DNA of 55,735 bases from an uncultured Bacilli bacterium (lineage in GTDB: Bacteria; Bacillota_I; Bacilli_A; RF39; UBA660): positions 1-55,735 of the forward strand of contig CALVXO010000011.1 in NCBI GenBank assembly GCA_944371325.1, read 5' to 3'. The notes under the pieces are model-generated. The model was not told the origin of the DNA, did no database searches, and saw only the letters and a program-made list of their open reading frames with translations. The translations under genes were made by a program, and so were the position numbers. This document shows positions 1 through 55,735 of this stretch, piece by piece. Every line of letters starts with the position of its first letter. Within the stretch, counting starts at the first letter, position 1.

Positions 1-88
1 TTGTTGCAGAAAATATTATAGGTTATTCATATGTCTTTTTCAATACATTTTGTTGCACTTCAAATTTAAATTAACAAACATATTTTAA

Positions 89-118
89 TTTGCATTAATT
101 AAAAAAAAGTGTTAGAAT
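89..118 (+). promoter_or_regulatory. Probable sigma-A promoter of the first WG-repeat gene
   Basis: TTGCAT (89-94) and TAGAAT (113-118) are separated by 18 bases, and a TGT triplet stands just before the -10 (extended -10). It lies 26 bases upstream of the ATG at 144, with a strong AAGGGGGA ribosome binding site between. Assigned by consensus only. Confidence 0.45.
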
Positions 119-143
119 ATATGCCGCTAAGGGGGAATATATA

Positions 144-1745
144 ATGATAGATATAAAAAATTTGTATGATTTTGAATTAGAAAATGGACAACTTATTAAA
201 AATGATGATAAACAAATTATTTTGTTAACAAATGAATTGATGGAAGAAAATTTTAATAAAATAAGAAACTATTATAAAACTTATTTTTTAAATTGTAGTT
301 TGAATGATGTCAATGATGGTATTATTTATATAAAAAGAAATAATAAAATTGGAGCTTTAGAACAATTTGGTAAAATTGTTTTTCCATTTAAATATGATTT
401 AAAATATAGGTTTTCTGAAGGTTTAGCTTTAGTAAAAAAAGATGGTTTATTTGGTTATATTAATCAAAAAGGTGAAGAAGTTATACCTTGTCAATATAAA
501 GATGCTGGTTATTTTTGTGAAGGTTTTGCTTCGATTTCCAATAATGGTTTATATGGTTATATTGATAAAGAAGGTAATGAAGTAGTACCATGTAAATATG
601 AAAATGCTTATGACTTTAGTGAAGGATTGGCTGTGGTTTCCAATAATGGTTTATATGGTTGCGTTAATAAAGAAGGTAATGAAATAGTACCATGTAAGTA
701 CACTTATATTCATAATTATAGTGAAGGAATGGCTGTAGTTGAAAAAAATGGTAAATATGGCTTTATTAACAAAAAAGGTGAAGAAATAATTCAATGTAAA
801 TATGAAAATGCTTATGATTTTCACGAAGGTTTAGCGTTAGTAGAAAAGAAAGCTAAATATGGATTTACTAAATATGGCTTTATTGATAAAAATGGTGATG
901 AAATAGTACCATTTAAATATGAAGATGCTAATGATTTTAGTGAGGGAATGGCTTCTGTTAAAAGAAATGGTAAGTATGGATTCGTTAATAAAAAAGGAAG
1001 AGAAATCGTTCCTTGTATATATGATTATGTGCATGATTTTAAAGATGATCTTGCTTTAGTAGTAAGAAATGATTTATATGGTTATGTTAATAGAAAAGGC
1101 GAAGAAGTAATCACTTGTCAATATTATGACGCTAATGATTTTAATGAAGGATTAGCATTAGTTAAAAATATAAATAGATATGGATTCATTGATAAGAAAA
1201 ATAATATAATTGTTCCATTTAATTATACTAAGGCTAAACAATTTAAAGAAGGACGTGCTTTAGTAGAACGAGGTTTATTATATGGATATGTTGATATAAA
1301 AGGTGATGAAGTAATTCCATGTCAATTTGAAAATGCACATGAATTTAGTGAAGGTTTAGCTTTAGTAAGCAGAAGAAATTTATATGGTTATATTGATCCA
1401 AAGGGGAAAGAAGTAATTCCATGCCAATTTGAGGATACTATTTATGATGAATCAAGTGATTTTGAAAATGGTATTGCAAAAGTTGTTTTAAATGATAATG
1501 TTTGTTTTATAAACAATAAAGGTTATAATGTATTAGAAGATTATATGATTTCAAGTATTATTCATAGTGAAAATATAGTAAAAAAAGTAACAAGTTTACC
1601 AAATTTTGTATATGCTTATGATATTGAAAATAAACAATTATTGAATGTTAAGGGAATTAAAAAATTATATCAAATAACAAAAGATGATAGAACTATAGTA
1701 TTAGATGCAGATGAAATAGATGATGTTAAAAGATTAGTTAAGTAA
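144..1745 (+). CDS. WG-repeat (KWG-type) beta-propeller-like protein, 533 aa
   Basis: The protein is built almost entirely of WG-type repeats of about 23-24 residues, with the recurring pattern YGY(I/V)(D/N)xxGxEVIPCxYxxAxxFxEGLALV, from about residue 75 to 440. WG repeats (PF14903-like) are thought to form beta-propeller or stacked beta structures and usually mediate binding; no enzyme motif is visible. A short N-terminal region (1-60) and a C-terminal tail of about 70 residues lie outside the repeats and are shared with the next gene, so the two are paralogs. No signal peptide or membrane segment is seen, so it is probably cytoplasmic. The start is fixed by the AAGGGGGA site. A hairpin terminator follows, so it is probably monocistronic. 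Function unknown. Confidence 0.8.
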   Translation: MIDIKNLYDFELENGQLIKNDDKQIILLTNELMEENFNKIRNYYKTYFLNCSLNDVNDGIIYIKRNNKIGALEQFGKIVFPFKYDLKYRFSEGLALVKKDGLFGYINQKGEEVIPCQYKDAGYFCEGFASISNNGLYGYIDKEGNEVVPCKYENAYDFSEGLAVVSNNGLYGCVNKEGNEIVPCKYTYIHNYSEGMAVVEKNGKYGFINKKGEEIIQCKYENAYDFHEGLALVEKKAKYGFTKYGFIDKNGDEIVPFKYEDANDFSEGMASVKRNGKYGFVNKKGREIVPCIYDYVHDFKDDLALVVRNDLYGYVNRKGEEVITCQYYDANDFNEGLALVKNINRYGFIDKKNNIIVPFNYTKAKQFKEGRALVERGLLYGYVDIKGDEVIPCQFENAHEFSEGLALVSRRNLYGYIDPKGKEVIPCQFEDTIYDESSDFENGIAKVVLNDNVCFINNKGYNVLEDYMISSIIHSENIVKKVTSLPNFVYAYDIENKQLLNVKGIKKLYQITKDDRTIVLDADEIDDVKRLVK

Positions 1746-1762
1746 TTAAAGTAATATAAGTT

Positions 1763-1787
1763 AAGTGTACGAAAAGTACACTTTTTT
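1763..1787 (+). terminator. Rho-independent terminator after the first WG gene
   Basis: AAGTGTAC and GTACACTT form an 8-bp perfect stem with a 5-base loop, followed by a T-run. It separates the two WG-repeat genes into their own transcripts. Confidence 0.8.
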
Positions 1788-1848
1788 AAATTTATAGTAA
1801 AATCTTATTAAGAATATGTTATAATATATTCCACTAGGGGGATTCGAT

Positions 1849-3147
1849 ATGATAAAAACTAAAAAAATATATGGATTTGAACTTGAAGATGGTCATTATT
1901 ATGAAAATGACAATTTAATGCTATTGTTAGTACCGGAGTTATTAGATGAAAATATTAATAAAATTATTAATTATCATAAAAAAAATACTGATTATAAAAT
2001 AATAAAATTTATTAGTGATGATAAAATTTTTATCGAAATTACTGGTGATGTTGGAGCTATAGGTAGAAACAAAGAAGTAATTGTTCCATTTATATACAAA
2101 AGTATACGGACATATAAAGAAAATTTAGCTTTGGTATTAAGAAATAGAAAGTATGGTTTTATTGATCAAACCGGTAAAGAAATTATTCCTTGTCAATATG
2201 AAGATGCAACTGAATTTTATAATGGCATAGCAGTTGTTTACGATGAAGGTAAATTTAGTTTTATAAATAGACATGGAGAAAAAATAAAATCATGTCAATA
2301 TGATGAAGCTTCGGATTTTTATGATAAAGTGGAACAAACTTACAATTACCAATATTGTATATATGACTTTTGTGACAAAACTGGAGAAGAAACATTCTTA
2401 GATATTTATGATAAAGTTAAAACATTTTATGATAATAGGGCAGTAGTATTAAATTTTGGATATGGATATGGACTTATAGATAATTTAGGAAATGAAATAG
2501 TTCCATGTCAATATGATGAAATAAGTGAAAAGCCTTACGAAGGATTGTATTTAGCAAGAAAAGATAATAAGTATATTTTTATCGATAAAAACGGTAAAAA
2601 AATATTTGAATGTCAATATGATTTTGTTCAGTATTTTTCAGATGGATTAGCTTTAATAAAGAAAAATAATAAATATGGATATATAGATAAACTAGGAAAA
2701 GAAGTAATCCCATGTCAATATGATGCTGCAAGTAAATTTAGTGAAGGTTTAGCTTTAGTTAGAAGAAATAAAAAATATGGATATATAAATAAACAAGGAG
2801 AAGAAGTAATCCCATGTCAATATAAAAATGCAAATATATTTCATGATGGTATGGCAAAAGTAAAATTAGGAAATAGAACGTTTATTATTGATAAAAATGG
2901 TAATGATGTTTTAGATATTTACATTAAAACATGTTTAAATCGAACATTTAGATTAATAAAAAGACTATCTAATGAAATTGGCTTTCTCTATCCTCTTGCA
3001 TACGATATAAAGACGGGAAGAATTTTAAAAGTTAAATTTGTAAAAGAATTATGTAAAATTAAAAAGAATGGTAGAACTATAACATTAGATGCAGATGAAA
3101 TAGAAGAAATTAATAAGATTAATATAAAAAGGTTATTAAAACAATAA
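1849..3147 (+). CDS. WG-repeat beta-propeller-like protein, 432 aa (paralog of upstream gene)
   Basis: A second WG-repeat protein. The N-terminus (YGFELEDG, then a LVPELLDENINKI segment) and the C-terminal tail (ITLDADEIEEI) match those of the 144-1745 protein, showing a tandem duplication followed by divergence. Repeats run from about residue 75 to 350; one unit near residues 150-185 has degenerated. The IPCQYD motif recurs at regular spacing. Its own extended -10 (TGT then TATAAT at 1820-1825) and an AGGGGGA ribosome binding site precede the ATG. No transmembrane segment or catalytic motif. A binding or scaffold role is family-level inference only. Confidence 0.8.
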   Translation: MIKTKKIYGFELEDGHYYENDNLMLLLVPELLDENINKIINYHKKNTDYKIIKFISDDKIFIEITGDVGAIGRNKEVIVPFIYKSIRTYKENLALVLRNRKYGFIDQTGKEIIPCQYEDATEFYNGIAVVYDEGKFSFINRHGEKIKSCQYDEASDFYDKVEQTYNYQYCIYDFCDKTGEETFLDIYDKVKTFYDNRAVVLNFGYGYGLIDNLGNEIVPCQYDEISEKPYEGLYLARKDNKYIFIDKNGKKIFECQYDFVQYFSDGLALIKKNNKYGYIDKLGKEVIPCQYDAASKFSEGLALVRRNKKYGYINKQGEEVIPCQYKNANIFHDGMAKVKLGNRTFIIDKNGNDVLDIYIKTCLNRTFRLIKRLSNEIGFLYPLAYDIKTGRILKVKFVKELCKIKKNGRTITLDADEIEEINKINIKRLLKQ

Positions 3148-3231
3148 CTTTTTTGTTTGCTTACAAAGTAATAAAATATTGATTAAATAACAAAAAAATG
3201 TGATAAAATATTAAATGTTAGAGGTGATTTT

Positions 3232-6045
3232 ATGGATAAAATAATTATTAAAGGTGCAAGAGAAAATAATTTAAAAAATATTAATATTGAATTACCTAAA
3301 AATAAATTAATTGTTATGACAGGTGTTTCTGGAAGTGGTAAAAGTAGTTTAGCTTTTGATACTATTTATGCCGAAGGTCAAAGAAGATATGTTGAAAGCT
3401 TATCAGCTTATGCTAGACAGTTTTTAGGTGGAACTGAAAAACCAGATGTTGATAGTATTGAAGGGTTAAGTCCTGCTATTAGTATTGATCAAAAAACAAC
3501 TAATAAAAATCCTAGAAGTACTGTTGGAACAATAACAGAAATATATGATTATTTAAGATTATTATATGCAAGAATTGGTATTCCTTATTGTCCTATTCAT
3601 AAAAAGCCAATTACTAGTCAAAGTATTGAAGAAATGACTAATCAAATAATGGATTTGGAATTAAATACTAAAATAAGAGTTTTAAGTCCAGTTGTTTATG
3701 GTGAAAAAGGTACTCATAAAGATTTATTAGAAAATTTAGCTAAAGATGGTTATGTAAGAGCAATTATTGATAATGAAGAACATGAATTAAGTGAAGAAAT
3801 AAAATTAGAAAAAAATAAAAAACATTTTATTGAAGTTATAATTGATAGATTAATTATTAAAGATGATATAAGAAGTAGATTATATGAATCAATTGAACTT
3901 GCTTCTAAGCTAAGTAAAGGTAAAGTTGTTATTGATGTTGTAGGTAAGGATAAAATAGTTATGAGTGAAAATTATGCTTGTCCAGAGTGTGATTTTTCAT
4001 TACCAGAATTAGAACCTAGAATGTTTAGTTTTAATTCACCATATGGTGCATGTGATGAATGTAAAGGATTAGGTATAAAATTAAAAATAGATGAAGATTT
4101 AATTATACCTAATAAAGATTTAAGTATTAATGAAGGGGCAATTGTATCTTTAAATCTAGATGATGAAAATAGTATTTATTCTACTCAAATGAATACTTTA
4201 GCTAAATTTTATGATATAGATTTAAATATACCTGTTAAAAATTTAGATAGAAAAAAATTAGATATTATTTTATATGGATCTAAAGATATTTTAGAATTTA
4301 AATATACTTCTAAAAATGGTAATACAAGAAATAGTAAAGATTATTTTGAAGGAATTATTACTAATTTAGAAAGAAGATATGTGGAAACTAAAAGTAACTG
4401 GATAAGAGAATGGATAGAAAATTATATGACAGAATCAGTTTGTCCAAAATGTAAAGGAGCTAGATTATCTGATTCAGTATTATCAGTATTAATAAATAAA
4501 AAGAATATTTATGAATTAACTAAGTTAAGTATTAAAGATTTAAAAGATTTTTTATCTAATTTAAAATTAAATAAAGAACAAACAAAAATATCTGAATTAA
4601 TTATTAAAGAAATATTATCTAGATTAACTTTTTTAGTTAATGTTGGATTAGAGTATTTAACTTTAAATAGATCAGCTGGTACTTTATCTGGTGGTGAAGC
4701 AGGAAGAATTAGATTAGCAACCCAAATAGGTTCAAGATTAACAGGTGTTTTATATGTTTTAGATGAACCAAGTATTGGGTTACATCAAAGGGATAATACA
4801 AGACTAATTAATTCATTATTAGAAATGCGTGATTTAGGTAATACTTTAATTGTTGTTGAACATGATACTGATACTATGTTAGCAAGTGATTATTTAGTTG
4901 ATATTGGACCACTTGCTGGATTACATGGTGGACAAGTAGTTGCTTGTGGCACACCTAAAGAAGTTATGGCAAATCCTAATAGTATTACAGGTAGATTTTT
5001 ATCTGGTATAGAAAAAATAGAAGTTCCTAAAAAAAGAAGAAAAGGTAATAAAAAGTATTTAGAAATTAAAGGTGCTAAAGAAAATAACTTAAAAAATATC
5101 AATGTTAAAATACCTTTAAATACGTTTACATGTGTAACTGGTGTATCTGGAAGTGGGAAATCAACTTTAATTAATGAAATATTATACAAAGCGGTAGCAA
5201 GTAATTTATATAAATTTAAAGAAAAACCAGGAAAATTTAAAGAGATAAAAGGATTAGAAAACATTGATAAAGTAATTGATATATCACAAGCCCCTATTGG
5301 AAGAACACCACGATCTAATCCAGCAACTTATACTGGTGTGTTTGATGATATAAGAGATGTATTTACTCAAACTAAAGAAGCTAAAATAAGAGGTTATGAT
5401 AAAAGTAGATTCTCATTTAATGTCAAAGGTGGTAGATGTGAAGCTTGTTGGGGCGATGGTGTTAAGAAAATAGAAATGCATTTCTTACCAGATGTTTATG
5501 TTCCTTGTGAAGTATGTCATGGAACAAGATACAATAAGGAAACATTAGATATTAAATATAAAGGTAAAAATATTTATGATGTTTTGGAAATGAGAGTAGA
5601 AGAAGCTTATGAATTTTTTGAAAATGTTCCTAAAGTCAGATCAAAATTACAAATGTTAATGGATGTAGGATTATCATATATTAAATTAGGTCAAAGTGCA
5701 CCTACATTATCAGGGGGAGAAGCAGCAAGAGTAAAACTAGCTAAAGAATTACAAAAGAAACCTACTGGTAAAAGTTTGTTTATTTTAGATGAGCCAAGTA
5801 CAGGTTTACATAGTTATGATATCAAGAAGTTGTTAACTATTTTACAAAAAATAGTCGATAATGGTGATACAGTTTTAGTAATTGAACATAATTTAGATAT
5901 TATTAAAGTAGCTGATTATATCATCGATTTAGGTCCTGAAGGTGGAGAACAAGGTGGTAATGTAGTAGCATGTGGCACACCTGAACAAATTGTTAAAGTC
6001 AAAGAAAGTTATACAGGACAATTTTTAAAGCCTTATTTAGAATAA
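3232..6045 (+). CDS. uvrA: UvrABC system subunit A (excinuclease ATPase)
   Basis: UvrA is the damage-recognition ATPase of nucleotide excision repair; as a dimer it loads UvrB at lesions. The protein has 937 aa, normal for the family. Two ABC ATPase modules are visible: the first Walker A (GVSGSGKSS) near residue 31 and the second (GVSGSGKST) near residue 640, each with an LSGGE signature (TLSGGEAGR, TLSGGEAAR) and a LDEPS(I/T)GLH Walker B. Three CxxC zinc modules are seen (CPECDF/CDECKG, CPKCKG, CEACWG/CEVCHG). The start follows an AGAGGTG site. No uvrB lies beside it. A terminator follows, so it is probably transcribed alone. Confidence 0.97.
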   Translation: MDKIIIKGARENNLKNINIELPKNKLIVMTGVSGSGKSSLAFDTIYAEGQRRYVESLSAYARQFLGGTEKPDVDSIEGLSPAISIDQKTTNKNPRSTVGTITEIYDYLRLLYARIGIPYCPIHKKPITSQSIEEMTNQIMDLELNTKIRVLSPVVYGEKGTHKDLLENLAKDGYVRAIIDNEEHELSEEIKLEKNKKHFIEVIIDRLIIKDDIRSRLYESIELASKLSKGKVVIDVVGKDKIVMSENYACPECDFSLPELEPRMFSFNSPYGACDECKGLGIKLKIDEDLIIPNKDLSINEGAIVSLNLDDENSIYSTQMNTLAKFYDIDLNIPVKNLDRKKLDIILYGSKDILEFKYTSKNGNTRNSKDYFEGIITNLERRYVETKSNWIREWIENYMTESVCPKCKGARLSDSVLSVLINKKNIYELTKLSIKDLKDFLSNLKLNKEQTKISELIIKEILSRLTFLVNVGLEYLTLNRSAGTLSGGEAGRIRLATQIGSRLTGVLYVLDEPSIGLHQRDNTRLINSLLEMRDLGNTLIVVEHDTDTMLASDYLVDIGPLAGLHGGQVVACGTPKEVMANPNSITGRFLSGIEKIEVPKKRRKGNKKYLEIKGAKENNLKNINVKIPLNTFTCVTGVSGSGKSTLINEILYKAVASNLYKFKEKPGKFKEIKGLENIDKVIDISQAPIGRTPRSNPATYTGVFDDIRDVFTQTKEAKIRGYDKSRFSFNVKGGRCEACWGDGVKKIEMHFLPDVYVPCEVCHGTRYNKETLDIKYKGKNIYDVLEMRVEEAYEFFENVPKVRSKLQMLMDVGLSYIKLGQSAPTLSGGEAARVKLAKELQKKPTGKSLFILDEPSTGLHSYDIKKLLTILQKIVDNGDTVLVIEHNLDIIKVADYIIDLGPEGGEQGGNVVACGTPEQIVKVKESYTGQFLKPYLE

Positions 6046-6054
6046 AATGTAAAA

Positions 6055-6100
6055 ACTTATGTATTAATCAATAAAAGGTTAGACATAAGTGTTTTTTTTT
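6055..6100 (+). terminator. Rho-independent terminator after uvrA
   Basis: ACTTATGT (6055-6062) pairs with ACATAAGT (6083-6090), followed by a run of nine T. The ftsY -10 (TATAAT, 6103-6108) starts immediately after it. Confidence 0.65.
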
Positions 6101-6126
6101 GTTATAATTTAAATAGGTGAAAAAGC

Positions 6127-7098
6127 ATGGGATTATTTGACAAATTTAAAAATATTTTTACTAACAAAAAGGAAGCGGATGCTTATTCAAAAGGATTACA
6201 AAAAACAAGTAAGCAATTTGTTAATAAAATTAATATTCTAAGTAATAAATATAAAAAAATAAATGAAGATTATTTTGAAGAATTAGAAGAGATATTTATT
6301 ATGGCTGATATAGGTGTAGAAACAGTTATGAAATTTATTGATAAACTAAAAAAAAGAGTAAAAAAAGAAAATATAGTTGATTCTAAGGATTTAATGGATA
6401 TTATAATTGATGAAATGTTTATTATTTATGTTAATAATGATATTATTGTTAATAAAATAAATTATGCTGAAGAAGGACCTACTGTTATATTATTTGTGGG
6501 AGTTAATGGAGTAGGTAAAACTACTAGTATTGGTAAAATTGCTTATAAATTAAAGAATCAAGGAAAGAAAGTATTGTTGGTTGCTGGTGATACTTTTAGA
6601 GCAGGGGCCGTTGAACAAATAATAGAATGGGGTAAAAAGACTTTATGTGATGTAGTTTATAGTGACAATAAAGATGCTTCTAGTGTCATATATGATGGTT
6701 TAGAAAAAGCTAAAAAAGAAAATTATGATGTTGTTTTGATTGATACAGCTGGTAGATTACAAAATAAAGTTAATTTAATGAATGAGTTAGATAAAATAAA
6801 TAAAGTAATTGGAAAACTTATACCAAATGCTCCTCACGAAACTTTGTTAGTTATTGATGCAACAACTGGGCAAAATGGTATTAGCCAAGCTAAAAATTTT
6901 AAAGAAATAACAAATATAACAGGAATAGTTTTAACTAAGTTAGATGGAACTGCTAAAGGTGGTATCGTATTAGCAATTAAAGAAAATGTTGGAATACCTG
7001 TTAAATTTATTGGTTTGGGTGAAAAAGAAGAAGATTTAAGAGTTTTTGATATAGAAAAATATATTTATGGATTATTTGGAGGTAACGATGAAAAATAA
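6127..7098 (+). CDS. ftsY: Signal recognition particle receptor FtsY
   Basis: FtsY is the membrane-associated GTPase that receives SRP-ribosome complexes for co-translational insertion of membrane proteins. At 323 aa this is a compact form with a short N-terminal region and little acidic A domain. SRP-GTPase motifs are intact: G1 GVNGVGKTTS (near 123), DTFRAGAVEQ, DTAGR (near 205), TKLDGTAKGG and the C-terminal GLGEKEEDL. The TATAAT at 6103-6108 lies only 19 bases before the ATG, so the leader is very short. It overlaps the next gene and is probably co-transcribed with the ylxM-like gene; ffh, usually next to ylxM, is not here. Confidence 0.96.
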   Translation: MGLFDKFKNIFTNKKEADAYSKGLQKTSKQFVNKINILSNKYKKINEDYFEELEEIFIMADIGVETVMKFIDKLKKRVKKENIVDSKDLMDIIIDEMFIIYVNNDIIVNKINYAEEGPTVILFVGVNGVGKTTSIGKIAYKLKNQGKKVLLVAGDTFRAGAVEQIIEWGKKTLCDVVYSDNKDASSVIYDGLEKAKKENYDVVLIDTAGRLQNKVNLMNELDKINKVIGKLIPNAPHETLLVIDATTGQNGISQAKNFKEITNITGIVLTKLDGTAKGGIVLAIKENVGIPVKFIGLGEKEEDLRVFDIEKYIYGLFGGNDEK

Positions 7099-7342
7099 AT
7101 TAGAAATAAATACAATTGAACAAATAACACTTTTATTACAAATATCTTTAGCTATTTTTTTAATTTCATTTGGAATAGCAAGTTATTTTGAAAGAGAATT
7201 ATTTATAATATGTCAAATATTGATTGGATTATTAATGCTTGTAATTGGATATAATAATCATAAAATTTATAAAAGAAAATATATGACTCCTATTTATATA
7301 GGATTAGGTATTGTAATAATAGTAGCTGCATTGTTTGGTTAA
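7088..7342 (+). CDS. Small membrane protein of unknown function, 84 aa
   Basis: It begins inside the end of ftsY (11-base overlap), where the ftsY Gly-Gly codons provide the GGAGGT ribosome binding site for the ATG at 7088; a longer reading from 7067 lacks such a site. Two or three hydrophobic segments are visible (about residues 15-30, 35-53 and 67-82), so it is an integral membrane protein. It sits between ftsY and ylxM and is translationally coupled to both, which hints at a role near membrane targeting, but no family is recognised. Confidence 0.7.
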   Translation: MKNKLEINTIEQITLLLQISLAIFLISFGIASYFERELFIICQILIGLLMLVIGYNNHKIYKRKYMTPIYIGLGIVIIVAALFG

Positions 7343-7343
7343 A

Positions 7344-7634
7344 ATGGAAAATCAAGTATTATTATGTATTTTATATGATTATTATGGTGAATTATTAACT
7401 GATAAGCAAAAAAAATATTTTAAAGATTATTATTTTGAAAATTTATCTTTAAGTGAGATGAGTGAAAATTATAATATTAGTAGAAATGCAATTCATAAAA
7501 ATTTAAAAGAAACAGAAGAAAAATTATTATATTACGAAAAAAAATTAAAATTATATGATAAAAATAAAAAAATAAAAAAAATCATCAATGATTTATCTGA
7601 TGATTTAAAAAATAAGATATTAGAATTAATTTAA
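7344..7634 (+). CDS. ylxM: YlxM/p13-like HTH protein (UPF0122), putative SRP-associated
   Basis: 96 aa beginning MENQVLLCILYDYYGELLTD. It shows the family layout: a DYY(x)LLT(D/E)KQ N-terminus, then a sigma-factor region-4-like helix-turn-helix (LSLSEMSENYNISRNAIH, about residues 42-59) and a coiled, Lys-rich C-terminus. Family members sit in the ftsY-ffh neighbourhood and are linked to the signal recognition particle pathway. The ATG at 7344 is preferred; a TTG at 7335 in frame is possible. No clear ribosome binding site is seen, so translation is probably coupled to the upstream gene, which ends two bases earlier. Confidence 0.8.
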   Translation: MENQVLLCILYDYYGELLTDKQKKYFKDYYFENLSLSEMSENYNISRNAIHKNLKETEEKLLYYEKKLKLYDKNKKIKKIINDLSDDLKNKILELI

Positions 7635-7856
7635 TACCTCTATTTCACTAAATAATTCTTTAACATCAATATTTAATGCTTTAGCAATTTTACTAAAAGT
7701 ATTAAATGTGATGTTTTTAAATTCTTTACCGGATTCTATTTGTTTTATGTAAGATACACTTAAATCTGCTTTTTCTGCTAATTGTTCCTGAGTCATATTA
7801 GCTTTTAATCTAAAATGTTTAATATTTTTTACTAAAGTAGCATAATCATTTGACAT
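7626..7856 (-). CDS. Small XRE-family transcriptional regulator, 76 aa
   Basis: A single Cro/C1-type HTH: MTQEQLAEKADLSVSYIKQIESG is the recognition region, followed by the usual amphipathic tail. The start at 7856 is chosen because an AAGAGGTGA site (complement of 7861-7869) stands just upstream; the longer open frame to 7922 lacks one. It is transcribed divergently from a second small XRE gene (7966), so the 109-bp space between probably holds overlapping promoters and operators. The 3' end overlaps the ylxM end by nine bases tail to tail. Confidence 0.8.
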   Translation of the reverse strand: MSNDYATLVKNIKHFRLKANMTQEQLAEKADLSVSYIKQIESGKEFKNITFNTFSKIAKALNIDVKELFSEIEVLN

Positions 7857-7965
7857 TAAATCACCTCTTGGTAAAAATTTCCAATTATATTTTCTCATAA
7901 AATTAAATATTTTGCAGTACACTATTAGTGCACTTTGTGATATAATTATATCAAGGAGTTGGAGT

Positions 7966-8175
7966 ATGAATATAAAATTAAGACAAGCGAGATTAAAAAA
8001 AGGTTATACAACTAAATATATGGCAGAACAATTACAAATAAGTAAGCCATTTTATTCTCAATTGGAAAATGATAGAAGAACTTTATCGTATAAAATGGCT
8101 ATTAAAATAGCAGATATTTTAAAAACAAAACCAGATAAATTGTTTTATGATGATTTTAAAGAAAGAATGAAATAA
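7966..8175 (+). CDS. Small XRE-family transcriptional regulator, 69 aa
   Basis: A Cro/C1-type HTH (KGYTTKYMAEQLQISKPFYSQLEND) with little else. The start at 7966 follows AAGGAGTTGGAG; a longer in-frame reading from 7912 has no ribosome site. It is divergent from the 7626-7856 regulator, a layout typical of mutually regulating pairs, though such pairing is inferred. Targets unknown. Confidence 0.8.
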   Translation: MNIKLRQARLKKGYTTKYMAEQLQISKPFYSQLENDRRTLSYKMAIKIADILKTKPDKLFYDDFKERMK

Positions 8176-8232
8176 TTCTTTTTTTTATTTTGAAAATGTG
8201 TTATTATATATTTTAGAAATGGAGTTGATGAT

Positions 8233-9483
8233 ATGGTTAATGCAATATTACCTTTAGATAATTTTTATGTTGTTAATAAAACTATATTAAATGACCAAGA
8301 TCGTCTAACTCTAACACTTTTATATCAACCAATAATTGGAAGTATTGCTGTTAGTTTATATTTGACTTTGTGGAGTTTTTTAGATAAAAATAAAGTTACT
8401 TCTACTAGTAATAATCATAATGATTTAGTTATGAGTATGCAGTTAAAATTAGAAGATATTAAAGAAGCTAAAGATAAACTAGAGGCAATTGGTTTAATAA
8501 AAACATATTTTAAAAAAGGAAACGTTAATAATTATGTTTATGAGTTATATGGTCCTTTATCGGCTTTTGAATTTATTAATAATCCTATTTTAAATACAGC
8601 TTTATATAACAACATTAATAAAAAAGAATATAAAAGAATTGTTGAATCTTTTACATTACCTAATATAGATTTAAAAGATTATAAAAATATTTCTTGTAAT
8701 TTTAAAGATGTTTTTAGTTTTGTTAGTACTGATAAAATTGAAAATAAAAATATTAAAAAAGTTAATCATTTGGATTTGTCTTTTGAACCAACAATTAATT
8801 TTAATGAATTATTAAGTTTAATACCAGAAGAAATGCTTAATATAAGAAGCATATCTAAAAGTGATAAAGAATTAATTTATCAATTATCATTTATTTATAA
8901 TTTAGGTAATGAAGAGATGAGTGAAATATTAAAAAATAGTATTGTTGATAGAAAAATAGATATGGATATTTTAAAACAAAATTGTCGTAGTTTTTATAAG
9001 TTTGAACATAAAGGTAATATTCCTAAAATAGTATTTCAGGATGATATATCTTCATTTAAAGAAATTAATACAAGAAAAGATAAGTTAATTAACCAATTTG
9101 AAACAACTAATCCTTATGAATTCTTAGCTTTAAAACAAGATTCTAAACCAACTGTTAAGGATATGGAAATAATTGAATATTTAATGATTGAACAAAAATT
9201 AAAACCAGGTGTAATTAATGTTTTAATTGATTATGTTTTAAAAATTAATAATAATAAGTTGGTAAGGGGATTTGTTGAACAAATAGCGGTTCAATGGAAA
9301 AGAAGTAAAATAGAAACTGTATCTGATGCTATGGAATTTGCGTTAAAAGAATATGATCAAAAAAATAGTAAAAAAGTTAAAGTTACTAAGAAAGAAAAAA
9401 TTCCTAATTGGGTTAATCAAGATGTAAAAGAAGAAATGTTATCTGATGAAGAACTAAAACAATTTGAAAGTGAGTTGGGTTGA
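8233..9483 (+). CDS. dnaB: Replication initiation and membrane attachment protein DnaB
   Basis: This is the Bacilli-specific primosome protein, not the helicase; it acts with DnaD and DnaI to load the replicative helicase at oriC. It has 416 aa. The N-terminal winged-helix-like part contains LTLLYQPIIGSIAVSLYLTLW (about 25-46), and the C-terminal DnaB_2/DnaD-like module contains IEYLMIEQKLKPGVINVLIDYVL and VRGFVEQIAVQWKRS (about 315-365), a hallmark of the family. The gene ends TGA and overlaps the dnaI start by one base (TGATG), as expected for the conserved dnaB-dnaI operon. Confidence 0.93.
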   Translation: MVNAILPLDNFYVVNKTILNDQDRLTLTLLYQPIIGSIAVSLYLTLWSFLDKNKVTSTSNNHNDLVMSMQLKLEDIKEAKDKLEAIGLIKTYFKKGNVNNYVYELYGPLSAFEFINNPILNTALYNNINKKEYKRIVESFTLPNIDLKDYKNISCNFKDVFSFVSTDKIENKNIKKVNHLDLSFEPTINFNELLSLIPEEMLNIRSISKSDKELIYQLSFIYNLGNEEMSEILKNSIVDRKIDMDILKQNCRSFYKFEHKGNIPKIVFQDDISSFKEINTRKDKLINQFETTNPYEFLALKQDSKPTVKDMEIIEYLMIEQKLKPGVINVLIDYVLKINNNKLVRGFVEQIAVQWKRSKIETVSDAMEFALKEYDQKNSKKVKVTKKEKIPNWVNQDVKEEMLSDEELKQFESELG

Positions 9484-10373
9484 TGATAAGATTAAGTGAT
9501 AATATAAAATGTGACATGGATGATTTAAAAAAATCATATAATGAAGCATTAAAAAATAAAGAATTTAAAGATTTTATTAGTAAATTAAAATCTGATGATA
9601 ATATATTAATGAAGTATACATCAACTTTAGAAGAATGTAGTTGTGAATACAATAATTGTTTAAATTGTAAAGGATTAAAAGAATGTAAAAATCAATTGAT
9701 GGGTTATGCATATTTACCTAAAGTAGTTGGTAAAACTATAACATTTCATTTTAAACCTTGCAAATATAAATTAAACAATGATAAAAAATATGCTTATTGT
9801 AAAAATGTTAAGTATTATAATTTACCTAAAAGTTATTTGGATGCTACATGGGATAAAGTTGATAAAAGATTAGTTAGTCGAAAAGAAACTATTATTTGGT
9901 TAAATAATTTTATTAAGAATCCTACTAATAAAGGATTATATTTAACTGGTAATTTTGGTTGTGGTAAAACTTTTTTAGTTGTAGCTACATTCAATGAATT
10001 AGCTAAAAAAAATATTAAGAGTGCTGTTGTCTTTTGGCCAGAATTTTTAAGAGATTTAAAGTCATCATTTGAAACTGATTATGAGGATAAGTTGGACTAT
10101 GTTAAAAATGTACCTTTATTATTAATTGATGATTTAGGTGCAGAAACGGCTACACCTTGGTCAAGAGATGAAATATTATGTTCAATATTACAACATCGTA
10201 TGGATAATAATTTAGCAACTTTTATAACATCTAATTTACCTATTGATTCACTAGAACAACACTTATCACAAACTAAAGATGGTGTTGAATTGATTAAGGC
10301 AAAAAGAATAATTGAAAGAATTAAATATTTAACAGATGAAATAGAAATGATCAGTAAAAATATGAGAGGATGA
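9483..10373 (+). CDS. dnaI: Primosomal protein DnaI (helicase loader ATPase)
   Basis: DnaI is the AAA+ loader of the replicative helicase in Bacilli. It has 296 aa from the ATG at 9483 (a TTG at 9480 would add one residue). The N-terminal region has a Cys cluster (CSCEYNNCLNCKGLKEC, about 58-74), matching the zinc-binding N-domain that contacts the helicase. The C-terminal ATPase has Walker A GNFGCGKTF (about 156-164) and Walker B LLLIDDLGAE (about 208-217). It is translationally coupled to dnaB, and the LOG-family gene follows four bases after the stop. Confidence 0.93.
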   Translation: MIRLSDNIKCDMDDLKKSYNEALKNKEFKDFISKLKSDDNILMKYTSTLEECSCEYNNCLNCKGLKECKNQLMGYAYLPKVVGKTITFHFKPCKYKLNNDKKYAYCKNVKYYNLPKSYLDATWDKVDKRLVSRKETIIWLNNFIKNPTNKGLYLTGNFGCGKTFLVVATFNELAKKNIKSAVVFWPEFLRDLKSSFETDYEDKLDYVKNVPLLLIDDLGAETATPWSRDEILCSILQHRMDNNLATFITSNLPIDSLEQHLSQTKDGVELIKAKRIIERIKYLTDEIEMISKNMRG

Positions 10374-10377
10374 TAAA

Positions 10378-10944
10378 ATGAAAATATTTGTAGGATGTTC
10401 ATCTAAAAATGAAATACCTAGTAAATATAAATATGATTGTACTAATTTGTTAGAAAAATTATTTTTAGATAATGATTTAGTATTTGGAGCATATGATAGT
10501 GGTTTAATGGGTATATCATATCATGAAGCATTAAAAAATAAAAAAGAAGTAATTGGAATATGTCCTGATGCTTATAAAGAAGATTTTAAAAATTTAAATT
10601 GTACTAAAGAAATAACTACTAAAAATGTCAGTGAAAGAATTGACAAATTAATTTTAGAAAGTGATATTTGTTTATTTTTACCTGGTGGTATAGGAACTAT
10701 TAACGAATTATTTTTAGCTTTAGAAAGCAAAAGATGTCATGAATTTGATAAACCAATAATTATATATAATAGTTGTGGATTTTTTGATAAATTATTATTG
10801 TTTTTAGAAAAAATATATAATGAATCATTTACAATGGAATATATTAAAGACAGTTATTTTGTATCATCAAATATTGATGAAGTATTGGATTATATTTCAA
10901 AATTACAAAATAAAAAAAGAAAAAAATTAATTTATAATCATTGA
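10378..10944 (+). CDS. LOG-family nucleotide-binding protein (putative nucleotide 5'-monophosphate nucleosidase)
   Basis: 188 aa with a Rossmann-type fold. The family motif PGGIGTINELF (about residues 101-111) matches PGGxGTxxE of LYSINE DECARBOXYLASE-like/LOG proteins, which cleave cytokinin riboside 5'-monophosphates or other nucleotide monophosphates. An N-terminal FVGCSSKN strand and a GLMGISYHEAL segment also fit. It is the third gene of the dnaB-dnaI transcript (ribosome site GAGGATGATAAA overlaps the dnaI stop). The physiological substrate cannot be told from sequence. Confidence 0.8.
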   Translation: MKIFVGCSSKNEIPSKYKYDCTNLLEKLFLDNDLVFGAYDSGLMGISYHEALKNKKEVIGICPDAYKEDFKNLNCTKEITTKNVSERIDKLILESDICLFLPGGIGTINELFLALESKRCHEFDKPIIIYNSCGFFDKLLLFLEKIYNESFTMEYIKDSYFVSSNIDEVLDYISKLQNKKRKKLIYNH

Positions 10945-10991
10945 AAAATATTTTATTCTAATTAAATGATTTTATATTAGAAGGTGAAAAT

Positions 10992-11744
10992 GTGGATGTA
11001 AATAAAATAAAAAAAGAATTGATAAATCAAAAAAAAACTAAATTTAAAGGTAATATATATCATTATTCACAGGTTAATTTTTCTTACAATTCAAATAAAA
11101 TTGAAGGTAGTAGATTAACTAGTGATCAAACAGAAGCAATATTTGATACTTTTTCTTTTATATCTAAAAATAATGAGTTAATTAAACTAGATGATTTGAT
11201 AGAGTCTAAAAATCATTTTAAATTATTTGATTATATGTTAGATAATGTGGACAATAAATTAACTAAAAAAATGATTATTGAGATGAATAAAATATTAAAA
11301 AGAAATACTAGTGATGAAGATAATCCAAGATATAATGTTGGTGGATTTAAGATTGTTCCAAATATTATAGGTGTTGTTAATGAGATAAATACTACAGATC
11401 CTAAAAATGTGGAAGAAGAAATCGATATTTTACTTAATAATTATAATAGTAATGAGAGTATTACTTTAGAAGATATAATTGATTTTCATTATAAGTTTGA
11501 ATGTATTCATCCATTTGGAGATGGAAATGGTAGAGTAGGTAGAATTATTATGTTTAAAGAATGCTTGAAAAATAATATTATGCCATTTATCATTTTAGAT
11601 AGTGATAAAGCCTACTATATGAGAGGACTAAAAGAATATAAAGAAGATAAAATGTTTTTAATTGACACAATAAAACATGAACAAGATTTATATGAAAAAA
11701 TCTGTAAAGAATTATTAAATTTTAATATAAATGAAAATAAATAA
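10992..11744 (+). CDS. Fic-domain protein (AMPylator-type), N-terminally self-inhibited class
   Basis: 250 aa with a complete Fic core HPFGDGNGRVGR (about residues 173-184), carrying the catalytic His and the anion-hole Gly-Asn-Gly-Arg. Fic enzymes usually transfer AMP from ATP to a target hydroxyl. An N-terminal SNKIEG (about 34-39) matches the inhibitory (S/T)xxxE(G/N) motif, whose Glu blocks the ATP site in class II Fic proteins, so activity is probably held off until relieved. The start is GTG at 10992 after AAGGTG. No antitoxin gene lies beside it, in keeping with the in-cis inhibitor. The target is unknown. Confidence 0.88.
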   Translation: MDVNKIKKELINQKKTKFKGNIYHYSQVNFSYNSNKIEGSRLTSDQTEAIFDTFSFISKNNELIKLDDLIESKNHFKLFDYMLDNVDNKLTKKMIIEMNKILKRNTSDEDNPRYNVGGFKIVPNIIGVVNEINTTDPKNVEEEIDILLNNYNSNESITLEDIIDFHYKFECIHPFGDGNGRVGRIIMFKECLKNNIMPFIILDSDKAYYMRGLKEYKEDKMFLIDTIKHEQDLYEKICKELLNFNINENK

Positions 11745-11751
11745 TTTATTT

Positions 11752-11779
11752 AAATCATTGAAAAAATCAATGATTTTTT
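11752..11779 (+). terminator. Rho-independent terminator after the Fic gene
   Basis: AAATCATTG pairs with CAATGATTT (9-bp perfect stem, loop AAAAAAT), followed by further T residues. It ends the dnaB-dnaI-LOG-Fic transcript. Confidence 0.75.
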
Positions 11780-11842
11780 AGTACAAAAACATATACAACT
11801 ATTTTATTATTACATATTATAAACTAGGTAAGGGGGATTAAA

Positions 11843-12085
11843 ATGTTTAATAAAAGAAATTGTTGCAATAAAGGTTTTATGCCACAACCTATGCAACCAG
11901 TTTATGAACCTATGATTAATAATTGTGTTGAAAAGGATTTTTATTGTGAAGTTCCACATATTTGTCCAATAAATACTCATACAATTAATAGAGTTCATTA
12001 TGTTCATAGTTATACTCCAAAATATACTTGTACTGAAGAAACACAAATCATAAATGATGATTGTGGATGCAACATGTTTAAATAA
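11843..12085 (+). CDS. CotD-like, Cys/His-rich putative spore-coat protein, 80 aa
   Basis: A small protein with eleven Cys and several His. Its middle (HICPINTHTINRVHYVHSYTP, about residues 39-59) resembles the CotD inner-coat family, where His/Cys-rich motifs of the form CPxxTHxxNxxHxxHxYxP recur. CotD-type proteins are deposited on the forespore and cross-linked into the coat. Strong ribosome site (TAAGGGGGATT) and its own terminator indicate a separately controlled gene; I could not place a convincing sigma-K or sigma-G promoter. If the assignment holds, the organism sporulates or descends from a sporulator. The alternative is a generic metal-binding small protein. Confidence 0.6.
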   Translation: MFNKRNCCNKGFMPQPMQPVYEPMINNCVEKDFYCEVPHICPINTHTINRVHYVHSYTPKYTCTEETQIINDDCGCNMFK

Positions 12086-12090
12086 ATAAG

Positions 12091-12120
12091 ATCCAACAAA
12101 TTGTTGGATTTTATTTTAAA
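12091..12120 (+). repeat. 30-bp repeat, copy 1: terminator after the CotD-like gene
   Basis: ATCCAACAA and TTGTTGGAT form a 9-bp perfect inverted repeat followed by a T-rich tail, so it works as an intrinsic terminator. All 30 bases are identical to 12751-12780, on the other side of mazEF. Confidence 0.85.
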
Positions 12121-12124
12121 ACAA

Positions 12125-12153
12125 TTGACTTTTGTTTATACTTTGTATATACT
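12125..12153 (+). promoter_or_regulatory. mazEF promoter with overlapping palindromic operator
   Basis: TTGACT (12125-12130) and TATACT (12148-12153) are spaced by 17 bases, close to the sigma-A consensus. The spacer holds the inverted repeat TATAC-TTT-GTATA (12137-12149), and GTATATAC overlaps the -10. MazE-type antitoxins are known to bind palindromes of this kind to autorepress their operon, so this is the likely operator. Confidence 0.7.
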
Positions 12154-12173
12154 AATTAGTAAGAGGTGGAATA

Positions 12174-12416
12174 ATGGAAGCAAAAGTACAAAGATGGGGA
12201 AATTCTTTAGGTATTAGAATTCCTAGTGCTATTTTAAAATCTTTAAATATAAAACCAAATGATATGTTAAATATTAAACAGGAAGAAGATAAAATAATTG
12301 TTAGTGTTATTAAAAAAAATAAAATTTCATTAAGTGATAGATTTAAAGAATATAATGATAAAAATTTAGCTAAAGATTTTACGTGGGATGAAAATATTGG
12401 TAGGGAAATATGGTAA
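12174..12416 (+). CDS. mazE: MazE-type antitoxin (AbrB/SpoVT fold)
   Basis: 80 aa with the swapped-hairpin AbrB N-terminus: VQRWGNSLGIRIPSAIL followed by LNIKPNDMLNIKQEEDKIIV, the standard MazE DNA-binding half. The C-terminal tail (SLSDRFKEYN... DFTWDENIGREIW) is acidic and aromatic, as expected of the segment that wraps the toxin dimer and covers its RNA site. It is preceded by AAGAGGTGG and a good promoter, and overlaps mazF by seven bases, ensuring coupled synthesis. The complex with MazF is expected to repress its own promoter. Confidence 0.92.
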   Translation: MEAKVQRWGNSLGIRIPSAILKSLNIKPNDMLNIKQEEDKIIVSVIKKNKISLSDRFKEYNDKNLAKDFTWDENIGREIW

Positions 12417-12751
12417 AAAGTTATATACCTAAACAAGGAGACTTAGTATATTTAGATTTTAATCCCATTAAAGGTCACGAACAATCTGGTGTTAGACCCG
12501 CAATAGTTATTAGTAATAATGTATTTAACAAAAATACTAAAATGGTTATTGTTTGTCCTATAACTTCTAATGAAAAATATTTTCCAACTCATTATAATTT
12601 AGAAAATACAACTAAAATTCATGGCGCTGTTTTATGTGAGCATATAAGAAGCATCGATTATGAGATTAGAAATTTAAAATTTATTGAAAAAGCAAGTGAT
12701 AATGATATTTTAAGTATAATAACTTTAGTAAATGCCTGTATTGAAGAATAA
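12410..12751 (+). CDS. mazF: MazF-type endoribonuclease toxin (PemK/CcdB fold)
   Basis: 113 aa, normal for the family. It carries the family start GDLVYLDFNPIKGHEQSGVRPAIVIS (about 10-35), with the conserved catalytic Arg in GVRPA, then VCPITSN (about 48-54) with the Thr-containing T-S motif, and the C-terminal LVNACI helix. MazF dimers cleave single-stranded mRNA at short motifs, causing growth arrest when MazE is lost. All expected residues are present, so it is likely active. Cut-site preference cannot be read from sequence. Confidence 0.92.
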   Translation: MVKSYIPKQGDLVYLDFNPIKGHEQSGVRPAIVISNNVFNKNTKMVIVCPITSNEKYFPTHYNLENTTKIHGAVLCEHIRSIDYEIRNLKFIEKASDNDILSIITLVNACIEE

Positions 12752-12780
12752 TCCAACAAATTGTTGGATTTTATTTTAAA
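12751..12780. repeat. 30-bp repeat, copy 2: shared terminator between mazF and vanY-like gene
   Basis: The same 30 bases as 12091-12120. Here the hairpin ends mazF on the plus strand, and its last ten bases also encode the final Leu-Lys-stop of the convergent carboxypeptidase gene. The first copy therefore looks like a duplicated fragment of this junction. Confidence 0.85.
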
Positions 12781-13421
12781 TATTCTTCTAATGTTATATT
12801 ATTGTCATAAATATATTTAGCAGCATCAATTCCTACATATCGATAATGCCATGGTTCATATTTAAATCCGGTTATATGTTCTTTTCCTTTAGGATATCTT
12901 AAAATAAAACCATATTTATAGGCATTATCTTTCATCCAAGTAAATTCTTTAGAATGTTCAAAATTATCATAATCTTTATTTGAACCTTCAACATCTAAGG
13001 CTAGACCTGTTTGATGTTCAGAATGTCCTGGCTTAGCTGAACAATCTAAAGCATAATTCAAGCCTTTTTCTTTTATATAATAATTAAATAATTCATTTTG
13101 ATAGTTATAATCACGATAAGCGGAAACTGCTACTATGTGGTAACCTAATTTAGATGCATCTTCACTTAATTTTTCAAAAGCAATTTTTGCTTCCTTTCTT
13201 AAATATTTATCATTGTTAGCGTATTTTAATGAAATACTTTCTAAATTTTTGGGAATATAACTATTTAATAATTGATTATTTTTATTTACTAAAACTAATA
13301 TATCATCAGGATTTTCAATTAATTTAATATTTTTATAAAATCCTTCTTCTTCTTTATTAAAAAACAATAAAATTAAAATACCAATAATAATATAGTAAGC
13401 TTTTTTTAAATTTTTTTCCAT
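12771..13421 (-). CDS. Membrane-anchored VanY/LdcB-type peptidoglycan carboxypeptidase (M15B), 216 aa
   Basis: M15B enzymes are zinc peptidases that trim the terminal D-alanine (VanY) or the D-Ala of tetrapeptides (LdcB). The zinc and catalytic motifs are complete: SAYRDYNYQNELF (about 103-115), GHSEHQTGLALDV (about 136-148; His and Asp ligands) and EPWHYRYVG (about 192-200; Glu and His). An N-terminal membrane anchor (about 8-22) places the domain outside. The ATG at 13421 is preferred over GTG at 13430 because the AGGTGA site overlaps the latter. A paralog lies at 17901-18806. Whether it is a D,D- or L,D-carboxypeptidase is unresolved. Confidence 0.88.
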   Translation of the reverse strand: MEKNLKKAYYIIIGILILLFFNKEEEGFYKNIKLIENPDDILVLVNKNNQLLNSYIPKNLESISLKYANNDKYLRKEAKIAFEKLSEDASKLGYHIVAVSAYRDYNYQNELFNYYIKEKGLNYALDCSAKPGHSEHQTGLALDVEGSNKDYDNFEHSKEFTWMKDNAYKYGFILRYPKGKEHITGFKYEPWHYRYVGIDAAKYIYDNNITLEEYLK

Positions 13422-13509
13422 GACATTCACCTATAATAATTATATGCAATTGTATAAATATGGTATATGATTTATTAAATATATGATATAATAAAGTTGG
13501 TGAATATAA

Positions 13510-15084
13510 ATGAAGAAATACATATTAATTATTTTTGTAGTAGCTGTTGTGACGATGTTACCAATGTTTACTAGTACTTATAAGTCTAGTAATGATACTA
13601 AATTTCATTTGATTAATATAGAACATTTAACAGATCAAATTGATAAAGATTTTTTAAATCCTAGTAAAGTTGTTGGATATATTGGTAATGATTTTGGATA
13701 TGGGACTAGCTTGTTTTATCCGCCATTAGGTCATTATTCAGCAGCTTATGTTAATACTGTCGTTGATAATCCAGTTATTAGTATTGAAATAATTCATTTT
13801 ATTGGTTTATTTTTATCTGGTGTTAGTATGTTTTTATTATCTAGAAAATTATCTAAAAATGATTATATAGGATTGTTATCAGCTGTTATTTATATGCTTT
13901 TCCCTTATCATTTGTCGGATATATATATAAGGGATGCTTTAGGTGAAACTTTAATATTTATATTTTTGCCTTTGATATTTTTAAGTTTATATGAATTGTT
14001 TAACGATAATAAAAGGAATTTCTATTTATTTTTTGTAATAGGTTATGTTGGTGGAATGTTATCGCATTTAACTATGATGACTTATTTTACAGTTATAGTA
14101 TTAATATTTTTAATTTTCAAATATAAATTTACTTTAAAATATCTAAAAGAATTTATTATAGCTTCTATCTTTATTTTAGCTATTACATCACCTTTTATAG
14201 TAGGATTATTACAACAAAGATTATTGGGTAATTATAATGTGTTTAAAGAAGGTGTTATGGTTCAAGGTACATGGGGTAATGCCTTAATGCCACTTAGATA
14301 TTTATTTGTAGGTGAAAATTGGGGAACTGGTGAGATAAGGTTTTATATTGATTTAATTGTATTAGTATTATTAATATTAACATTTAAAAAATATAGACAA
14401 TATAATAACAAATATTATAATTATATTTTAGGATTTGGAATAATTAGTTTTATATTGTCTAGTATGATATTTCCTTGGGATTTGTTACCAAAATCATTTA
14501 GAATGATTCAATTTCCATGGAGATTTGTAACATTCATTTCTGTATCATTAAGTGTCTTAGCACCTCTTTGTATAGGTAAATTTAATGACAAAAAAATGTT
14601 AAGTATAGTGTTAATTATATTTATGGTGTTACTTGCACAACCAAATTTAAGACAGGCAACTGATGAAGTAATCGATGTTTCAAATATTGAACAGTGGTAT
14701 GGAATGGGATGGCAAAGAGAATATTTACCTGTTAGTGCTGCAGAAAATAGTGAGTATTTTGATAATAGAAGTCATGATATAATAATTAAAGAAGGAAATG
14801 CTAATGTTGAAATAATAAATGATGATGTGCCATATTTAGAATTTAAAGTTGATAATGATGTAACAGTTGAATTACCTAGAATTTATTATATTGGTTATAC
14901 ATTATTAGATGAAAACAATAATAAAGTAGAATTTTATGAAAATGAATATGGATTTATTGAAACAAAATTAGAAAGTGGAACTTATAAATTAGATTTCACA
15001 GGAACTAAATATGATAGTTTAGCTAAAATTATTTCAGTAATTAGTATTATGGGATTTGGAGTGTTTGTATGGAAAAAAAAATAA
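13510..15084 (+). CDS. Multi-spanning GT-C-like membrane protein (PTPS-related domain family)
   Basis: 524 aa with about ten to twelve membrane segments between residues 1 and 390, then an extracellular beta-rich domain (about 395-505) and a last C-terminal membrane helix. The segment SSNDTKFHLINIEHL (about 26-40) resembles the first outer loop of the '6-pyruvoyl-tetrahydropterin synthase-related' membrane family (PF10131), whose acidic/His loop recalls GT-C glycosyltransferases. It overlaps a GtrB-type synthase by 16 bases and is followed by a GtrA protein, so it most likely transfers a sugar from a polyprenyl-phosphate carrier to a surface glycan. The acceptor is unknown. The ribosome site is GGTGA. 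Confidence 0.75.
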   Translation: MKKYILIIFVVAVVTMLPMFTSTYKSSNDTKFHLINIEHLTDQIDKDFLNPSKVVGYIGNDFGYGTSLFYPPLGHYSAAYVNTVVDNPVISIEIIHFIGLFLSGVSMFLLSRKLSKNDYIGLLSAVIYMLFPYHLSDIYIRDALGETLIFIFLPLIFLSLYELFNDNKRNFYLFFVIGYVGGMLSHLTMMTYFTVIVLIFLIFKYKFTLKYLKEFIIASIFILAITSPFIVGLLQQRLLGNYNVFKEGVMVQGTWGNALMPLRYLFVGENWGTGEIRFYIDLIVLVLLILTFKKYRQYNNKYYNYILGFGIISFILSSMIFPWDLLPKSFRMIQFPWRFVTFISVSLSVLAPLCIGKFNDKKMLSIVLIIFMVLLAQPNLRQATDEVIDVSNIEQWYGMGWQREYLPVSAAENSEYFDNRSHDIIIKEGNANVEIINDDVPYLEFKVDNDVTVELPRIYYIGYTLLDENNNKVEFYENEYGFIETKLESGTYKLDFTGTKYDSLAKIISVISIMGFGVFVWKKK

Positions 15085-16007
15085 GTGTTATAGTACCTTG
15101 TTACAATGAAGAAGAATCATTACCAATTTTTTATGAAGAGATAAACAAAGTAATGAAAAAAATGAAAAAGGTTAAATTTGAACTAATTTTTATTAATGAT
15201 GGATCTAAGGATAGAACTTTAGAAATATTAAGAGAATTAGCTAAGAAAGATAAAAATGTAAGATATATTTCTTTTTCAAGAAATTTTGGAAAGGAAGCAG
15301 GTATCTTAGCAGGTTTAGAAGCATCAGTTGGTGATTATGTTTGTATGATGGATGTTGATTTGCAAGATCCACCACAATTATTAATTGAAATGTATGAAAC
15401 ATTACAAAATAGTGATTACGATTGTGTTGCTACTCGTAGTGTTTCAAGAAATGGATATTCATTTTTTAGAAAATTATTTACAAAATGGTATTATAAAATA
15501 ATTAATAAAATATCTAAAACAGAAATAGTTGATGGAGCAAGAGATTTTAGATTAATGTCTAGACAAATGGTTGATGCTATTTTATCATTAAAAGAATATA
15601 ATAGATATTCTAAAGGTATATTTAGTTGGGTAGGATTTAAAACTAAATGGTTAACATTTGAAAATACGGAAAGAGTAGCAGGAACTACTAAATGGAATTT
15701 TTGGAAGTTATTTGCTTATTCAATGGAAAGTATTGTTGGATTTTCAACTATTCCTTTATTAATTTCTTCTATAGCTGGAATTGTATTTTGCATTATATCT
15801 TTCATTATGGTTTTGTTTATCATTATTAGAACTTTAATGTTTGGTGATCCAGTATCAGGATGGCCTAGTTTAGTTTGTATTATATTTTTTGTAAGTGGTG
15901 TTCAATTGTTTTGTTTAGGAATAATGGGACAATATTTAGCTAAAACTTATTTAGAAGTAAAAAATAGACCAGTATATATAATTAAGGAGACCGAAAAAGA
16001 TGTTTAA
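15069..16007 (+). CDS. GtrB-type polyprenyl-phosphate glycosyltransferase (GT2)
   Basis: 312 aa. The family-2 domain starts ISVIVPCYNEEESLP, with a nucleotide-binding INDGSKDRT (about 43-51), SRNFGKEAGILAGLEAS (about 77-93) and the metal-binding DVDLQDPPQL (about 103-112). Two C-terminal membrane helices (about 225-260 and 268-292) are typical of GtrB/DPM1-type enzymes, which charge undecaprenyl phosphate with one sugar from a nucleotide-sugar on the inner leaflet. It is translationally coupled to the genes on both sides (overlaps of 16 and 8 bases). Confidence 0.9.
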   Translation: MEKKISVIVPCYNEEESLPIFYEEINKVMKKMKKVKFELIFINDGSKDRTLEILRELAKKDKNVRYISFSRNFGKEAGILAGLEASVGDYVCMMDVDLQDPPQLLIEMYETLQNSDYDCVATRSVSRNGYSFFRKLFTKWYYKIINKISKTEIVDGARDFRLMSRQMVDAILSLKEYNRYSKGIFSWVGFKTKWLTFENTERVAGTTKWNFWKLFAYSMESIVGFSTIPLLISSIAGIVFCIISFIMVLFIIIRTLMFGDPVSGWPSLVCIIFFVSGVQLFCLGIMGQYLAKTYLEVKNRPVYIIKETEKDV

Positions 16008-16407
16008 TAAACTACTTGATTTATATAAAAAATATAAAGAAATAATTAATTATTTGATATTTGGTGGTTTAACTACTTTAATTTCAATAGTTACTTATGC
16101 AATTTTCTCTAAAGTATTTAATATTGATTATTTAATAAGTAATGTTTTATCATGGATAATAGCTGTTTTATTTGCTTATATAACTAATAAATTATTTGTA
16201 TTTGAAAGTAATTCTAAAAAAAATATTAAAGAAATAACTAGTTTTTTCTTCTTTAGAATTGTTTCTTTAGTTATGGAAATGGTCATATTATATGTATTTG
16301 TTGATATGCTACATATTGATGATTTAGTAACAAAAATAATTGCCCAAGTAATTGTTATTGTTTCTAATTACATATTTAGTAAAGTATTTGTCTTTAAGAA
16401 AAATTAA
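16000..16407 (+). CDS. GtrA-family membrane protein (putative polyprenyl-linked sugar flippase)
   Basis: 135 aa with four membrane segments and the GtrA signature: NYLIFGGLTTLISIVTYAIF near the N-terminus, then NVLSWIIAVLFAYITNKLFVF and a C-terminal VSNYIFSKVFVFK. GtrA proteins are thought to flip the polyprenyl-phosphate sugar made by GtrB to the outer leaflet. The order GT-C-like, gtrB, gtrA makes a complete one-sugar surface-decoration cassette, analogous to serotype-converting gtr operons. Confidence 0.9.
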   Translation: MFNKLLDLYKKYKEIINYLIFGGLTTLISIVTYAIFSKVFNIDYLISNVLSWIIAVLFAYITNKLFVFESNSKKNIKEITSFFFFRIVSLVMEMVILYVFVDMLHIDDLVTKIIAQVIVIVSNYIFSKVFVFKKN

Positions 16408-16411
16408 ATTT

Positions 16412-16440
16412 AACTATTCTTGTTTTAGAATAGTTTTTTT
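16412..16440 (+). terminator. Rho-independent terminator after gtrA
   Basis: AACTATTCT pairs with AGAATAGTT (9-bp perfect stem), followed by a T-run. It closes the three-gene glycosyl cassette. Confidence 0.85.
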
Positions 16441-16465
16441 GATATACTTTTTATAGGTGAGTAAG

Positions 16466-17743
16466 ATGAAAAAAAATATGAGATTTAAAATAATTTTATT
16501 TATAATATTATCAATTATAGTAATTTGTTTATTTTTAATTTTTAATAAAAAAGAAGATAATAAACAAAATGATAATCCTAATACAGAAAATCCAAGTGAA
16601 GAAATAATTGAAGAACCAGAAGATGTAATAGATGAGGTAGGTACTAACTATTTAAATAATATTAAATATACTGTTAAAGTAGATAAAGAAGTTGAAGATG
16701 TAATTGTTGAATTTTTAAATGTTTATTATAATTCAATTAAGGAATTAAAAGAAAACGATATGACTTATCTATTTAAAAATCCAAGTTCTGAGCAAGCATT
16801 AATTAATCAAACAGCAGTATCTTTATTAATTGAAACTAGAAAATTAAAACCAAATGATTTAAGTTTAGATAAGGCAAAATATGATTTAGATTTTACTCAA
16901 GTAAATACTAATGGTGATACAGTAGAAGTAACTGTTTTAGAAAATAATTATTTGAATTTTAATTTTATGAAAGAAATAGAATCAAAAATATATAATATTA
17001 AAAACGAGTTTACTTTAGAAAAAATAGATGGAGAATATAAAATAACTAAATATAATAAAGTTCAAGATTTCTTTGTTATGATAACTGATTTATATAGTAG
17101 TGGTGGTAAGTCTAAATTAGATCAAATTAAACAAGATTATTTAGATTTAATAAATACTAAATTAGAAAAAGATCGAAAAGATTATAATGACTTTTTAAAT
17201 GGTACAGGTATTACTAGAAGAACTTGTGATCATGAATATAATAGGGAAGAAGCTTTGAAACAAACTGTTTGGGTAAATAAACGAGATCCAGAATGGGCAG
17301 AGTTTAGTTCAAATTGTCAAAACTTTGTTTCTCAAGTACTATATAGTGGTGGTATTCCTATGGATTATACTGGCAGTGCTTCACAATATTTACAATGGAA
17401 AATGTATGATGACTCTTATAATGAAAATGAAATAGATAAAGGATATGTTTATACATGGACATATGTTCCTTATTTTAGAGAATATGCTTTAAATAATACC
17501 GGTTATGGATTATGTGCCTCAGTTGATGTAAATTTATATTATGCTGAAGCAGGTGATGTAATTCATGTTGGTACGACTGGACCAACTAGACATGCTTTAA
17601 TAGTAATTGGTGATTATAAAGTCGATGGTAAAACAGTTGATATATTAGTTAATTCTAATACAGTTGACTTAGAAAATTATCCTATTTCTGCTTATTCGTA
17701 TCCTTATGTTAGTTTAATAAAAGTATATGGATGGAATGAATGA
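16466..17743 (+). CDS. Membrane-anchored protein with C-terminal amidase domain (Amidase_6 type)
   Basis: 425 aa from the ATG at 16466, after TAGGTGA (a GTG at 16457 overlaps that site and is rejected). One N-terminal membrane helix (about 6-26), a Glu/Asn/Pro-rich linker, an alpha/beta stalk (about 65-225), then a papain/CHAP-like domain: FSSNCQNFVSQVL (about 282-294; catalytic Cys), PTRHALIVIGDY (about 373-384; His) and VNSNT (Asn/Asp). This matches the putative amidase-6 family found on Firmicutes surfaces and spores. Likely acts on peptidoglycan peptides or surface substrates outside the membrane. It overlaps a 40-codon membrane peptide by four bases. Confidence 0.82.
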   Translation: MKKNMRFKIILFIILSIIVICLFLIFNKKEDNKQNDNPNTENPSEEIIEEPEDVIDEVGTNYLNNIKYTVKVDKEVEDVIVEFLNVYYNSIKELKENDMTYLFKNPSSEQALINQTAVSLLIETRKLKPNDLSLDKAKYDLDFTQVNTNGDTVEVTVLENNYLNFNFMKEIESKIYNIKNEFTLEKIDGEYKITKYNKVQDFFVMITDLYSSGGKSKLDQIKQDYLDLINTKLEKDRKDYNDFLNGTGITRRTCDHEYNREEALKQTVWVNKRDPEWAEFSSNCQNFVSQVLYSGGIPMDYTGSASQYLQWKMYDDSYNENEIDKGYVYTWTYVPYFREYALNNTGYGLCASVDVNLYYAEAGDVIHVGTTGPTRHALIVIGDYKVDGKTVDILVNSNTVDLENYPISAYSYPYVSLIKVYGWNE

Positions 17744-17862
17744 AAAAAGATATTATAAAAATAATAGCAATTATATTAATAATAATTGGATGTATTGTAA
17801 TATATCATAAAATAGATGCGGATAAAGAAATTGAAATAGCTATGAGTTTAGAAATTTTCTAA
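17740..17862 (+). CDS. Single-pass small membrane peptide, 40 aa
   Basis: Starts by the ATGA overlap with the amidase gene. MKKDIIKIIAIILIIIGCIV is a basic start followed by a strongly hydrophobic helix; the short charged tail ends in AMSLEIF. The coupled start and clear membrane helix support a real gene, probably an accessory to the upstream membrane-anchored amidase. No family recognised. Confidence 0.5.
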   Translation: MKKDIIKIIAIILIIIGCIVIYHKIDADKEIEIAMSLEIF

Positions 17863-17878
17863 ACTTTTTTAATGTACT

Positions 17879-17902
17879 AAAAAAGATAGAATAATCTATC
17901 TT
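17879..17902 (-). terminator. Rho-independent terminator of the second vanY-like gene (minus strand)
   Basis: AAGATAGA and TCTATCTT form an 8-bp stem with a four-base loop; read on the minus strand it is followed by a run of T. It overlaps the stop codon of the 17901-18806 gene. Confidence 0.7.
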
Positions 17903-18806
17903 AACAAGCTTTTTTATATTCACAGTAATAAGCATAATATTCATCATATGTTAAACCACTTTCTTTTACTTTAGTAGCTAACTCTTTTCCCACATAACGA
18001 TAATGCCATGATTCATAATTGTATCCAGTTATATATTCTTTATCTTTAGGATATCTTAAAATAAATCCATATAAATGAGCATTTTCTTGTAACCACTTAA
18101 ATTCATCAGTATTTTCAAATTCATTTCCTATAATGTCGTCTGTGACTATATCTAGAGCTAAACCTGTTTGATGTTCAGAAAATCCTGGTCTTGATGCATA
18201 ATCATCATTAGACATATCATATTCATTTTGTTGATCTTCAAATGTTCTATAAGATGAGTTAACTAATAATCTTAAACCTTCTTTATTAGCAGCATTCCAC
18301 ATACTTACATATTTATCATAAACTTCTTTTTTTGTAGAATGACCTTCATAAGCATACCAATTGCTAATAGGTACAATATCATCTGGTAAATAATCTTCTT
18401 TTAAATAATGAAATTTATTAACCAACATTTTAATTCCTTCATCAATATTAGTTTCTTTAGTATTAGTATACCATTCATTATCTGCTCCAACATTAACAAC
18501 ACTTATTACATCTTTAATATTTTCATTTTTATTAGCGTAAGCTAAGTACCTATCTAAATTATAAGGAATATAGTATTGTTCATTAATAATACTAACTAAA
18601 TTTTTATTATAATCCATATTTAATATTTTAGTAATATCTTCTTCACTTAATTTTTCCATTATAGTATTAATTTCATCTTTAGAATATCCAATTTTTTTTA
18701 AATCACTTCTAGTACTATCACAACTTTTAATTAACATTATAATAGTAACTAATACAGCAACACAAACAACAATAATAATAATTTTTTTTAATTCTTCTTT
18801 TTTCAA
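17901..18806 (-). CDS. Membrane-anchored VanY/LdcB-type peptidoglycan carboxypeptidase (M15B), 301 aa
   Basis: A longer paralog of the 12771-13421 enzyme. An N-terminal membrane anchor (about 8-26) precedes a helical region with the DLKKIGYSKDEI... motif (about 33-75) common in Firmicutes D-alanyl-D-alanine carboxypeptidases, then the M15B domain: NSSYRTFEDQQNEY (about 184-197), PGFSEHQTGLALDI (about 208-221) and YESWHYRYVG (about 268-277). In the zinc motif the usual HxxH pattern reads FSEHQTG, as in many VanY proteins. The start is TTG at 18806 with AAGGTGAT upstream; no better start exists. Exact bond specificity unresolved. Confidence 0.87.
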   Translation of the reverse strand: MKKEELKKIIIIVVCVAVLVTIIMLIKSCDSTRSDLKKIGYSKDEINTIMEKLSEEDITKILNMDYNKNLVSIINEQYYIPYNLDRYLAYANKNENIKDVISVVNVGADNEWYTNTKETNIDEGIKMLVNKFHYLKEDYLPDDIVPISNWYAYEGHSTKKEVYDKYVSMWNAANKEGLRLLVNSSYRTFEDQQNEYDMSNDDYASRPGFSEHQTGLALDIVTDDIIGNEFENTDEFKWLQENAHLYGFILRYPKDKEYITGYNYESWHYRYVGKELATKVKESGLTYDEYYAYYCEYKKAC

Positions 18807-18964
18807 ATATCATCACCTTAATAAAATTATACTATATAAAATAATTAAAGTCTAGAAATAAATATAAATTGACAATATTTTTCACATTTATTAAATTATG
18901 ATATAATGTTTTAAACAAGTATATTTAAATTTGAAACGTATTTTAGACTATTTCATGCATAAAA

Positions 18965-18993
18965 TTGACAATATTTTTAGTTTATGTTAGAAT
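18965..18993 (+). promoter_or_regulatory. Strong sigma-A promoter upstream of the AMP-forming ligase
   Basis: TTGACA and TAGAAT are separated by exactly 17 bases, with a TGT extended -10. The string TTGACAATATTTTT occurs both here and at 18869-18882, so the -35 region is duplicated 96 bases upstream. That earlier copy has no -10 at a usual distance and may instead be a binding site. Confidence 0.7.
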
Positions 18994-19025
18994 AACGGCG
19001 AAAAATGAAAAAAAGGGAGAAGTTT

Positions 19026-20951
19026 ATGGAAAATTTAACTGAAAAAAATTTAAAAGAATTATTTGGGATTGATTTTAATAAATATTCAAAAAAAATTCAA
19101 AAAGGATTAAATGATGTTGAAATTAATCATAACAGGAGTTGGGTAGTTGATTTGTATGAAAAAAACAAAAATAATTTAGATACAATTGCTTTATTTTATA
19201 GAGGAACAAAAATAACATATCGTGAATTATTTAAACAAGTAGAATTATTTGCTTCAGCTTTAGAAAAAAAAGGTGTTAAAAAAGGTAGTGAAGTACCAAT
19301 GTGTATGTCACCTTGTCCTGAATTTATATACACAATTATGGCAATTAACTTGTTAGGAGCAAAAATAAATTGTTTTGGATCTTTTGATAAAGATTATGTT
19401 ACTGAAATTATAAATGGTTGCAATACTGATTTTGTAATTTGTACCGATGATCAATATTCAAATATAAAAGATTCAATTGATAATTCTAAGATAGATAATA
19501 TTGTAATGTATTCTTTAACAGATTCATTAATAAATGGTAAAGATCCATATATAGAAATAGATAAAGATTATTATGATTTTGAAAATCATGTTTTAGAATA
19601 TAAAAAAGAAAATTCAAATATTAGTTCTAAACAAGAACTATTAAGCTTGTCAGATCAAGAACCTAAAAAAATTTCTCAATATGATAAAGGTAATATTGAT
19701 GATGAATTTTTAATTACATATAGTAGTGGTTCTACTAATCATAAAAGACCTAAAGCTATTGTTCATAGAAATCGTAGTTTAGTAACAATTGGTAGATTTC
19801 AAGATCCTGATTTATCTGGATTACCTGAAATGAAAGGATTAATCGGTGAAATGATTATACCTACACATTCAAATACATCAATAATTTCAAGTATGTCTGA
19901 TGTATTATATAAGGGATGTACAGTTGCTTTAGAACCAATATATAATCCAGATTTTCTATTATATAGTTTAGCAATAAATAAACCTAATTATATTTCTGTT
20001 TCAAGAAATATGATTGTTAATGCATGTAAGCAAATATATAGTGATGAAAGATTTAAAAATTTTAAAATGCCTTATATGATGATGCTTACATCAGTTGGTG
20101 AACCTACAACTATTGGTGAAGAAAAGTTTATCAATAAAATGATGAAAAAAGCAAAATGCGGAACAGGAAAATTACCTTTCCCTATTTCACCAGTACCTCT
20201 TTCAATAGGTGGTGGTGATTGCGAACGTGGAGGAATGTTCTTTACGCCATATCGTTCTTTGCAAGATTTAAATCCTAAATATAGTTTAAATAAAGGTAGA
20301 TGCGGATTAAAAGTATATGGAATGGTACAATTGGCTGTTTTAGATAAAGATGGTAATGAATTACCAAATGGTCAAATCGGAAGATTAGTTGCTAAAACTC
20401 CTACAACAATGAAATATTATAAAAATAATCCAGACGCAACAAATGCATTTTATATTAAAGATGCAAAAGGTGAATTATGGACTGATTGTAATGTATATGC
20501 TGTAATAGAAAAATATGGAACTCTTGAAATATTAGAAAGAATGGGAAGAGAAATTATATTAGAAGACGGATCAAAAATACCATTATTCTATATTGGAAAA
20601 GAAATTGAAAAAGATACAAAACATATATTATCATATGAAGTTGTTAATGTTGATAATGAAATTGTAATTCATTTAGAATTTCAACCTGGAAGAAAAAACA
20701 ATGTGGAAAAAATATTAATGGGAATTAAAGAAAGAGTATTTAAAAAATATGGAATTGAAGTAGTTGATAAGATTAAATATTTTAGAATTCATAGTTTTGA
20801 AGAAGGATTCCCATACAATGCAAGTGGTAAAAGAAGTTATCAATCTTTACAAGGAGAAGGTATATCAGAAAAATGTATCGATGTTGAATATAAAAATGGA
20901 ATTCCAACTATAGTTCCTATAGAAAAAGAAAAGATTCTTGTAAAAAGATAG
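19026..20951 (+). CDS. AMP-forming acyl-CoA/acetoacetyl-CoA synthetase-like ligase (ANL superfamily)
   Basis: 641 aa from the ATG at 19026 (AAAGGGAGA site; an in-frame ATG at 19005 lacks one). ANL motifs are visible: the P-loop-like YSSGSTNHKRPKAIVH (about 229-244), GRLVAKTP (about 457-464), ERMGREIILEDGSKI (about 501-515) and the C-terminal NASGKRSYQ with the catalytic Lys (about 603-611). The family adenylates a carboxylate and passes it to a thiol or amine. The insert with GGGDCERGGMFFTPYRSL is unusual, and the substrate is not clear; no carrier protein or product-export gene is adjacent. It has its own strong promoter. A hybrid sensor kinase follows after 53 bases with only a weak hairpin between. 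Confidence 0.72.
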   Translation: MENLTEKNLKELFGIDFNKYSKKIQKGLNDVEINHNRSWVVDLYEKNKNNLDTIALFYRGTKITYRELFKQVELFASALEKKGVKKGSEVPMCMSPCPEFIYTIMAINLLGAKINCFGSFDKDYVTEIINGCNTDFVICTDDQYSNIKDSIDNSKIDNIVMYSLTDSLINGKDPYIEIDKDYYDFENHVLEYKKENSNISSKQELLSLSDQEPKKISQYDKGNIDDEFLITYSSGSTNHKRPKAIVHRNRSLVTIGRFQDPDLSGLPEMKGLIGEMIIPTHSNTSIISSMSDVLYKGCTVALEPIYNPDFLLYSLAINKPNYISVSRNMIVNACKQIYSDERFKNFKMPYMMMLTSVGEPTTIGEEKFINKMMKKAKCGTGKLPFPISPVPLSIGGGDCERGGMFFTPYRSLQDLNPKYSLNKGRCGLKVYGMVQLAVLDKDGNELPNGQIGRLVAKTPTTMKYYKNNPDATNAFYIKDAKGELWTDCNVYAVIEKYGTLEILERMGREIILEDGSKIPLFYIGKEIEKDTKHILSYEVVNVDNEIVIHLEFQPGRKNNVEKILMGIKERVFKKYGIEVVDKIKYFRIHSFEEGFPYNASGKRSYQSLQGEGISEKCIDVEYKNGIPTIVPIEKEKILVKR

Positions 20952-21004
20952 AATATTTTCTTTTTTTTTGATATAATTGACTTAGATAATATGGAGGAGT
21001 TATT

Positions 21005-23572
21005 ATGGGAATTGGTTTTATAATTAGTGGCTTATGTGTAAGTTTGCTAATCAATATTGTTTATTTTTCAAAAGAAAGAATAAAAAGTTACGAAACAAGG
21101 TTGTATGGGTATTTAATATTTACTAATTTATTAGGATTATTTTTAGAAATGGCATGTACAATGGCTAGCTTTATAGGAGCATCAGAATTAGTTTTAAATT
21201 CATTAGTTAAATCGTATCTTATATATTTAGTTGGCTGGGCAATTTTATTTTTATATTATGTTATAATAATATCTTGTGATAGTTATTCAAAAATTAGAAT
21301 AAATTTATTTAAAATAACATCATCTTTATATTTAATTGTTGCAATTGTTATATCATTTTTACCAATTAAACATGTGTTTACAGGAACTAATTCTTACGCA
21401 ATAGGTAGGTCAGTTGATGCAACTTATTTTTTTACTGGGATTATAATGATTACTATTTTAATGATATTGTTAACTCATTTAAAGAAAATAAAGAATAGAA
21501 AATATTTACCACTTTTATCATTTTTTGTTTTAGGTACTATTGTGACAATAATGCAAAGAATTTACCCAGAATTATTGGTTGTTACTGCAATGGAATCATT
21601 TATTATGTTAATAATGTATTTTACTATTGAAAATCCTGATGTTAAAATGATAGAACAATTAAATATTGCTAAGGAAACTGCTGAAAAAGCAAATCGTGCT
21701 AAAAGTGATTTTTTATCTAGTATGTCACATGAAATAAGAACACCTTTAAATGCTATTGTCGGTTTTTCTGATTGTATTATTAATGCTAATAGTCTAGAAG
21801 AAGCAAAAGACAATGCTAATGATGTTGTAACTGCTTCTAATACATTGCTAGAAATAGTAAATGGTATATTGGATATATCTAAAATAGAGGCAGGTAAATT
21901 AGAGTTAGTAGAAAGTGATTATGATACTAAAAAATTATTTAATGATGTTGTTAAATTAATAAGAGCAAGAATAGGCGATAAGCCATTAGATTTTAAAGTA
22001 AATATAGCAGAAGATTTACCTCCAGTTTTATATGGTGATCATATTAATGTTAAGAAAATAATGATTAACTTATTAACTAATGCAGTTAAATATACTGATC
22101 AAGGTTGGATTAGTTTAGATGTTAAATGTGTTAAAGTAAATGATCAAATATGTCGTTTAATTGTATCTGTAAAAGATTCAGGACGTGGTATTAAAAAAGA
22201 AGATATAGCTAAATTGTTTACTAAATTTCAAAGAGTTGATGAAGATAGAAACACAACTATTGAAGGAACAGGATTAGGTTTAGCTATTACTAAACAATTA
22301 GTTAAAATGATGAATGGAAATATTGTTGTTAATAGTGTTTATGGAGAAGGATCTGAATTTACAGTGGCTATTGATCAAAGATTATCTTTAGCTAAAATAG
22401 AAGTTGAAAAAGAAGAAGTAGCCGATTTTAATTTAGATTTAAATGGTAAAAAAATATTAATTGTTGATGACAATAAATTAAACATTAAAGTGGCTGAAAA
22501 AATATTATCTAAATATAATCCTACTATTGATTCATGTGAAAGTGGATTTGAATGCTTAGAAAAAGTAAAATTAAATAATTATGATTTAATTTTATTAGAT
22601 GATATGATGCCTAAAATGAGAGGTAGTGAAGTATTATCTAAGTTAAAAGAAAATCCTAGTTTTAATACTCCTGTTATAATGTTAACTGCTAATGCAATTA
22701 ATGGTATGGAAGAACAATATTTAAGTAAAGGATTTAATGGTTATTTAGCTAAACCAATTGAAAAAGATAAATTGTATTCAATTTTAAATAAATATTTAGG
22801 TGGGTCTAATAATATACAAAAAAAAGAAACTAAAGTAGAAGATAAAATTACTGATTATAGTAATAAAAAAGTATTAGTAGTAGATGATAATAAAGTAAAT
22901 ATAACTATTACTTGTAACTTTTTAAAACCTTATAAATTTAATATTGATTTCTGTGAAAGTGGTAAAGAATGCTTAGAAAAAAGTAATAATAATTATGATT
23001 TAATTTTTATGGATATAATGATGCCTGAGATGGACGGTGTTGAAACATTACATAGATTAAAAGAAAATCCTAATTTTAATACCATTGTTATTGCATTAAC
23101 AGCTGATGCTGTAGAAGGAGCTGAGCAAAAATATTTAAATGAAGGATTTGATGATTATATAGCAAAACCATTAATTAAAGATAAATTAGATAAGAAAATT
23201 AAAAGAAATATTAATAAAAATAATATAAATTATTTAAAAGAAAAAGGTATTAATATTAATTCTGCTTTAGAATTATTAGGTGATGTTAAAACTTATAATG
23301 AAATATTAAAGGAATATGTTAATGGCATAAATGAAAAAATAACTAATTTAACTAATTTTAAAAATAATAATGATATGGAAAATTACGCTATTTTAGTTCA
23401 TTCATTAAAAAGTGAAAGTAGATATTTAGGTTTTGATAAATTAGCTGATATTTGTTTACAACATGAATTAAAAAGTAAAGAAAATGATTCAACTTATGTT
23501 AATAATAATTTTAATATTTTATTAACTGAATTAAATTACATACTAGATATAGTAAGACAATATTTAAATTAG
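21005..23572 (+). CDS. Hybrid sensor histidine kinase (7-TM-like sensor, HisKA-HATPase, two receivers, HPt)
   Basis: 855 aa. About seven membrane helices (1-215) form the sensor. The kinase core has the H-box SHEIRTPLNAI (phospho-His about 242), an N-box near 345, and G-boxes DSGRGIKKED and GTGLGLAI. Two receiver domains follow: LILLDDMMP (phospho-Asp about 532) and LIFMDIMMP (phospho-Asp about 670). The C-terminal HPt domain has VHSLKSESRYLG (His about 799). A full phosphorelay is therefore carried in one chain, but no DNA-binding output domain or response regulator is nearby. It follows an AMP-forming ligase; the pair may be co-transcribed, which would link ligand synthesis to sensing. That link is inference. 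Start set by GGAGGAG. Confidence 0.92.
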   Translation: MGIGFIISGLCVSLLINIVYFSKERIKSYETRLYGYLIFTNLLGLFLEMACTMASFIGASELVLNSLVKSYLIYLVGWAILFLYYVIIISCDSYSKIRINLFKITSSLYLIVAIVISFLPIKHVFTGTNSYAIGRSVDATYFFTGIIMITILMILLTHLKKIKNRKYLPLLSFFVLGTIVTIMQRIYPELLVVTAMESFIMLIMYFTIENPDVKMIEQLNIAKETAEKANRAKSDFLSSMSHEIRTPLNAIVGFSDCIINANSLEEAKDNANDVVTASNTLLEIVNGILDISKIEAGKLELVESDYDTKKLFNDVVKLIRARIGDKPLDFKVNIAEDLPPVLYGDHINVKKIMINLLTNAVKYTDQGWISLDVKCVKVNDQICRLIVSVKDSGRGIKKEDIAKLFTKFQRVDEDRNTTIEGTGLGLAITKQLVKMMNGNIVVNSVYGEGSEFTVAIDQRLSLAKIEVEKEEVADFNLDLNGKKILIVDDNKLNIKVAEKILSKYNPTIDSCESGFECLEKVKLNNYDLILLDDMMPKMRGSEVLSKLKENPSFNTPVIMLTANAINGMEEQYLSKGFNGYLAKPIEKDKLYSILNKYLGGSNNIQKKETKVEDKITDYSNKKVLVVDDNKVNITITCNFLKPYKFNIDFCESGKECLEKSNNNYDLIFMDIMMPEMDGVETLHRLKENPNFNTIVIALTADAVEGAEQKYLNEGFDDYIAKPLIKDKLDKKIKRNINKNNINYLKEKGININSALELLGDVKTYNEILKEYVNGINEKITNLTNFKNNNDMENYAILVHSLKSESRYLGFDKLADICLQHELKSKENDSTYVNNNFNILLTELNYILDIVRQYLN

Positions 23573-23615
23573 ATTATATAATATAAATTTATATTGATTA
23601 AAAGGTAGAAATATT

Positions 23616-24134
23616 ATGATTAATAGTGGAAAATATGGAGAATATACAGATTTATATGGTGAAAACAAAAAATTAACTGGTGAATAATTATTTAGAGAAA
23701 AAGGAACTAAATTAAAAGTTCCAATTAATAGATATATAATAGTTGTATTAGTTTTTATCGAAAACTCTAATGGAGAATTTTTGTTTCAAATGACTTCTAA
23801 AAGAAAAAATAATGTATGAGCAACAACAGGAGGCCATGTAAAATCAGGCCAAACGAGTATGGAAGCTATAATAGAAGAAATAAATGAAGAATTAGGAATA
23901 GAAATTGATTTTAGTGAAATAACACTATTTAAAACATATAAATATGAAGATGCATTTAAAGATGTTTTCTATATAAAAAAAGATATAGACGTAAATAAAC
24001 TTAAATTACAACTAGATGAAGTTGAATATGTAAAATATCTTTCAAAAGATGAAATTATGGAATTAATAAATAACAACGGAAATATTAGAGAAACAAATAT
24101 CGATGCATTTTTAGATTTAATTAATAATATTTGA
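23616..24134 (+). pseudogene. NUDIX hydrolase pseudogene (two in-frame nonsense codons)
   Basis: Read in one frame from the ATG at 23616, the translation follows a NUDIX protein of about 172 residues of the isopentenyl-diphosphate isomerase/NUDIX type, with TAA at 23685-23687 (codon 24) and TGA at 23817-23819 (codon 68). The TGA stands where relatives have Trp in WATTGG, so a TGG-to-TGA change explains it. The frame is otherwise kept to the natural stop. The NUDIX box (GHVKSGQ...EEINEELGI) has lost the first Glu (Gln) and the Arg (Glu). The gene appears dead, probably recently. An internal ATG at 23859 could give a 91-aa fragment lacking the fold's first half. Confidence 0.8.
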
Positions 24135-24160
24135 ATTAGGCTATATTGCCTAATTTTTTT
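24134..24160 (+). terminator. Rho-independent terminator after the NUDIX pseudogene
   Basis: AATTAGGC pairs with GCCTAATT (8 bp, loop TATATT), followed by a T-run. Confidence 0.8.
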
Positions 24161-24205
24161 GACATTTTTTTTAATTTAATTCATAAATTTTAATAGGTGA
24201 GTTTG

Positions 24206-24613
24206 ATGAAAAAAATAATTGGTATTTTATTATCTTTATTAGTATTACTTCCTTTTAATGCTTCAGCTATGGAGTTAGCAACTAATGCTTCTAGTGTAAT
24301 TGTAATGGAACCTACTACTGGTGAAATTATATATGAACGAAATTCTCATGAAAGAAGACATCCGGCTAGTATGACTAAAACAATGACTATGTTATTAGTT
24401 ATGGAAGCAATTGAAAAAGATATTATTAAATGGGAAGATATGGTAACCGTATCTAGTAATGCATCTAGTATGGGTGGTAGTCAAATATTATTAGAAACAG
24501 GGGAGCAAATGAGTGTTTATGACATGTTTAAGGGTTTAGCTGTTGCTTCAGGTAATGATGTGGTAGTGATAAAAAAGCAGTCGCAAGTTATAGGCGAAGA
24601 AATAACAATATAA
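24206..24613 (+). pseudogene. 5' fragment of a dacF/PBP5-type D-alanyl-D-alanine carboxypeptidase, cut by the mobile element
   Basis: A normal start (TAGGTGA site, ATG at 24206), a signal peptide (about 1-22), the active-site SMTK (Ser55, Lys58 in PASMTK) and the SGN motif (115-117) are intact. The match to the family stops after about codon 121 (24568): the next 14 codons are unrelated and run into a stop. The third catalytic motif KTG and the rest of the usual 370-400 residues are missing, so the product cannot be an active penicillin-binding protein. This marks the left junction of the inserted element. The 3' part should lie beyond its right end. Confidence 0.85.
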
Positions 24614-24662
24614 CTACTTTAAAACCTTATATTTTAGAATATTATTATAAGTTGTATATGTA

Positions 24663-24683
24663 AGCCAAGTAATTGGCTTTTTT
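24663..24683 (+). terminator. Rho-independent terminator near the element's left end
   Basis: AGCCAA pairs with TTGGCT (loop GTAA), followed by TTTT. It may stop chromosomal transcription from the truncated dacF before it enters the element. Confidence 0.7.
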
Positions 24684-24700
24684 ATTTGGGAGGTGTTATA

Positions 24701-25465
24701 ATGTCAGTTTTTAAAATAGAAAAAAGTAGAAATTATACTGTTATGAGTAATTATCATTTAAGAGATAAAAATCTATCATATAAAGCAAAAGGATTATTAT
24801 CTTTTATGCTTTCATTACCAGAAGATTGGGATTATTCCATTAATGGTCTTGTATCTATTAGTAAAGAGGGAGTAAAAGCAATAAGAAATATTTTACAAGA
24901 ATTGCAAAGATATGGATATTTAGTTATTGAGAAAAAACAAAACGAAGTAGGGCAATTTGAATATGAATATTTAATATATGAGCAACCAGATACCCAAAAG
25001 GGAGATGTGGATTTAGGAGATGTGGAAAAGGACATACAAATAAATACTAATGAAATAAATACTAATAACAAAATAGATAAAGATGATAAAACCAAAATAT
25101 CATCTTTTTTTGTTGCAGAAGAACATAACATTCTTACTATGGAACTAATAAATAGGGGATATATAAATGAAAATGATATACAAATCTTCTATTATGATGA
25201 TTTGTTTAAAGAATTGTTAAAAGATAATTCATACAAAGATTTAGTACAAATAATTCATTATATTGTTCCAAGAGTAGTTAATAGACAATTTAAAGATGAA
25301 GATGGCAAATTTATTAAAAATAAATTTGGATATTTCAAAAATGCTATTATTGGTAATATTAATAGATTAAATGTTGAAATAGATGACTTATGGGAAAATA
25401 GAGATGATTTGCTAGATTTATATGATGACATTATAAGCAACGATAGTAATGATTTGGAAAGATAA
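24701..25465 (+). CDS. Helix-turn-helix replication protein of the element (RepA/DnaD-like), 254 aa
   Basis: The N-terminal part has the pattern of replication-initiator HTH proteins of Firmicutes mobile elements and phages: FKIEKSRNYTVMSNYHLRD, LSYKAKGLLSFMLSLPEDWDY and a winged helix INGLVSISKEGVKAIRNILQELQRYGYL (about 48-75). A polar linker is followed by a helical C-terminal region with YYDDLFKELL (about 165-175), like the DnaD-type module. The start is ATG at 24701 after GGGAGGTG. Such proteins often sit at one end of Tn1549-like and related elements and are thought to support replication of the excised circle. Confidence 0.72.
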   Translation: MSVFKIEKSRNYTVMSNYHLRDKNLSYKAKGLLSFMLSLPEDWDYSINGLVSISKEGVKAIRNILQELQRYGYLVIEKKQNEVGQFEYEYLIYEQPDTQKGDVDLGDVEKDIQINTNEINTNNKIDKDDKTKISSFFVAEEHNILTMELINRGYINENDIQIFYYDDLFKELLKDNSYKDLVQIIHYIVPRVVNRQFKDEDGKFIKNKFGYFKNAIIGNINRLNVEIDDLWENRDDLLDLYDDIISNDSNDLER

Positions 25466-25504
25466 AGTATTTGTTTGAAATAGGTAGGGATTAGATAAAA
25501 TCTA

Positions 25505-25513
25505 TGTTATAAT
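25505..25513 (+). promoter_or_regulatory. Extended -10 promoter of the first cargo gene
   Basis: TGT immediately before TATAAT (25508-25513). No -35 at a normal distance; extended -10 sites of this form recur throughout the window. Confidence 0.45.
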
Positions 25514-25560
25514 ATAATTGTATTTTTATATTTATTCTTGTAAGTTTTGGAAGTGATTTG

Positions 25561-26268
25561 ATGATAAATGAAAAAGGATTATATGGTACAATAAAATTAA
25601 ATGGTGAATCTGTTTTTGTTCATAATTTATCTCAAGATAAAGAAAAATATTTGAAATTTCTTAATGGATTAAAAAGTGGAAAAATTACTAACTTTGATCA
25701 AACTACATTAACAAGATTAAGAAAATTATATTATGGTTTTTATTCTGCAATTATATATTTATATTATGAACCAACTGATTTTAATAATATAGGAAATAAA
25801 GTGGAATTATTGACACATGCATTAGAAGATAAAAAATTTCAAATAGTACATGGTAGTGTTGATTCTACTCGTAACATAAAGTTTTTTATGTATAGTGTTC
25901 AACATCTAGACTATAATTCTTGGATAGAAGTTGAAGAAGGTACGACAACTTGGGTATATGATTTATTTTCATTGCTGAAATTTGAAAAAAGTCTTTATTA
26001 TGAATTAGAACATCCAACTGTGAGCAAAATAATACCAGGAGATGCGGTTTTAAATCATCCAGGAAGGGATAATGAAGATTTTTCTACATTTCATGATGGT
26101 TTTGTAGAATTATTATTTAAACAAATGCCAATGATGGAAAAAAACATGGATAAGCATCCATTTAAAGATATTTTAGCACCTGAATTAACAAGATTTAAAA
26201 CAGATATTAACTATGAAGATTTAAAATTAAGAATAAATGAAGAAAATAAAAAATTTATTTCAAAATAA
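25561..26268 (+). CDS. Unknown cargo protein, 235 aa
   Basis: No family is recognised with confidence. The centre (YNSWIEVEEGTTTWVYDLFSLLKF, about 120-143, then YYELEHPTVSKI) resembles the His/Trp-Asp core seen in transglutaminase/papain-like proteins (SWxExxG...VYD), but no convincing catalytic Cys is seen, so it may be an inactive relative or unrelated. No membrane segment. The ATG at 25561 follows AAGTGATTTG. It has its own promoter and converges with the leucine-rich-repeat genes across a shared terminator. Its place at the edge of the cargo block suggests it belongs with it. Confidence 0.55.
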   Translation: MINEKGLYGTIKLNGESVFVHNLSQDKEKYLKFLNGLKSGKITNFDQTTLTRLRKLYYGFYSAIIYLYYEPTDFNNIGNKVELLTHALEDKKFQIVHGSVDSTRNIKFFMYSVQHLDYNSWIEVEEGTTTWVYDLFSLLKFEKSLYYELEHPTVSKIIPGDAVLNHPGRDNEDFSTFHDGFVELLFKQMPMMEKNMDKHPFKDILAPELTRFKTDINYEDLKLRINEENKKFISK

Positions 26269-26303
26269 AAAAGAAATCTTAAATTGCAAGATTTCCTTTT
26301 TTT
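26269..26303. terminator. Bidirectional terminator between convergent cargo genes
   Basis: GAAATCTT (26273-26280) pairs with AAGATTTC (26288-26295), with a T-run on each side when read outward. It ends the unknown 25561 gene and lies within the last codons of the 1001-aa LRR protein. Confidence 0.75.
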
Positions 26304-29284
26304 TGCCTTTTTAGGACTAATAATTGTTTGTTTTTAGCATCTCCATCATAAGTTCCTACACTTTGCCCACCAGCATAATATCCATAAGTAGAGTAGTTAG
26401 GAGTATCTAATATTCTTGTTTCTTCATTACCTAAATTGTATTTAATTACATTACGGTATTCTCCAATTGAAACTATTGATATTGGTATTATATTATTTTT
26501 ATTATACTCATCAACAAATCTGTTGACACCACGCATAAATGCTTCATATATTTCGTTTAAATCACTTCCAGAATGATATTTAGAATTTACTTCTGCTGTA
26601 TTAAATACTGCATATCCTTGCTCTCTATTAACATAAATTGTCATTTTTGCAATTATTTCTCCCTCAATATTTCTGATTACAAGATTTTGACAGTTATCTA
26701 AAATCATACTAGCTCTCATAATTCCTGCACCAGCACCTAAAATATGGGCACAACAATTACAATATTTACCAAGTATCAAATTATCATAGTCTTGTTTAGG
26801 TAACCAATGATAAGAAAAACCATGTAAAATTTTTTCATATAAATCTTCATTTTCATCATAAGAATAAATAGGATTTCCATCTTCATTGTAATTTATTTTA
26901 CTAAATACATTTCTAGGGGCATCTTGACTTTGCTTTACAATCATTTCACCTATGCTTAAAGCATAAGATTCTGAATAGTAGGACTGTAATTTAGTTGCTA
27001 GATCTTTATTTTCTTCAGTTACACCTTCAAATTTTTTGGTTAAAAAATAATCTAGACATTTATCAAGTGTAACTTTTAGATGTCTTTGTGAACCTCTATG
27101 AGAAGTAGATGTTTTTGAAATATCTCTAAATGCGTTATATATTCGTGCAATTATACCAGAAGATTGCCTTTCTAATTCTACTAATTGATCATAGTTTTCA
27201 ATAAATAATACAATAAATTCATAATCAATTTCATCTCTAGGTTTTATTTCTCCAAACATTGTATGAATATCATTTCCTACAATTCTATGTTCATTTTCCT
27301 TTCCATTTGGAAGTTTATTACTTAAAATCTTCTCGTTAATAAAAGTACTTAATCTTTGACTGATGACAGTGTCATCTGAAAAAACACCTAAAGCATTACA
27401 AAATGTAATCAAATCATTTAAATTATTTCCATAGCGATCACTTAATGTTTCACTATTTTGAAGAATATGTTTAATATTTTTGTTAAAGTGCTTTATAAGT
27501 AATTCAGCATTTTTGTGGGATAATTTTTGAAAAAATATTGGATTATATAAAAACTTATCATATTTTTTATACTTTTCTAATAATTTACAATATTCAATTA
27601 AATTATCTACATTTATAACTACATCGTCATAATCTTGATTTTCATCAATTCTACATAATCTAAAAAATCTACTTATTGAATTATTGTAGTTTTCTAATAT
27701 TTTTTTAATGTCCTGTAGTCCCATTTTTTTCATCATCATTCCTGAAAATAAGAATTCATCATAGATACCAGAATTATTGATTATTTCCCTAATTGCAGTT
27801 GATGTTTTATGTTCTGCAATATTTCTAACACAATTCATGTCATTTACAAATTTACTAAATGTTTCTTCTAATCTTTTATCTGTCCATATTCCCATCATAA
27901 TACTTGAAGATTCTCCGTTTATATGTAATAAATCACATAAATATTCAATAAATTTATCTGGATCGTCTTTCATAACAAATGAAGTATCAGACATTTTGAT
28001 AATTTCATCTCTATTTACTTTTACAATATCATAATCATCGATTTTAACATAATAAGTTCCATCATTTAGTGCAAAAATTCTTATATTATCTTTATCATGT
28101 TGTTCAATATAATAATCATCACTTGTTTTTGTTTGAAGCATATTAAAGTCTATACCTCTAACAATTCCAAAATCAGAAAAGTTTAATAATATATTATCTT
28201 CAAAGGTATTAGGATTAATCATTTTTATTCCTTTAGGAATATCTAGTTTGGTTAAATACTTTGATTTTGAAAAAACATTTTTACCAATATGTTCAAGTGT
28301 ACTAGGTAATACAACTTCTTTAGCATTTTTAAATATATCAGACATATTTTCACATAAAGTTGTAACACCTTCAGGTATTATTACTTTTTCAAAAGGTATG
28401 TCTGCCTCTTCTCTAAAACTTCCAAACATTGTAAACAGTAATGCTTTTCCATATGAAGTATAGTAAACTTCCAATTCTTTCAAATTATCACAACCAGCAA
28501 AAGTTTTTGTTCCAATACTTTCGGTTTCAGAATGTAAAAATATTTTATGCAATTTTTTAGCACCTGCAAAAGCATAATCTGCAATATTATATATCAATTG
28601 ATAACTTTCAATGGGCTCGTGATTTTCGTCTTCACCGTAATTTTCAATATAGTATCCTGAAGCAAATTCTTGGCGATCACAATTTATAGCATATTGTATT
28701 ATAATGCCATCTTTTGATACCAATACCGTTCCATCATCTTCCGTAAAATATTTTTCATTATTTTCATCTACTGCTATTAATTCTAATGAGTCCATAAGTG
28801 CAAGTGCACCAACTTCAATAGTATCCAAATTAGCAGGTATATGTATTGCTTTTATTTTTTTACATCCCATTAGTGCCATTTGTCCAAGACTTGTTACATT
28901 TGATGGAATATCAAAGTCTTCTAGAGATTCACAGTTATTTAATGCATATTCATCAATATAATTTATATTGTTGTGAATATTTAATCTTTTTAGTTTTTTA
29001 CAATCTCTAAATACACCAGCAGATAAATATTTTAATGAAGAGGGGATAGTAATTTCCTCTAATGATTCGCATCCTGCAAAAGCATATGGTTCTAATAATC
29101 TTAAATTGTTTGGTAAATTTATTTTTCTTAATGATTTGCATCCTGCAAAAGAAAACATATTAATTACTTCAATTGAATTTGGTAAAACAATTTCTTCAAC
29201 ATTTTCAAAATTTTTAAATTCTTCAATATCTATTTGTTTTGTTCCTTCAGGAATGACTATTTTCTTTGCTGTTATATCATACAT
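26279..29284 (-). CDS. BspA-type leucine-rich-repeat protein with a conserved CNCC C-terminal domain, 1001 aa
   Basis: Residues 1 to about 370 are BspA/LRR_5-type repeats (pattern AFxGCxxLxxIxIPxxLxxIGxxAF), here with no signal peptide, so cytoplasmic. About 370-780 is a helical region. The C-terminal 220 residues form a conserved block beginning SYHWLPKQDYDNLILGKYCN; its CNCCAH motif (842-847) is followed by IMRASMILDNCQNLVIRN, GEIIAKMTIYVN and GYAVFN. I cannot name this domain; the clustered Cys/His could bind metal or be catalytic. The same block and the ISKT(S/C)TS..GSQR segment occur in the adjacent 1275-aa protein, so the two are paralogs. The ATG is two bases after the stop of that gene, with GGGGGA in its coding end: one operon. 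Confidence 0.85.
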   Translation of the reverse strand: MYDITAKKIVIPEGTKQIDIEEFKNFENVEEIVLPNSIEVINMFSFAGCKSLRKINLPNNLRLLEPYAFAGCESLEEITIPSSLKYLSAGVFRDCKKLKRLNIHNNINYIDEYALNNCESLEDFDIPSNVTSLGQMALMGCKKIKAIHIPANLDTIEVGALALMDSLELIAVDENNEKYFTEDDGTVLVSKDGIIIQYAINCDRQEFASGYYIENYGEDENHEPIESYQLIYNIADYAFAGAKKLHKIFLHSETESIGTKTFAGCDNLKELEVYYTSYGKALLFTMFGSFREEADIPFEKVIIPEGVTTLCENMSDIFKNAKEVVLPSTLEHIGKNVFSKSKYLTKLDIPKGIKMINPNTFEDNILLNFSDFGIVRGIDFNMLQTKTSDDYYIEQHDKDNIRIFALNDGTYYVKIDDYDIVKVNRDEIIKMSDTSFVMKDDPDKFIEYLCDLLHINGESSSIMMGIWTDKRLEETFSKFVNDMNCVRNIAEHKTSTAIREIINNSGIYDEFLFSGMMMKKMGLQDIKKILENYNNSISRFFRLCRIDENQDYDDVVINVDNLIEYCKLLEKYKKYDKFLYNPIFFQKLSHKNAELLIKHFNKNIKHILQNSETLSDRYGNNLNDLITFCNALGVFSDDTVISQRLSTFINEKILSNKLPNGKENEHRIVGNDIHTMFGEIKPRDEIDYEFIVLFIENYDQLVELERQSSGIIARIYNAFRDISKTSTSHRGSQRHLKVTLDKCLDYFLTKKFEGVTEENKDLATKLQSYYSESYALSIGEMIVKQSQDAPRNVFSKINYNEDGNPIYSYDENEDLYEKILHGFSYHWLPKQDYDNLILGKYCNCCAHILGAGAGIMRASMILDNCQNLVIRNIEGEIIAKMTIYVNREQGYAVFNTAEVNSKYHSGSDLNEIYEAFMRGVNRFVDEYNKNNIIPISIVSIGEYRNVIKYNLGNEETRILDTPNYSTYGYYAGGQSVGTYDGDAKNKQLLVLKRQKKGNLAI
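26682..26814. repeat. Near-identical 133-bp segment shared by the two LRR genes (copy 1)
   Basis: This stretch, covering the CNCCAH region, is almost base-for-base the same as 29675-29807; differences sit in a short block encoding GAG(A/Q)G. Sequence on both sides has diverged much further. Confidence 0.8.
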
Positions 29285-29286
29285 AT

Positions 29287-32200
29287 TTATCTAGTCCCCC
29301 TTTTTAAAACTAACCTTTGTTTAGTTCCCCAATCTCCAGCATATCCTGAGCCATTAAGAGAGTACTCTCCAAATTTAAGTGATTCTTGAACTGGTATTTC
29401 AGGATGATTATTTTGCTCAGTTAAATAACTTAGAATAGTATTTCTATTTGCTCCAATTGATATGTTGGTAATTGGGCTTTCAGGGTTATTTTTATTATAA
29501 GTTTTAACAAATGCCTTACTTCCTCTTAAAAATGCTTTATAAATCTTTAATAAACTCTCGTCATCTCTATAATTAAATGAACTTTCTACATTATTAAATA
29601 CTGCATATCCTTGTGCTTTATTAACATACAATGTAGATTTTGCAATTATTTCTCCAAAGTTATTTCTAATTACTAGATTTTGACAGTTATCTAAAATCAT
29701 ACTAGCTCTCATAATTCCTTGTCCAGCACCATCAACATGGGCACAACAATTACAATATTTACCAAGTATCAAATTATCATAGTCTTGTTTAGGTAACCAA
29801 TGATAAGAGAAATCAGAACTAACTTCTTCTTTTAAATCGTGTTCAGGATTCATATCATATGTTATTTTATTTTCTTTATCAATTTCAACTTTGGTAAAAA
29901 TGTTTCTAGGAGCATTTAAAGATTCATTATATATTCTTAGAGCATTTAGCCATGCTGAATTATTATCATACCATTGTCCGATTAAATCTGCTAATTCTTT
30001 ACAATCTTCGGTAACACCATCAAATTTAACATTAGATAAATAATTTCTACATTTATCCATTGTAACTTTTAATTTTCTTTGTGATCCTTTATTTGAAGTG
30101 CAAGTTTTTGAGATTTGTCTAAAATTCAAGTAAACTCTTTGAATAAATCCAGATTTTCTTCTTTCTTCTTCAACTAATTCTTGATAATTTTCCAAAAAGA
30201 AATTTGCAAACTCTTGGTCAAATTCGTCCCTAGTATAAGGAAAATTGAATATTCTATGAATATCATCACCAATAATTCTATATTCATTTGATTTTCCATT
30301 TGGTAATTTTTCATCAAACATTTTTTCACTGATAAATGTTGATGCTCTTTGTCTAATTATTGCATCTTCTTCTAATGCACCTGTAATTTTCATTAATATT
30401 AATAAATCGCTAAGGTTTTGTACTGCAGATATGTTTGTATTTGTTACTTGACTTGCTTTTAATAACCTTTTTATATTTGCATCATATACTTTAATCATAT
30501 CTTCAATTAGTGGATTTTTTGCGGTTGCAACGAAAGGTTTACTAAATAAGTATTTGTCTTGAATATTATATTTTTTTGCTAGTCTTATAAAATCTTGAAG
30601 TGTATTCTTTTGTAATATTTGATATGTCAAATAATAACTAGATCTCTCATCTTTTTTATTGTCATACAAGAGAGTAATACTATCACTTTCAAATAATCTA
30701 CTATCAACTACAATTCTTTTGAATAGTTCTAAATCGAATTGTATTAATGACTCAAAATCATTTACATCTAAATTTGCCATAAAGAATTTATTATGTAATT
30801 CTGGATCAGTTATATTATATTTTCTTAATAGTTCTACATACTCAACAAATGTTGCAAAATTTTTGCCTTGTAATAAACTTTCTGTATTTTCATCTTTTTT
30901 ATCTAATAAATGACTATTTCTTATAACATTCAAGAAGAAGTTATCATCTTTTCTTAAATTATCAAATAATATAGTTCTATTATCTAAACTCATTGTTGAC
31001 ATCAAAATACCGTTAAATAATTGTTTGATTGCTAAATCGTGTTTTATTAAATCATTCATAAAATCTAGGAATAAAACAGGGTTTTCTCTGATAGATTCTG
31101 ATTTAGAGCATATTTCATCTATTTGGTGTTTTGTAAGTTTAGTTATTTTATCTCCTTGTTCTATATAATATGTGCCATCATCTAAAACATATAATTTGTA
31201 ATCTCCAATATATTCATTATTATGAATTAATTCAACAAATCCTTTTGGTTCTAATCCATTTGAAAATTTTAATTTAGTATTAGGGTTAAAAGCACCTTTA
31301 GCAATTACATTAACTCCTTTTGGTATTATAACTTCTTCTAGTAAAGAACAATCTGAAAAAGCATTGGACATAATATCAAAAGTTTTATCCATAGGTAAAT
31401 GTAGTTTTTTAACTCTTTTAAAGTTTTCTAGTGCATTTGGAAATATTGATACAGGATCTCCGCTAAAAGTAACTTCTTCAAAAGGCATAAATACTTTATG
31501 TTTTGAAAATTCATTGGTATAATATCGTCCACGATCTCTAGTATGAAATCCAGGACAAGAAAATAATGAAATTGCTCGTACATCAAGTTTTTTAAGATTA
31601 TCACATCCATAGAAAGCAGTAGATTCAATATCTTGAGTGCATCCACATATTGTTAATTCTTCTAAATGTTTAGCCCCAGCAAAAGCATATTCTCCAATAG
31701 TATTAATTGGTCTTATAAGCCCACGACCTAATTCATCATATTGAACATTATAATCTTCAAGCGAATAAGATTTGTCTTCTATACCACAGGCATATAAAAC
31801 AATTTTTTGTTGCATATCGTGAATTAAGATTTTATGATCAGGGGTAATAAAGGTTTTATTATATGGAGATACATTTATATTTTGTAATGAATCCATAAAT
31901 GAAAAAGCAGCATCTCCAAAAGATTTTAGATTAGCAGGTATAGTAATTGATGTAATACTATTACATTCTCTAAATGCCTCTTTTTTAATTGTTTCTATAG
32001 TATCTGGCAAATTAACATCAGTAAGATTATTACACTTGTAAAATGCTCTTGACTCAATAGTTCGTACACCAGTTCCTAATCTAACTTTTTTAAGTCTTTT
32101 ACAATTGCTAAATGCTTCAGGAGGAATTGTTCCTAAATTGTATATATCAAATTCTTCAAGATTATCACAACCAGAAAATGCAAAAGCACCCATTGAATAA

Positions 32201-33114
32201 ATTCTTTCTTGATTGCTAATTTCTTTTAAATTTTTACATCCTCTAAAACAAGCGTTAGGAACTTCTGTGCCAATAACATCAATACTAGTAATACCTGTAC
32301 AATTTTCAAAAGCTCTTTCATTAAAATTGGCAACACATGAAGGTATTTCACTTAAACTTTTACAATTTCTAAAACATTTTTTTCCAATTTTAAGTTTTTT
32401 TGATGAATTAATATTTGTTAAATTTATACATCCATCAAACATTCCGTCAGAAAGAGTAGATGTTTGTTCATTTATATTTGCAGATGTAATACTTCTACAA
32501 TTTCTAAAACAATTTTCACCAAAAGATTTAACATGGCTTGGAAATGATGATAATTTAAAGCAATCTTCAAAGACTCTGTTACCAAGTTCTACGATTGTGT
32601 CATTTAGTATAATGTCTAGACTTGAACAGCCTTTAAAACATTCATCAGGTAATTGTTGTATTGTAGATGGAATGTTAACTTTTTTTAATTTTTTACAATT
32701 TAGAAATAGTTGCTTATCTATTTTCTTTAATGATTCAGGTAAAACTACTTCTTCTAAATTATCACATCCAGCAAATATGCCCCAATCTAATTCTTCAACA
32801 CCTTCAGGTATAACAATTCTTTTTAATTTTTTACAATCTCCAAAAGTTCTATAATTTAATCTTTTTAGATTTTTTGGTAAAATAATTTCTTCAAGATTTT
32901 CACATTCGGAAAAAGCACTAGCACCAATAAATTCTAAACTTTCAGGTAGTGTTATTCTTTTTAAATTTTTACATTTAGCAAATGCTCTTTCTCCAATTGA
33001 TTTTATACCATTTGGAATTACAATATCAGTAATATCGTCGCGATTTATAAAAGCATAATTACTAATAGCAGTTTGAATTTTTGCATTAGGAATAATCGGT
33101 TTATTTTCCCCCAT
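29287..33114 (-). CDS. Large BspA-type leucine-rich-repeat protein with CNCC C-terminal domain, 1275 aa
   Basis: The longer paralog. LRR_5/BspA-type repeats run from about residue 10 to 620, with a break near 420-460 (YNKTFITPDHKIL) matched in the shorter protein. A helical region follows, with short islands of similarity (FDNLRKD, EYRIIGDDIHRIF) to the paralog. The C-terminal block has SYHWLPKQDYDNLILGKYCN and CNCCAH at 1121-1126, then ASMILDNCQNLVIRNN and a final LVLKRG. The start at 33114 follows AAGGGGGA; the open frame to 33183 has no ribosome site. It has its own minus-strand promoter. The LRR part would be expected to recognise something and the shared C-terminus to act or signal; that division of labour is inferred. 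Confidence 0.85.
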   Translation of the reverse strand: MGENKPIIPNAKIQTAISNYAFINRDDITDIVIPNGIKSIGERAFAKCKNLKRITLPESLEFIGASAFSECENLEEIILPKNLKRLNYRTFGDCKKLKRIVIPEGVEELDWGIFAGCDNLEEVVLPESLKKIDKQLFLNCKKLKKVNIPSTIQQLPDECFKGCSSLDIILNDTIVELGNRVFEDCFKLSSFPSHVKSFGENCFRNCRSITSANINEQTSTLSDGMFDGCINLTNINSSKKLKIGKKCFRNCKSLSEIPSCVANFNERAFENCTGITSIDVIGTEVPNACFRGCKNLKEISNQERIYSMGAFAFSGCDNLEEFDIYNLGTIPPEAFSNCKRLKKVRLGTGVRTIESRAFYKCNNLTDVNLPDTIETIKKEAFRECNSITSITIPANLKSFGDAAFSFMDSLQNINVSPYNKTFITPDHKILIHDMQQKIVLYACGIEDKSYSLEDYNVQYDELGRGLIRPINTIGEYAFAGAKHLEELTICGCTQDIESTAFYGCDNLKKLDVRAISLFSCPGFHTRDRGRYYTNEFSKHKVFMPFEEVTFSGDPVSIFPNALENFKRVKKLHLPMDKTFDIMSNAFSDCSLLEEVIIPKGVNVIAKGAFNPNTKLKFSNGLEPKGFVELIHNNEYIGDYKLYVLDDGTYYIEQGDKITKLTKHQIDEICSKSESIRENPVLFLDFMNDLIKHDLAIKQLFNGILMSTMSLDNRTILFDNLRKDDNFFLNVIRNSHLLDKKDENTESLLQGKNFATFVEYVELLRKYNITDPELHNKFFMANLDVNDFESLIQFDLELFKRIVVDSRLFESDSITLLYDNKKDERSSYYLTYQILQKNTLQDFIRLAKKYNIQDKYLFSKPFVATAKNPLIEDMIKVYDANIKRLLKASQVTNTNISAVQNLSDLLILMKITGALEEDAIIRQRASTFISEKMFDEKLPNGKSNEYRIIGDDIHRIFNFPYTRDEFDQEFANFFLENYQELVEEERRKSGFIQRVYLNFRQISKTCTSNKGSQRKLKVTMDKCRNYLSNVKFDGVTEDCKELADLIGQWYDNNSAWLNALRIYNESLNAPRNIFTKVEIDKENKITYDMNPEHDLKEEVSSDFSYHWLPKQDYDNLILGKYCNCCAHVDGAGQGIMRASMILDNCQNLVIRNNFGEIIAKSTLYVNKAQGYAVFNNVESSFNYRDDESLLKIYKAFLRGSKAFVKTYNKNNPESPITNISIGANRNTILSYLTEQNNHPEIPVQESLKFGEYSLNGSGYAGDWGTKQRLVLKRGTR
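29675..29807. repeat. Near-identical 133-bp segment shared by the two LRR genes (copy 2)
   Basis: Partner of 26682-26814, in the same orientation and 2993 bases away. Identity includes third codon positions. Confidence 0.8.
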
Positions 33115-33142
33115 AAAAAATCCCCCTTTTTCGTAGTTAGTT

Positions 33143-33170
33143 ATTATATCACTTTTTACGAAAAAATCAA
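33143..33170 (-). promoter_or_regulatory. Promoter of the LRR operon (minus strand)
   Basis: On the minus strand TTGATT (33170-33165) and TATAAT (33148-33143) are 16 bases apart, with TGA before the -10. It lies 29 bases upstream of the start at 33114. Confidence 0.55.
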
Positions 33171-33189
33171 TGAAATCAGACATATTTTC

Positions 33190-33218
33190 TTGTAAAAATC
33201 AAGCAATTATGTTATTAT
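33190..33218 (+). promoter_or_regulatory. Promoter of the vWA-MoxR-ankyrin operon
   Basis: TTGTAA (33190-33195) and TATTAT (33213-33218) are 17 bases apart with a TGT extended -10. It diverges from the LRR promoter only about 20 bases away, so one regulator could control both operons. Confidence 0.55.
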
Positions 33219-33244
33219 AGTTAGCCGACAGGGGAGGTTTTTAT

Positions 33245-34033
33245 ATGGATATTGAAGCAAAAATAGAAAATCCTGTATGTATAAGACTTGGCGATACTGA
33301 AAATGTGATACTAGCAGACGAAGTAAATAAACAAAGTAATCCTCTTGTACCAGGAGTAATGTTTGGTGGTAATCATTATGGGTTTGTGCTAATCACAGAC
33401 ATAAATGGTAAACAAAAAGAAATGGTATATCCAACTCAATGTAGGATTGATGCAGTTGGCATTGAGGGAGGTACTTTAAAAATCTTTGAAGAAGGGAAAA
33501 AAACTTCTTGGAGATTTAGTAAGTCTGGAAAATTAGAACACTCTATATTTGGAGAATTTACTGATGAATATAGGAGTAGATTTAATACAATAGTAGAACA
33601 TTATGATATGTTTATGGGAGAACCTGTTCTTAAAAATCCACTATGTGTTAAAATTGCAAGAAATCCTGAGCAAAGTGTAATTTTAAAAGATGAACTTGTT
33701 CAACAAGATTATCCTTTACACCCAGGTGTAATGTTAGGAACAGAACATTATGGTTTTATCTTAATAATTGATACTGATAAAGGACAAAAAGAAGTTTATT
33801 ATCCTACTCAAAATAGAGTGGATGCAATTGGTATTGAGGGTGATGAACTTGGAGATTTAAAGGTTTTTGAAAATGGAAAATATCATCCTTGGCTTTTCTC
33901 TTATGACGGTAAATTTAAACAAGAAGCATCATATAATCCTTATTCAAGAAGGGATAAAGCATTTGTTGAAGATGTATATGGATTAAATATGGAAGATGCA
34001 GCAGATCGTTTTACTTTGAAAATGAAAAAATAA
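33245..34033 (+). CDS. Unknown protein with a duplicated ~120-residue domain, 262 aa
   Basis: Two copies of one domain are visible: copy 1 about residues 8-105 and copy 2 about 130-230. Both follow NPxCx(R/K)(L/I), then V.L.DE....(N/Y)PL.PGVM.G..HYGF.LI.D, the YPTQ.R(I/V)DA(V/I)GIEG block and a W.FS.(S/D)GK ending. No known family is recognised. No signal peptide or membrane segment. A strong ribosome site (AGGGGAGG) and an extended -10 promoter precede it. The vWA gene follows 13 bases after its stop, so it is the first gene of the four-gene operon and its product probably works with the vWA/MoxR pair. Confidence 0.75.
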   Translation: MDIEAKIENPVCIRLGDTENVILADEVNKQSNPLVPGVMFGGNHYGFVLITDINGKQKEMVYPTQCRIDAVGIEGGTLKIFEEGKKTSWRFSKSGKLEHSIFGEFTDEYRSRFNTIVEHYDMFMGEPVLKNPLCVKIARNPEQSVILKDELVQQDYPLHPGVMLGTEHYGFILIIDTDKGQKEVYYPTQNRVDAIGIEGDELGDLKVFENGKYHPWLFSYDGKFKQEASYNPYSRRDKAFVEDVYGLNMEDAADRFTLKMKK

Positions 34034-34046
34034 TAAGTGGTGTTAT

Positions 34047-36104
34047 ATGCGATTTTGGAAATTTATAAAGGATGAGTTTAACAGAATTCAAAACCAACAA
34101 GAATCACAAAATAGTAACTCACAAGATAGTGAAGAACAAGATATAAGTAATAGTTCATCACAACAAAGTGAAACCCAAGAACAATCAAGTCAATCACAAA
34201 GTGATAGTTCTGAACAAAGCCAAGAAACTTCTCAACAAACAGGAAGTTCACAAGATAATGAAGAACAAGATATGAGTAATAGTTCATCACAACAAAGTGA
34301 AACCCAAGAACAATCAAGTCAATCACAAAGTGATAGTTCTGAACAAAGCCAAGAAACTTCTCAACAAACAGGAAGTTCACAGGATAATGAAGAACAAGAT
34401 ATGAGTAATAGTTCATCACAACAAAGTGAAACTCAAGAACAATCAAGTCAATCACAAAGTGATAGTTCTGAACAAAGTCAAGAATCTTCCCAACAAACAG
34501 GAAGTTCACAAGATAGTGAAGAACAAGATATGAGTAATAGTTCATCACAACAAAGTGAAAGTCAAGAACAATCAAGTCAATCACAAAGTGATAGTTCTGA
34601 ACAAAGCCAAGAATCTTCTCAACAAACAGGAAGTTCACAAGATAATGAAGAACAAGATATGAGTAATAGTTCATCACAACAAAGTGAAAGTCAAGATCAA
34701 TCAAGTCAATCACAAAGTGACAGTTCTGAACAAAGTCAAGAATCTTCTCAACAAACAGGAAGTTCAAAAGATAGTGAAGAACAAGATATGAGTAATAGTT
34801 CATCACAACAAAGTGAAATCCAAGAACAATCAAGTCAATCACAAAGTGATAGTTCTGAACAAAGTCAAGAATCTTCCCAACAAACAAGTAATTTACAACA
34901 AGATAATAAAGTTCAGCAAGATAATAATTCTCAAAATCAAGATGAAATTATAGATGATGTGGATGACTCTAAATCGGATAATACTGATAAGAACAATGAA
35001 GTTCAAACAGAAGAACAAATACAACAAATAAATGAAGATATATCAAACAATCCTAAACTTACATTTGAACAAAAAAAAGAATTATTAGAAAAACTAAAAA
35101 ATAGTATTGAAGAAATACGAAAAAGAAAAGCTGAAAAATTACAAAAAGAACATTTGAATCAAGAAAAACAAGAAGTTGAAGAATCAAAAGAAGAAAAATA
35201 TGAGTTATCAGAGCAAACAAATAACTTTTTAAATCAATTGGGGGAACTTCCATCTTTTGAGGATAGAGATAGAGGTGCTGGTTATTCAATTGATACTGAA
35301 TCTTATACGGAAGTACCAGAAAGCATTATTAGAACACTTATAACAAAATTTTTAAATCAAAGGTTTTGCAGACATTGTACTGATTTAAATGTTAGATCTA
35401 ATTCGTTAGAAAAAACTAATGGTTTTTATAAGTGGGAAATTAAAGATGTAATTGTGCATTTACAAACTCATCAAGTAACAAAAGTTCTAACTGATAAATA
35501 TGGATATGAGTATGCACAAGGTAAAAATGAAAATGTACCATTATCATTCTACTTTGATATGTCAGGTAGTATGAGTTCTTATACCAATATGTTAGCAGTT
35601 ATTGCAATAGAATTATTAAAAAAAGGAGTTAAGGTTTTAATTGGCTTTAATGAAAGAGTTAATGTTCAAATTGAGAGTATTGAAAAAAATATAACAGTAT
35701 CTGAACTTGCTGAAATATTAGAAAGTGCAGGATATTGGAATGGCTGGGGAAGTTCTGGTAGAGATAGTTATAAAAAAGATCCTAGAGTAAAGTTTAAATA
35801 TATTGAAAGAAATATAGATAATTATTTAATAGATAAAAAAGCAGAAAAATGTGTAGTATTTGCGGACTTTGATCCAAGAAGTGAAGTTATAAATTTATCA
35901 CAAGTTGTTGATGTATATTGGTTTTGCTTTGAATCAAGATATGATTTTTATGACATTGGTAAATTTAATGGCTTTATTTATAAAGTTCAAAATATAAGAG
36001 ATTTAGAGCAAGGATTATTAAAGGTAAATGAAAAAAGGTTTGAAACATTATGTTATACAGATAATCCAAAAAGTCTGCAAAAGAAAGTGAGAGTGAAAAG
36101 ATGA
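34047..36104 (+). CDS. vWA-domain protein with a long Ser/Gln repeat region, 685 aa
   Basis: Residues about 14-280 are a low-complexity Ser/Gln/Glu region made of six 43-residue tandem copies (SSQ...EEQDMSNSSSQQSE...). A charged coiled region follows (about 295-395). The C-terminal half has a von Willebrand A-like domain with the MIDAS motif DMSGSMS (Asp504, Ser506, Ser508) and a FADFD strand. vWA domains bind metal and partner proteins; with MoxR ATPases they usually act as the substrate- or partner-binding half of a remodelling machine. The MoxR gene overlaps its end by four bases. No signal peptide, so the repeat is probably a flexible cytoplasmic tether. Confidence 0.85.
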   Translation: MRFWKFIKDEFNRIQNQQESQNSNSQDSEEQDISNSSSQQSETQEQSSQSQSDSSEQSQETSQQTGSSQDNEEQDMSNSSSQQSETQEQSSQSQSDSSEQSQETSQQTGSSQDNEEQDMSNSSSQQSETQEQSSQSQSDSSEQSQESSQQTGSSQDSEEQDMSNSSSQQSESQEQSSQSQSDSSEQSQESSQQTGSSQDNEEQDMSNSSSQQSESQDQSSQSQSDSSEQSQESSQQTGSSKDSEEQDMSNSSSQQSEIQEQSSQSQSDSSEQSQESSQQTSNLQQDNKVQQDNNSQNQDEIIDDVDDSKSDNTDKNNEVQTEEQIQQINEDISNNPKLTFEQKKELLEKLKNSIEEIRKRKAEKLQKEHLNQEKQEVEESKEEKYELSEQTNNFLNQLGELPSFEDRDRGAGYSIDTESYTEVPESIIRTLITKFLNQRFCRHCTDLNVRSNSLEKTNGFYKWEIKDVIVHLQTHQVTKVLTDKYGYEYAQGKNENVPLSFYFDMSGSMSSYTNMLAVIAIELLKKGVKVLIGFNERVNVQIESIEKNITVSELAEILESAGYWNGWGSSGRDSYKKDPRVKFKYIERNIDNYLIDKKAEKCVVFADFDPRSEVINLSQVVDVYWFCFESRYDFYDIGKFNGFIYKVQNIRDLEQGLLKVNEKRFETLCYTDNPKSLQKKVRVKR
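34113..34886 (+). repeat. Six tandem 129-bp units in the vWA gene
   Basis: Unit starts, marked by GGAAGTTCA-like strings, are at 34113, 34242, 34371, 34500, 34629 and 34758, exactly 129 bases (43 codons) apart. Copies are near-identical at DNA level and in frame, so copy number can change without frameshift. Confidence 0.92.
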
Positions 36105-37888
36105 TTTCATTTAAAGAAGTAAAAGATAAAATTGAAGCTATGGGTTATTATGCTACAAATGAATTATTATATGATACATATAATGCTTTAGCATTATTTA
36201 ATAATTCTGGTATTAATCCTGGTCAAGATATATTTGCAATTTGTTTGGAAGGCCCTCCTGGTGCTGGTAAAACTGAATTTGCAAAAACATATACAAAATT
36301 ATCTAATGAATTATTCAAAAATGTAGAATTAGTTGATTATCAATGTGATGCCACAACAGGAAAGACTGAGTTGTTTGAAGATATTAATATTAGTGCTGCA
36401 ATTCGTGGAGATGCTGACAATGTTAATATACCAGGTAAATTAATTGAAGCAATAAAAAAGGTTAATAGTGGTAAAAGAGTTGTATTATTTATAGATGAAT
36501 ATGATAAGGCGAGAGAAGAAACTGATGCTTTCTTACTTCAATTTTTGCAATCAGGTAAGATTAATTCAACTCAACATGGGGACTTAGAAATTAAAGATGA
36601 GTATAAGGGAAAATTACAAGTAATACTATGTAAAAATGATATGAGAGAAGAATTATCAGGACCATTATCTCGTCGTATAAGAATAATTAGATTAGATTAT
36701 ATGAAACCTACTTTATTCTATAAAGTAGCACATAGATTATTAATTGATGAAAAAGATAGTCCTGTAAATGATGGCTTATTAAACCTTGTATCTCTAATGT
36801 ATGAAAAAGCATATGCAAATAAAGAAATGTATAATAGATTACCTTCTTGTTCTGAAATGCTAATTGCAATAGAAGATGCTGATAGAGTTATAAAATTAGC
36901 CAATGCACCACAAAGTGTTATTTATAATATAATCATAAGAAATATGTTTAAATCTCCAGATGATATTACAACATTTGAATCTTCGCTAGATAGAATGAAA
37001 AATCAAGATGAATCAAAACTTGCAGCATTAGTTAAAACTATGAAAATAAATACCGAAGAAAGTGAAGAAGAATTAAATTTAAATTCTTTAATTGCTGAAA
37101 AAGTATTTGTAGATGAAAGCAAGAAACTAGTTAAAAAAACTCAAGAAATGGAATCATTAATTGAAACATATAAAACAAAATTTGCTCAAATGGAACAGGA
37201 CAGAAAAAAAGCAATTAGTGATGAAATTAAAAAAATTAAATTAGAAAATGGGAAATTAGTATCAAATACAAATGTACCAAATGCTATAGGTATTTTTGAA
37301 GATGAAAGTAGTCATATCAAAAGAGGGCATAATATATTCGACCTATCAGACAATAATTGGACTGATGTTGCTACATTAGTAAGACCACATTTATCTCATA
37401 ATTATGTTATTGGTAAATTAATAGATAATGCTAGTGATTTAGATATAGTAATTTATGAAAATGGTATTTTATTACAAGAATGTGGAGAACAAAAACTAAT
37501 CGTAATAAATGATTTTGATGAAAAAAATAATCCACAGTTTAGAGTTCTATCTAGTACACCAATTGTTCCATCTACATTTATTCAAGATATTGATAATTTT
37601 ACAAAATTTATTAATGAGTGTTATGCTTCTCAGCCTAAAACAGCAAAGGCAGTAACTGATGAAGCATTGGATATGAATGATTATAGATTAAATATTGACA
37701 CACTTGTATATAATGAATCTGAACTTCCATTTGATGTAATTGAAGATGGTGTATATCATTTTGAATATAAATCAGATAAGTCAGATCAACCTGATTATCT
37801 TTCTATGTTGAAATGTGAAAATCCAGAAAAGGCATTAGAAAAATCAAAAAGGATAATGTCAGGTCAAAGTAAGGTGTTAAAAAAATGA
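36101..37888 (+). CDS. MoxR-type AAA+ ATPase, 595 aa
   Basis: AAA+ core in the first 220 residues: Walker A GPPGAGKT (51-58), Walker B VVLFIDEYDKA (Asp132, Glu133), sensor-1-like CKND and the Arg-finger region LSGPLSRRIRI (Arg191/192). This is the MoxR/AAA_5-like type. Residues about 340-400 are a charged coiled coil; the last 190 residues form a separate domain with no family I recognise. MoxR ATPases commonly pair with vWA proteins to remodel other proteins, and the vWA gene is directly upstream with a four-base overlap. The ankyrin gene overlaps its own end by four bases. Together they probably form one complex. Confidence 0.9.
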   Translation: MISFKEVKDKIEAMGYYATNELLYDTYNALALFNNSGINPGQDIFAICLEGPPGAGKTEFAKTYTKLSNELFKNVELVDYQCDATTGKTELFEDINISAAIRGDADNVNIPGKLIEAIKKVNSGKRVVLFIDEYDKAREETDAFLLQFLQSGKINSTQHGDLEIKDEYKGKLQVILCKNDMREELSGPLSRRIRIIRLDYMKPTLFYKVAHRLLIDEKDSPVNDGLLNLVSLMYEKAYANKEMYNRLPSCSEMLIAIEDADRVIKLANAPQSVIYNIIIRNMFKSPDDITTFESSLDRMKNQDESKLAALVKTMKINTEESEEELNLNSLIAEKVFVDESKKLVKKTQEMESLIETYKTKFAQMEQDRKKAISDEIKKIKLENGKLVSNTNVPNAIGIFEDESSHIKRGHNIFDLSDNNWTDVATLVRPHLSHNYVIGKLIDNASDLDIVIYENGILLQECGEQKLIVINDFDEKNNPQFRVLSSTPIVPSTFIQDIDNFTKFINECYASQPKTAKAVTDEALDMNDYRLNIDTLVYNESELPFDVIEDGVYHFEYKSDKSDQPDYLSMLKCENPEKALEKSKRIMSGQSKVLKK

Positions 37889-38601
37889 ATAATGCAAGTT
37901 TAGTTTTATTAGAAAATACAAAGTTAAAAAAACTTGAAGATTATAAATTAGATGAAAAAAGTATTTCTGAATTTAAAAGCAAAATAAAACAAGTAGATGA
38001 TGAAACCAAAAATAATTTAGGTAAAGAACTTTTTGAACTTATTTCTAGTAAGAAAAAATCTTCAGAAATAGATGAAGAATTTACTAATAAAGTTATAGAA
38101 TTGATAATTAATGGTGCTAATTTAGAATACAAAGATGAAAAAAAAGGAGACTTTTCTTTATTACTTTGTGCAAGAAAAGGATTTTTAGAAATAGCATATT
38201 TGTTATTGAGATCAGGAGCGAATGCAAATCAATCAAATAATTACTTAACAACTTCTATAATGGCAGCAGCAAGACATGGACATAAAGAATTATTGGAATT
38301 ATTAATTTTATTAGGAGCAAATGTAAATGCAAAGTGTTTAGATGGAGATAATGCCCTTATGAGTGCAAAAAGACATAATCAACAAGAATGCTTTGACATA
38401 TTAGTTCATGCTCAATCATCGTTAACTCATAGGAATATTGCAAATCAAACTATATTGGATTTATCGGGAAATGTGTCTTTTAATCCTAACTATATAACAA
38501 GTTCAAATGTAACAGAGGTTGTTCCTCCAACATCGGAGGAAGATGTTTCTTCACTTGTAGAAGAAGCAGAACAAAAATTACTTAGATTGAAAAATAAATA
38601 A
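37885..38601 (+). CDS. Ankyrin-repeat protein, 238 aa
   Basis: The core (about residues 60-180) holds three to four ankyrin repeats, seen as the LLLCARKGFLEIAYLLLRSGAN and MAAARHGHKELLELLILLGANVN patterns. The first 60 residues are a charged helical region, and the last 40 contain a Pro/Glu-rich linker and a short helix (EEAEQKLLRLKNK). It is the last gene of the vWA-MoxR operon (ATGA overlap) and is followed by a terminator. Ankyrin repeats bind proteins, so it may recognise a trigger or target, or hold the complex inactive. Which of these is not visible. Confidence 0.85.
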   Translation: MNNASLVLLENTKLKKLEDYKLDEKSISEFKSKIKQVDDETKNNLGKELFELISSKKKSSEIDEEFTNKVIELIINGANLEYKDEKKGDFSLLLCARKGFLEIAYLLLRSGANANQSNNYLTTSIMAAARHGHKELLELLILLGANVNAKCLDGDNALMSAKRHNQQECFDILVHAQSSLTHRNIANQTILDLSGNVSFNPNYITSSNVTEVVPPTSEEDVSSLVEEAEQKLLRLKNK

Positions 38602-38623
38602 AAACAGGTTGCCCTGTTTTTTT
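38602..38623 (+). terminator. Terminator of the vWA-MoxR-ankyrin operon
   Basis: AAACAGG pairs with CCTGTTT (loop TTGC), followed by TTTT. Confidence 0.85.
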
Positions 38624-38644
38624 GATATATTAAATTAATTCAAT

Positions 38645-38674
38645 AAAAAAATCGTCCCTATACAAGCAGACGAT
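38645..38674 (-). terminator. Terminator of the double-XRE gene (minus strand)
   Basis: ATCGTC and GACGAT form a 6-bp stem; on the minus strand a run of seven T follows. It lies about 110 bases after the stop of the 38784 gene. Confidence 0.6.
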
Positions 38675-38783
38675 TCTACTACATCAACTAATATTAATCA
38701 GCTGACAAATTAAGGATAACAAAAATATTGCTAATAGTCAATATAATTTTGGACAGATTTTGTAGAAATTAATAATGCTCAAT

Positions 38784-39233
38784 TTAACTAATGTTTTTAT
38801 TTTCTTTTTTTCCACATAACCAATCAATAGAAATATTATAATGTTTTGCAAATTCAATTAAGGCATAAGTATGGATATATAATTTCCCTAGTTCGTATTT
38901 AGAATAATTAGACTGATCTACCTTTATTATTTCTGCTATCTTTTCTTGAGATGTATTATTTTTAGTTCTTATTTCTTTTAAATGATTACCTAAAATCACT
39001 TTATCAATTTTATCGTTTATAATTTCATATTTTTTAGTGTTTGTTAGTCCACAAATATAATCAAGATTAACACCATAATAATTACAAAATTCGTTTAGAT
39101 AAGGAAGAATAATAGCATCAATACCATTTTCCCAACCAGCATAAGTAGATCTACTAACACCTAGCATATCAGCAAGTTCTTGTTGTGTGTTTCCAAAATA
39201 CGTTCTTATATCTTTCATTCTTTCATAAATCAT
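38784..39233 (-). CDS. Transcriptional regulator with two XRE-type HTH domains, 149 aa
   Basis: Two Cro/C1-type HTH domains in tandem: the first TQQELADMLGVSRSTYAGWENG (about 15-36) and the second SQEKIAEIIKVDQSNYSKYELG (about 93-114). Each is followed by an NYYGVNLDYICGL / HYNISIDWLCGK type segment, so this is an internal duplication. The start at 39233 follows AGAGGTG; the longer frame to 39263 is not needed. It diverges from a membrane-protein gene and sits between the cargo and the transfer genes, the usual place for an element's repressor. Confidence 0.82.
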   Translation of the reverse strand: MIYERMKDIRTYFGNTQQELADMLGVSRSTYAGWENGIDAIILPYLNEFCNYYGVNLDYICGLTNTKKYEIINDKIDKVILGNHLKEIRTKNNTSQEKIAEIIKVDQSNYSKYELGKLYIHTYALIEFAKHYNISIDWLCGKKENKNIS

Positions 39234-39341
39234 TCCACGACACCTCTTATATAATTTTCCCATTTAAAATTGCTTTATTTAAAAAGTGTCGGAATATTAC
39301 CTAAAAACGTGTTATAATAGTAAAGGTAAGGAGAGGTAAGA

Positions 39342-39635
39342 ATGCTTTTTTTGGATGCTAAAGATTATATAATTATTACTTTAAAAACACTTGTTTTTAC
39401 AATATTACTTGTTTTGCTTTTATCAATTAGTATTTTTAATGTTGATTTTGCAAATTATGTTTGTGATATAACTGAAATACCTCGTGATTTAGCTCTTACT
39501 ATGACGAGTCTTGGCTTTAGAAATAATATGATAGTTGTTTTAAGTGTATTTGAGTTTGGTATATTTTATTTTTTATATGGGAAAATAAAAAAAACAAAAT
39601 TATATAATAAATTTTTTGAATTTTTAATAAATTAA
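39342..39635 (+). CDS. Small membrane protein of unknown function, 97 aa
   Basis: Two hydrophobic helices (about 10-30 and 65-82) with a basic tail. A TGT-extended TATAAT (39313-39318) and GGAGAGG site precede it, and it is divergent from the double-XRE regulator, which may control it. No family recognised. Confidence 0.6.
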   Translation: MLFLDAKDYIIITLKTLVFTILLVLLLSISIFNVDFANYVCDITEIPRDLALTMTSLGFRNNMIVVLSVFEFGIFYFLYGKIKKTKLYNKFFEFLIN

Positions 39636-39711
39636 AAAATTTCATAATAGATTTTGCAATAGTGTGGTACAATAATTTTGTATTTAATACGTAGCAGAAA
39701 GAGGATTTTGT

Positions 39712-40218
39712 ATGTTAGAAGATAAAATTGCTAGTATATTCGATTTGGCTAAAGAACTGCAAGATAAAAAACTTAAAGAAGAATATACTGAATTAGCAAA
39801 AATGGATGCTACAATTGGTAGTTTTGACAATTATAAAAAAAATGAGATGAATAATAAAATTAAAGATAAAAATGAAATGGTAAATGATGTTTTTGTTTGT
39901 AGAGATGATGTTAATAAAGATAACTTAAGCGTTGGTATGTATTTGATAAATTATGAACATATTGAACCTATAAAGTTAGATGATGATTATAAACCTTTAC
40001 CATTAGATAAAAAAACTATATTTGAATATGGTACAGTTATATCTTTCCTATATAAAAATCAAGAATTTAATATAAGTGGTATGTTTGGTGGTACGGAATT
40101 GAGTAAAGATAGTGCTATTAATAAATATAATGAATTAAAAAAATATATTGTTGATACAACCGAAGATACTTTATTAGACGCAATTAAAAATAACATTTTA
40201 GAGGAGTTAAATTCTTAA
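39712..40218 (+). CDS. Hypothetical protein, 168 aa
   Basis: A helical, charged protein with no recognised family, signal peptide or membrane segment. The C-terminal half has a beta-rich stretch (TIFEYGTVISFLYKNQEFNISGMFGG). TGG followed by TACAAT (39668-39673) is a possible extended -10, and AGAGGA is the ribosome site. It ends just before the element's main regulatory region. Confidence 0.6.
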   Translation: MLEDKIASIFDLAKELQDKKLKEEYTELAKMDATIGSFDNYKKNEMNNKIKDKNEMVNDVFVCRDDVNKDNLSVGMYLINYEHIEPIKLDDDYKPLPLDKKTIFEYGTVISFLYKNQEFNISGMFGGTELSKDSAINKYNELKKYIVDTTEDTLLDAIKNNILEELNS

Positions 40219-40285
40219 TTTTGAGTAATTTTTAATGACAACATGAAAAAAGCACAAAACAACATGAAATAGACATGAAATAAAC

Positions 40286-40376
40286 TTGACTGCGTTCTGT
40301 CAAGTGCTATAATATAGTAAAATAAATAAATTATGCAAAGAAGAAACGATTTTTCTTTGCTTTTTGTTTGTTTTTT
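40286..40376 (+). promoter_or_regulatory. Promoter P1 with immediate attenuator hairpin
   Basis: TTGACT (40286-40291) and TATAAT (40308-40313) are 16 bases apart with TGC before the -10. CTTGAC and GTCAAG in this promoter form an inverted repeat, a possible operator. About 20 bases after the start point GCAAAGAA (40335-40342) pairs with TTCTTTGC (40353-40360), followed by a long T-rich run, an intrinsic terminator. The 3' arm could instead pair with AAGCAAA (40377-40383), so two exclusive folds exist, as in a switch. Confidence 0.6.
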
Positions 40377-40388
40377 AAGCAAAAACTA

Positions 40389-40417
40389 TTGACACTTGCT
40401 TTTAAAATCATTAGAAT
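40389..40417 (+). promoter_or_regulatory. Promoter P2 of the transfer-operon leader
   Basis: TTGACA and TAGAAT are exactly 17 bases apart. Transcription would start near 40424 and give a leader of roughly 285 bases before the terminator at 40657-40709. The leader holds a TTTAACA/TGTTAAA hairpin (40437-40455) and a 9-bp long-range helix ACTGACTTT (40515-40523) with AAAGTCAGT (40603-40611). Confidence 0.6.
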
Positions 40418-40554
40418 ATTAGACAATTTATTGATGTTTAACAGCAGTTGTTAAATTTAAAGATTTAGTTGTTAGGGTAGAAGAAGCAGTATTATTTCTA
40501 TTTTGAGAACAGTTACTGACTTTTTCGCCCCTTTTTTATGGAAGAGGTAGAGAA

Positions 40555-40671
40555 ATGATAGTTAAGACTACAATTTGTATATTAAATTACGGCTTAAATG
40601 ATAAAGTCAGTTGCAGTAGATCGCAAGTTTTTAAAGACTCTAAAAATACGTATGTTAAGAGAGAAAATTAA
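40555..40671 (+). CDS. Possible leader peptide, 38 aa, overlapping a terminator
   Basis: ATG at 40555 is preceded by GAAGAGGTAGAGAA, a good ribosome site. The product (start MIVKTTICILNYG, end KREN) has two Cys and no recognised family. Its last codons AAG AGA GAA AAT are the 5' arm of the terminator hairpin that follows, so a ribosome reaching the stop would melt the terminator. This layout is that of translation-coupled attenuators. Expression is inferred from the layout, not from conservation. Confidence 0.45.
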   Translation: MIVKTTICILNYGLNDKVSCSRSQVFKDSKNTYVKREN

Positions 40672-40709
40672 GGGATAACCTCCCTGTCTGATTTTCTCTC
40701 TTTTATTTT
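40657..40709 (+). terminator. Strong leader terminator/attenuator before the transfer operon
   Basis: AAGAGAGAAAAT pairs with ATTTTCTCTCTT (12 bp), with an inner AGGGA/TCCCT helix, followed by TTATTTT. The HTH gene starts 20 bases later, so read-through is needed for its expression from P1 or P2. Confidence 0.8.
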
Positions 40710-40729
40710 AATGAAAGGTGGTTACTTAT

Positions 40730-41200
40730 ATGAAACAAGAACAAAATTATGAAGAAGAATATGCAGATAACTTTACATTAACGAAAGATGAGATGGATAT
40801 TTATAATATACCAGCAACATTTGAGTTGGTAGTTGAAAAATTAAGAGAATTAAAAATTGCTCGAAACAAATACATTAATGGCTACCATGTTAGATTAACT
40901 ACTAGTTATAGACCAAGATTAGAGCAATTTTCTCAAAATATCTCTGATCCTGTTGGTAAGACAGTAGAATATAGGCTTGATAGTGAACAAGCATACAATG
41001 AGTTTAATATTCAACTTAATAAATTATATTCAACTATGTCTAAAGAAGAAAATGCTTATATCAACGATTGTTTGTTATGTGGCAAATCAGAGGCTTCCTT
41101 AAGAACAAAGTTTGATTTAGGTAGGGAAACATTTAATATTATTAAAAGTAGTGCAATAGTAAGATTTGGAATAGTATTTAACATTATTGTTTATAAATAG
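40730..41200 (+). CDS. Sigma-factor-like/ArpU-type transcriptional regulator, 156 aa
   Basis: The C-terminal half (about 90-150) reads like a region-4-type helix-turn-helix: STMSKEENAYINDCLLCGKSEASLRTKFDLGRETFNIIKSSAIVRFG. The N-terminal half is charged and helical. This general plan is shared by ArpU/RinA-like activators and other phage and element regulators, so control of the downstream transfer genes is likely. The start is ATG at 40730 after AAAGGTGG; a GTG at 40718 lies within the ribosome site. It stands directly behind the attenuator. Confidence 0.6.
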   Translation: MKQEQNYEEEYADNFTLTKDEMDIYNIPATFELVVEKLRELKIARNKYINGYHVRLTTSYRPRLEQFSQNISDPVGKTVEYRLDSEQAYNEFNIQLNKLYSTMSKEENAYINDCLLCGKSEASLRTKFDLGRETFNIIKSSAIVRFGIVFNIIVYK

Positions 41201-41220
41201 TAATATAAAAGTAACCACTT

Positions 41221-41243
41221 GAGTCGTTTATGGCTCTTTTTTT
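41221..41243 (+). terminator. Weak terminator after the HTH regulator
   Basis: GAGTC pairs with GGCTC (5 bp with one G-T), followed by seven T. Confidence 0.5.
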
Positions 41244-41308
41244 ATTGCTATAATTTCGAGTTTATAGGGATCTCGTTATCAAAAAACTAGATGAAAGGAG
41301 TGAATTAA

Positions 41309-41344
41309 ATGCGAATTTTATATAAAAAACAAAAAATTCCTTAA
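41309..41344 (+). CDS. Possible 11-residue leader peptide
   Basis: ATG at 41309 with an excellent AAAGGAGTG site codes for MRILYKKQKIP and stops. Nothing else lies between 41244 and 41456 except AT-rich sequence. The strong site for so short a frame suggests a leader peptide, or a decayed gene start. Confidence 0.3.
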   Translation: MRILYKKQKIP

Positions 41345-41456
41345 AAACACTTGCAAAATTTCTTTTTTTAAGTGATAAATATTATAAGATTAATTCTATA
41401 TAATTCATATAAAAAATGCGATATAAGAGCATTAAGAATGGGAGTTGAATAGTTAT

Positions 41457-42074
41457 ATGTCATTTAAAAGAAGAGTGCTTAAAATAACATTTTTAACTTT
41501 AATAGTAATATTGTTAATAATATTAAGTATAGTTATAATCAATAAGTATTTCTTTGCTAAAGAGATAGATACTTCTAAATCTTCTAAAACAAATGTTAAT
41601 GATGTTTCTGATAATTCAAAAGAAACTATCAAAAAGGAAGAAAAGGAAAAAACAGAAAATAAAGAAAAACAAGAAGAAAAAGCAGAACAAAAAGATGTAA
41701 ATGTCCAAGATAATAAAGTAGAAAATACTCCCAAGGTTAATATCATACCTAAAGGCGAAACGGATAATAAAAAGACAGAGGACCAAACACCTAGTTCAAA
41801 TAATCATAATAGTTCTTCAGTAACTCCACCAATTTCACAACAACCAGTAGAACAAACACCTAGTTGTACTCCAAAAAAGTTTTATACAGTGTTTAGAGCA
41901 GATTTTGAAAGTGAAGAAAAATGCAATGAAGTATATGAATATTATCATGATATTGATCCGAATAAATATTTAGGGCATATTTGCTCGGAACAAGTTGATG
42001 ACTGTGGAGATACTTATTATATGCTTACATTTTTTGATATTAATGAAAATTATTTTGGATATGATGAGATTTAG
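41457..42074 (+). CDS. Membrane-anchored extracellular protein with Cys-containing C-terminal domain, 205 aa
   Basis: One N-terminal membrane helix (about 8-30), then a Lys/Glu- and Thr/Pro/Ser-rich linker (about 35-135) and a compact C-terminal domain (about 138-205) starting SCTPKKFYTVFRADFESEEKC with four Cys (likely two disulfides). The topology puts the domain outside. Family not recognised; similar stalked proteins accompany transfer operons. The ATG at 41457 is preferred; a TTG at 41445 directly abuts the GGGAG site. Confidence 0.65.
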   Translation: MSFKRRVLKITFLTLIVILLIILSIVIINKYFFAKEIDTSKSSKTNVNDVSDNSKETIKKEEKEKTENKEKQEEKAEQKDVNVQDNKVENTPKVNIIPKGETDNKKTEDQTPSSNNHNSSSVTPPISQQPVEQTPSCTPKKFYTVFRADFESEEKCNEVYEYYHDIDPNKYLGHICSEQVDDCGDTYYMLTFFDINENYFGYDEI

Positions 42075-42094
42075 ACCATTATGGTCTTTTTTTT
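42073..42094 (+). terminator. Rho-independent terminator before the adhesin gene
   Basis: AGACCAT and ATGGTCT form a hairpin overlapping the stop codon of the upstream gene, followed by eight T. Confidence 0.8.
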
Positions 42095-42118
42095 ATGATT
42101 TAAAGGAGGAAAAGATTA

Positions 42119-44614
42119 ATGAAAAAAATAATGAAGAAAGTATTTAATGGAATACTTTTATTATTAGTTGGTGTTTCGGCATTTCCAACAGTCAATGTAA
42201 GTGCAGCCAACTATAATGATACTATTAATGATAAATATATATGGATTGAAGGAGATTATGTTGTAAAAGAAAAGGGTAGTGTACGAAAATATCAGAGAAT
42301 GACTTATATGATTAGAAATTCTGATGGACAGTTCGTTTACTGCGTGGAGCCAGGTACTCCAGTAGATTCTAATGTTGTTTATCCTGGTCAAGATTACAAT
42401 CAAGCCTATGTTGCTAATATGACAGAAGAACAATGGAGAAGAATTGAACTTCTTGCATACTATGGTTATGGGTATGGAAATCATACCGACATTCATTGGT
42501 ACACAGTAACACAGTTTTTGATTTGGCAGACTGTTCCTCATGGTTACGACATTTTCTTTACAGATAAATTAAATGGAAACCATATTACCAAATATACAAA
42601 TGAAATAAACGAGCTAAATAGATTAGTGGCAGAGCATACTAGAGTACCTAGTTTTTCTAACACTACTCAAGAAATGAATATTGGAGATACTGCAACATTT
42701 ACTGATACTCGTGGAGTATTAAGCCAATTTGAAGTATCATCAACAGATAAGGCAACTGCAAAAATTGAAGGAAATGTATTAAAAGTAACTGCAAACGAAG
42801 TGGGAAATACAAGATTAACTCTTACTAAAAGAGATAAAAATTACTCACACCCTGCAATTATATACGTTCATCCAACTAGTCAAGATATTATGATGCGTGG
42901 CGCTTACGATCCATTAAGTGTAAATCTTGATTTAGAAATTACTGGTGGTAAAGTATCTGTTAAAAAGATTGATGCTGATACAAAATTAGGTATTGGTCAA
43001 GGAGATGCAACATTAGATGGAGCAGTATATGGAATCTATACAACTACTGGAGAAAGAGTAGGAGAAGTTATTTCAAAAGGTGGAGAATACGTAATGAGTG
43101 ATTATTTACCATCTTTAGGTACCTTTTATTTAAAAGAAGAAAAATCATCAACTGGGTACGAACTTAACGAAACTAAGTATTATTTTAATATTACGAAAGA
43201 AGATTTGTACCCAGAAGTTGATGTTACAGAAAAAGTAATCGAAAGGGATTTAAAAGTCTTTAAGGTTTATGCAAGTGATGAAACGGGATTTTTAACTGGA
43301 GAGCCAAATGTTACATTTGACATTTACTTGAAATCATCTGGTGAAAAAGTAACAAGCATTACAACAGATAGTAAAGGCTATGCAACAGCCACATTATCTT
43401 ACGGAACTTATGTTGTAAAGCAAGTAACAACAACAGAAGATCATGAAATGGTTGAAGATTTTGAAATCACTGTAAATGAAAGTTCTGAAGATCCAATATA
43501 TAAATTACTTGCTAATGCAGAAATTGAGGCAAGATTAAAAGTGATTAAAATAGATTCAGAAACAAAAAATGTAATTCCAGCATCAGGTATTAAGTTTAAG
43601 ATTTTTGATGTTGAAAAAAATGAATATGTTTGTCAAGTAACTGATAAAAAACAATGCGTTTTTGAAACTGATGAAAATGGTATTTTACTTACACCGTTAC
43701 CATTAGAAAGTGGTACATATAGATTAGAAGAACAAGACCAAACATTAAATGGTTATTTATGGAATACCAAGCCTTTAGAATTTACAATCGGAGAGGATTC
43801 AGAACTAATTAATGATGATGTATTTGGTGCTATTGTTGAAGTAGAATTTGAAAATACACAAGTAAAAGGTCAAATTGTTATAGAAAAAACAGGAGAAGAA
43901 TTAGTTATCAAAGATAATTCTTATCAATATGAAAAAATTAAATTAGAAGGAGTAGAGTTTGAACTTCGCGCTAATGAAGATATTGTTGTTGGTGGTAAAA
44001 CCTACTATAATAAAGGCGAATTAGTTACGACTTTAGTAACAGATAAAGATGGATATGCTAGTATTGGTAATCTACCACTTGGTAAATATATTCTAAAAGA
44101 AGTAAAATCTAGTAATGGTAATGTAGTTGATTCAAAAACTTATGAATTTGAATTAAAGTATGATGACCAATATACTGAAGTTGTTTATAAAACTTTTAAT
44201 ATTCATAATGAGTATCCAAAAGGAGAGCTTGAATTTACAAAAACTGATTTATCTTCTGGAGAGGCATTACCAAACACATTAATTGAAATTTATACTGATA
44301 AAGATGAATTAATATTTAGTGGAAGAACAGATGAAAACGGAAAAATTATTATTAAAAATTTACCAGTTGGAAAATTTTATATTTTGGAAAAAGATGCACC
44401 AGAGGGATATATTTTAAACGAGGAGAAAATGTGGTTTTCTATCACTGAAAATGGCGAAATAGTTAAAGCAAATATGACTAATGAAAAAATTGTAGAAGTA
44501 CCAAATACTCTACAAGAAAAAGACATACTTATTGAAATTATTTCAGCAACACTTGTATTAGCAGGAATAGGAATTATTGTTTATGCTAAAAAGAAAAGTA
44601 AAAATAGAAAATAA
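42119..44614 (+). CDS. Sortase-anchored thioester-domain adhesin with Cna-B/SpaA repeats, 831 aa
   Basis: A signal peptide (about 1-29) precedes a thioester domain (about 40-155): Cys75 in FVYCVEPG and Gln132 in TQFLIW match the Cys-Gln pair and TQxAIW motif of bacterial thioester adhesins, which bond covalently to host or partner surfaces. An Ig-like region (about 170-250) and five or so Cna-B/SpaA domains follow, each with typical Lys/Asn/Glu isopeptide positions (e.g. VKKIDADT, LKVIKIDSETK, IVIEKTG, LEFTKTDLSSGE). The C-terminus has a VPNTLQ sorting motif, a membrane helix and a basic tail. The adjacent sortase presumably anchors it. Carried on the element, it may help mating contact or colonisation. 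Confidence 0.9.
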   Translation: MKKIMKKVFNGILLLLVGVSAFPTVNVSAANYNDTINDKYIWIEGDYVVKEKGSVRKYQRMTYMIRNSDGQFVYCVEPGTPVDSNVVYPGQDYNQAYVANMTEEQWRRIELLAYYGYGYGNHTDIHWYTVTQFLIWQTVPHGYDIFFTDKLNGNHITKYTNEINELNRLVAEHTRVPSFSNTTQEMNIGDTATFTDTRGVLSQFEVSSTDKATAKIEGNVLKVTANEVGNTRLTLTKRDKNYSHPAIIYVHPTSQDIMMRGAYDPLSVNLDLEITGGKVSVKKIDADTKLGIGQGDATLDGAVYGIYTTTGERVGEVISKGGEYVMSDYLPSLGTFYLKEEKSSTGYELNETKYYFNITKEDLYPEVDVTEKVIERDLKVFKVYASDETGFLTGEPNVTFDIYLKSSGEKVTSITTDSKGYATATLSYGTYVVKQVTTTEDHEMVEDFEITVNESSEDPIYKLLANAEIEARLKVIKIDSETKNVIPASGIKFKIFDVEKNEYVCQVTDKKQCVFETDENGILLTPLPLESGTYRLEEQDQTLNGYLWNTKPLEFTIGEDSELINDDVFGAIVEVEFENTQVKGQIVIEKTGEELVIKDNSYQYEKIKLEGVEFELRANEDIVVGGKTYYNKGELVTTLVTDKDGYASIGNLPLGKYILKEVKSSNGNVVDSKTYEFELKYDDQYTEVVYKTFNIHNEYPKGELEFTKTDLSSGEALPNTLIEIYTDKDELIFSGRTDENGKIIIKNLPVGKFYILEKDAPEGYILNEEKMWFSITENGEIVKANMTNEKIVEVPNTLQEKDILIEIISATLVLAGIGIIVYAKKKSKNRK

Positions 44615-45218
44615 AAGTAAGCACTTGTTAATTATAATGAGTGCTTTTCTTTTTTTTATTGCTATTTCGTTACTTGCTTTTAAGTATTATGGTTTATATG
44701 AAAAAGATAAGCAAGAACAAAATAGTATTGAGTTATTTTTTGAAGAAATACCTACTGAAAAAGAAGAATCAGAGCCTAATTTAGAGAAAGTTGAAGAAAA
44801 AGAAAACATAATACAATATGTAGCTGTTTTAGAAATACCTAAAATTAATTTGAAAAAAGGACTTGTTGACAAGAATAGTAAAGCCAATAACGTAGATAGA
44901 AATATTTACACATTAAAAGAATCAACATTTCCAGATGAGGAAGAAGAGAGTCATGTAATACTAGCATCACATTCTGGTAGTGGTTATTATTCATACTTTA
45001 ATAAGTTAAATAAATTAAATAAAAGTGATCAAGTCTTTTTATATTATCAAGGTATTAAATACATATATCAAATTGTAAACATATATGAAGCAGAAAAAAC
45101 TGGGACAGTTTCTTTAAGACAAACATCTGGCTCTGATATTACTTTAATAACTTGTATTAGTGGTACAGATAAACAAATTGTTTATGTAGGAAGTTTAGAA
45201 GCAAAGGAGAATTATTAA
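44583..45218 (+). CDS. Sortase, probably dedicated to the upstream adhesin, 211 aa
   Basis: An N-terminal membrane anchor (about 15-37) and linker lead to a sortase domain: IPKINLKKGLV, catalytic His130 in LASHSG and catalytic Cys191 in LITC. The Arg that normally completes the triad just before the last strand is not obvious; the aligned stretch reads TDKQIVYVG, so Lys197 or Gln198 stands in its place. The gene starts 32 bases inside the adhesin gene, indicating coupling. It probably recognises the VPNTLQ-type motif of that adhesin. Class uncertain (B- or D-like). Confidence 0.82.
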   Translation: MLKRKVKIENKSKHLLIIMSAFLFFIAISLLAFKYYGLYEKDKQEQNSIELFFEEIPTEKEESEPNLEKVEEKENIIQYVAVLEIPKINLKKGLVDKNSKANNVDRNIYTLKESTFPDEEEESHVILASHSGSGYYSYFNKLNKLNKSDQVFLYYQGIKYIYQIVNIYEAEKTGTVSLRQTSGSDITLITCISGTDKQIVYVGSLEAKENY

Positions 45219-45445
45219 TGGAGTTTGAAAACAATGGAATGGGTAAATGTATTTTGTTGAAAGAAGATAAATACGATCATTCACTTATTTACTCAATTAC
45301 TGGTAAACAATTTATTGTAGCATCTGATTTAGATAAAAAAACTGGTAGTTGGTTACATGGTCATTATTTTGGTAAAGATTTAGATAGTGCATTAGATTTT
45401 TTTAACGAACTATCAAATGAACATGATAATGATATGGAAAGGTAG
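45218..45445 (+). CDS. Small hypothetical protein of the transfer operon, 75 aa
   Basis: Coupled to the sortase stop (TAATG). Contains a GKQFIVASDLDKKTGSWLHG stretch and acidic ends; looks cytoplasmic. Proteins of this size and pattern occur in transfer operons of Firmicutes elements, but no function is known to me. Confidence 0.65.
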   Translation: MEFENNGMGKCILLKEDKYDHSLIYSITGKQFIVASDLDKKTGSWLHGHYFGKDLDSALDFFNELSNEHDNDMER

Positions 45446-45822
45446 TGGTAAATTTGGAAAAAGTAGCAGGATACCTATGCTTTAAAAATCAAAGCAAGGA
45501 ATCTATGAATCTTAATTTAAAGCAAATGTCAGAATGGTGTTTGCTTAAAAATTATGACTGTACAATTTATTTTGATAAAGTAAAAAATAGGTTAGATTTA
45601 GATAGAAATGAATTGAACAAATTAAAACATGATATTCAAAATGGAAAGTACAAAAAATTAATTATAAAAGATATGACTAATGTTTCAAGAAATACTACAT
45701 TTAATATTGAATTTTTGCAGTTTTTAGATGATAACGACTGCAAAGTCGAAAGTATGGATGGCATTGATTTAGATTTATTTAAAAATATATTTAATAAAAA
45801 TAAGGAGGAGAAAGAAAGATGA
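45445..45822 (+). CDS. Resolvase-like protein lacking the catalytic serine, 125 aa
   Basis: The chain follows the N-terminal fold of serine recombinases: an opening strand, L..Q...W, a YFD strand, a LDRNELNKLKHDIQNGKYKKLIIKDMTNVSRNTTF stretch matching the RPxLxxLLxDIxxGxxDxLVVxxLDRLSR consensus, then an FLQFLDDNDCKVES strand. However, the position of the catalytic Ser (RVS in active enzymes) reads CFKNQ, and the first conserved Arg of DRLSR is Thr-Asn. No DNA-binding domain follows. It is therefore probably a non-catalytic protein with a structural or regulatory role. Start GTG at 45445 overlaps the upstream stop; TTG at 45454 is possible. Confidence 0.6.
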   Translation: MVNLEKVAGYLCFKNQSKESMNLNLKQMSEWCLLKNYDCTIYFDKVKNRLDLDRNELNKLKHDIQNGKYKKLIIKDMTNVSRNTTFNIEFLQFLDDNDCKVESMDGIDLDLFKNIFNKNKEEKER

Positions 45823-46226
45823 ATAACGAAAATGTAAAAGAAGTAAAAAACTCAAAAAATAGATTTGAATTAGATGGTAATGTTGCTAATATTAGTAATG
45901 TTTATACTAATCAAAACGGGAAGAAAATATTAAGGTTTGATTTGGCTCAAAACAACAATGGTAATACGCAATATGTTCCTATTGTTTTAAGAGGAGAACT
46001 AGTTAATAGTTATGGTAATGAAATTCAAAAGGGAGACTGGATTTCAGTAAAAGGTAGAATCTCTACATATCAAAAAGATGTTGAAAGAGATGGAAAAACA
46101 TATAAAGATAAAGCCATAGATATTTTAGGGTTTGAAATTACTGATAGAAAAAATAATAAAGTTTATACTTCTGATGGCGATATTAGAGATTTAGAAGAAA
46201 AATCTAATTCGGAAATGAAAAGATAA
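45819..46226 (+). CDS. ssb: Single-stranded DNA-binding protein (OB-fold), element-encoded
   Basis: 135 aa with an SSB/OB fold: FELDGNVANISNVYTNQNGKKILRFDLAQNNN, YVPIVLRGELV, GDWISVKGRISTYQKDVERDGKTYKDKAIDILGFEI. This is the PriB/SSB-like arrangement common in conjugative elements, where it protects the single strand during transfer or rolling-circle replication. The acidic helicase-binding tip of housekeeping SSBs is absent; the C-terminus ends EMKR. Overlaps the upstream gene by four bases. Confidence 0.82.
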   Translation: MNNENVKEVKNSKNRFELDGNVANISNVYTNQNGKKILRFDLAQNNNGNTQYVPIVLRGELVNSYGNEIQKGDWISVKGRISTYQKDVERDGKTYKDKAIDILGFEITDRKNNKVYTSDGDIRDLEEKSNSEMKR

Positions 46227-46228
46227 TT

Positions 46229-46735
46229 ATGAGTAAATATCAATATAGTGTATTAAATTATTGGAATGATGGCGATGATTTATATGTTAATTATATAGTT
46301 GAGAATATAGAAACAAAGCAAAAGGCAAATGCAATAGAGTATTATGATACATCAGATATTGAGTGTGATTATAATACAGCATTAGAAGAAGAAATTGAAA
46401 AAGCATTAACAACATTGTTAGAAGAAAATGATGGAATTGAATTTAAACTACCAAAAGCAAGTGAATTAAGTCCACTATTAAGATATATTTATAATCGTGT
46501 ATGTGAAAGCGAAGATAATATGTGTCATATTGATTATAATGACTGGGAAGAACTAAAAGAGGAAGAAGATTTTCTTGAAGAAGATATAAACGTATTGGAA
46601 CAAGAAATAGAAAAATATAATTTACATGATTATATAACTCTTGATGATGGCGAATATAAAATTTGTGGTTATGGTGGTTTACAATGTTTTGTTAATGATG
46701 ACAGAGTAAAGGAAAGTGATGAACTTGAAAGATGA
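46229..46735 (+). CDS. Highly acidic hypothetical protein, 168 aa
   Basis: Rich in Asp and Glu, especially 45-85 and 105-150 (EELKEEEDFLEEDI). No family recognised, no membrane segment. It overlaps the next gene by 17 bases, and lies in the run of small cytoplasmic genes between ssb and the secretion core. Acidic element proteins sometimes mimic DNA, but nothing specific shows that here. Confidence 0.65.
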   Translation: MSKYQYSVLNYWNDGDDLYVNYIVENIETKQKANAIEYYDTSDIECDYNTALEEEIEKALTTLLEENDGIEFKLPKASELSPLLRYIYNRVCESEDNMCHIDYNDWEELKEEEDFLEEDINVLEQEIEKYNLHDYITLDDGEYKICGYGGLQCFVNDDRVKESDELER

Positions 46736-47393
46736 ATTAAAAAAAGGACAAGCCTTTATAGGTCTTGATGATAATAAATATTATTTTTTAGGTTATGATT
46801 ATGATGATCAAATCTTTTTTACAACATTAGATTTATGGAGTGATAAAGAACAAAGTTATATGACTAAGAGTAATATCTTTATTAAAGAAGTATTGGATGA
46901 AAAATCAAAAGTCATAGAAGATTGCACTTGGTACTATCAGTCTATGAAAGAATTAGATAATTCAACTATGGAAGAAAAGATAAAAAGGTGCTTGGACATT
47001 ATTAAAAATTCTAATTCTAAAGAAATAGAATTAAGACCTACTGAAATAGGTCCATTAGTACGAGGACAAGCATATAGCAAAGAATTTAATCAATATTATG
47101 AAGTAATTGGTTTCATTATAGATAATAATATTTATTTAGATTCTGATTTAAAAGCAAAACAAAAAGGCTTTTTTGCAATATATCATTCTAACTGCGAGAA
47201 TACAGTACCACTTATTTTTGAAAGAAATTTTAGTGATAAAGATAATTCATTTGATGGTAAACACTTTTTAGCTGGGAATGATGATAGAGTTGATATAGAG
47301 GACATTGTTTGCAGTAAAGAATTAGTAAATTCTTATATGAAAGAAACCTTAACTGATAGGTTAGAAAGAAAAGATAAAGACATGATGATTTAA
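46719..47393 (+). CDS. Hypothetical protein of the transfer operon, 224 aa
   Basis: Contains two similar parts: about 5-60 (GQAFIGLDDNKYYFLGYDYDDQIFF) and about 110-170 (VRGQAYSKEFNQYYEVIGFIIDNNIYL), both beta-rich, suggesting an internal duplication. No recognised family. The ATG at 46719 follows AAAGGAAAG. A strong terminator after it separates this operon from the secretion core. Confidence 0.65.
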   Translation: MNLKDELKKGQAFIGLDDNKYYFLGYDYDDQIFFTTLDLWSDKEQSYMTKSNIFIKEVLDEKSKVIEDCTWYYQSMKELDNSTMEEKIKRCLDIIKNSNSKEIELRPTEIGPLVRGQAYSKEFNQYYEVIGFIIDNNIYLDSDLKAKQKGFFAIYHSNCENTVPLIFERNFSDKDNSFDGKHFLAGNDDRVDIEDIVCSKELVNSYMKETLTDRLERKDKDMMI

Positions 47394-47400
47394 AAAGTTG

Positions 47401-47442
47401 CTGTGTAGTTATTGAATTTTTTTGATAACTACACAGTTTTTT
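47401..47442 (+). terminator. Strong rho-independent terminator before the secretion core
   Basis: CTGTGTAGTTAT pairs with ATAACTACACAG (12-bp perfect stem), followed by six T. Confidence 0.92.
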
Positions 47443-47470
47443 ATTATAGATAAAAGAAAGGGTGAGTGTA

Positions 47471-47749
47471 ATGAATAGATTAAATGTATTAGCAATTAAG
47501 CAATTAGAAGGTGGAACATATACCATTGATACTGTTTTAAATGTAATAAAACAAATAACTGACTGGGCTTTAGCAGTAGGAATATCCCTAGCTGGTATTG
47601 CACTCGTTGTAAGTTTCATTATGTATGCAGTAGTAGATGTAGATCAAAAGCCTAGAGTAAAAACAAGAATTTTACAGACTTTACTTGGTATATTTGGAAT
47701 AATTTTAGCCATTTCATTAGTTAATATTATTATTAAATTATTTACATAG
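47471..47749 (+). CDS. Two-TM pilin-like conjugation protein (Maff2/VirB2-like), 92 aa
   Basis: A short N-terminal region and two hydrophobic helices (about 33-55 and 68-90) separated by VDQKPRVKTR. This matches the small two-TM proteins placed just before TrbL/VirB6 in Firmicutes elements and compared with VirB2 pilins. Start ATG at 47471 after GGGTGAG. It precedes the secretion genes in the expected order. Confidence 0.72.
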   Translation: MNRLNVLAIKQLEGGTYTIDTVLNVIKQITDWALAVGISLAGIALVVSFIMYAVVDVDQKPRVKTRILQTLLGIFGIILAISLVNIIIKLFT

Positions 47750-47760
47750 GTGTTTAATTT

Positions 47761-49149
47761 ATGATGACTAAAGTTTTTGATTTGTTAAGAAGTTTAGGCT
47801 GGTATTTAGTTAGTTTTATATATGACTTAATTGATGGACTTCTACAAATAATTAAAGAATTAAATGCTTTTGATATAATTAATTCATTATCAAATAATCA
47901 AACATTTAGGAATTTATATACTGGAGCAATGGCTATTGCTGTAACATTATTTGCACTTTTTATCGTGTGGAGATTTGTAAATAAACTACTAGATCCAGAT
48001 GAAGAAACAACTTTTAAAATGATAATAATGGAAGCAGTAAAATGTGGAACGCTTATTATGATGTCCACATTTTTATTTGTTCAAGTATCTAATTTTTCTA
48101 TTACTCTATCGAACTATACAGGAAATATTTTTGAAACAAATAGTAATTCAAAGATGAGTGATTCAATGCTTACTATGTTTATTTCATATAGAGATGGTTA
48201 TAAAAATAGTGATAAGTTTAATGAAAGTAAGAGTATATCGGAATTAGTGAATAACGGTTCGTTTGATAGTGATGAGTTATATTTATCAAAATATGTAACA
48301 AAATCGAGAGTAATATTGTCTGATGAAAAAGATTATAAATATGAAATTAATTGGATTATGGCAGTAATAAGTGGAGGCTTTTTCTTATATAGTTTATTTT
48401 TTGCAGGTATTATGTTAGGCAGAAGACAAATTGAATTTTTATTTTTGTTTTCAATAGCACCAATTGTTTTTGCAACTAGTGTTTGTAATAAACAACGAAG
48501 GGGAGCAGTAATAGAACAACTGGTTTCTTTAGCACTTCAAAGTGCAGTTGTTATGCTAATTGTTAGTTTAACTGTAATGGTAATGCAAGAAATTAATGTT
48601 ACAAAATTCTTTGATAATACATTTATGAATATAACGACAAAATCACTGCTTTATTTAGGTTGTGCAACATTTATTATGACTGGTAGTCAAGTTATCAATA
48701 GATTTATAGGAAGTAATGTAAGTGCAGCGAGTGGTAGAGAACAATTAATGTCATTAATGGGTTATGGAAAAATAGCAGGTATTGGAGCAACACTTGGTGC
48801 TGGTGCAACTTTAGGAGGAGCTCTTTTAGGAACTGGTCTTGCAATGAAAGGTGGAAAAGCAGTAGGCTCTCACGCATTATCTCAAGCAGGAATTGCTTTA
48901 GGAACAATGGGAACAGTTGATCCAGCAAGTGGACAAACTCCGAATAGAATGCAAAGATTTGCTAGTGCTATGGGATCAAGAATGTATGCAACAGGTCAAA
49001 GAATGGGAGGAAAATCAACTGGTAATAAGTTTAGTGCAAGTGATGCATTTATGAATGCAGGAGCAAGTAGTTTGCATAACACGGTAAGAAGAGTAATGCC
49101 ACGAGCTAGTTATAATACTTCTTATTATAGAAGAAGAAATATGATATAA
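47761..49149 (+). CDS. VirB6/TrbL-like conjugation membrane protein, 462 aa
   Basis: Six or more membrane helices spread over residues 15-330, including a long hydrophobic stretch FFLYSLFFAGIMLG and SLALQSAVVMLIVSLTVMVM, then a Gly/Ala/Ser-rich region (about 330-440) and a basic tail. This is the layout of TrbL/VirB6 channel proteins (CD1107-like) in Firmicutes type IV secretion systems. The gene lies between the pilin-like and PrgI-like genes, as expected. Confidence 0.85.
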   Translation: MMTKVFDLLRSLGWYLVSFIYDLIDGLLQIIKELNAFDIINSLSNNQTFRNLYTGAMAIAVTLFALFIVWRFVNKLLDPDEETTFKMIIMEAVKCGTLIMMSTFLFVQVSNFSITLSNYTGNIFETNSNSKMSDSMLTMFISYRDGYKNSDKFNESKSISELVNNGSFDSDELYLSKYVTKSRVILSDEKDYKYEINWIMAVISGGFFLYSLFFAGIMLGRRQIEFLFLFSIAPIVFATSVCNKQRRGAVIEQLVSLALQSAVVMLIVSLTVMVMQEINVTKFFDNTFMNITTKSLLYLGCATFIMTGSQVINRFIGSNVSAASGREQLMSLMGYGKIAGIGATLGAGATLGGALLGTGLAMKGGKAVGSHALSQAGIALGTMGTVDPASGQTPNRMQRFASAMGSRMYATGQRMGGKSTGNKFSASDAFMNAGASSLHNTVRRVMPRASYNTSYYRRRNMI

Positions 49150-49162
49150 GGAGGCAATATAT

Positions 49163-49465
49163 ATGTATATAACAGTAAAGTCAATTAAGAGAAATTTAGG
49201 TTTTAAAGGAATAGAAGTATCTGACATTATAATTGCTTTACCAATATTAATCTTATTTATAATTTTATTTTGTTTTACACCATTAAAAATACCATCAATA
49301 GTAGGTCTAATGATTGGTATTTTTTGTTTATTACCAGTTAATGTAAGTAAGAAAAATAGAATGTATAAAGTAATTGGATTAATGTTTAAATACTTATTTA
49401 AAAACAAATATTATGTATATCAAAAGAAAGGAGCAGTGAATAATCTTGAAGAATCAGAAAACTAA
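49163..49465 (+). CDS. PrgI/VirB3-like conjugation membrane protein, 100 aa
   Basis: Two adjacent hydrophobic helices (about 22-40 and 45-60) after a short N-terminus, and a basic segment ending YYVYQKKG. This is the usual PrgI/VirB3 plan and always stands just before VirB4; here the VirB4 gene starts 20 bases inside it. Start set by AAGGAGG. Confidence 0.82.
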   Translation: MYITVKSIKRNLGFKGIEVSDIIIALPILILFIILFCFTPLKIPSIVGLMIGIFCLLPVNVSKKNRMYKVIGLMFKYLFKNKYYVYQKKGAVNNLEESEN

Positions 49466-51953
49466 AGATGAAAAAAAGAAAAAGAAAGAACATAAAGTTA
49501 TAGAAAAGTTTGTTAAGAAGAAAGATAATTCAAAACAAAAATACATAACTAAAAGTGTTTTAAAAAGAAAGTTTAAAAATGCTCAAAGTTTTACCAATGC
49601 AGAAGTAGTAAATGATAATGGAATTATAAAACTTCGTGATAATAGTTTTGCAAGAGTTTTTTCGGTTGATGCTATTGATTTATCACTAACATCAAACACT
49701 CAAAAGCAAAACTTTTTTAATCAATTAAAATTTCTTTATCAATTAAAAGGATTAAATTTAAGAATATACAAGTTAGATGATAAGATAGATCTAAATGCTA
49801 ATAAAGATTACTACAATAGACTAATGGAAGAATTTGCTAATGATGAAGAAAAACTAACATTTTTAAAAGAAAGATATGATAGATTAGAAATATTAGAAGA
49901 ACAAAATCTTACTACTACAAGTAGATATTATTTTGTATTAATTAGTGATAATGATAAAGCATTAGAACATACATCAGAAGAACTAGAAATGCATTGTTAT
50001 AACATGACACCTAGATTACATATTCAAATGATTACAAATAAACTAGAGATATATCAGTTTTTGATAAACTTATATTTATCGAATGCTAATATAGAACAAT
50101 TAATGTGGAGCGATTTAGTAGAACTAATCACTCCTTTTTTTATTAATGAAACAGTAGGTTATATAAAATCAGATGATACAGAAATACAAGTTGTAACAAT
50201 TAAAAGATTACCACCATTTATAGATGAGTTATTTTTTGAAGAACTATTTAATGTTCCAGATACAAGATGTTGTATTCATATTAAAGATACAATACCAACT
50301 GAAGAACTGGTTAGAAGATTAGATAGTAATTATGAATTTTTAGTTTCCGAAAGAAGCACTACTAGAAAATTATCAGATGCTACTCAAATGGATACTGAAA
50401 GAGAGAACTTTCAAGCATTAATGACACAAATTAAAAATGGCGATGAAAAAATCAAAGAAGTTGATTTCATTATTGTAATAAGTGGTAATAGAAAACAACG
50501 TGAAGAAAAGTTAAAAGAGTTAAGAAAAATTGCTGATGTATTTCAAATTAAATTGGATGTTCCTAGAATGAGGCAAATGGAAGGTTGGCAAGCATTTGAT
50601 ATAACTAAAAATGGTTTTGAAGATTATCATAACTATCTTCCAAGTTTAACTTTGTCAGCATCATTTCCACTTACGATTACACACTTTAATGATGAAACAG
50701 GCTATATTTTAGGATCTGATATTCATACAGCTTTACCAACAATATTTGATTTATTTCATAAAGATGCAACACGACCATCAAGTAATTTAGCAATCATTGC
50801 CTCAACTGGTGGTGGAAAAAGTTTTACATTAAAGAAAATGATTATAAATGAAATTAATCGTGGGAACTCTTGCTTTTTGTTTGATGCAGAGGGCGAGTAT
50901 GAAAAGTTAGTTAGAAAAAACAAAGGCGAATATATTGATATGTATTCTTCTAGTGGTGGTATTATTAATCCACTACAAGTAAGATTTCTTCCTAGTGATA
51001 AAGAAGAAAAAGAAGATGGAGATATAAATTCAATTAATTATGAAGATTGTCCTCTTGCTAAACATCTAGGCTCACTAGAAACATTTATTAAATGTGCTTT
51101 TGAAGAAATAAAAGAAAGCGAAGTAGTAGTTATGCTAGATATGATTGAAAAGCTATATAAAAGATTTGGTATAACTAAAAATACAAAAATATCTAGGTTA
51201 GAAAAATTAGAAAATACTGATTATCCAATATTTTCTGACTTGATAGAATTTCTACCAGATTATCGTAATATGATTACTAACCCAGAACAGTTAAAAATAG
51301 TTGATAAGTTAGAGATATTATTAGATAGATTTAAAGTTGGAACTGATGCAATGTTATTTAATGGTTATACATCAGTAAATCTTGATGCTAACTTAATTGC
51401 ATTTAATGTAAAGGACTTGTTATATAGTAAAAATAAAAGAATTATAACTACTCAATTAGTAAATTTACTTACTTATCTAAATAATATTATCGTAAGAAAT
51501 AAGATAGTAAATGATAAAGAAAAAGATAAAAAGAGAATTAAAAATATTTCAGTAGTAGTAGATGAGTTTCACTTATATTTAAAGAATACTGATAGTGAGG
51601 TATTACTCACATTTGAACAAATTGCAAGAAGAATCAGAAAATATCATGGTGCATTTATTCCTGCAACTCAAAGTATTCATGACTTTTTAGGGGATGATGA
51701 TTCAGTTAGGAGTGCAACAGCTATCTTTAATAATTGTCAGTATCAATTAGTTGGAATGTTAAAAGAAGATGACTTAACAACTTATTTAAAATTATTCTAT
51801 CAAAACCCATTAACTGATACACAAAAAGAATTTTTAATGCAAGCAGAGATGGGAGAGTTTTTGCTTACAATTAATTCAAAGAATAGAATAAGAGTTAAAA
51901 TTGTTGCTACACCACTTGAAGTTGAACTGATGGGAGAAGAAGTTAAAGTATGA
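49446..51953 (+). CDS. VirB4-family conjugation ATPase (TraE/TrsE-like), 835 aa
   Basis: The motor ATPase of the type IV secretion system. A basic N-terminal tail precedes the N-domain. The ATPase domain has Walker A ASTGGGKS (about 452-459) and Walker B VVVDEFH (about 700-706), plus FLPATQSIHDFLG-like and GMLKEDDLTTYL motifs of VirB4. The length suits the family. Start TTG at 49446, with the GGAG site about 14 bases upstream, inside the PrgI-like gene. It drives substrate movement at the inner side of the channel. A VirD4 coupling protein is not in view. Confidence 0.93.
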   Translation: MKNQKTKDEKKKKKEHKVIEKFVKKKDNSKQKYITKSVLKRKFKNAQSFTNAEVVNDNGIIKLRDNSFARVFSVDAIDLSLTSNTQKQNFFNQLKFLYQLKGLNLRIYKLDDKIDLNANKDYYNRLMEEFANDEEKLTFLKERYDRLEILEEQNLTTTSRYYFVLISDNDKALEHTSEELEMHCYNMTPRLHIQMITNKLEIYQFLINLYLSNANIEQLMWSDLVELITPFFINETVGYIKSDDTEIQVVTIKRLPPFIDELFFEELFNVPDTRCCIHIKDTIPTEELVRRLDSNYEFLVSERSTTRKLSDATQMDTERENFQALMTQIKNGDEKIKEVDFIIVISGNRKQREEKLKELRKIADVFQIKLDVPRMRQMEGWQAFDITKNGFEDYHNYLPSLTLSASFPLTITHFNDETGYILGSDIHTALPTIFDLFHKDATRPSSNLAIIASTGGGKSFTLKKMIINEINRGNSCFLFDAEGEYEKLVRKNKGEYIDMYSSSGGIINPLQVRFLPSDKEEKEDGDINSINYEDCPLAKHLGSLETFIKCAFEEIKESEVVVMLDMIEKLYKRFGITKNTKISRLEKLENTDYPIFSDLIEFLPDYRNMITNPEQLKIVDKLEILLDRFKVGTDAMLFNGYTSVNLDANLIAFNVKDLLYSKNKRIITTQLVNLLTYLNNIIVRNKIVNDKEKDKKRIKNISVVVDEFHLYLKNTDSEVLLTFEQIARRIRKYHGAFIPATQSIHDFLGDDDSVRSATAIFNNCQYQLVGMLKEDDLTTYLKLFYQNPLTDTQKEFLMQAEMGEFLLTINSKNRIRVKIVATPLEVELMGEEVKV

Positions 51954-52132
51954 AACGATTAAGTGGTCGGCAGTTAAGAAAAGAGTTTAAGAAAATATAT
52001 TTTGATGAATTTGATGATCCAAATGAATCATTTATGGATTTCTTGTTAGACTTAATTCCAAAGAAAATATTAATAGAAATTATTTCAAAAGGGGAACATT
52101 ATTATTCCTCTATTTTTAGTAAATATAAATAA
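51950..52132 (+). CDS. Small hypothetical protein of the transfer operon, 60 aa
   Basis: ATGA overlap with virB4 and one-base overlap with the next gene, so it is a real coupled gene. A basic N-terminus (KRLSGRQLRKEFKK) and an acidic stretch (DEFDDPNESFMDFL) with an amphipathic helix; no signal peptide. Function unknown. Confidence 0.65.
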   Translation: MKRLSGRQLRKEFKKIYFDEFDDPNESFMDFLLDLIPKKILIEIISKGEHYYSSIFSKYK

Positions 52133-53058
52133 TGAATAAAAAGAAAAAGAAAAATATTATTTTAAAAATTATTGGTGGTAGTACCATTTTATCAGTCGCT
52201 TTTGCAATGGTAATTTTAATTTGTGTGCTAATGATTTTTGATTTTTTTGGAACAAAACTTACAAAAGAAAAAGTCCAGCATAACGAAGAATATGCAGATT
52301 CTTATAAGACTGCACTTAATACATATCTAAAAGATGGATACGTTCCACTACAAAGACTATTATATTTTTATTTGGAAGATTCAACATTGACGCTAGATAT
52401 TCTATATACAATGAATCAAAATAAAGAGGCAAAAACTGCTAGAGAAATAGAAAGTGTTTGTGAAGATCAAAGAGTAAAAAATATGACTGCTTGCACTAAT
52501 GTTAATATAGAAGAAAATAAAGATTATCTTGTAGTAAGTACAGGACATTTCAATTTTCCGTTAAAAAGTGAGTTTACTGTAACAAGTTTCTTTAATGAAC
52601 AAAGAACAGTTTATGGCGAAAGTAATACTCACAATGGTTGGGATTTAGCAGTTCCAGCCCAAACACCAGTCTATTCAGTTTGTGATGGAGTAGTTGAAAA
52701 AGTAAACTTTACTCAAGATTCTAATCTTCCTTATGACCAAAGTGGTAATAGTGTTGGTAATACTATTACATTAAAATGTGATAGTGATTATGATGAAACT
52801 TATTATGTAATATTCGCTCATCTTTATCCTAATAGTGCGAAAGTGAAAGAAGGAGATGCAGTAAGTCATTGGACACAAGTTGCATCAGCAGGAACTACTG
52901 GATATTCAACTGGTAATCATTTACATTATCAAATAGAAAATGAAAATAGAGAATTAGTTGATGGAATGCAGTTAATTGATTTTACATTAAGTAGTTCATC
53001 AGACTTTAATGACTTTAAAAATCCTAATACTGGTTTTAGACCACCACTTGGAAATTAA
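52132..53058 (+). CDS. Membrane-anchored M23 peptidase (VirB1-like wall hydrolase), 308 aa
   Basis: A basic start and one membrane helix (about 10-36), a helical linker, then an M23/LytM domain: THNGWDLAVP (zinc His and Asp, about 163-172), GNTITLKC, VIFAHLYPN and NHLHYQIEN (HxH, about 262-270). M23 enzymes cut peptide cross-bridges; in type IV secretion systems of Gram-positives such proteins open the wall for the channel. It is the last gene of the secretion core; the palindrome-rich region follows. Confidence 0.88.
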   Translation: MNKKKKKNIILKIIGGSTILSVAFAMVILICVLMIFDFFGTKLTKEKVQHNEEYADSYKTALNTYLKDGYVPLQRLLYFYLEDSTLTLDILYTMNQNKEAKTAREIESVCEDQRVKNMTACTNVNIEENKDYLVVSTGHFNFPLKSEFTVTSFFNEQRTVYGESNTHNGWDLAVPAQTPVYSVCDGVVEKVNFTQDSNLPYDQSGNSVGNTITLKCDSDYDETYYVIFAHLYPNSAKVKEGDAVSHWTQVASAGTTGYSTGNHLHYQIENENRELVDGMQLIDFTLSSSSDFNDFKNPNTGFRPPLGN

Positions 53059-53365
53059 AGGAAGCACATTTATAATGGCTATTTTATGATGGTAGCCACT
53101 TTTAAAGAAAAAGGTAGCCACAATATTTGTTGATATTAAAGGTATTTTTTATATAGGGTAGCCACTTTTGTTATTAAAAGTAGTCATTTTTGCAAGTGCA
53201 AAAATAGTAAGACACCACTATTTTCCCTTTATGCCATAAGGAATAAAAGGATTTGTGGTGTCGTTCTTCTTATGCCCATTAAAAATATGCAATATTTTTA
53301 TTAAAAAAAATACCTTAAAAAAGTAGAAAGTGGCTACCCATAAATTAAAGAAAGGAGTTTGTAAA
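53059..53365. other. Probable oriT/replication region: iterons and palindromes, no gene
   Basis: A 307-base gap without a gene, full of structure. GGTAGCCAC recurs in direct orientation at 53091, 53113 and 53157, and inverted (GTGGCTACC) at 53330-53338. ATTTTTGCA and TGCAAAAAT make a perfect palindrome (53186-53205). GACACCAC (53211-53218) and GTGGTGTC (53255-53262) form a long hairpin with a partly palindromic loop (CCTTTATgccATAAGG). Another AAAAATAT/ATATTTTT pair is at 53281-53299. It sits directly before the ribbon-helix-helix and relaxase genes, the classic place for oriT. Confidence 0.7.
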
Positions 53366-53578
53366 ATGGTAAAAGGTTTAGTTAGAACTACATTAAGAAT
53401 TGATAATAATTTAAAAACTAGAATAGAACTTTTATCAATTAAGAATAATTTAAGTTTCAATAAAATGCTAACTTATCTAATAGAACTTGGCTATAATTCT
53501 TACATAGAAAAGTTTGATAAATATTATGAAATGCAAAATAAAAAAATTGAAAGAGAGGAAGAAGATGAACAAGACTAG
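53366..53578 (+). CDS. Ribbon-helix-helix accessory protein (MobC/relaxosome-like), 70 aa
   Basis: VRTTLRIDNNLKTRIELLSI is a ribbon strand and first helix of the RHH fold, followed by NLSFNKMLTYLIELGY as the second helix and an acidic tail. Such small proteins bind oriT beside the relaxase. The ATG at 53366 follows AAAGGAG; the frame could extend upstream to 53330 but has no site. It directly follows the palindrome region. Confidence 0.72.
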   Translation: MVKGLVRTTLRIDNNLKTRIELLSIKNNLSFNKMLTYLIELGYNSYIEKFDKYYEMQNKKIEREEEDEQD

Positions 53579-54029
53579 AATTTATACTGATGAAGAAATA
53601 AAAGTTTTATTAAGTAATCCTAATGTTGTTAGAATTAGAAATAAAAGTCAGATACTTTATAAAAATAGTTTTAAACTTTGGGCTGTTAAAGAAAAATTAT
53701 CTCATGGCGAAAAGACTGCAAAAGAAATATTTACTGAAGGTAAGTTTGATGTAAATATGTTAGATGATAGAACTCCACAAAAAAGGTTAAACTCATGGAT
53801 GAAGAAATATAAAATATTTGGAGAAGATTATTTTTCTGATTCTAAATCTCATTATCAAACAAAAGGAACAATTTTTGATAAAGATAAAGCAGAACATAAC
53901 TTTGTAAATTATGTTAGAAAAGCAGTACATAATCCAAAGTTTGTAGCATTCATAATTGATAGAGATGAAAAAAATAATCTTCGTATAACTAATTTAGTGA
54001 GTATTGAAGATGAAAAAACTAACAGTTAG
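53565..54029 (+). CDS. HTH-containing protein of the mobilisation region, 154 aa
   Basis: The N-terminal part resembles an HTH of transposase OrfA type: LLSNPNVVRIRNKSQILYKNSFKLWAVKEKL, then KTAKEIFTEGKFDVNMLDDRTPQKRLNSW. The C-terminal half is unrecognised. No transposase catalytic partner follows, so it is more likely a DNA-binding accessory of the relaxosome or a regulator. It overlaps the previous and next genes by 14 and 20 bases. Start ATG at 53565 after GAGGAAGAAG. Confidence 0.6.
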   Translation: MNKTRIYTDEEIKVLLSNPNVVRIRNKSQILYKNSFKLWAVKEKLSHGEKTAKEIFTEGKFDVNMLDDRTPQKRLNSWMKKYKIFGEDYFSDSKSHYQTKGTIFDKDKAEHNFVNYVRKAVHNPKFVAFIIDRDEKNNLRITNLVSIEDEKTNS

Positions 54030-54339
54030 ATTAGAAGATTATATTTATGATAGACTTTATCTTGTAGCAAATGATAATACCACATCAGTAAATAAAGTTG
54101 TTGCATCTATTTTAGAAAAATATATTAACGAGCCAAGAGAAATTAATTATTTAAAAGAAATAGATGAAAAATTAAAGAATATAGATGATAAGTTAGAAAA
54201 AATTTCTAAAAGACAATATAAGCATTTTAAATTATCTCAACAACACTTTGCTAACTTTGGCTACTTATCAAATGCTGATATAAAAGAAGATAAATGTCTT
54301 AATGAAATATTAAATAGTAAGGACTCTTTCAATGAGTAA
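54010..54339 (+). CDS. Second ribbon-helix-helix/coiled-coil mobilisation protein, 109 aa
   Basis: LTVRLEDYIYDRLYLVANDNTTSVNKVVASILEKYI fits a ribbon-helix-helix DNA-binding domain (residues 3-38). Then a coiled-coil (IDEKLKNIDDKLEKI) suggests oligomerisation. It overlaps the relaxase gene by eight bases, so it is likely a relaxosome component with the 53366 protein. Start ATG at 54010; TTG at 54004 is possible. Confidence 0.68.
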   Translation: MKKLTVRLEDYIYDRLYLVANDNTTSVNKVVASILEKYINEPREINYLKEIDEKLKNIDDKLEKISKRQYKHFKLSQQHFANFGYLSNADIKEDKCLNEILNSKDSFNE

Positions 54340-55696
54340 AAAAAGTCCTAATGTTGTATTTAAAAGTAGATACAGTCTAGCACTTACTTGTAGAGATAAT
54401 AAAAACAAATCATTAAATTATAAAGAAGAAAGATTAAAAGATGTTGATGACATGATTGATTATTATTCTGATGAAAAGAAAAAAACAGTCGGAATGTTTG
54501 AATATTATATGGGGCATACAAGAAAAGAAAAATATAATCTTGTAATGGAAGATGGATCTTATGCTACTAAACAAGATATAGCAAAAATTAAAACTAATTA
54601 TAAAAAATATATTGAAAACTCAAATCTTTGGAAAGGTATTTTAAGTTTTAAAAGAGAATATCTTGATGAAAATATAGATATAAAAACATTAGAACAAAAG
54701 ATAGCTAAAGAGGTAATGCCTCAATTTCTAAAGTATTGTGGTTTTAAAGATATAAAAGATATGAGTTTTGTTTTTGCAGTACATACTAATAGAAAACACC
54801 AGCCACATATTCATTTTGCTTTTATTGAAAAAAAACCAAATTACTTATATTGCGATAATAAAGTTAATTATAGAAGAAAAGGAAAAATTAGTCTTGATGA
54901 GCAAAGGTACTTAAAAAGATTAGTGGAACTTGCTATTGAAAGAGAAAAATATTATACCCCATTACTCAAGAAGACTAATGAAGATATTGATTATTTAAAA
55001 TCATATTTTAATCCAAATGAAAAGAATTTTGCATTAAGAAATGTAAGTGAGATTTATGTTGAAGAAGATATTTTAAAACTAGGCGAGTTAATAAGGAAAT
55101 ATCGAGAGCAAAATAGTCAAACATCTAAAAAAGTAAAATATAACTCCATTAAAGATAATGAACTAGGTAAAGAAATCAAATCTTTGACTAAAAGAATTAA
55201 ATCATATCTTTTTAATGATGAAACATCTATTTTATATGCTAGTAGGAAAGATATAAAAAAAGATTTAGAAAAACTTAATGATTATTTTGATACGTTAAAT
55301 AAAAATAATAATATTAAAGAATTAGTAGCAGATAATAGTATTGTTAATAAAAAAGAAGAATATATTGATAACTATATTTATAATTCAATAGTAAATCATG
55401 CCTTATATAAATATAACCATATTTCTATGTATGTAAAAAATAAGAATAATGCTGATAAAATCACTATTGATAATTTAATACAAGAAGTTGCTTATCAAAA
55501 TAGTAAACGAAATAAATTTAATGATAAGCAAAGAAGAAAGCAAGTATTAGATAATTATTTTAAAGGCGATAGTTATATTTCTAAATTTCCTAGTAAGCAT
55601 AAAATAGAAAAAGCCATTAAGAACATTAATTATGAAATGGAAAAAGCATCACAAGAATTTAGTAAGTTATTCAATTATGATGATAAAACTAAATAA
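54332..55696 (+). CDS. mobL: MobL/MobP-type relaxase, 454 aa
   Basis: The relaxase nicks oriT and leads the single strand into the recipient. The N-terminal 220 residues carry the MobL-type layout: YYMGHTRKEKYNLVMEDGSYAT (about 58-80), a LWKGILSFKREYLDE strand, and the three-His metal motif in HTNRKHQPHIHFAFIEKKP (about 151-169). The catalytic Tyr cannot be assigned with certainty from the window. The C-terminal half is helical and basic. It is preceded by RHH genes and the likely oriT. Only 39 bases follow its stop in the window, so the VirD4, integrase and right end must lie further on. Confidence 0.85.
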   Translation: MSKKSPNVVFKSRYSLALTCRDNKNKSLNYKEERLKDVDDMIDYYSDEKKKTVGMFEYYMGHTRKEKYNLVMEDGSYATKQDIAKIKTNYKKYIENSNLWKGILSFKREYLDENIDIKTLEQKIAKEVMPQFLKYCGFKDIKDMSFVFAVHTNRKHQPHIHFAFIEKKPNYLYCDNKVNYRRKGKISLDEQRYLKRLVELAIEREKYYTPLLKKTNEDIDYLKSYFNPNEKNFALRNVSEIYVEEDILKLGELIRKYREQNSQTSKKVKYNSIKDNELGKEIKSLTKRIKSYLFNDETSILYASRKDIKKDLEKLNDYFDTLNKNNNIKELVADNSIVNKKEEYIDNYIYNSIVNHALYKYNHISMYVKNKNNADKITIDNLIQEVAYQNSKRNKFNDKQRRKQVLDNYFKGDSYISKFPSKHKIEKAIKNINYEMEKASQEFSKLFNYDDKTK

Positions 55697-55735
55697 CCTA
55701 TGGTATAATATTATCAGACAGATAAATAGTAATTT

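Follow-up and report, generated by a model that had tools for sequence, protein, structure and literature searches.

A sortase lineage with Gln at the catalytic Arg position, paired with predicted thioester adhesins, many on probable conjugative elements, in uncultured Bacilli

Introduction

Sortases are described as sharing a ubiquitous Cys-His-Arg triad, in which the role of the Arg is disputed between oxyanion stabilisation and substrate positioning, and further work on that role has been called for (PMC9520033). In the 55,735-nucleotide stretch of DNA analysed here (the window), which comes from a relative of uncultured gut bacteria, an adhesin gene is followed directly by a sortase gene that reads Gln at the Arg position. 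The locus raises the question of whether a sortase can work without this Arg, and what such an enzyme would anchor. Searches of the open PMC literature for sortases lacking the Arg or having Gln in its place, and for VPxT signals, turned up no paper on this lineage.

Results

Gene layout

The adhesin ORF was confirmed at 42119-44614 (831 aa). The sortase ORF, at 44577-45218, is listed from a TTG at 44577 with the first ATG two codons later, at 44583; sortase residue numbers are counted from the TTG (Table 1). For the membrane protein gene 5′ of the adhesin, tblastn gave a match at 13/80 named loci; the resolvase N-terminal domain gene likewise has a match in 13/80.

Table 1. Features of the adhesin-sortase locus and its surroundings (window positions).
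Feature	Position	Strand	Basis or remark
HTH repressor (XRE-like by sight), leftmost element gene seen in relatives	38784..39263	-	label read by eye
Variable membrane protein, low-complexity middle, directly 5′ of adhesin	41445..42074	+	ORF
TIE-type adhesin: signal, class II TED, 5 SpaA domains, VPNTL sorting signal	42119..44614	+	
Class II thioester domain, residues 32-277	42212..42949	+	AlphaFold model, alignment to 6fx6
Cys75, predicted thioester Cys	42341..42343	+	conservation, 6fx6 alignment, codon checked
Gln132, Gln of TQXX-hydrophobic-W motif	42512..42514	+	TQFLIW, conservation, role per PMC6194298
Gln255, predicted thioester-forming Gln	42881..42883	+	conservation, 6fx6 alignment, codon checked
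VPNTL sorting motif of adhesin	44498..44512	+	
Gln-type sortase, from first ATG	44583..45218	+	overlaps end of adhesin gene
Sortase His132	44970..44972	+	invariant in 67/67
Sortase Lys174, start of beta6/beta7 loop	45096..45098	+	195/196 Gln-sortases
Sortase Cys193	45153..45155	+	invariant in 67/67
Sortase Gln200, catalytic Arg position	45174..45176	+	invariant in 67/67; 196/241 rows
Resolvase N-terminal domain alone (125 aa)	45445..45822	+	PF00239
SSB-like protein	45819..46226	+	PF00436
Conjugation membrane protein, pLS20_p028/Mbov_0396-like	47761..49149	+	NCBIfam 77.2 bits, below cut-off 150
VirB4-like conjugation ATPase	49446..51953	+	NF045975 462 bits, below cut-off 590
M23 peptidase	52132..53058	+	PF01551

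The adhesin has a class II thioester domain with a predicted Cys75-Gln255 bond

An earlier note on this DNA had read the adhesin as a thioester domain (TED) joined to Cna-B repeats, with Cys75 bonded to Gln132. The domains stand: the TED matches PF08341 at 30.2 bits (cut-off 22), and five stretches match PF17802 at 186.4 bits, i.e. SpaA/Cna-B domains. The AlphaFold model of the TED (mean pLDDT 87.3) aligns by VIA to SaTIE-TED (6fx6) over 229 residues with Z 18.7 and rmsd 3.8, and the class I TED 5a0g over only 147 residues with Z 13.1. The likeness to SaTIE-TED extends to the fold, the Cys and Gln positions and the inserted beta-sandwich, which precedes the bond-forming Gln position (strands 191-249 in the model, with 6fx6 aligned over 32-277); the two differ in that identity is ~20% and that the window TED comes from an uncultured lineage, in which a probable conjugative element carries it.

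The bonded Gln is the part of the earlier reading that did not stand. Cys75, Gln132 and Gln255 are each invariant in 34/34 aligned TED homologues (the window and 33 of the 67 TED loci). The PDB profile alignment places Cys75 on 6fx6 chain position 47 and Gln255 on 218, which correspond to Cys296 and Gln467 by an offset taken by hand from the construct described in PMC6194298; these are the bond-forming residues of SaTIE-TED. Gln132 was ruled out as partner because it is Gln255 that aligns to Gln467, and Gln132 belongs to the TQXX-hydrophobic-W motif, whose Gln is described as sitting next to the bond, on helix 2, and as dispensable for bond formation (PMC6194298). Both this motif and the [YFL]C motif of class II TEDs are present (TQFLIW and VYCVEP). 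At the second-Gln motif (hydrophobic-Q-hydrophilic-hydrophobic-hydrophobic), called weak in PMC6194298, the adhesin reads SQDIM, in which the Ser preceding Gln255 is not hydrophobic. Conservation and the alignment to 6fx6 thus favour a predicted Cys75-Gln255 thioester.

The sortase lacks the catalytic Arg and scores below cut-off for every class model that it matches

The adjacent gene encodes a sortase by family match (PF04203, 54.7 bits, cut-off 26.6; TIGR01076, 44.9, cut-off 39.35) and by its modelled beta-barrel fold (pLDDT 85.0), for which all 50 rows listed by VIA-align are sortases (Z 14.2-16.3). The class B/D placement suggested earlier found no backing. No class model that matched in NCBIfam reached its cut-off (C 63.4/160, SrtD 51.3/140, D 36.9/165, E 32.5/160, GN 13.1/158.25), the class F model gave no match, and class A and B models are absent from the match listing, an absence that is no proof; the fold is about as close to class A as to classes C, D, E and F. 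Class C/D sortases (3re9; 4d70) share the fold and give the best family-model matches, but the window sortase has Gln for Arg, Lys for the loop Pro and scores far below the class cut-offs.

As the earlier note had observed, His and Cys are present (His132, Cys193) and the Arg position reads Lys199-Gln200, so that the catalytic beta8 Arg of the canonical Cys-His-Arg set is absent. His132, Cys193, Lys174 and Gln200 are all invariant in 67/67 aligned relatives; because Gln200 is, the Lys-Gln is no chance substitution. From the structure alignment (A3), 14 named loci out of 80 were dropped for being near-duplicates or truncated, for lacking the Cys (L048) or, in three cases, for a clipped ORF. In a wider set Gln stands at the Arg position in 196/241 aligned sortase rows, counts that are not independent because of duplicates (the same locus twice, e.g. 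L144/L163, and named loci that possibly equal unnamed family genomes). All 80 named loci have Gln there, and the Thr192 position is Thr or Ser in 196/196 Gln-sortases. Across the Gln-sortases (196 of 241 aligned rows) we found no conserved Arg elsewhere on the beta7/beta8 loop, and Lys199 was ruled out as a displaced Arg, being conserved in just 117/196. Comparison of the window gene with its homologue in L037 gave dN 0.20 and dS 0.93, which indicates purifying selection, with a ratio of ~0.22 that is rough because dS is near saturation. Conservation and dN/dS together rule out a pseudogene or a chance oddity.

All 24 class-level sortases from outside the window's bacterial family carry Arg, and a phylum sample of 392 genomes contained no Gln-type sortase outside the family, its 6 matching outside loci all having Arg. 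One Arg sortase (L183) is nested among the Gln lineage; used as a query against 193 family genomes for further Arg reversions, it returned 30 loci: itself, 28 with Gln and 1 whose alignment stops short of the position. Judged from these alignments, the Arg-to-Gln replacement is a lineage trait of these sortases. Clostridia, assigned to a separate phylum in recent GTDB releases, and other classes outside this phylum may be missing from the phylum sample.

Lys174 and VPxT signals accompany Gln200

Lys174 is found in 195/196 Gln-sortases, where it is the sole basic position above 95%. The equivalent position is Pro in 25/39 Arg rows and in all five PDB sortases aligned by eye, and Lys in two Arg rows (L126, L133). 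Where position 200 is instead His, Tyr or Asn, Lys174 is still present (6/6 rows). On the tree the Gln-Lys coupling gives two independent contrasts (sign test median p 0.5), a number with which it cannot reach significance.

The Gln-sortases adjoin adhesins with C-terminal Val-Pro-x-Thr signals, such that Gln200, Lys174 and VPxT occur together. A TED homologue lies nearby in 67/80 named loci and a SpaA homologue in 76/80. Val occupies P4 in 69 of 73 distinct sorting signals, and 60 of them have Asn or Asp at P2, giving the consensus VPxT from a scan that fixes P/A/S at P3 and Thr at P1 and leaves only P4, P2 and P1′ free; the scan returned no signal from 3/80 loci (L057, L095, L097). Val at P4 by itself needs no loss of Arg, since the pneumococcal RrgC signal VPDTG is described as handled by ordinary Cys-His-Arg SrtC enzymes (PMC5640630).

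The pair sits on a probable conjugative element

Relatives also carry the left part of the element (from ~38.8 kb), set in different flanks. The repressor has 82% identity in L039 and 81% in L037; further upstream, the window, L039 and L037 all have different flanks. In the four loci compared the element side is common and the upstream side is not, indicating integration at different sites. The adhesin-sortase module sits between the repressor and the transfer genes and recurs with them. Conjugation genes stand 3′ of the sortase; they include the VirB4-like ATPase, which has a P-loop_TraG match above cut-off, and the M23 peptidase is likely the wall-opening hydrolase of the transfer system. 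The window contig ends at 55735. Coupling-protein matches were found in 9/9 genomes and also at L291 and L293; in relatives the coupling protein lies downstream, and one relative locus, L293, has a relaxase as well. A VirB4 homologue was seen in just 24/80 loci within the stretch examined per locus. These results bear out the earlier proposal of a thioester adhesin on a mobile element, with an unusual sortase active site beside it in an adjacent, dedicated gene. On the best reading, many pairs of Gln-sortase and VPxT adhesin sit on conjugative elements.

TED-like adhesins were also found in plasmids (52 records, 17 predicted conjugative). No close plasmid-borne sortase was found: the 30 records have <60% identity, none covers 80% of the query, and those listed are mostly annotated class C. 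The phage collection gave 6 records (28.8-31.0% identity, 53-55% of the query covered). A viral origin was rejected, none of 19 IMG/VR candidate stretches being confirmed.

Discussion

We favour, at a probability of roughly 0.58, an active Gln-sortase whose Gln200 preserves the hydrogen bonds to the substrate, whose Lys174 provides the charge, and which anchors a VPxT mating adhesin. Export of the adhesin would halt when its C-terminal VPNTL signal reaches the membrane, where the adjacent sortase would cut after Thr using Cys193 and His132 and join the adhesin to a wall precursor. Gln200 would retain neutral hydrogen bonds with the backbone of the substrate, the oxyanion hole would be formed by Thr192 and backbone amides, and Lys174, in place of the loop Pro, would supply the positive charge lost with Arg. 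The distal TED would then use its Cys75-Gln255 thioester to link itself covalently to an amine of a partner cell, most likely the mating recipient.

S. aureus SrtA reportedly tolerates citrulline in place of Arg197; a search of the open literature gave no confirmation of this. In S. pyogenes SrtA structures, the Arg is described as contacting the carbonyls of P4 and P3 rather than that of P1, and an evolved, LMVGG-selective S. aureus SrtA with Ser at the Arg position stayed an active transpeptidase (PMC9520033). That enzyme is a laboratory product with a changed substrate, whereas the window sortase belongs to a natural lineage and its activity is predicted only. Loss of Arg can be fatal, as S. 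pyogenes SrtA R216A is inactive (PMC9520033).

Partner attachment has a precedent in pLS20, for whose efficient conjugation a class II TED adhesin is required (PMC8092201). TED adhesins on conjugative elements were already known, from pLS20 and from enterococcal plasmids. TIEpLS20 resembles the window adhesin in being a class II TED adhesin within a conjugation gene cluster; as described in PMC8092201, it lacks a sorting signal, pLS20 encodes no sortase, and its anchoring is sortase-independent, so this precedent covers the adhesin only. By contrast, the window pair has a dedicated sortase and a VPxT signal. By analogy, the pLS20 precedent favours mating over host binding. The adhesin could instead be cargo for attachment to a host or gut surface, which we consider less likely. 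Pathogen TEDs do bind host proteins, e.g. SfbI binds fibrinogen (PMC8092201, PMC4450167), and between the window and L037 the TED is more diverged than the SpaA region (70% vs 82% identity). However, the module sits between repressor and transfer genes and recurs with them, and TED-like adhesins are common on plasmids.

Gln200 and Lys174 might also be specificity changes only, in a groove re-tuned for Val-Pro-Asn/Asp-Thr by an enzyme that never needed Arg chemically, with Lys174 paired to the side chain of substrate P2 or to the enzyme itself rather than acting at the catalytic centre. The preferences at P4 and P2 would fit, as would the argument that Arg mainly binds substrate (PMC9520033). 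The service of RrgC by an ordinary SrtC (PMC5640630) and the retention of Lys174 in 6/6 rows with other residues at 200 speak against it, and we regard this explanation as rather doubtful. Improbable, in our view, is a pilus polymerase joining adhesin copies into a fibre: class C gives the closest NCBIfam model, albeit below cut-off, but each locus has one large adhesin, the window locus has no second pilin gene, and we did not see the class C lid motif by eye. Least probable is a slow or inactive transpeptidase serving as hydrolase, chaperone or regulator, with the adhesin held by a membrane anchor or another sortase; R216A and a second, Arg-type sortase in the same genome (C13:40881, class B-like by eye) would agree with it, but about two hundred rows conserve His, Cys and Thr192, purifying selection acts on the window gene, named Gln-sortases mostly adjoin an adhesin, and the only Cys-less named locus, L048, adjoins a truncated one (517 aa).

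More tentatively, and at somewhat less than even odds, the active Gln-sortases may form a separate class, defined by Gln for Arg and a displaced Lys174 on the opposite groove wall, with VPxT signals of variable P1′. It would be the predominant type in the family and, packaged with TED adhesins, would give conjugative elements a covalent mating module complete in itself.

A natural Arg-less lineage, with about two hundred aligned members and a near-universal Lys, offers a direct test of the role of the sortase Arg, and Gln-sortases could yield transpeptidases for VPxT tags. In ecological terms, the favoured reading would mean that conjugative elements, unlike pLS20, bring both their own adhesin and, next to it, the enzyme that anchors it.

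The Arg position of the sortase

The sortase encoded beside the adhesin contains a sortase domain (PF04203) above the Pfam cut-off. The earlier note had pointed to an odd residue at the position of the usual catalytic Arg, and this holds up; the residue is Gln200 (numbered from the TTG at 44577) and is common across relatives. Sortase relatives were found in 81 of the 117 same-family genomes searched, and all 31 distinct aligned loci from the family and own-genome searches, the window included, have Gln at this position. The window's own genome encodes a second Gln-sortase, adjoining an adhesin with an EVPNTG end, and one Arg-type sortase that is class B-like by eye. A scan of 84,980 species (genome_contigs) confirmed 273 stretches, and the best 80 of these, our named loci, have Gln and Lys174 in 80/80 and Cys in 79/80. 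The sole Cys exception among these best 80 of 273 is locus L048 (8001-8651), where Cys is replaced by Arg and the adjoining adhesin ORF is cut to 517 aa; it is likely a decaying copy.

We aligned 241 sortase rows, some of them duplicates, comprising the window, 130 from the family search (including the own-genome copy), the 80 named loci, and 30 from a class-wide Pfam search; position 200 is Gln in 196, Arg in 39, and His, Tyr, or Asn in 6. The 24 class-wide loci outside the window's family are all Arg (24/24), as are six more from a phylum-wide search, and the 6 inside the family divide into 2 Gln and 4 Arg. The same family also has short sortases of ~160-190 aa (L115-L124 and similar), mostly Gln too, which may have a housekeeping role and lie outside conjugative elements. 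In a tree of 131 rows, built without the columns of Gln200 and Lys174, Gln takes 5 changes vs 36.8 for shuffled labels. Since 61 of 128 forks are open, a single origin of Gln followed by a small number of changes is likely, not proved.

Association of Lys174 with Gln200

In the 241-row alignment, Gln rows carry Lys174 in 195/196 cases and Gly176 in 191/196; Lys174 is also present in 6/6 His/Tyr/Asn rows and in 2/39 Arg rows (L126 and L133). It is the sole basic residue conserved at >95% among Gln-sortases. By eye, its position is Pro in the PDB alignments of 4d70, 24rr, 2kw8, 4d7w, and 6ixz, and Gln200 aligns to the Arg of 4d70. A nested Arg sortase, L183, has no Lys at 174, the residue being Glu in the multiple alignment or Asn in the pairwise one, and its neighbour is by eye a coupling-protein-like gene, not an adhesin. 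A follow-up search with L183 in 193 family genomes recovered no further reversions to Arg. From these alignments Gln200 and Lys174 look like a linked switch, with only two independent contrasts, which places significance in a sign test out of reach.

The adhesin and its sorting signal

The adhesin is of an already known kind, with a thioester domain (PF08341, residues 73-154) and five SpaA stretches, all above the Pfam cut-off, and a C-terminus of VPNTL followed by hydrophobic residues and then a basic tail. Across 34 aligned N-terminal regions, Cys75, Gln132, Trp136, and Gln255 never vary. Gln132, proposed in the earlier note as the bond partner of Cys75, is instead the Gln of the TQXX-hydrophobic-W motif. 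As described for class I and II domains, the Gln and Trp of that motif lie on helix 2, adjoining the bond and dispensable for it, and the bond-forming Gln has a separate, weak motif (PMC6194298). Profile alignment to the class II SaTIE structure 6fx6 (E 9.3e-30) places Cys75 at chain position 47 and Gln255 at position 218. With an offset of 249, computed by hand for the construct Gln254-Gly502 in a chain of 253 residues with the four extra residues assumed N-terminal, these are Cys296 and Gln467, exactly the published bond pair. The domain model (mean pLDDT 87.3) matches 6fx6 with Z 18.7 (rmsd 3.8, 229 residues) vs Z 13.1 over 147 residues for the class I structure 5a0g, so by its model the domain is class II, with a predicted Cys75-Gln255 bond.

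A sorting-signal-like tail ends a large plus-strand ORF in 77/80 named loci. Among 73 distinct signals, P4 is Val in 69 and P3 is Pro in 71; P2 is Asn (47), Asp (13), Ser (8), Ile (4), or Gln (1), and P1' is Gly (36), Leu (13), Glu (9), Asp (7), Phe (3), Ser (2), Ala (2), or Val (1). In the same scan, some Arg-type sortases adjoin LPxTG or IPSTG signals. Pneumococcal RrgC, which has VPDTG, is served by SrtC enzymes that keep the Arg (PMC5640630), and the motif by itself therefore does not account for loss of the Arg.

The probable conjugative element

Features of the window in and near the element
Feature	Position	Remarks
Two adjoining BspA-type leucine-rich-repeat proteins	26279-33183 (-)	very large, 1001 and 1298 aa; upstream of element
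Repressor	38784-39263	start of the element's left part; common to L037 and L039
Membrane protein	41445-42074	variable, charged, low-complexity; directly upstream of adhesin; matched in 13/80 loci
Adhesin ORF	42119-44614	831 aa
Sortase ORF	44577-45218	first ATG 44583; overlaps adhesin gene end
Resolvase N-terminal domain	45445-45822	no DNA-binding part; beside sortase in 13/80 related loci
p028-like gene to virB4	47761-51953	dS against L037 0.85 (p028-like), 0.13 (virB4)

Upstream of the repressor, the genes of L037 and L039 differ from those of the window; L052 and L041 have the adhesin-to-M23 part in common with it and other flanks again. To the right of the sortase lie the resolvase-like domain, an SSB, a conjugation membrane protein, a VirB4-like ATPase, and an M23 peptidase. 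The membrane protein preceding the adhesin may act as a chaperone or in exclusion. Up to the contig end at 55735, neither a coupling protein nor a relaxase could be recognised in the window. Coupling-protein matches are present in 9/9 genomes searched, the own genome included; L291 and L293 each have one downstream of the module, and L293 has a relaxase as well. A VirB4 homologue falls within the stretch examined in 24/80 named loci, and the remaining loci may belong to elements of another kind or lie on contigs that were cut. The sharp shift in divergence between the window and L037, a drop in dS from the p028-like gene to virB4, suggests a recombination breakpoint near 49.1-49.5 kb in a putatively mosaic element. 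The second adhesin and Gln-sortase pair (L003, own-genome contig C16) follows a chromosomal thrS-like gene and precedes a phage replisome organiser, a DNA methylase, and an ArdC-like gene; with these neighbours it seems to belong to another element.

Adhesins resembling the thioester-domain type occur on 52 plasmid records, 17 of them predicted conjugative. A class II thioester-domain adhesin is required for efficient conjugation of pLS20 and works there without a sortase (PMC8092201); the window adhesin has one adjacent.

Predicted chemistry and host wall

Gln-sortases retain His, Cys, and Thr192, and the window and L037 sortases differ by dN 0.20 and dS 0.93. One study of S. pyogenes SrtA reports that R216A is inactive, that the Arg touches the P4 and P3 carbonyls, not P1, that the oxyanion is ascribed to the Thr adjoining Cys, and that an evolved S. 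aureus SrtA with Ser at the Arg site is active (PMC9520033). In S. agalactiae SrtA the Arg is held by a carbonyl of the beta6/beta7 loop (PMC3166054), and thus this loop adjoins the Arg. It is chemically reasonable that Gln200 would contact the same substrate carbonyls as Arg, with Lys174 of the beta6/beta7 loop acting alongside it; we infer both roles as predictions. The Gln-sortase lineage stands as a pattern in the sequences, with its chemistry putative.

The MAGs behind the named loci carry labels such as uncultured Bacilli, Clostridia, and Tenericutes, and include Candidatus Scybalousia, Faecimonas, and Pelethosoma; judging by their names, many are gut samples. We take these MAGs to be of GTDB order RF39. 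Most RF39 species are predicted to retain a meso-diaminopimelate peptidoglycan wall (PMC10868615), and a host wall to which the adhesin could be anchored is therefore plausible.
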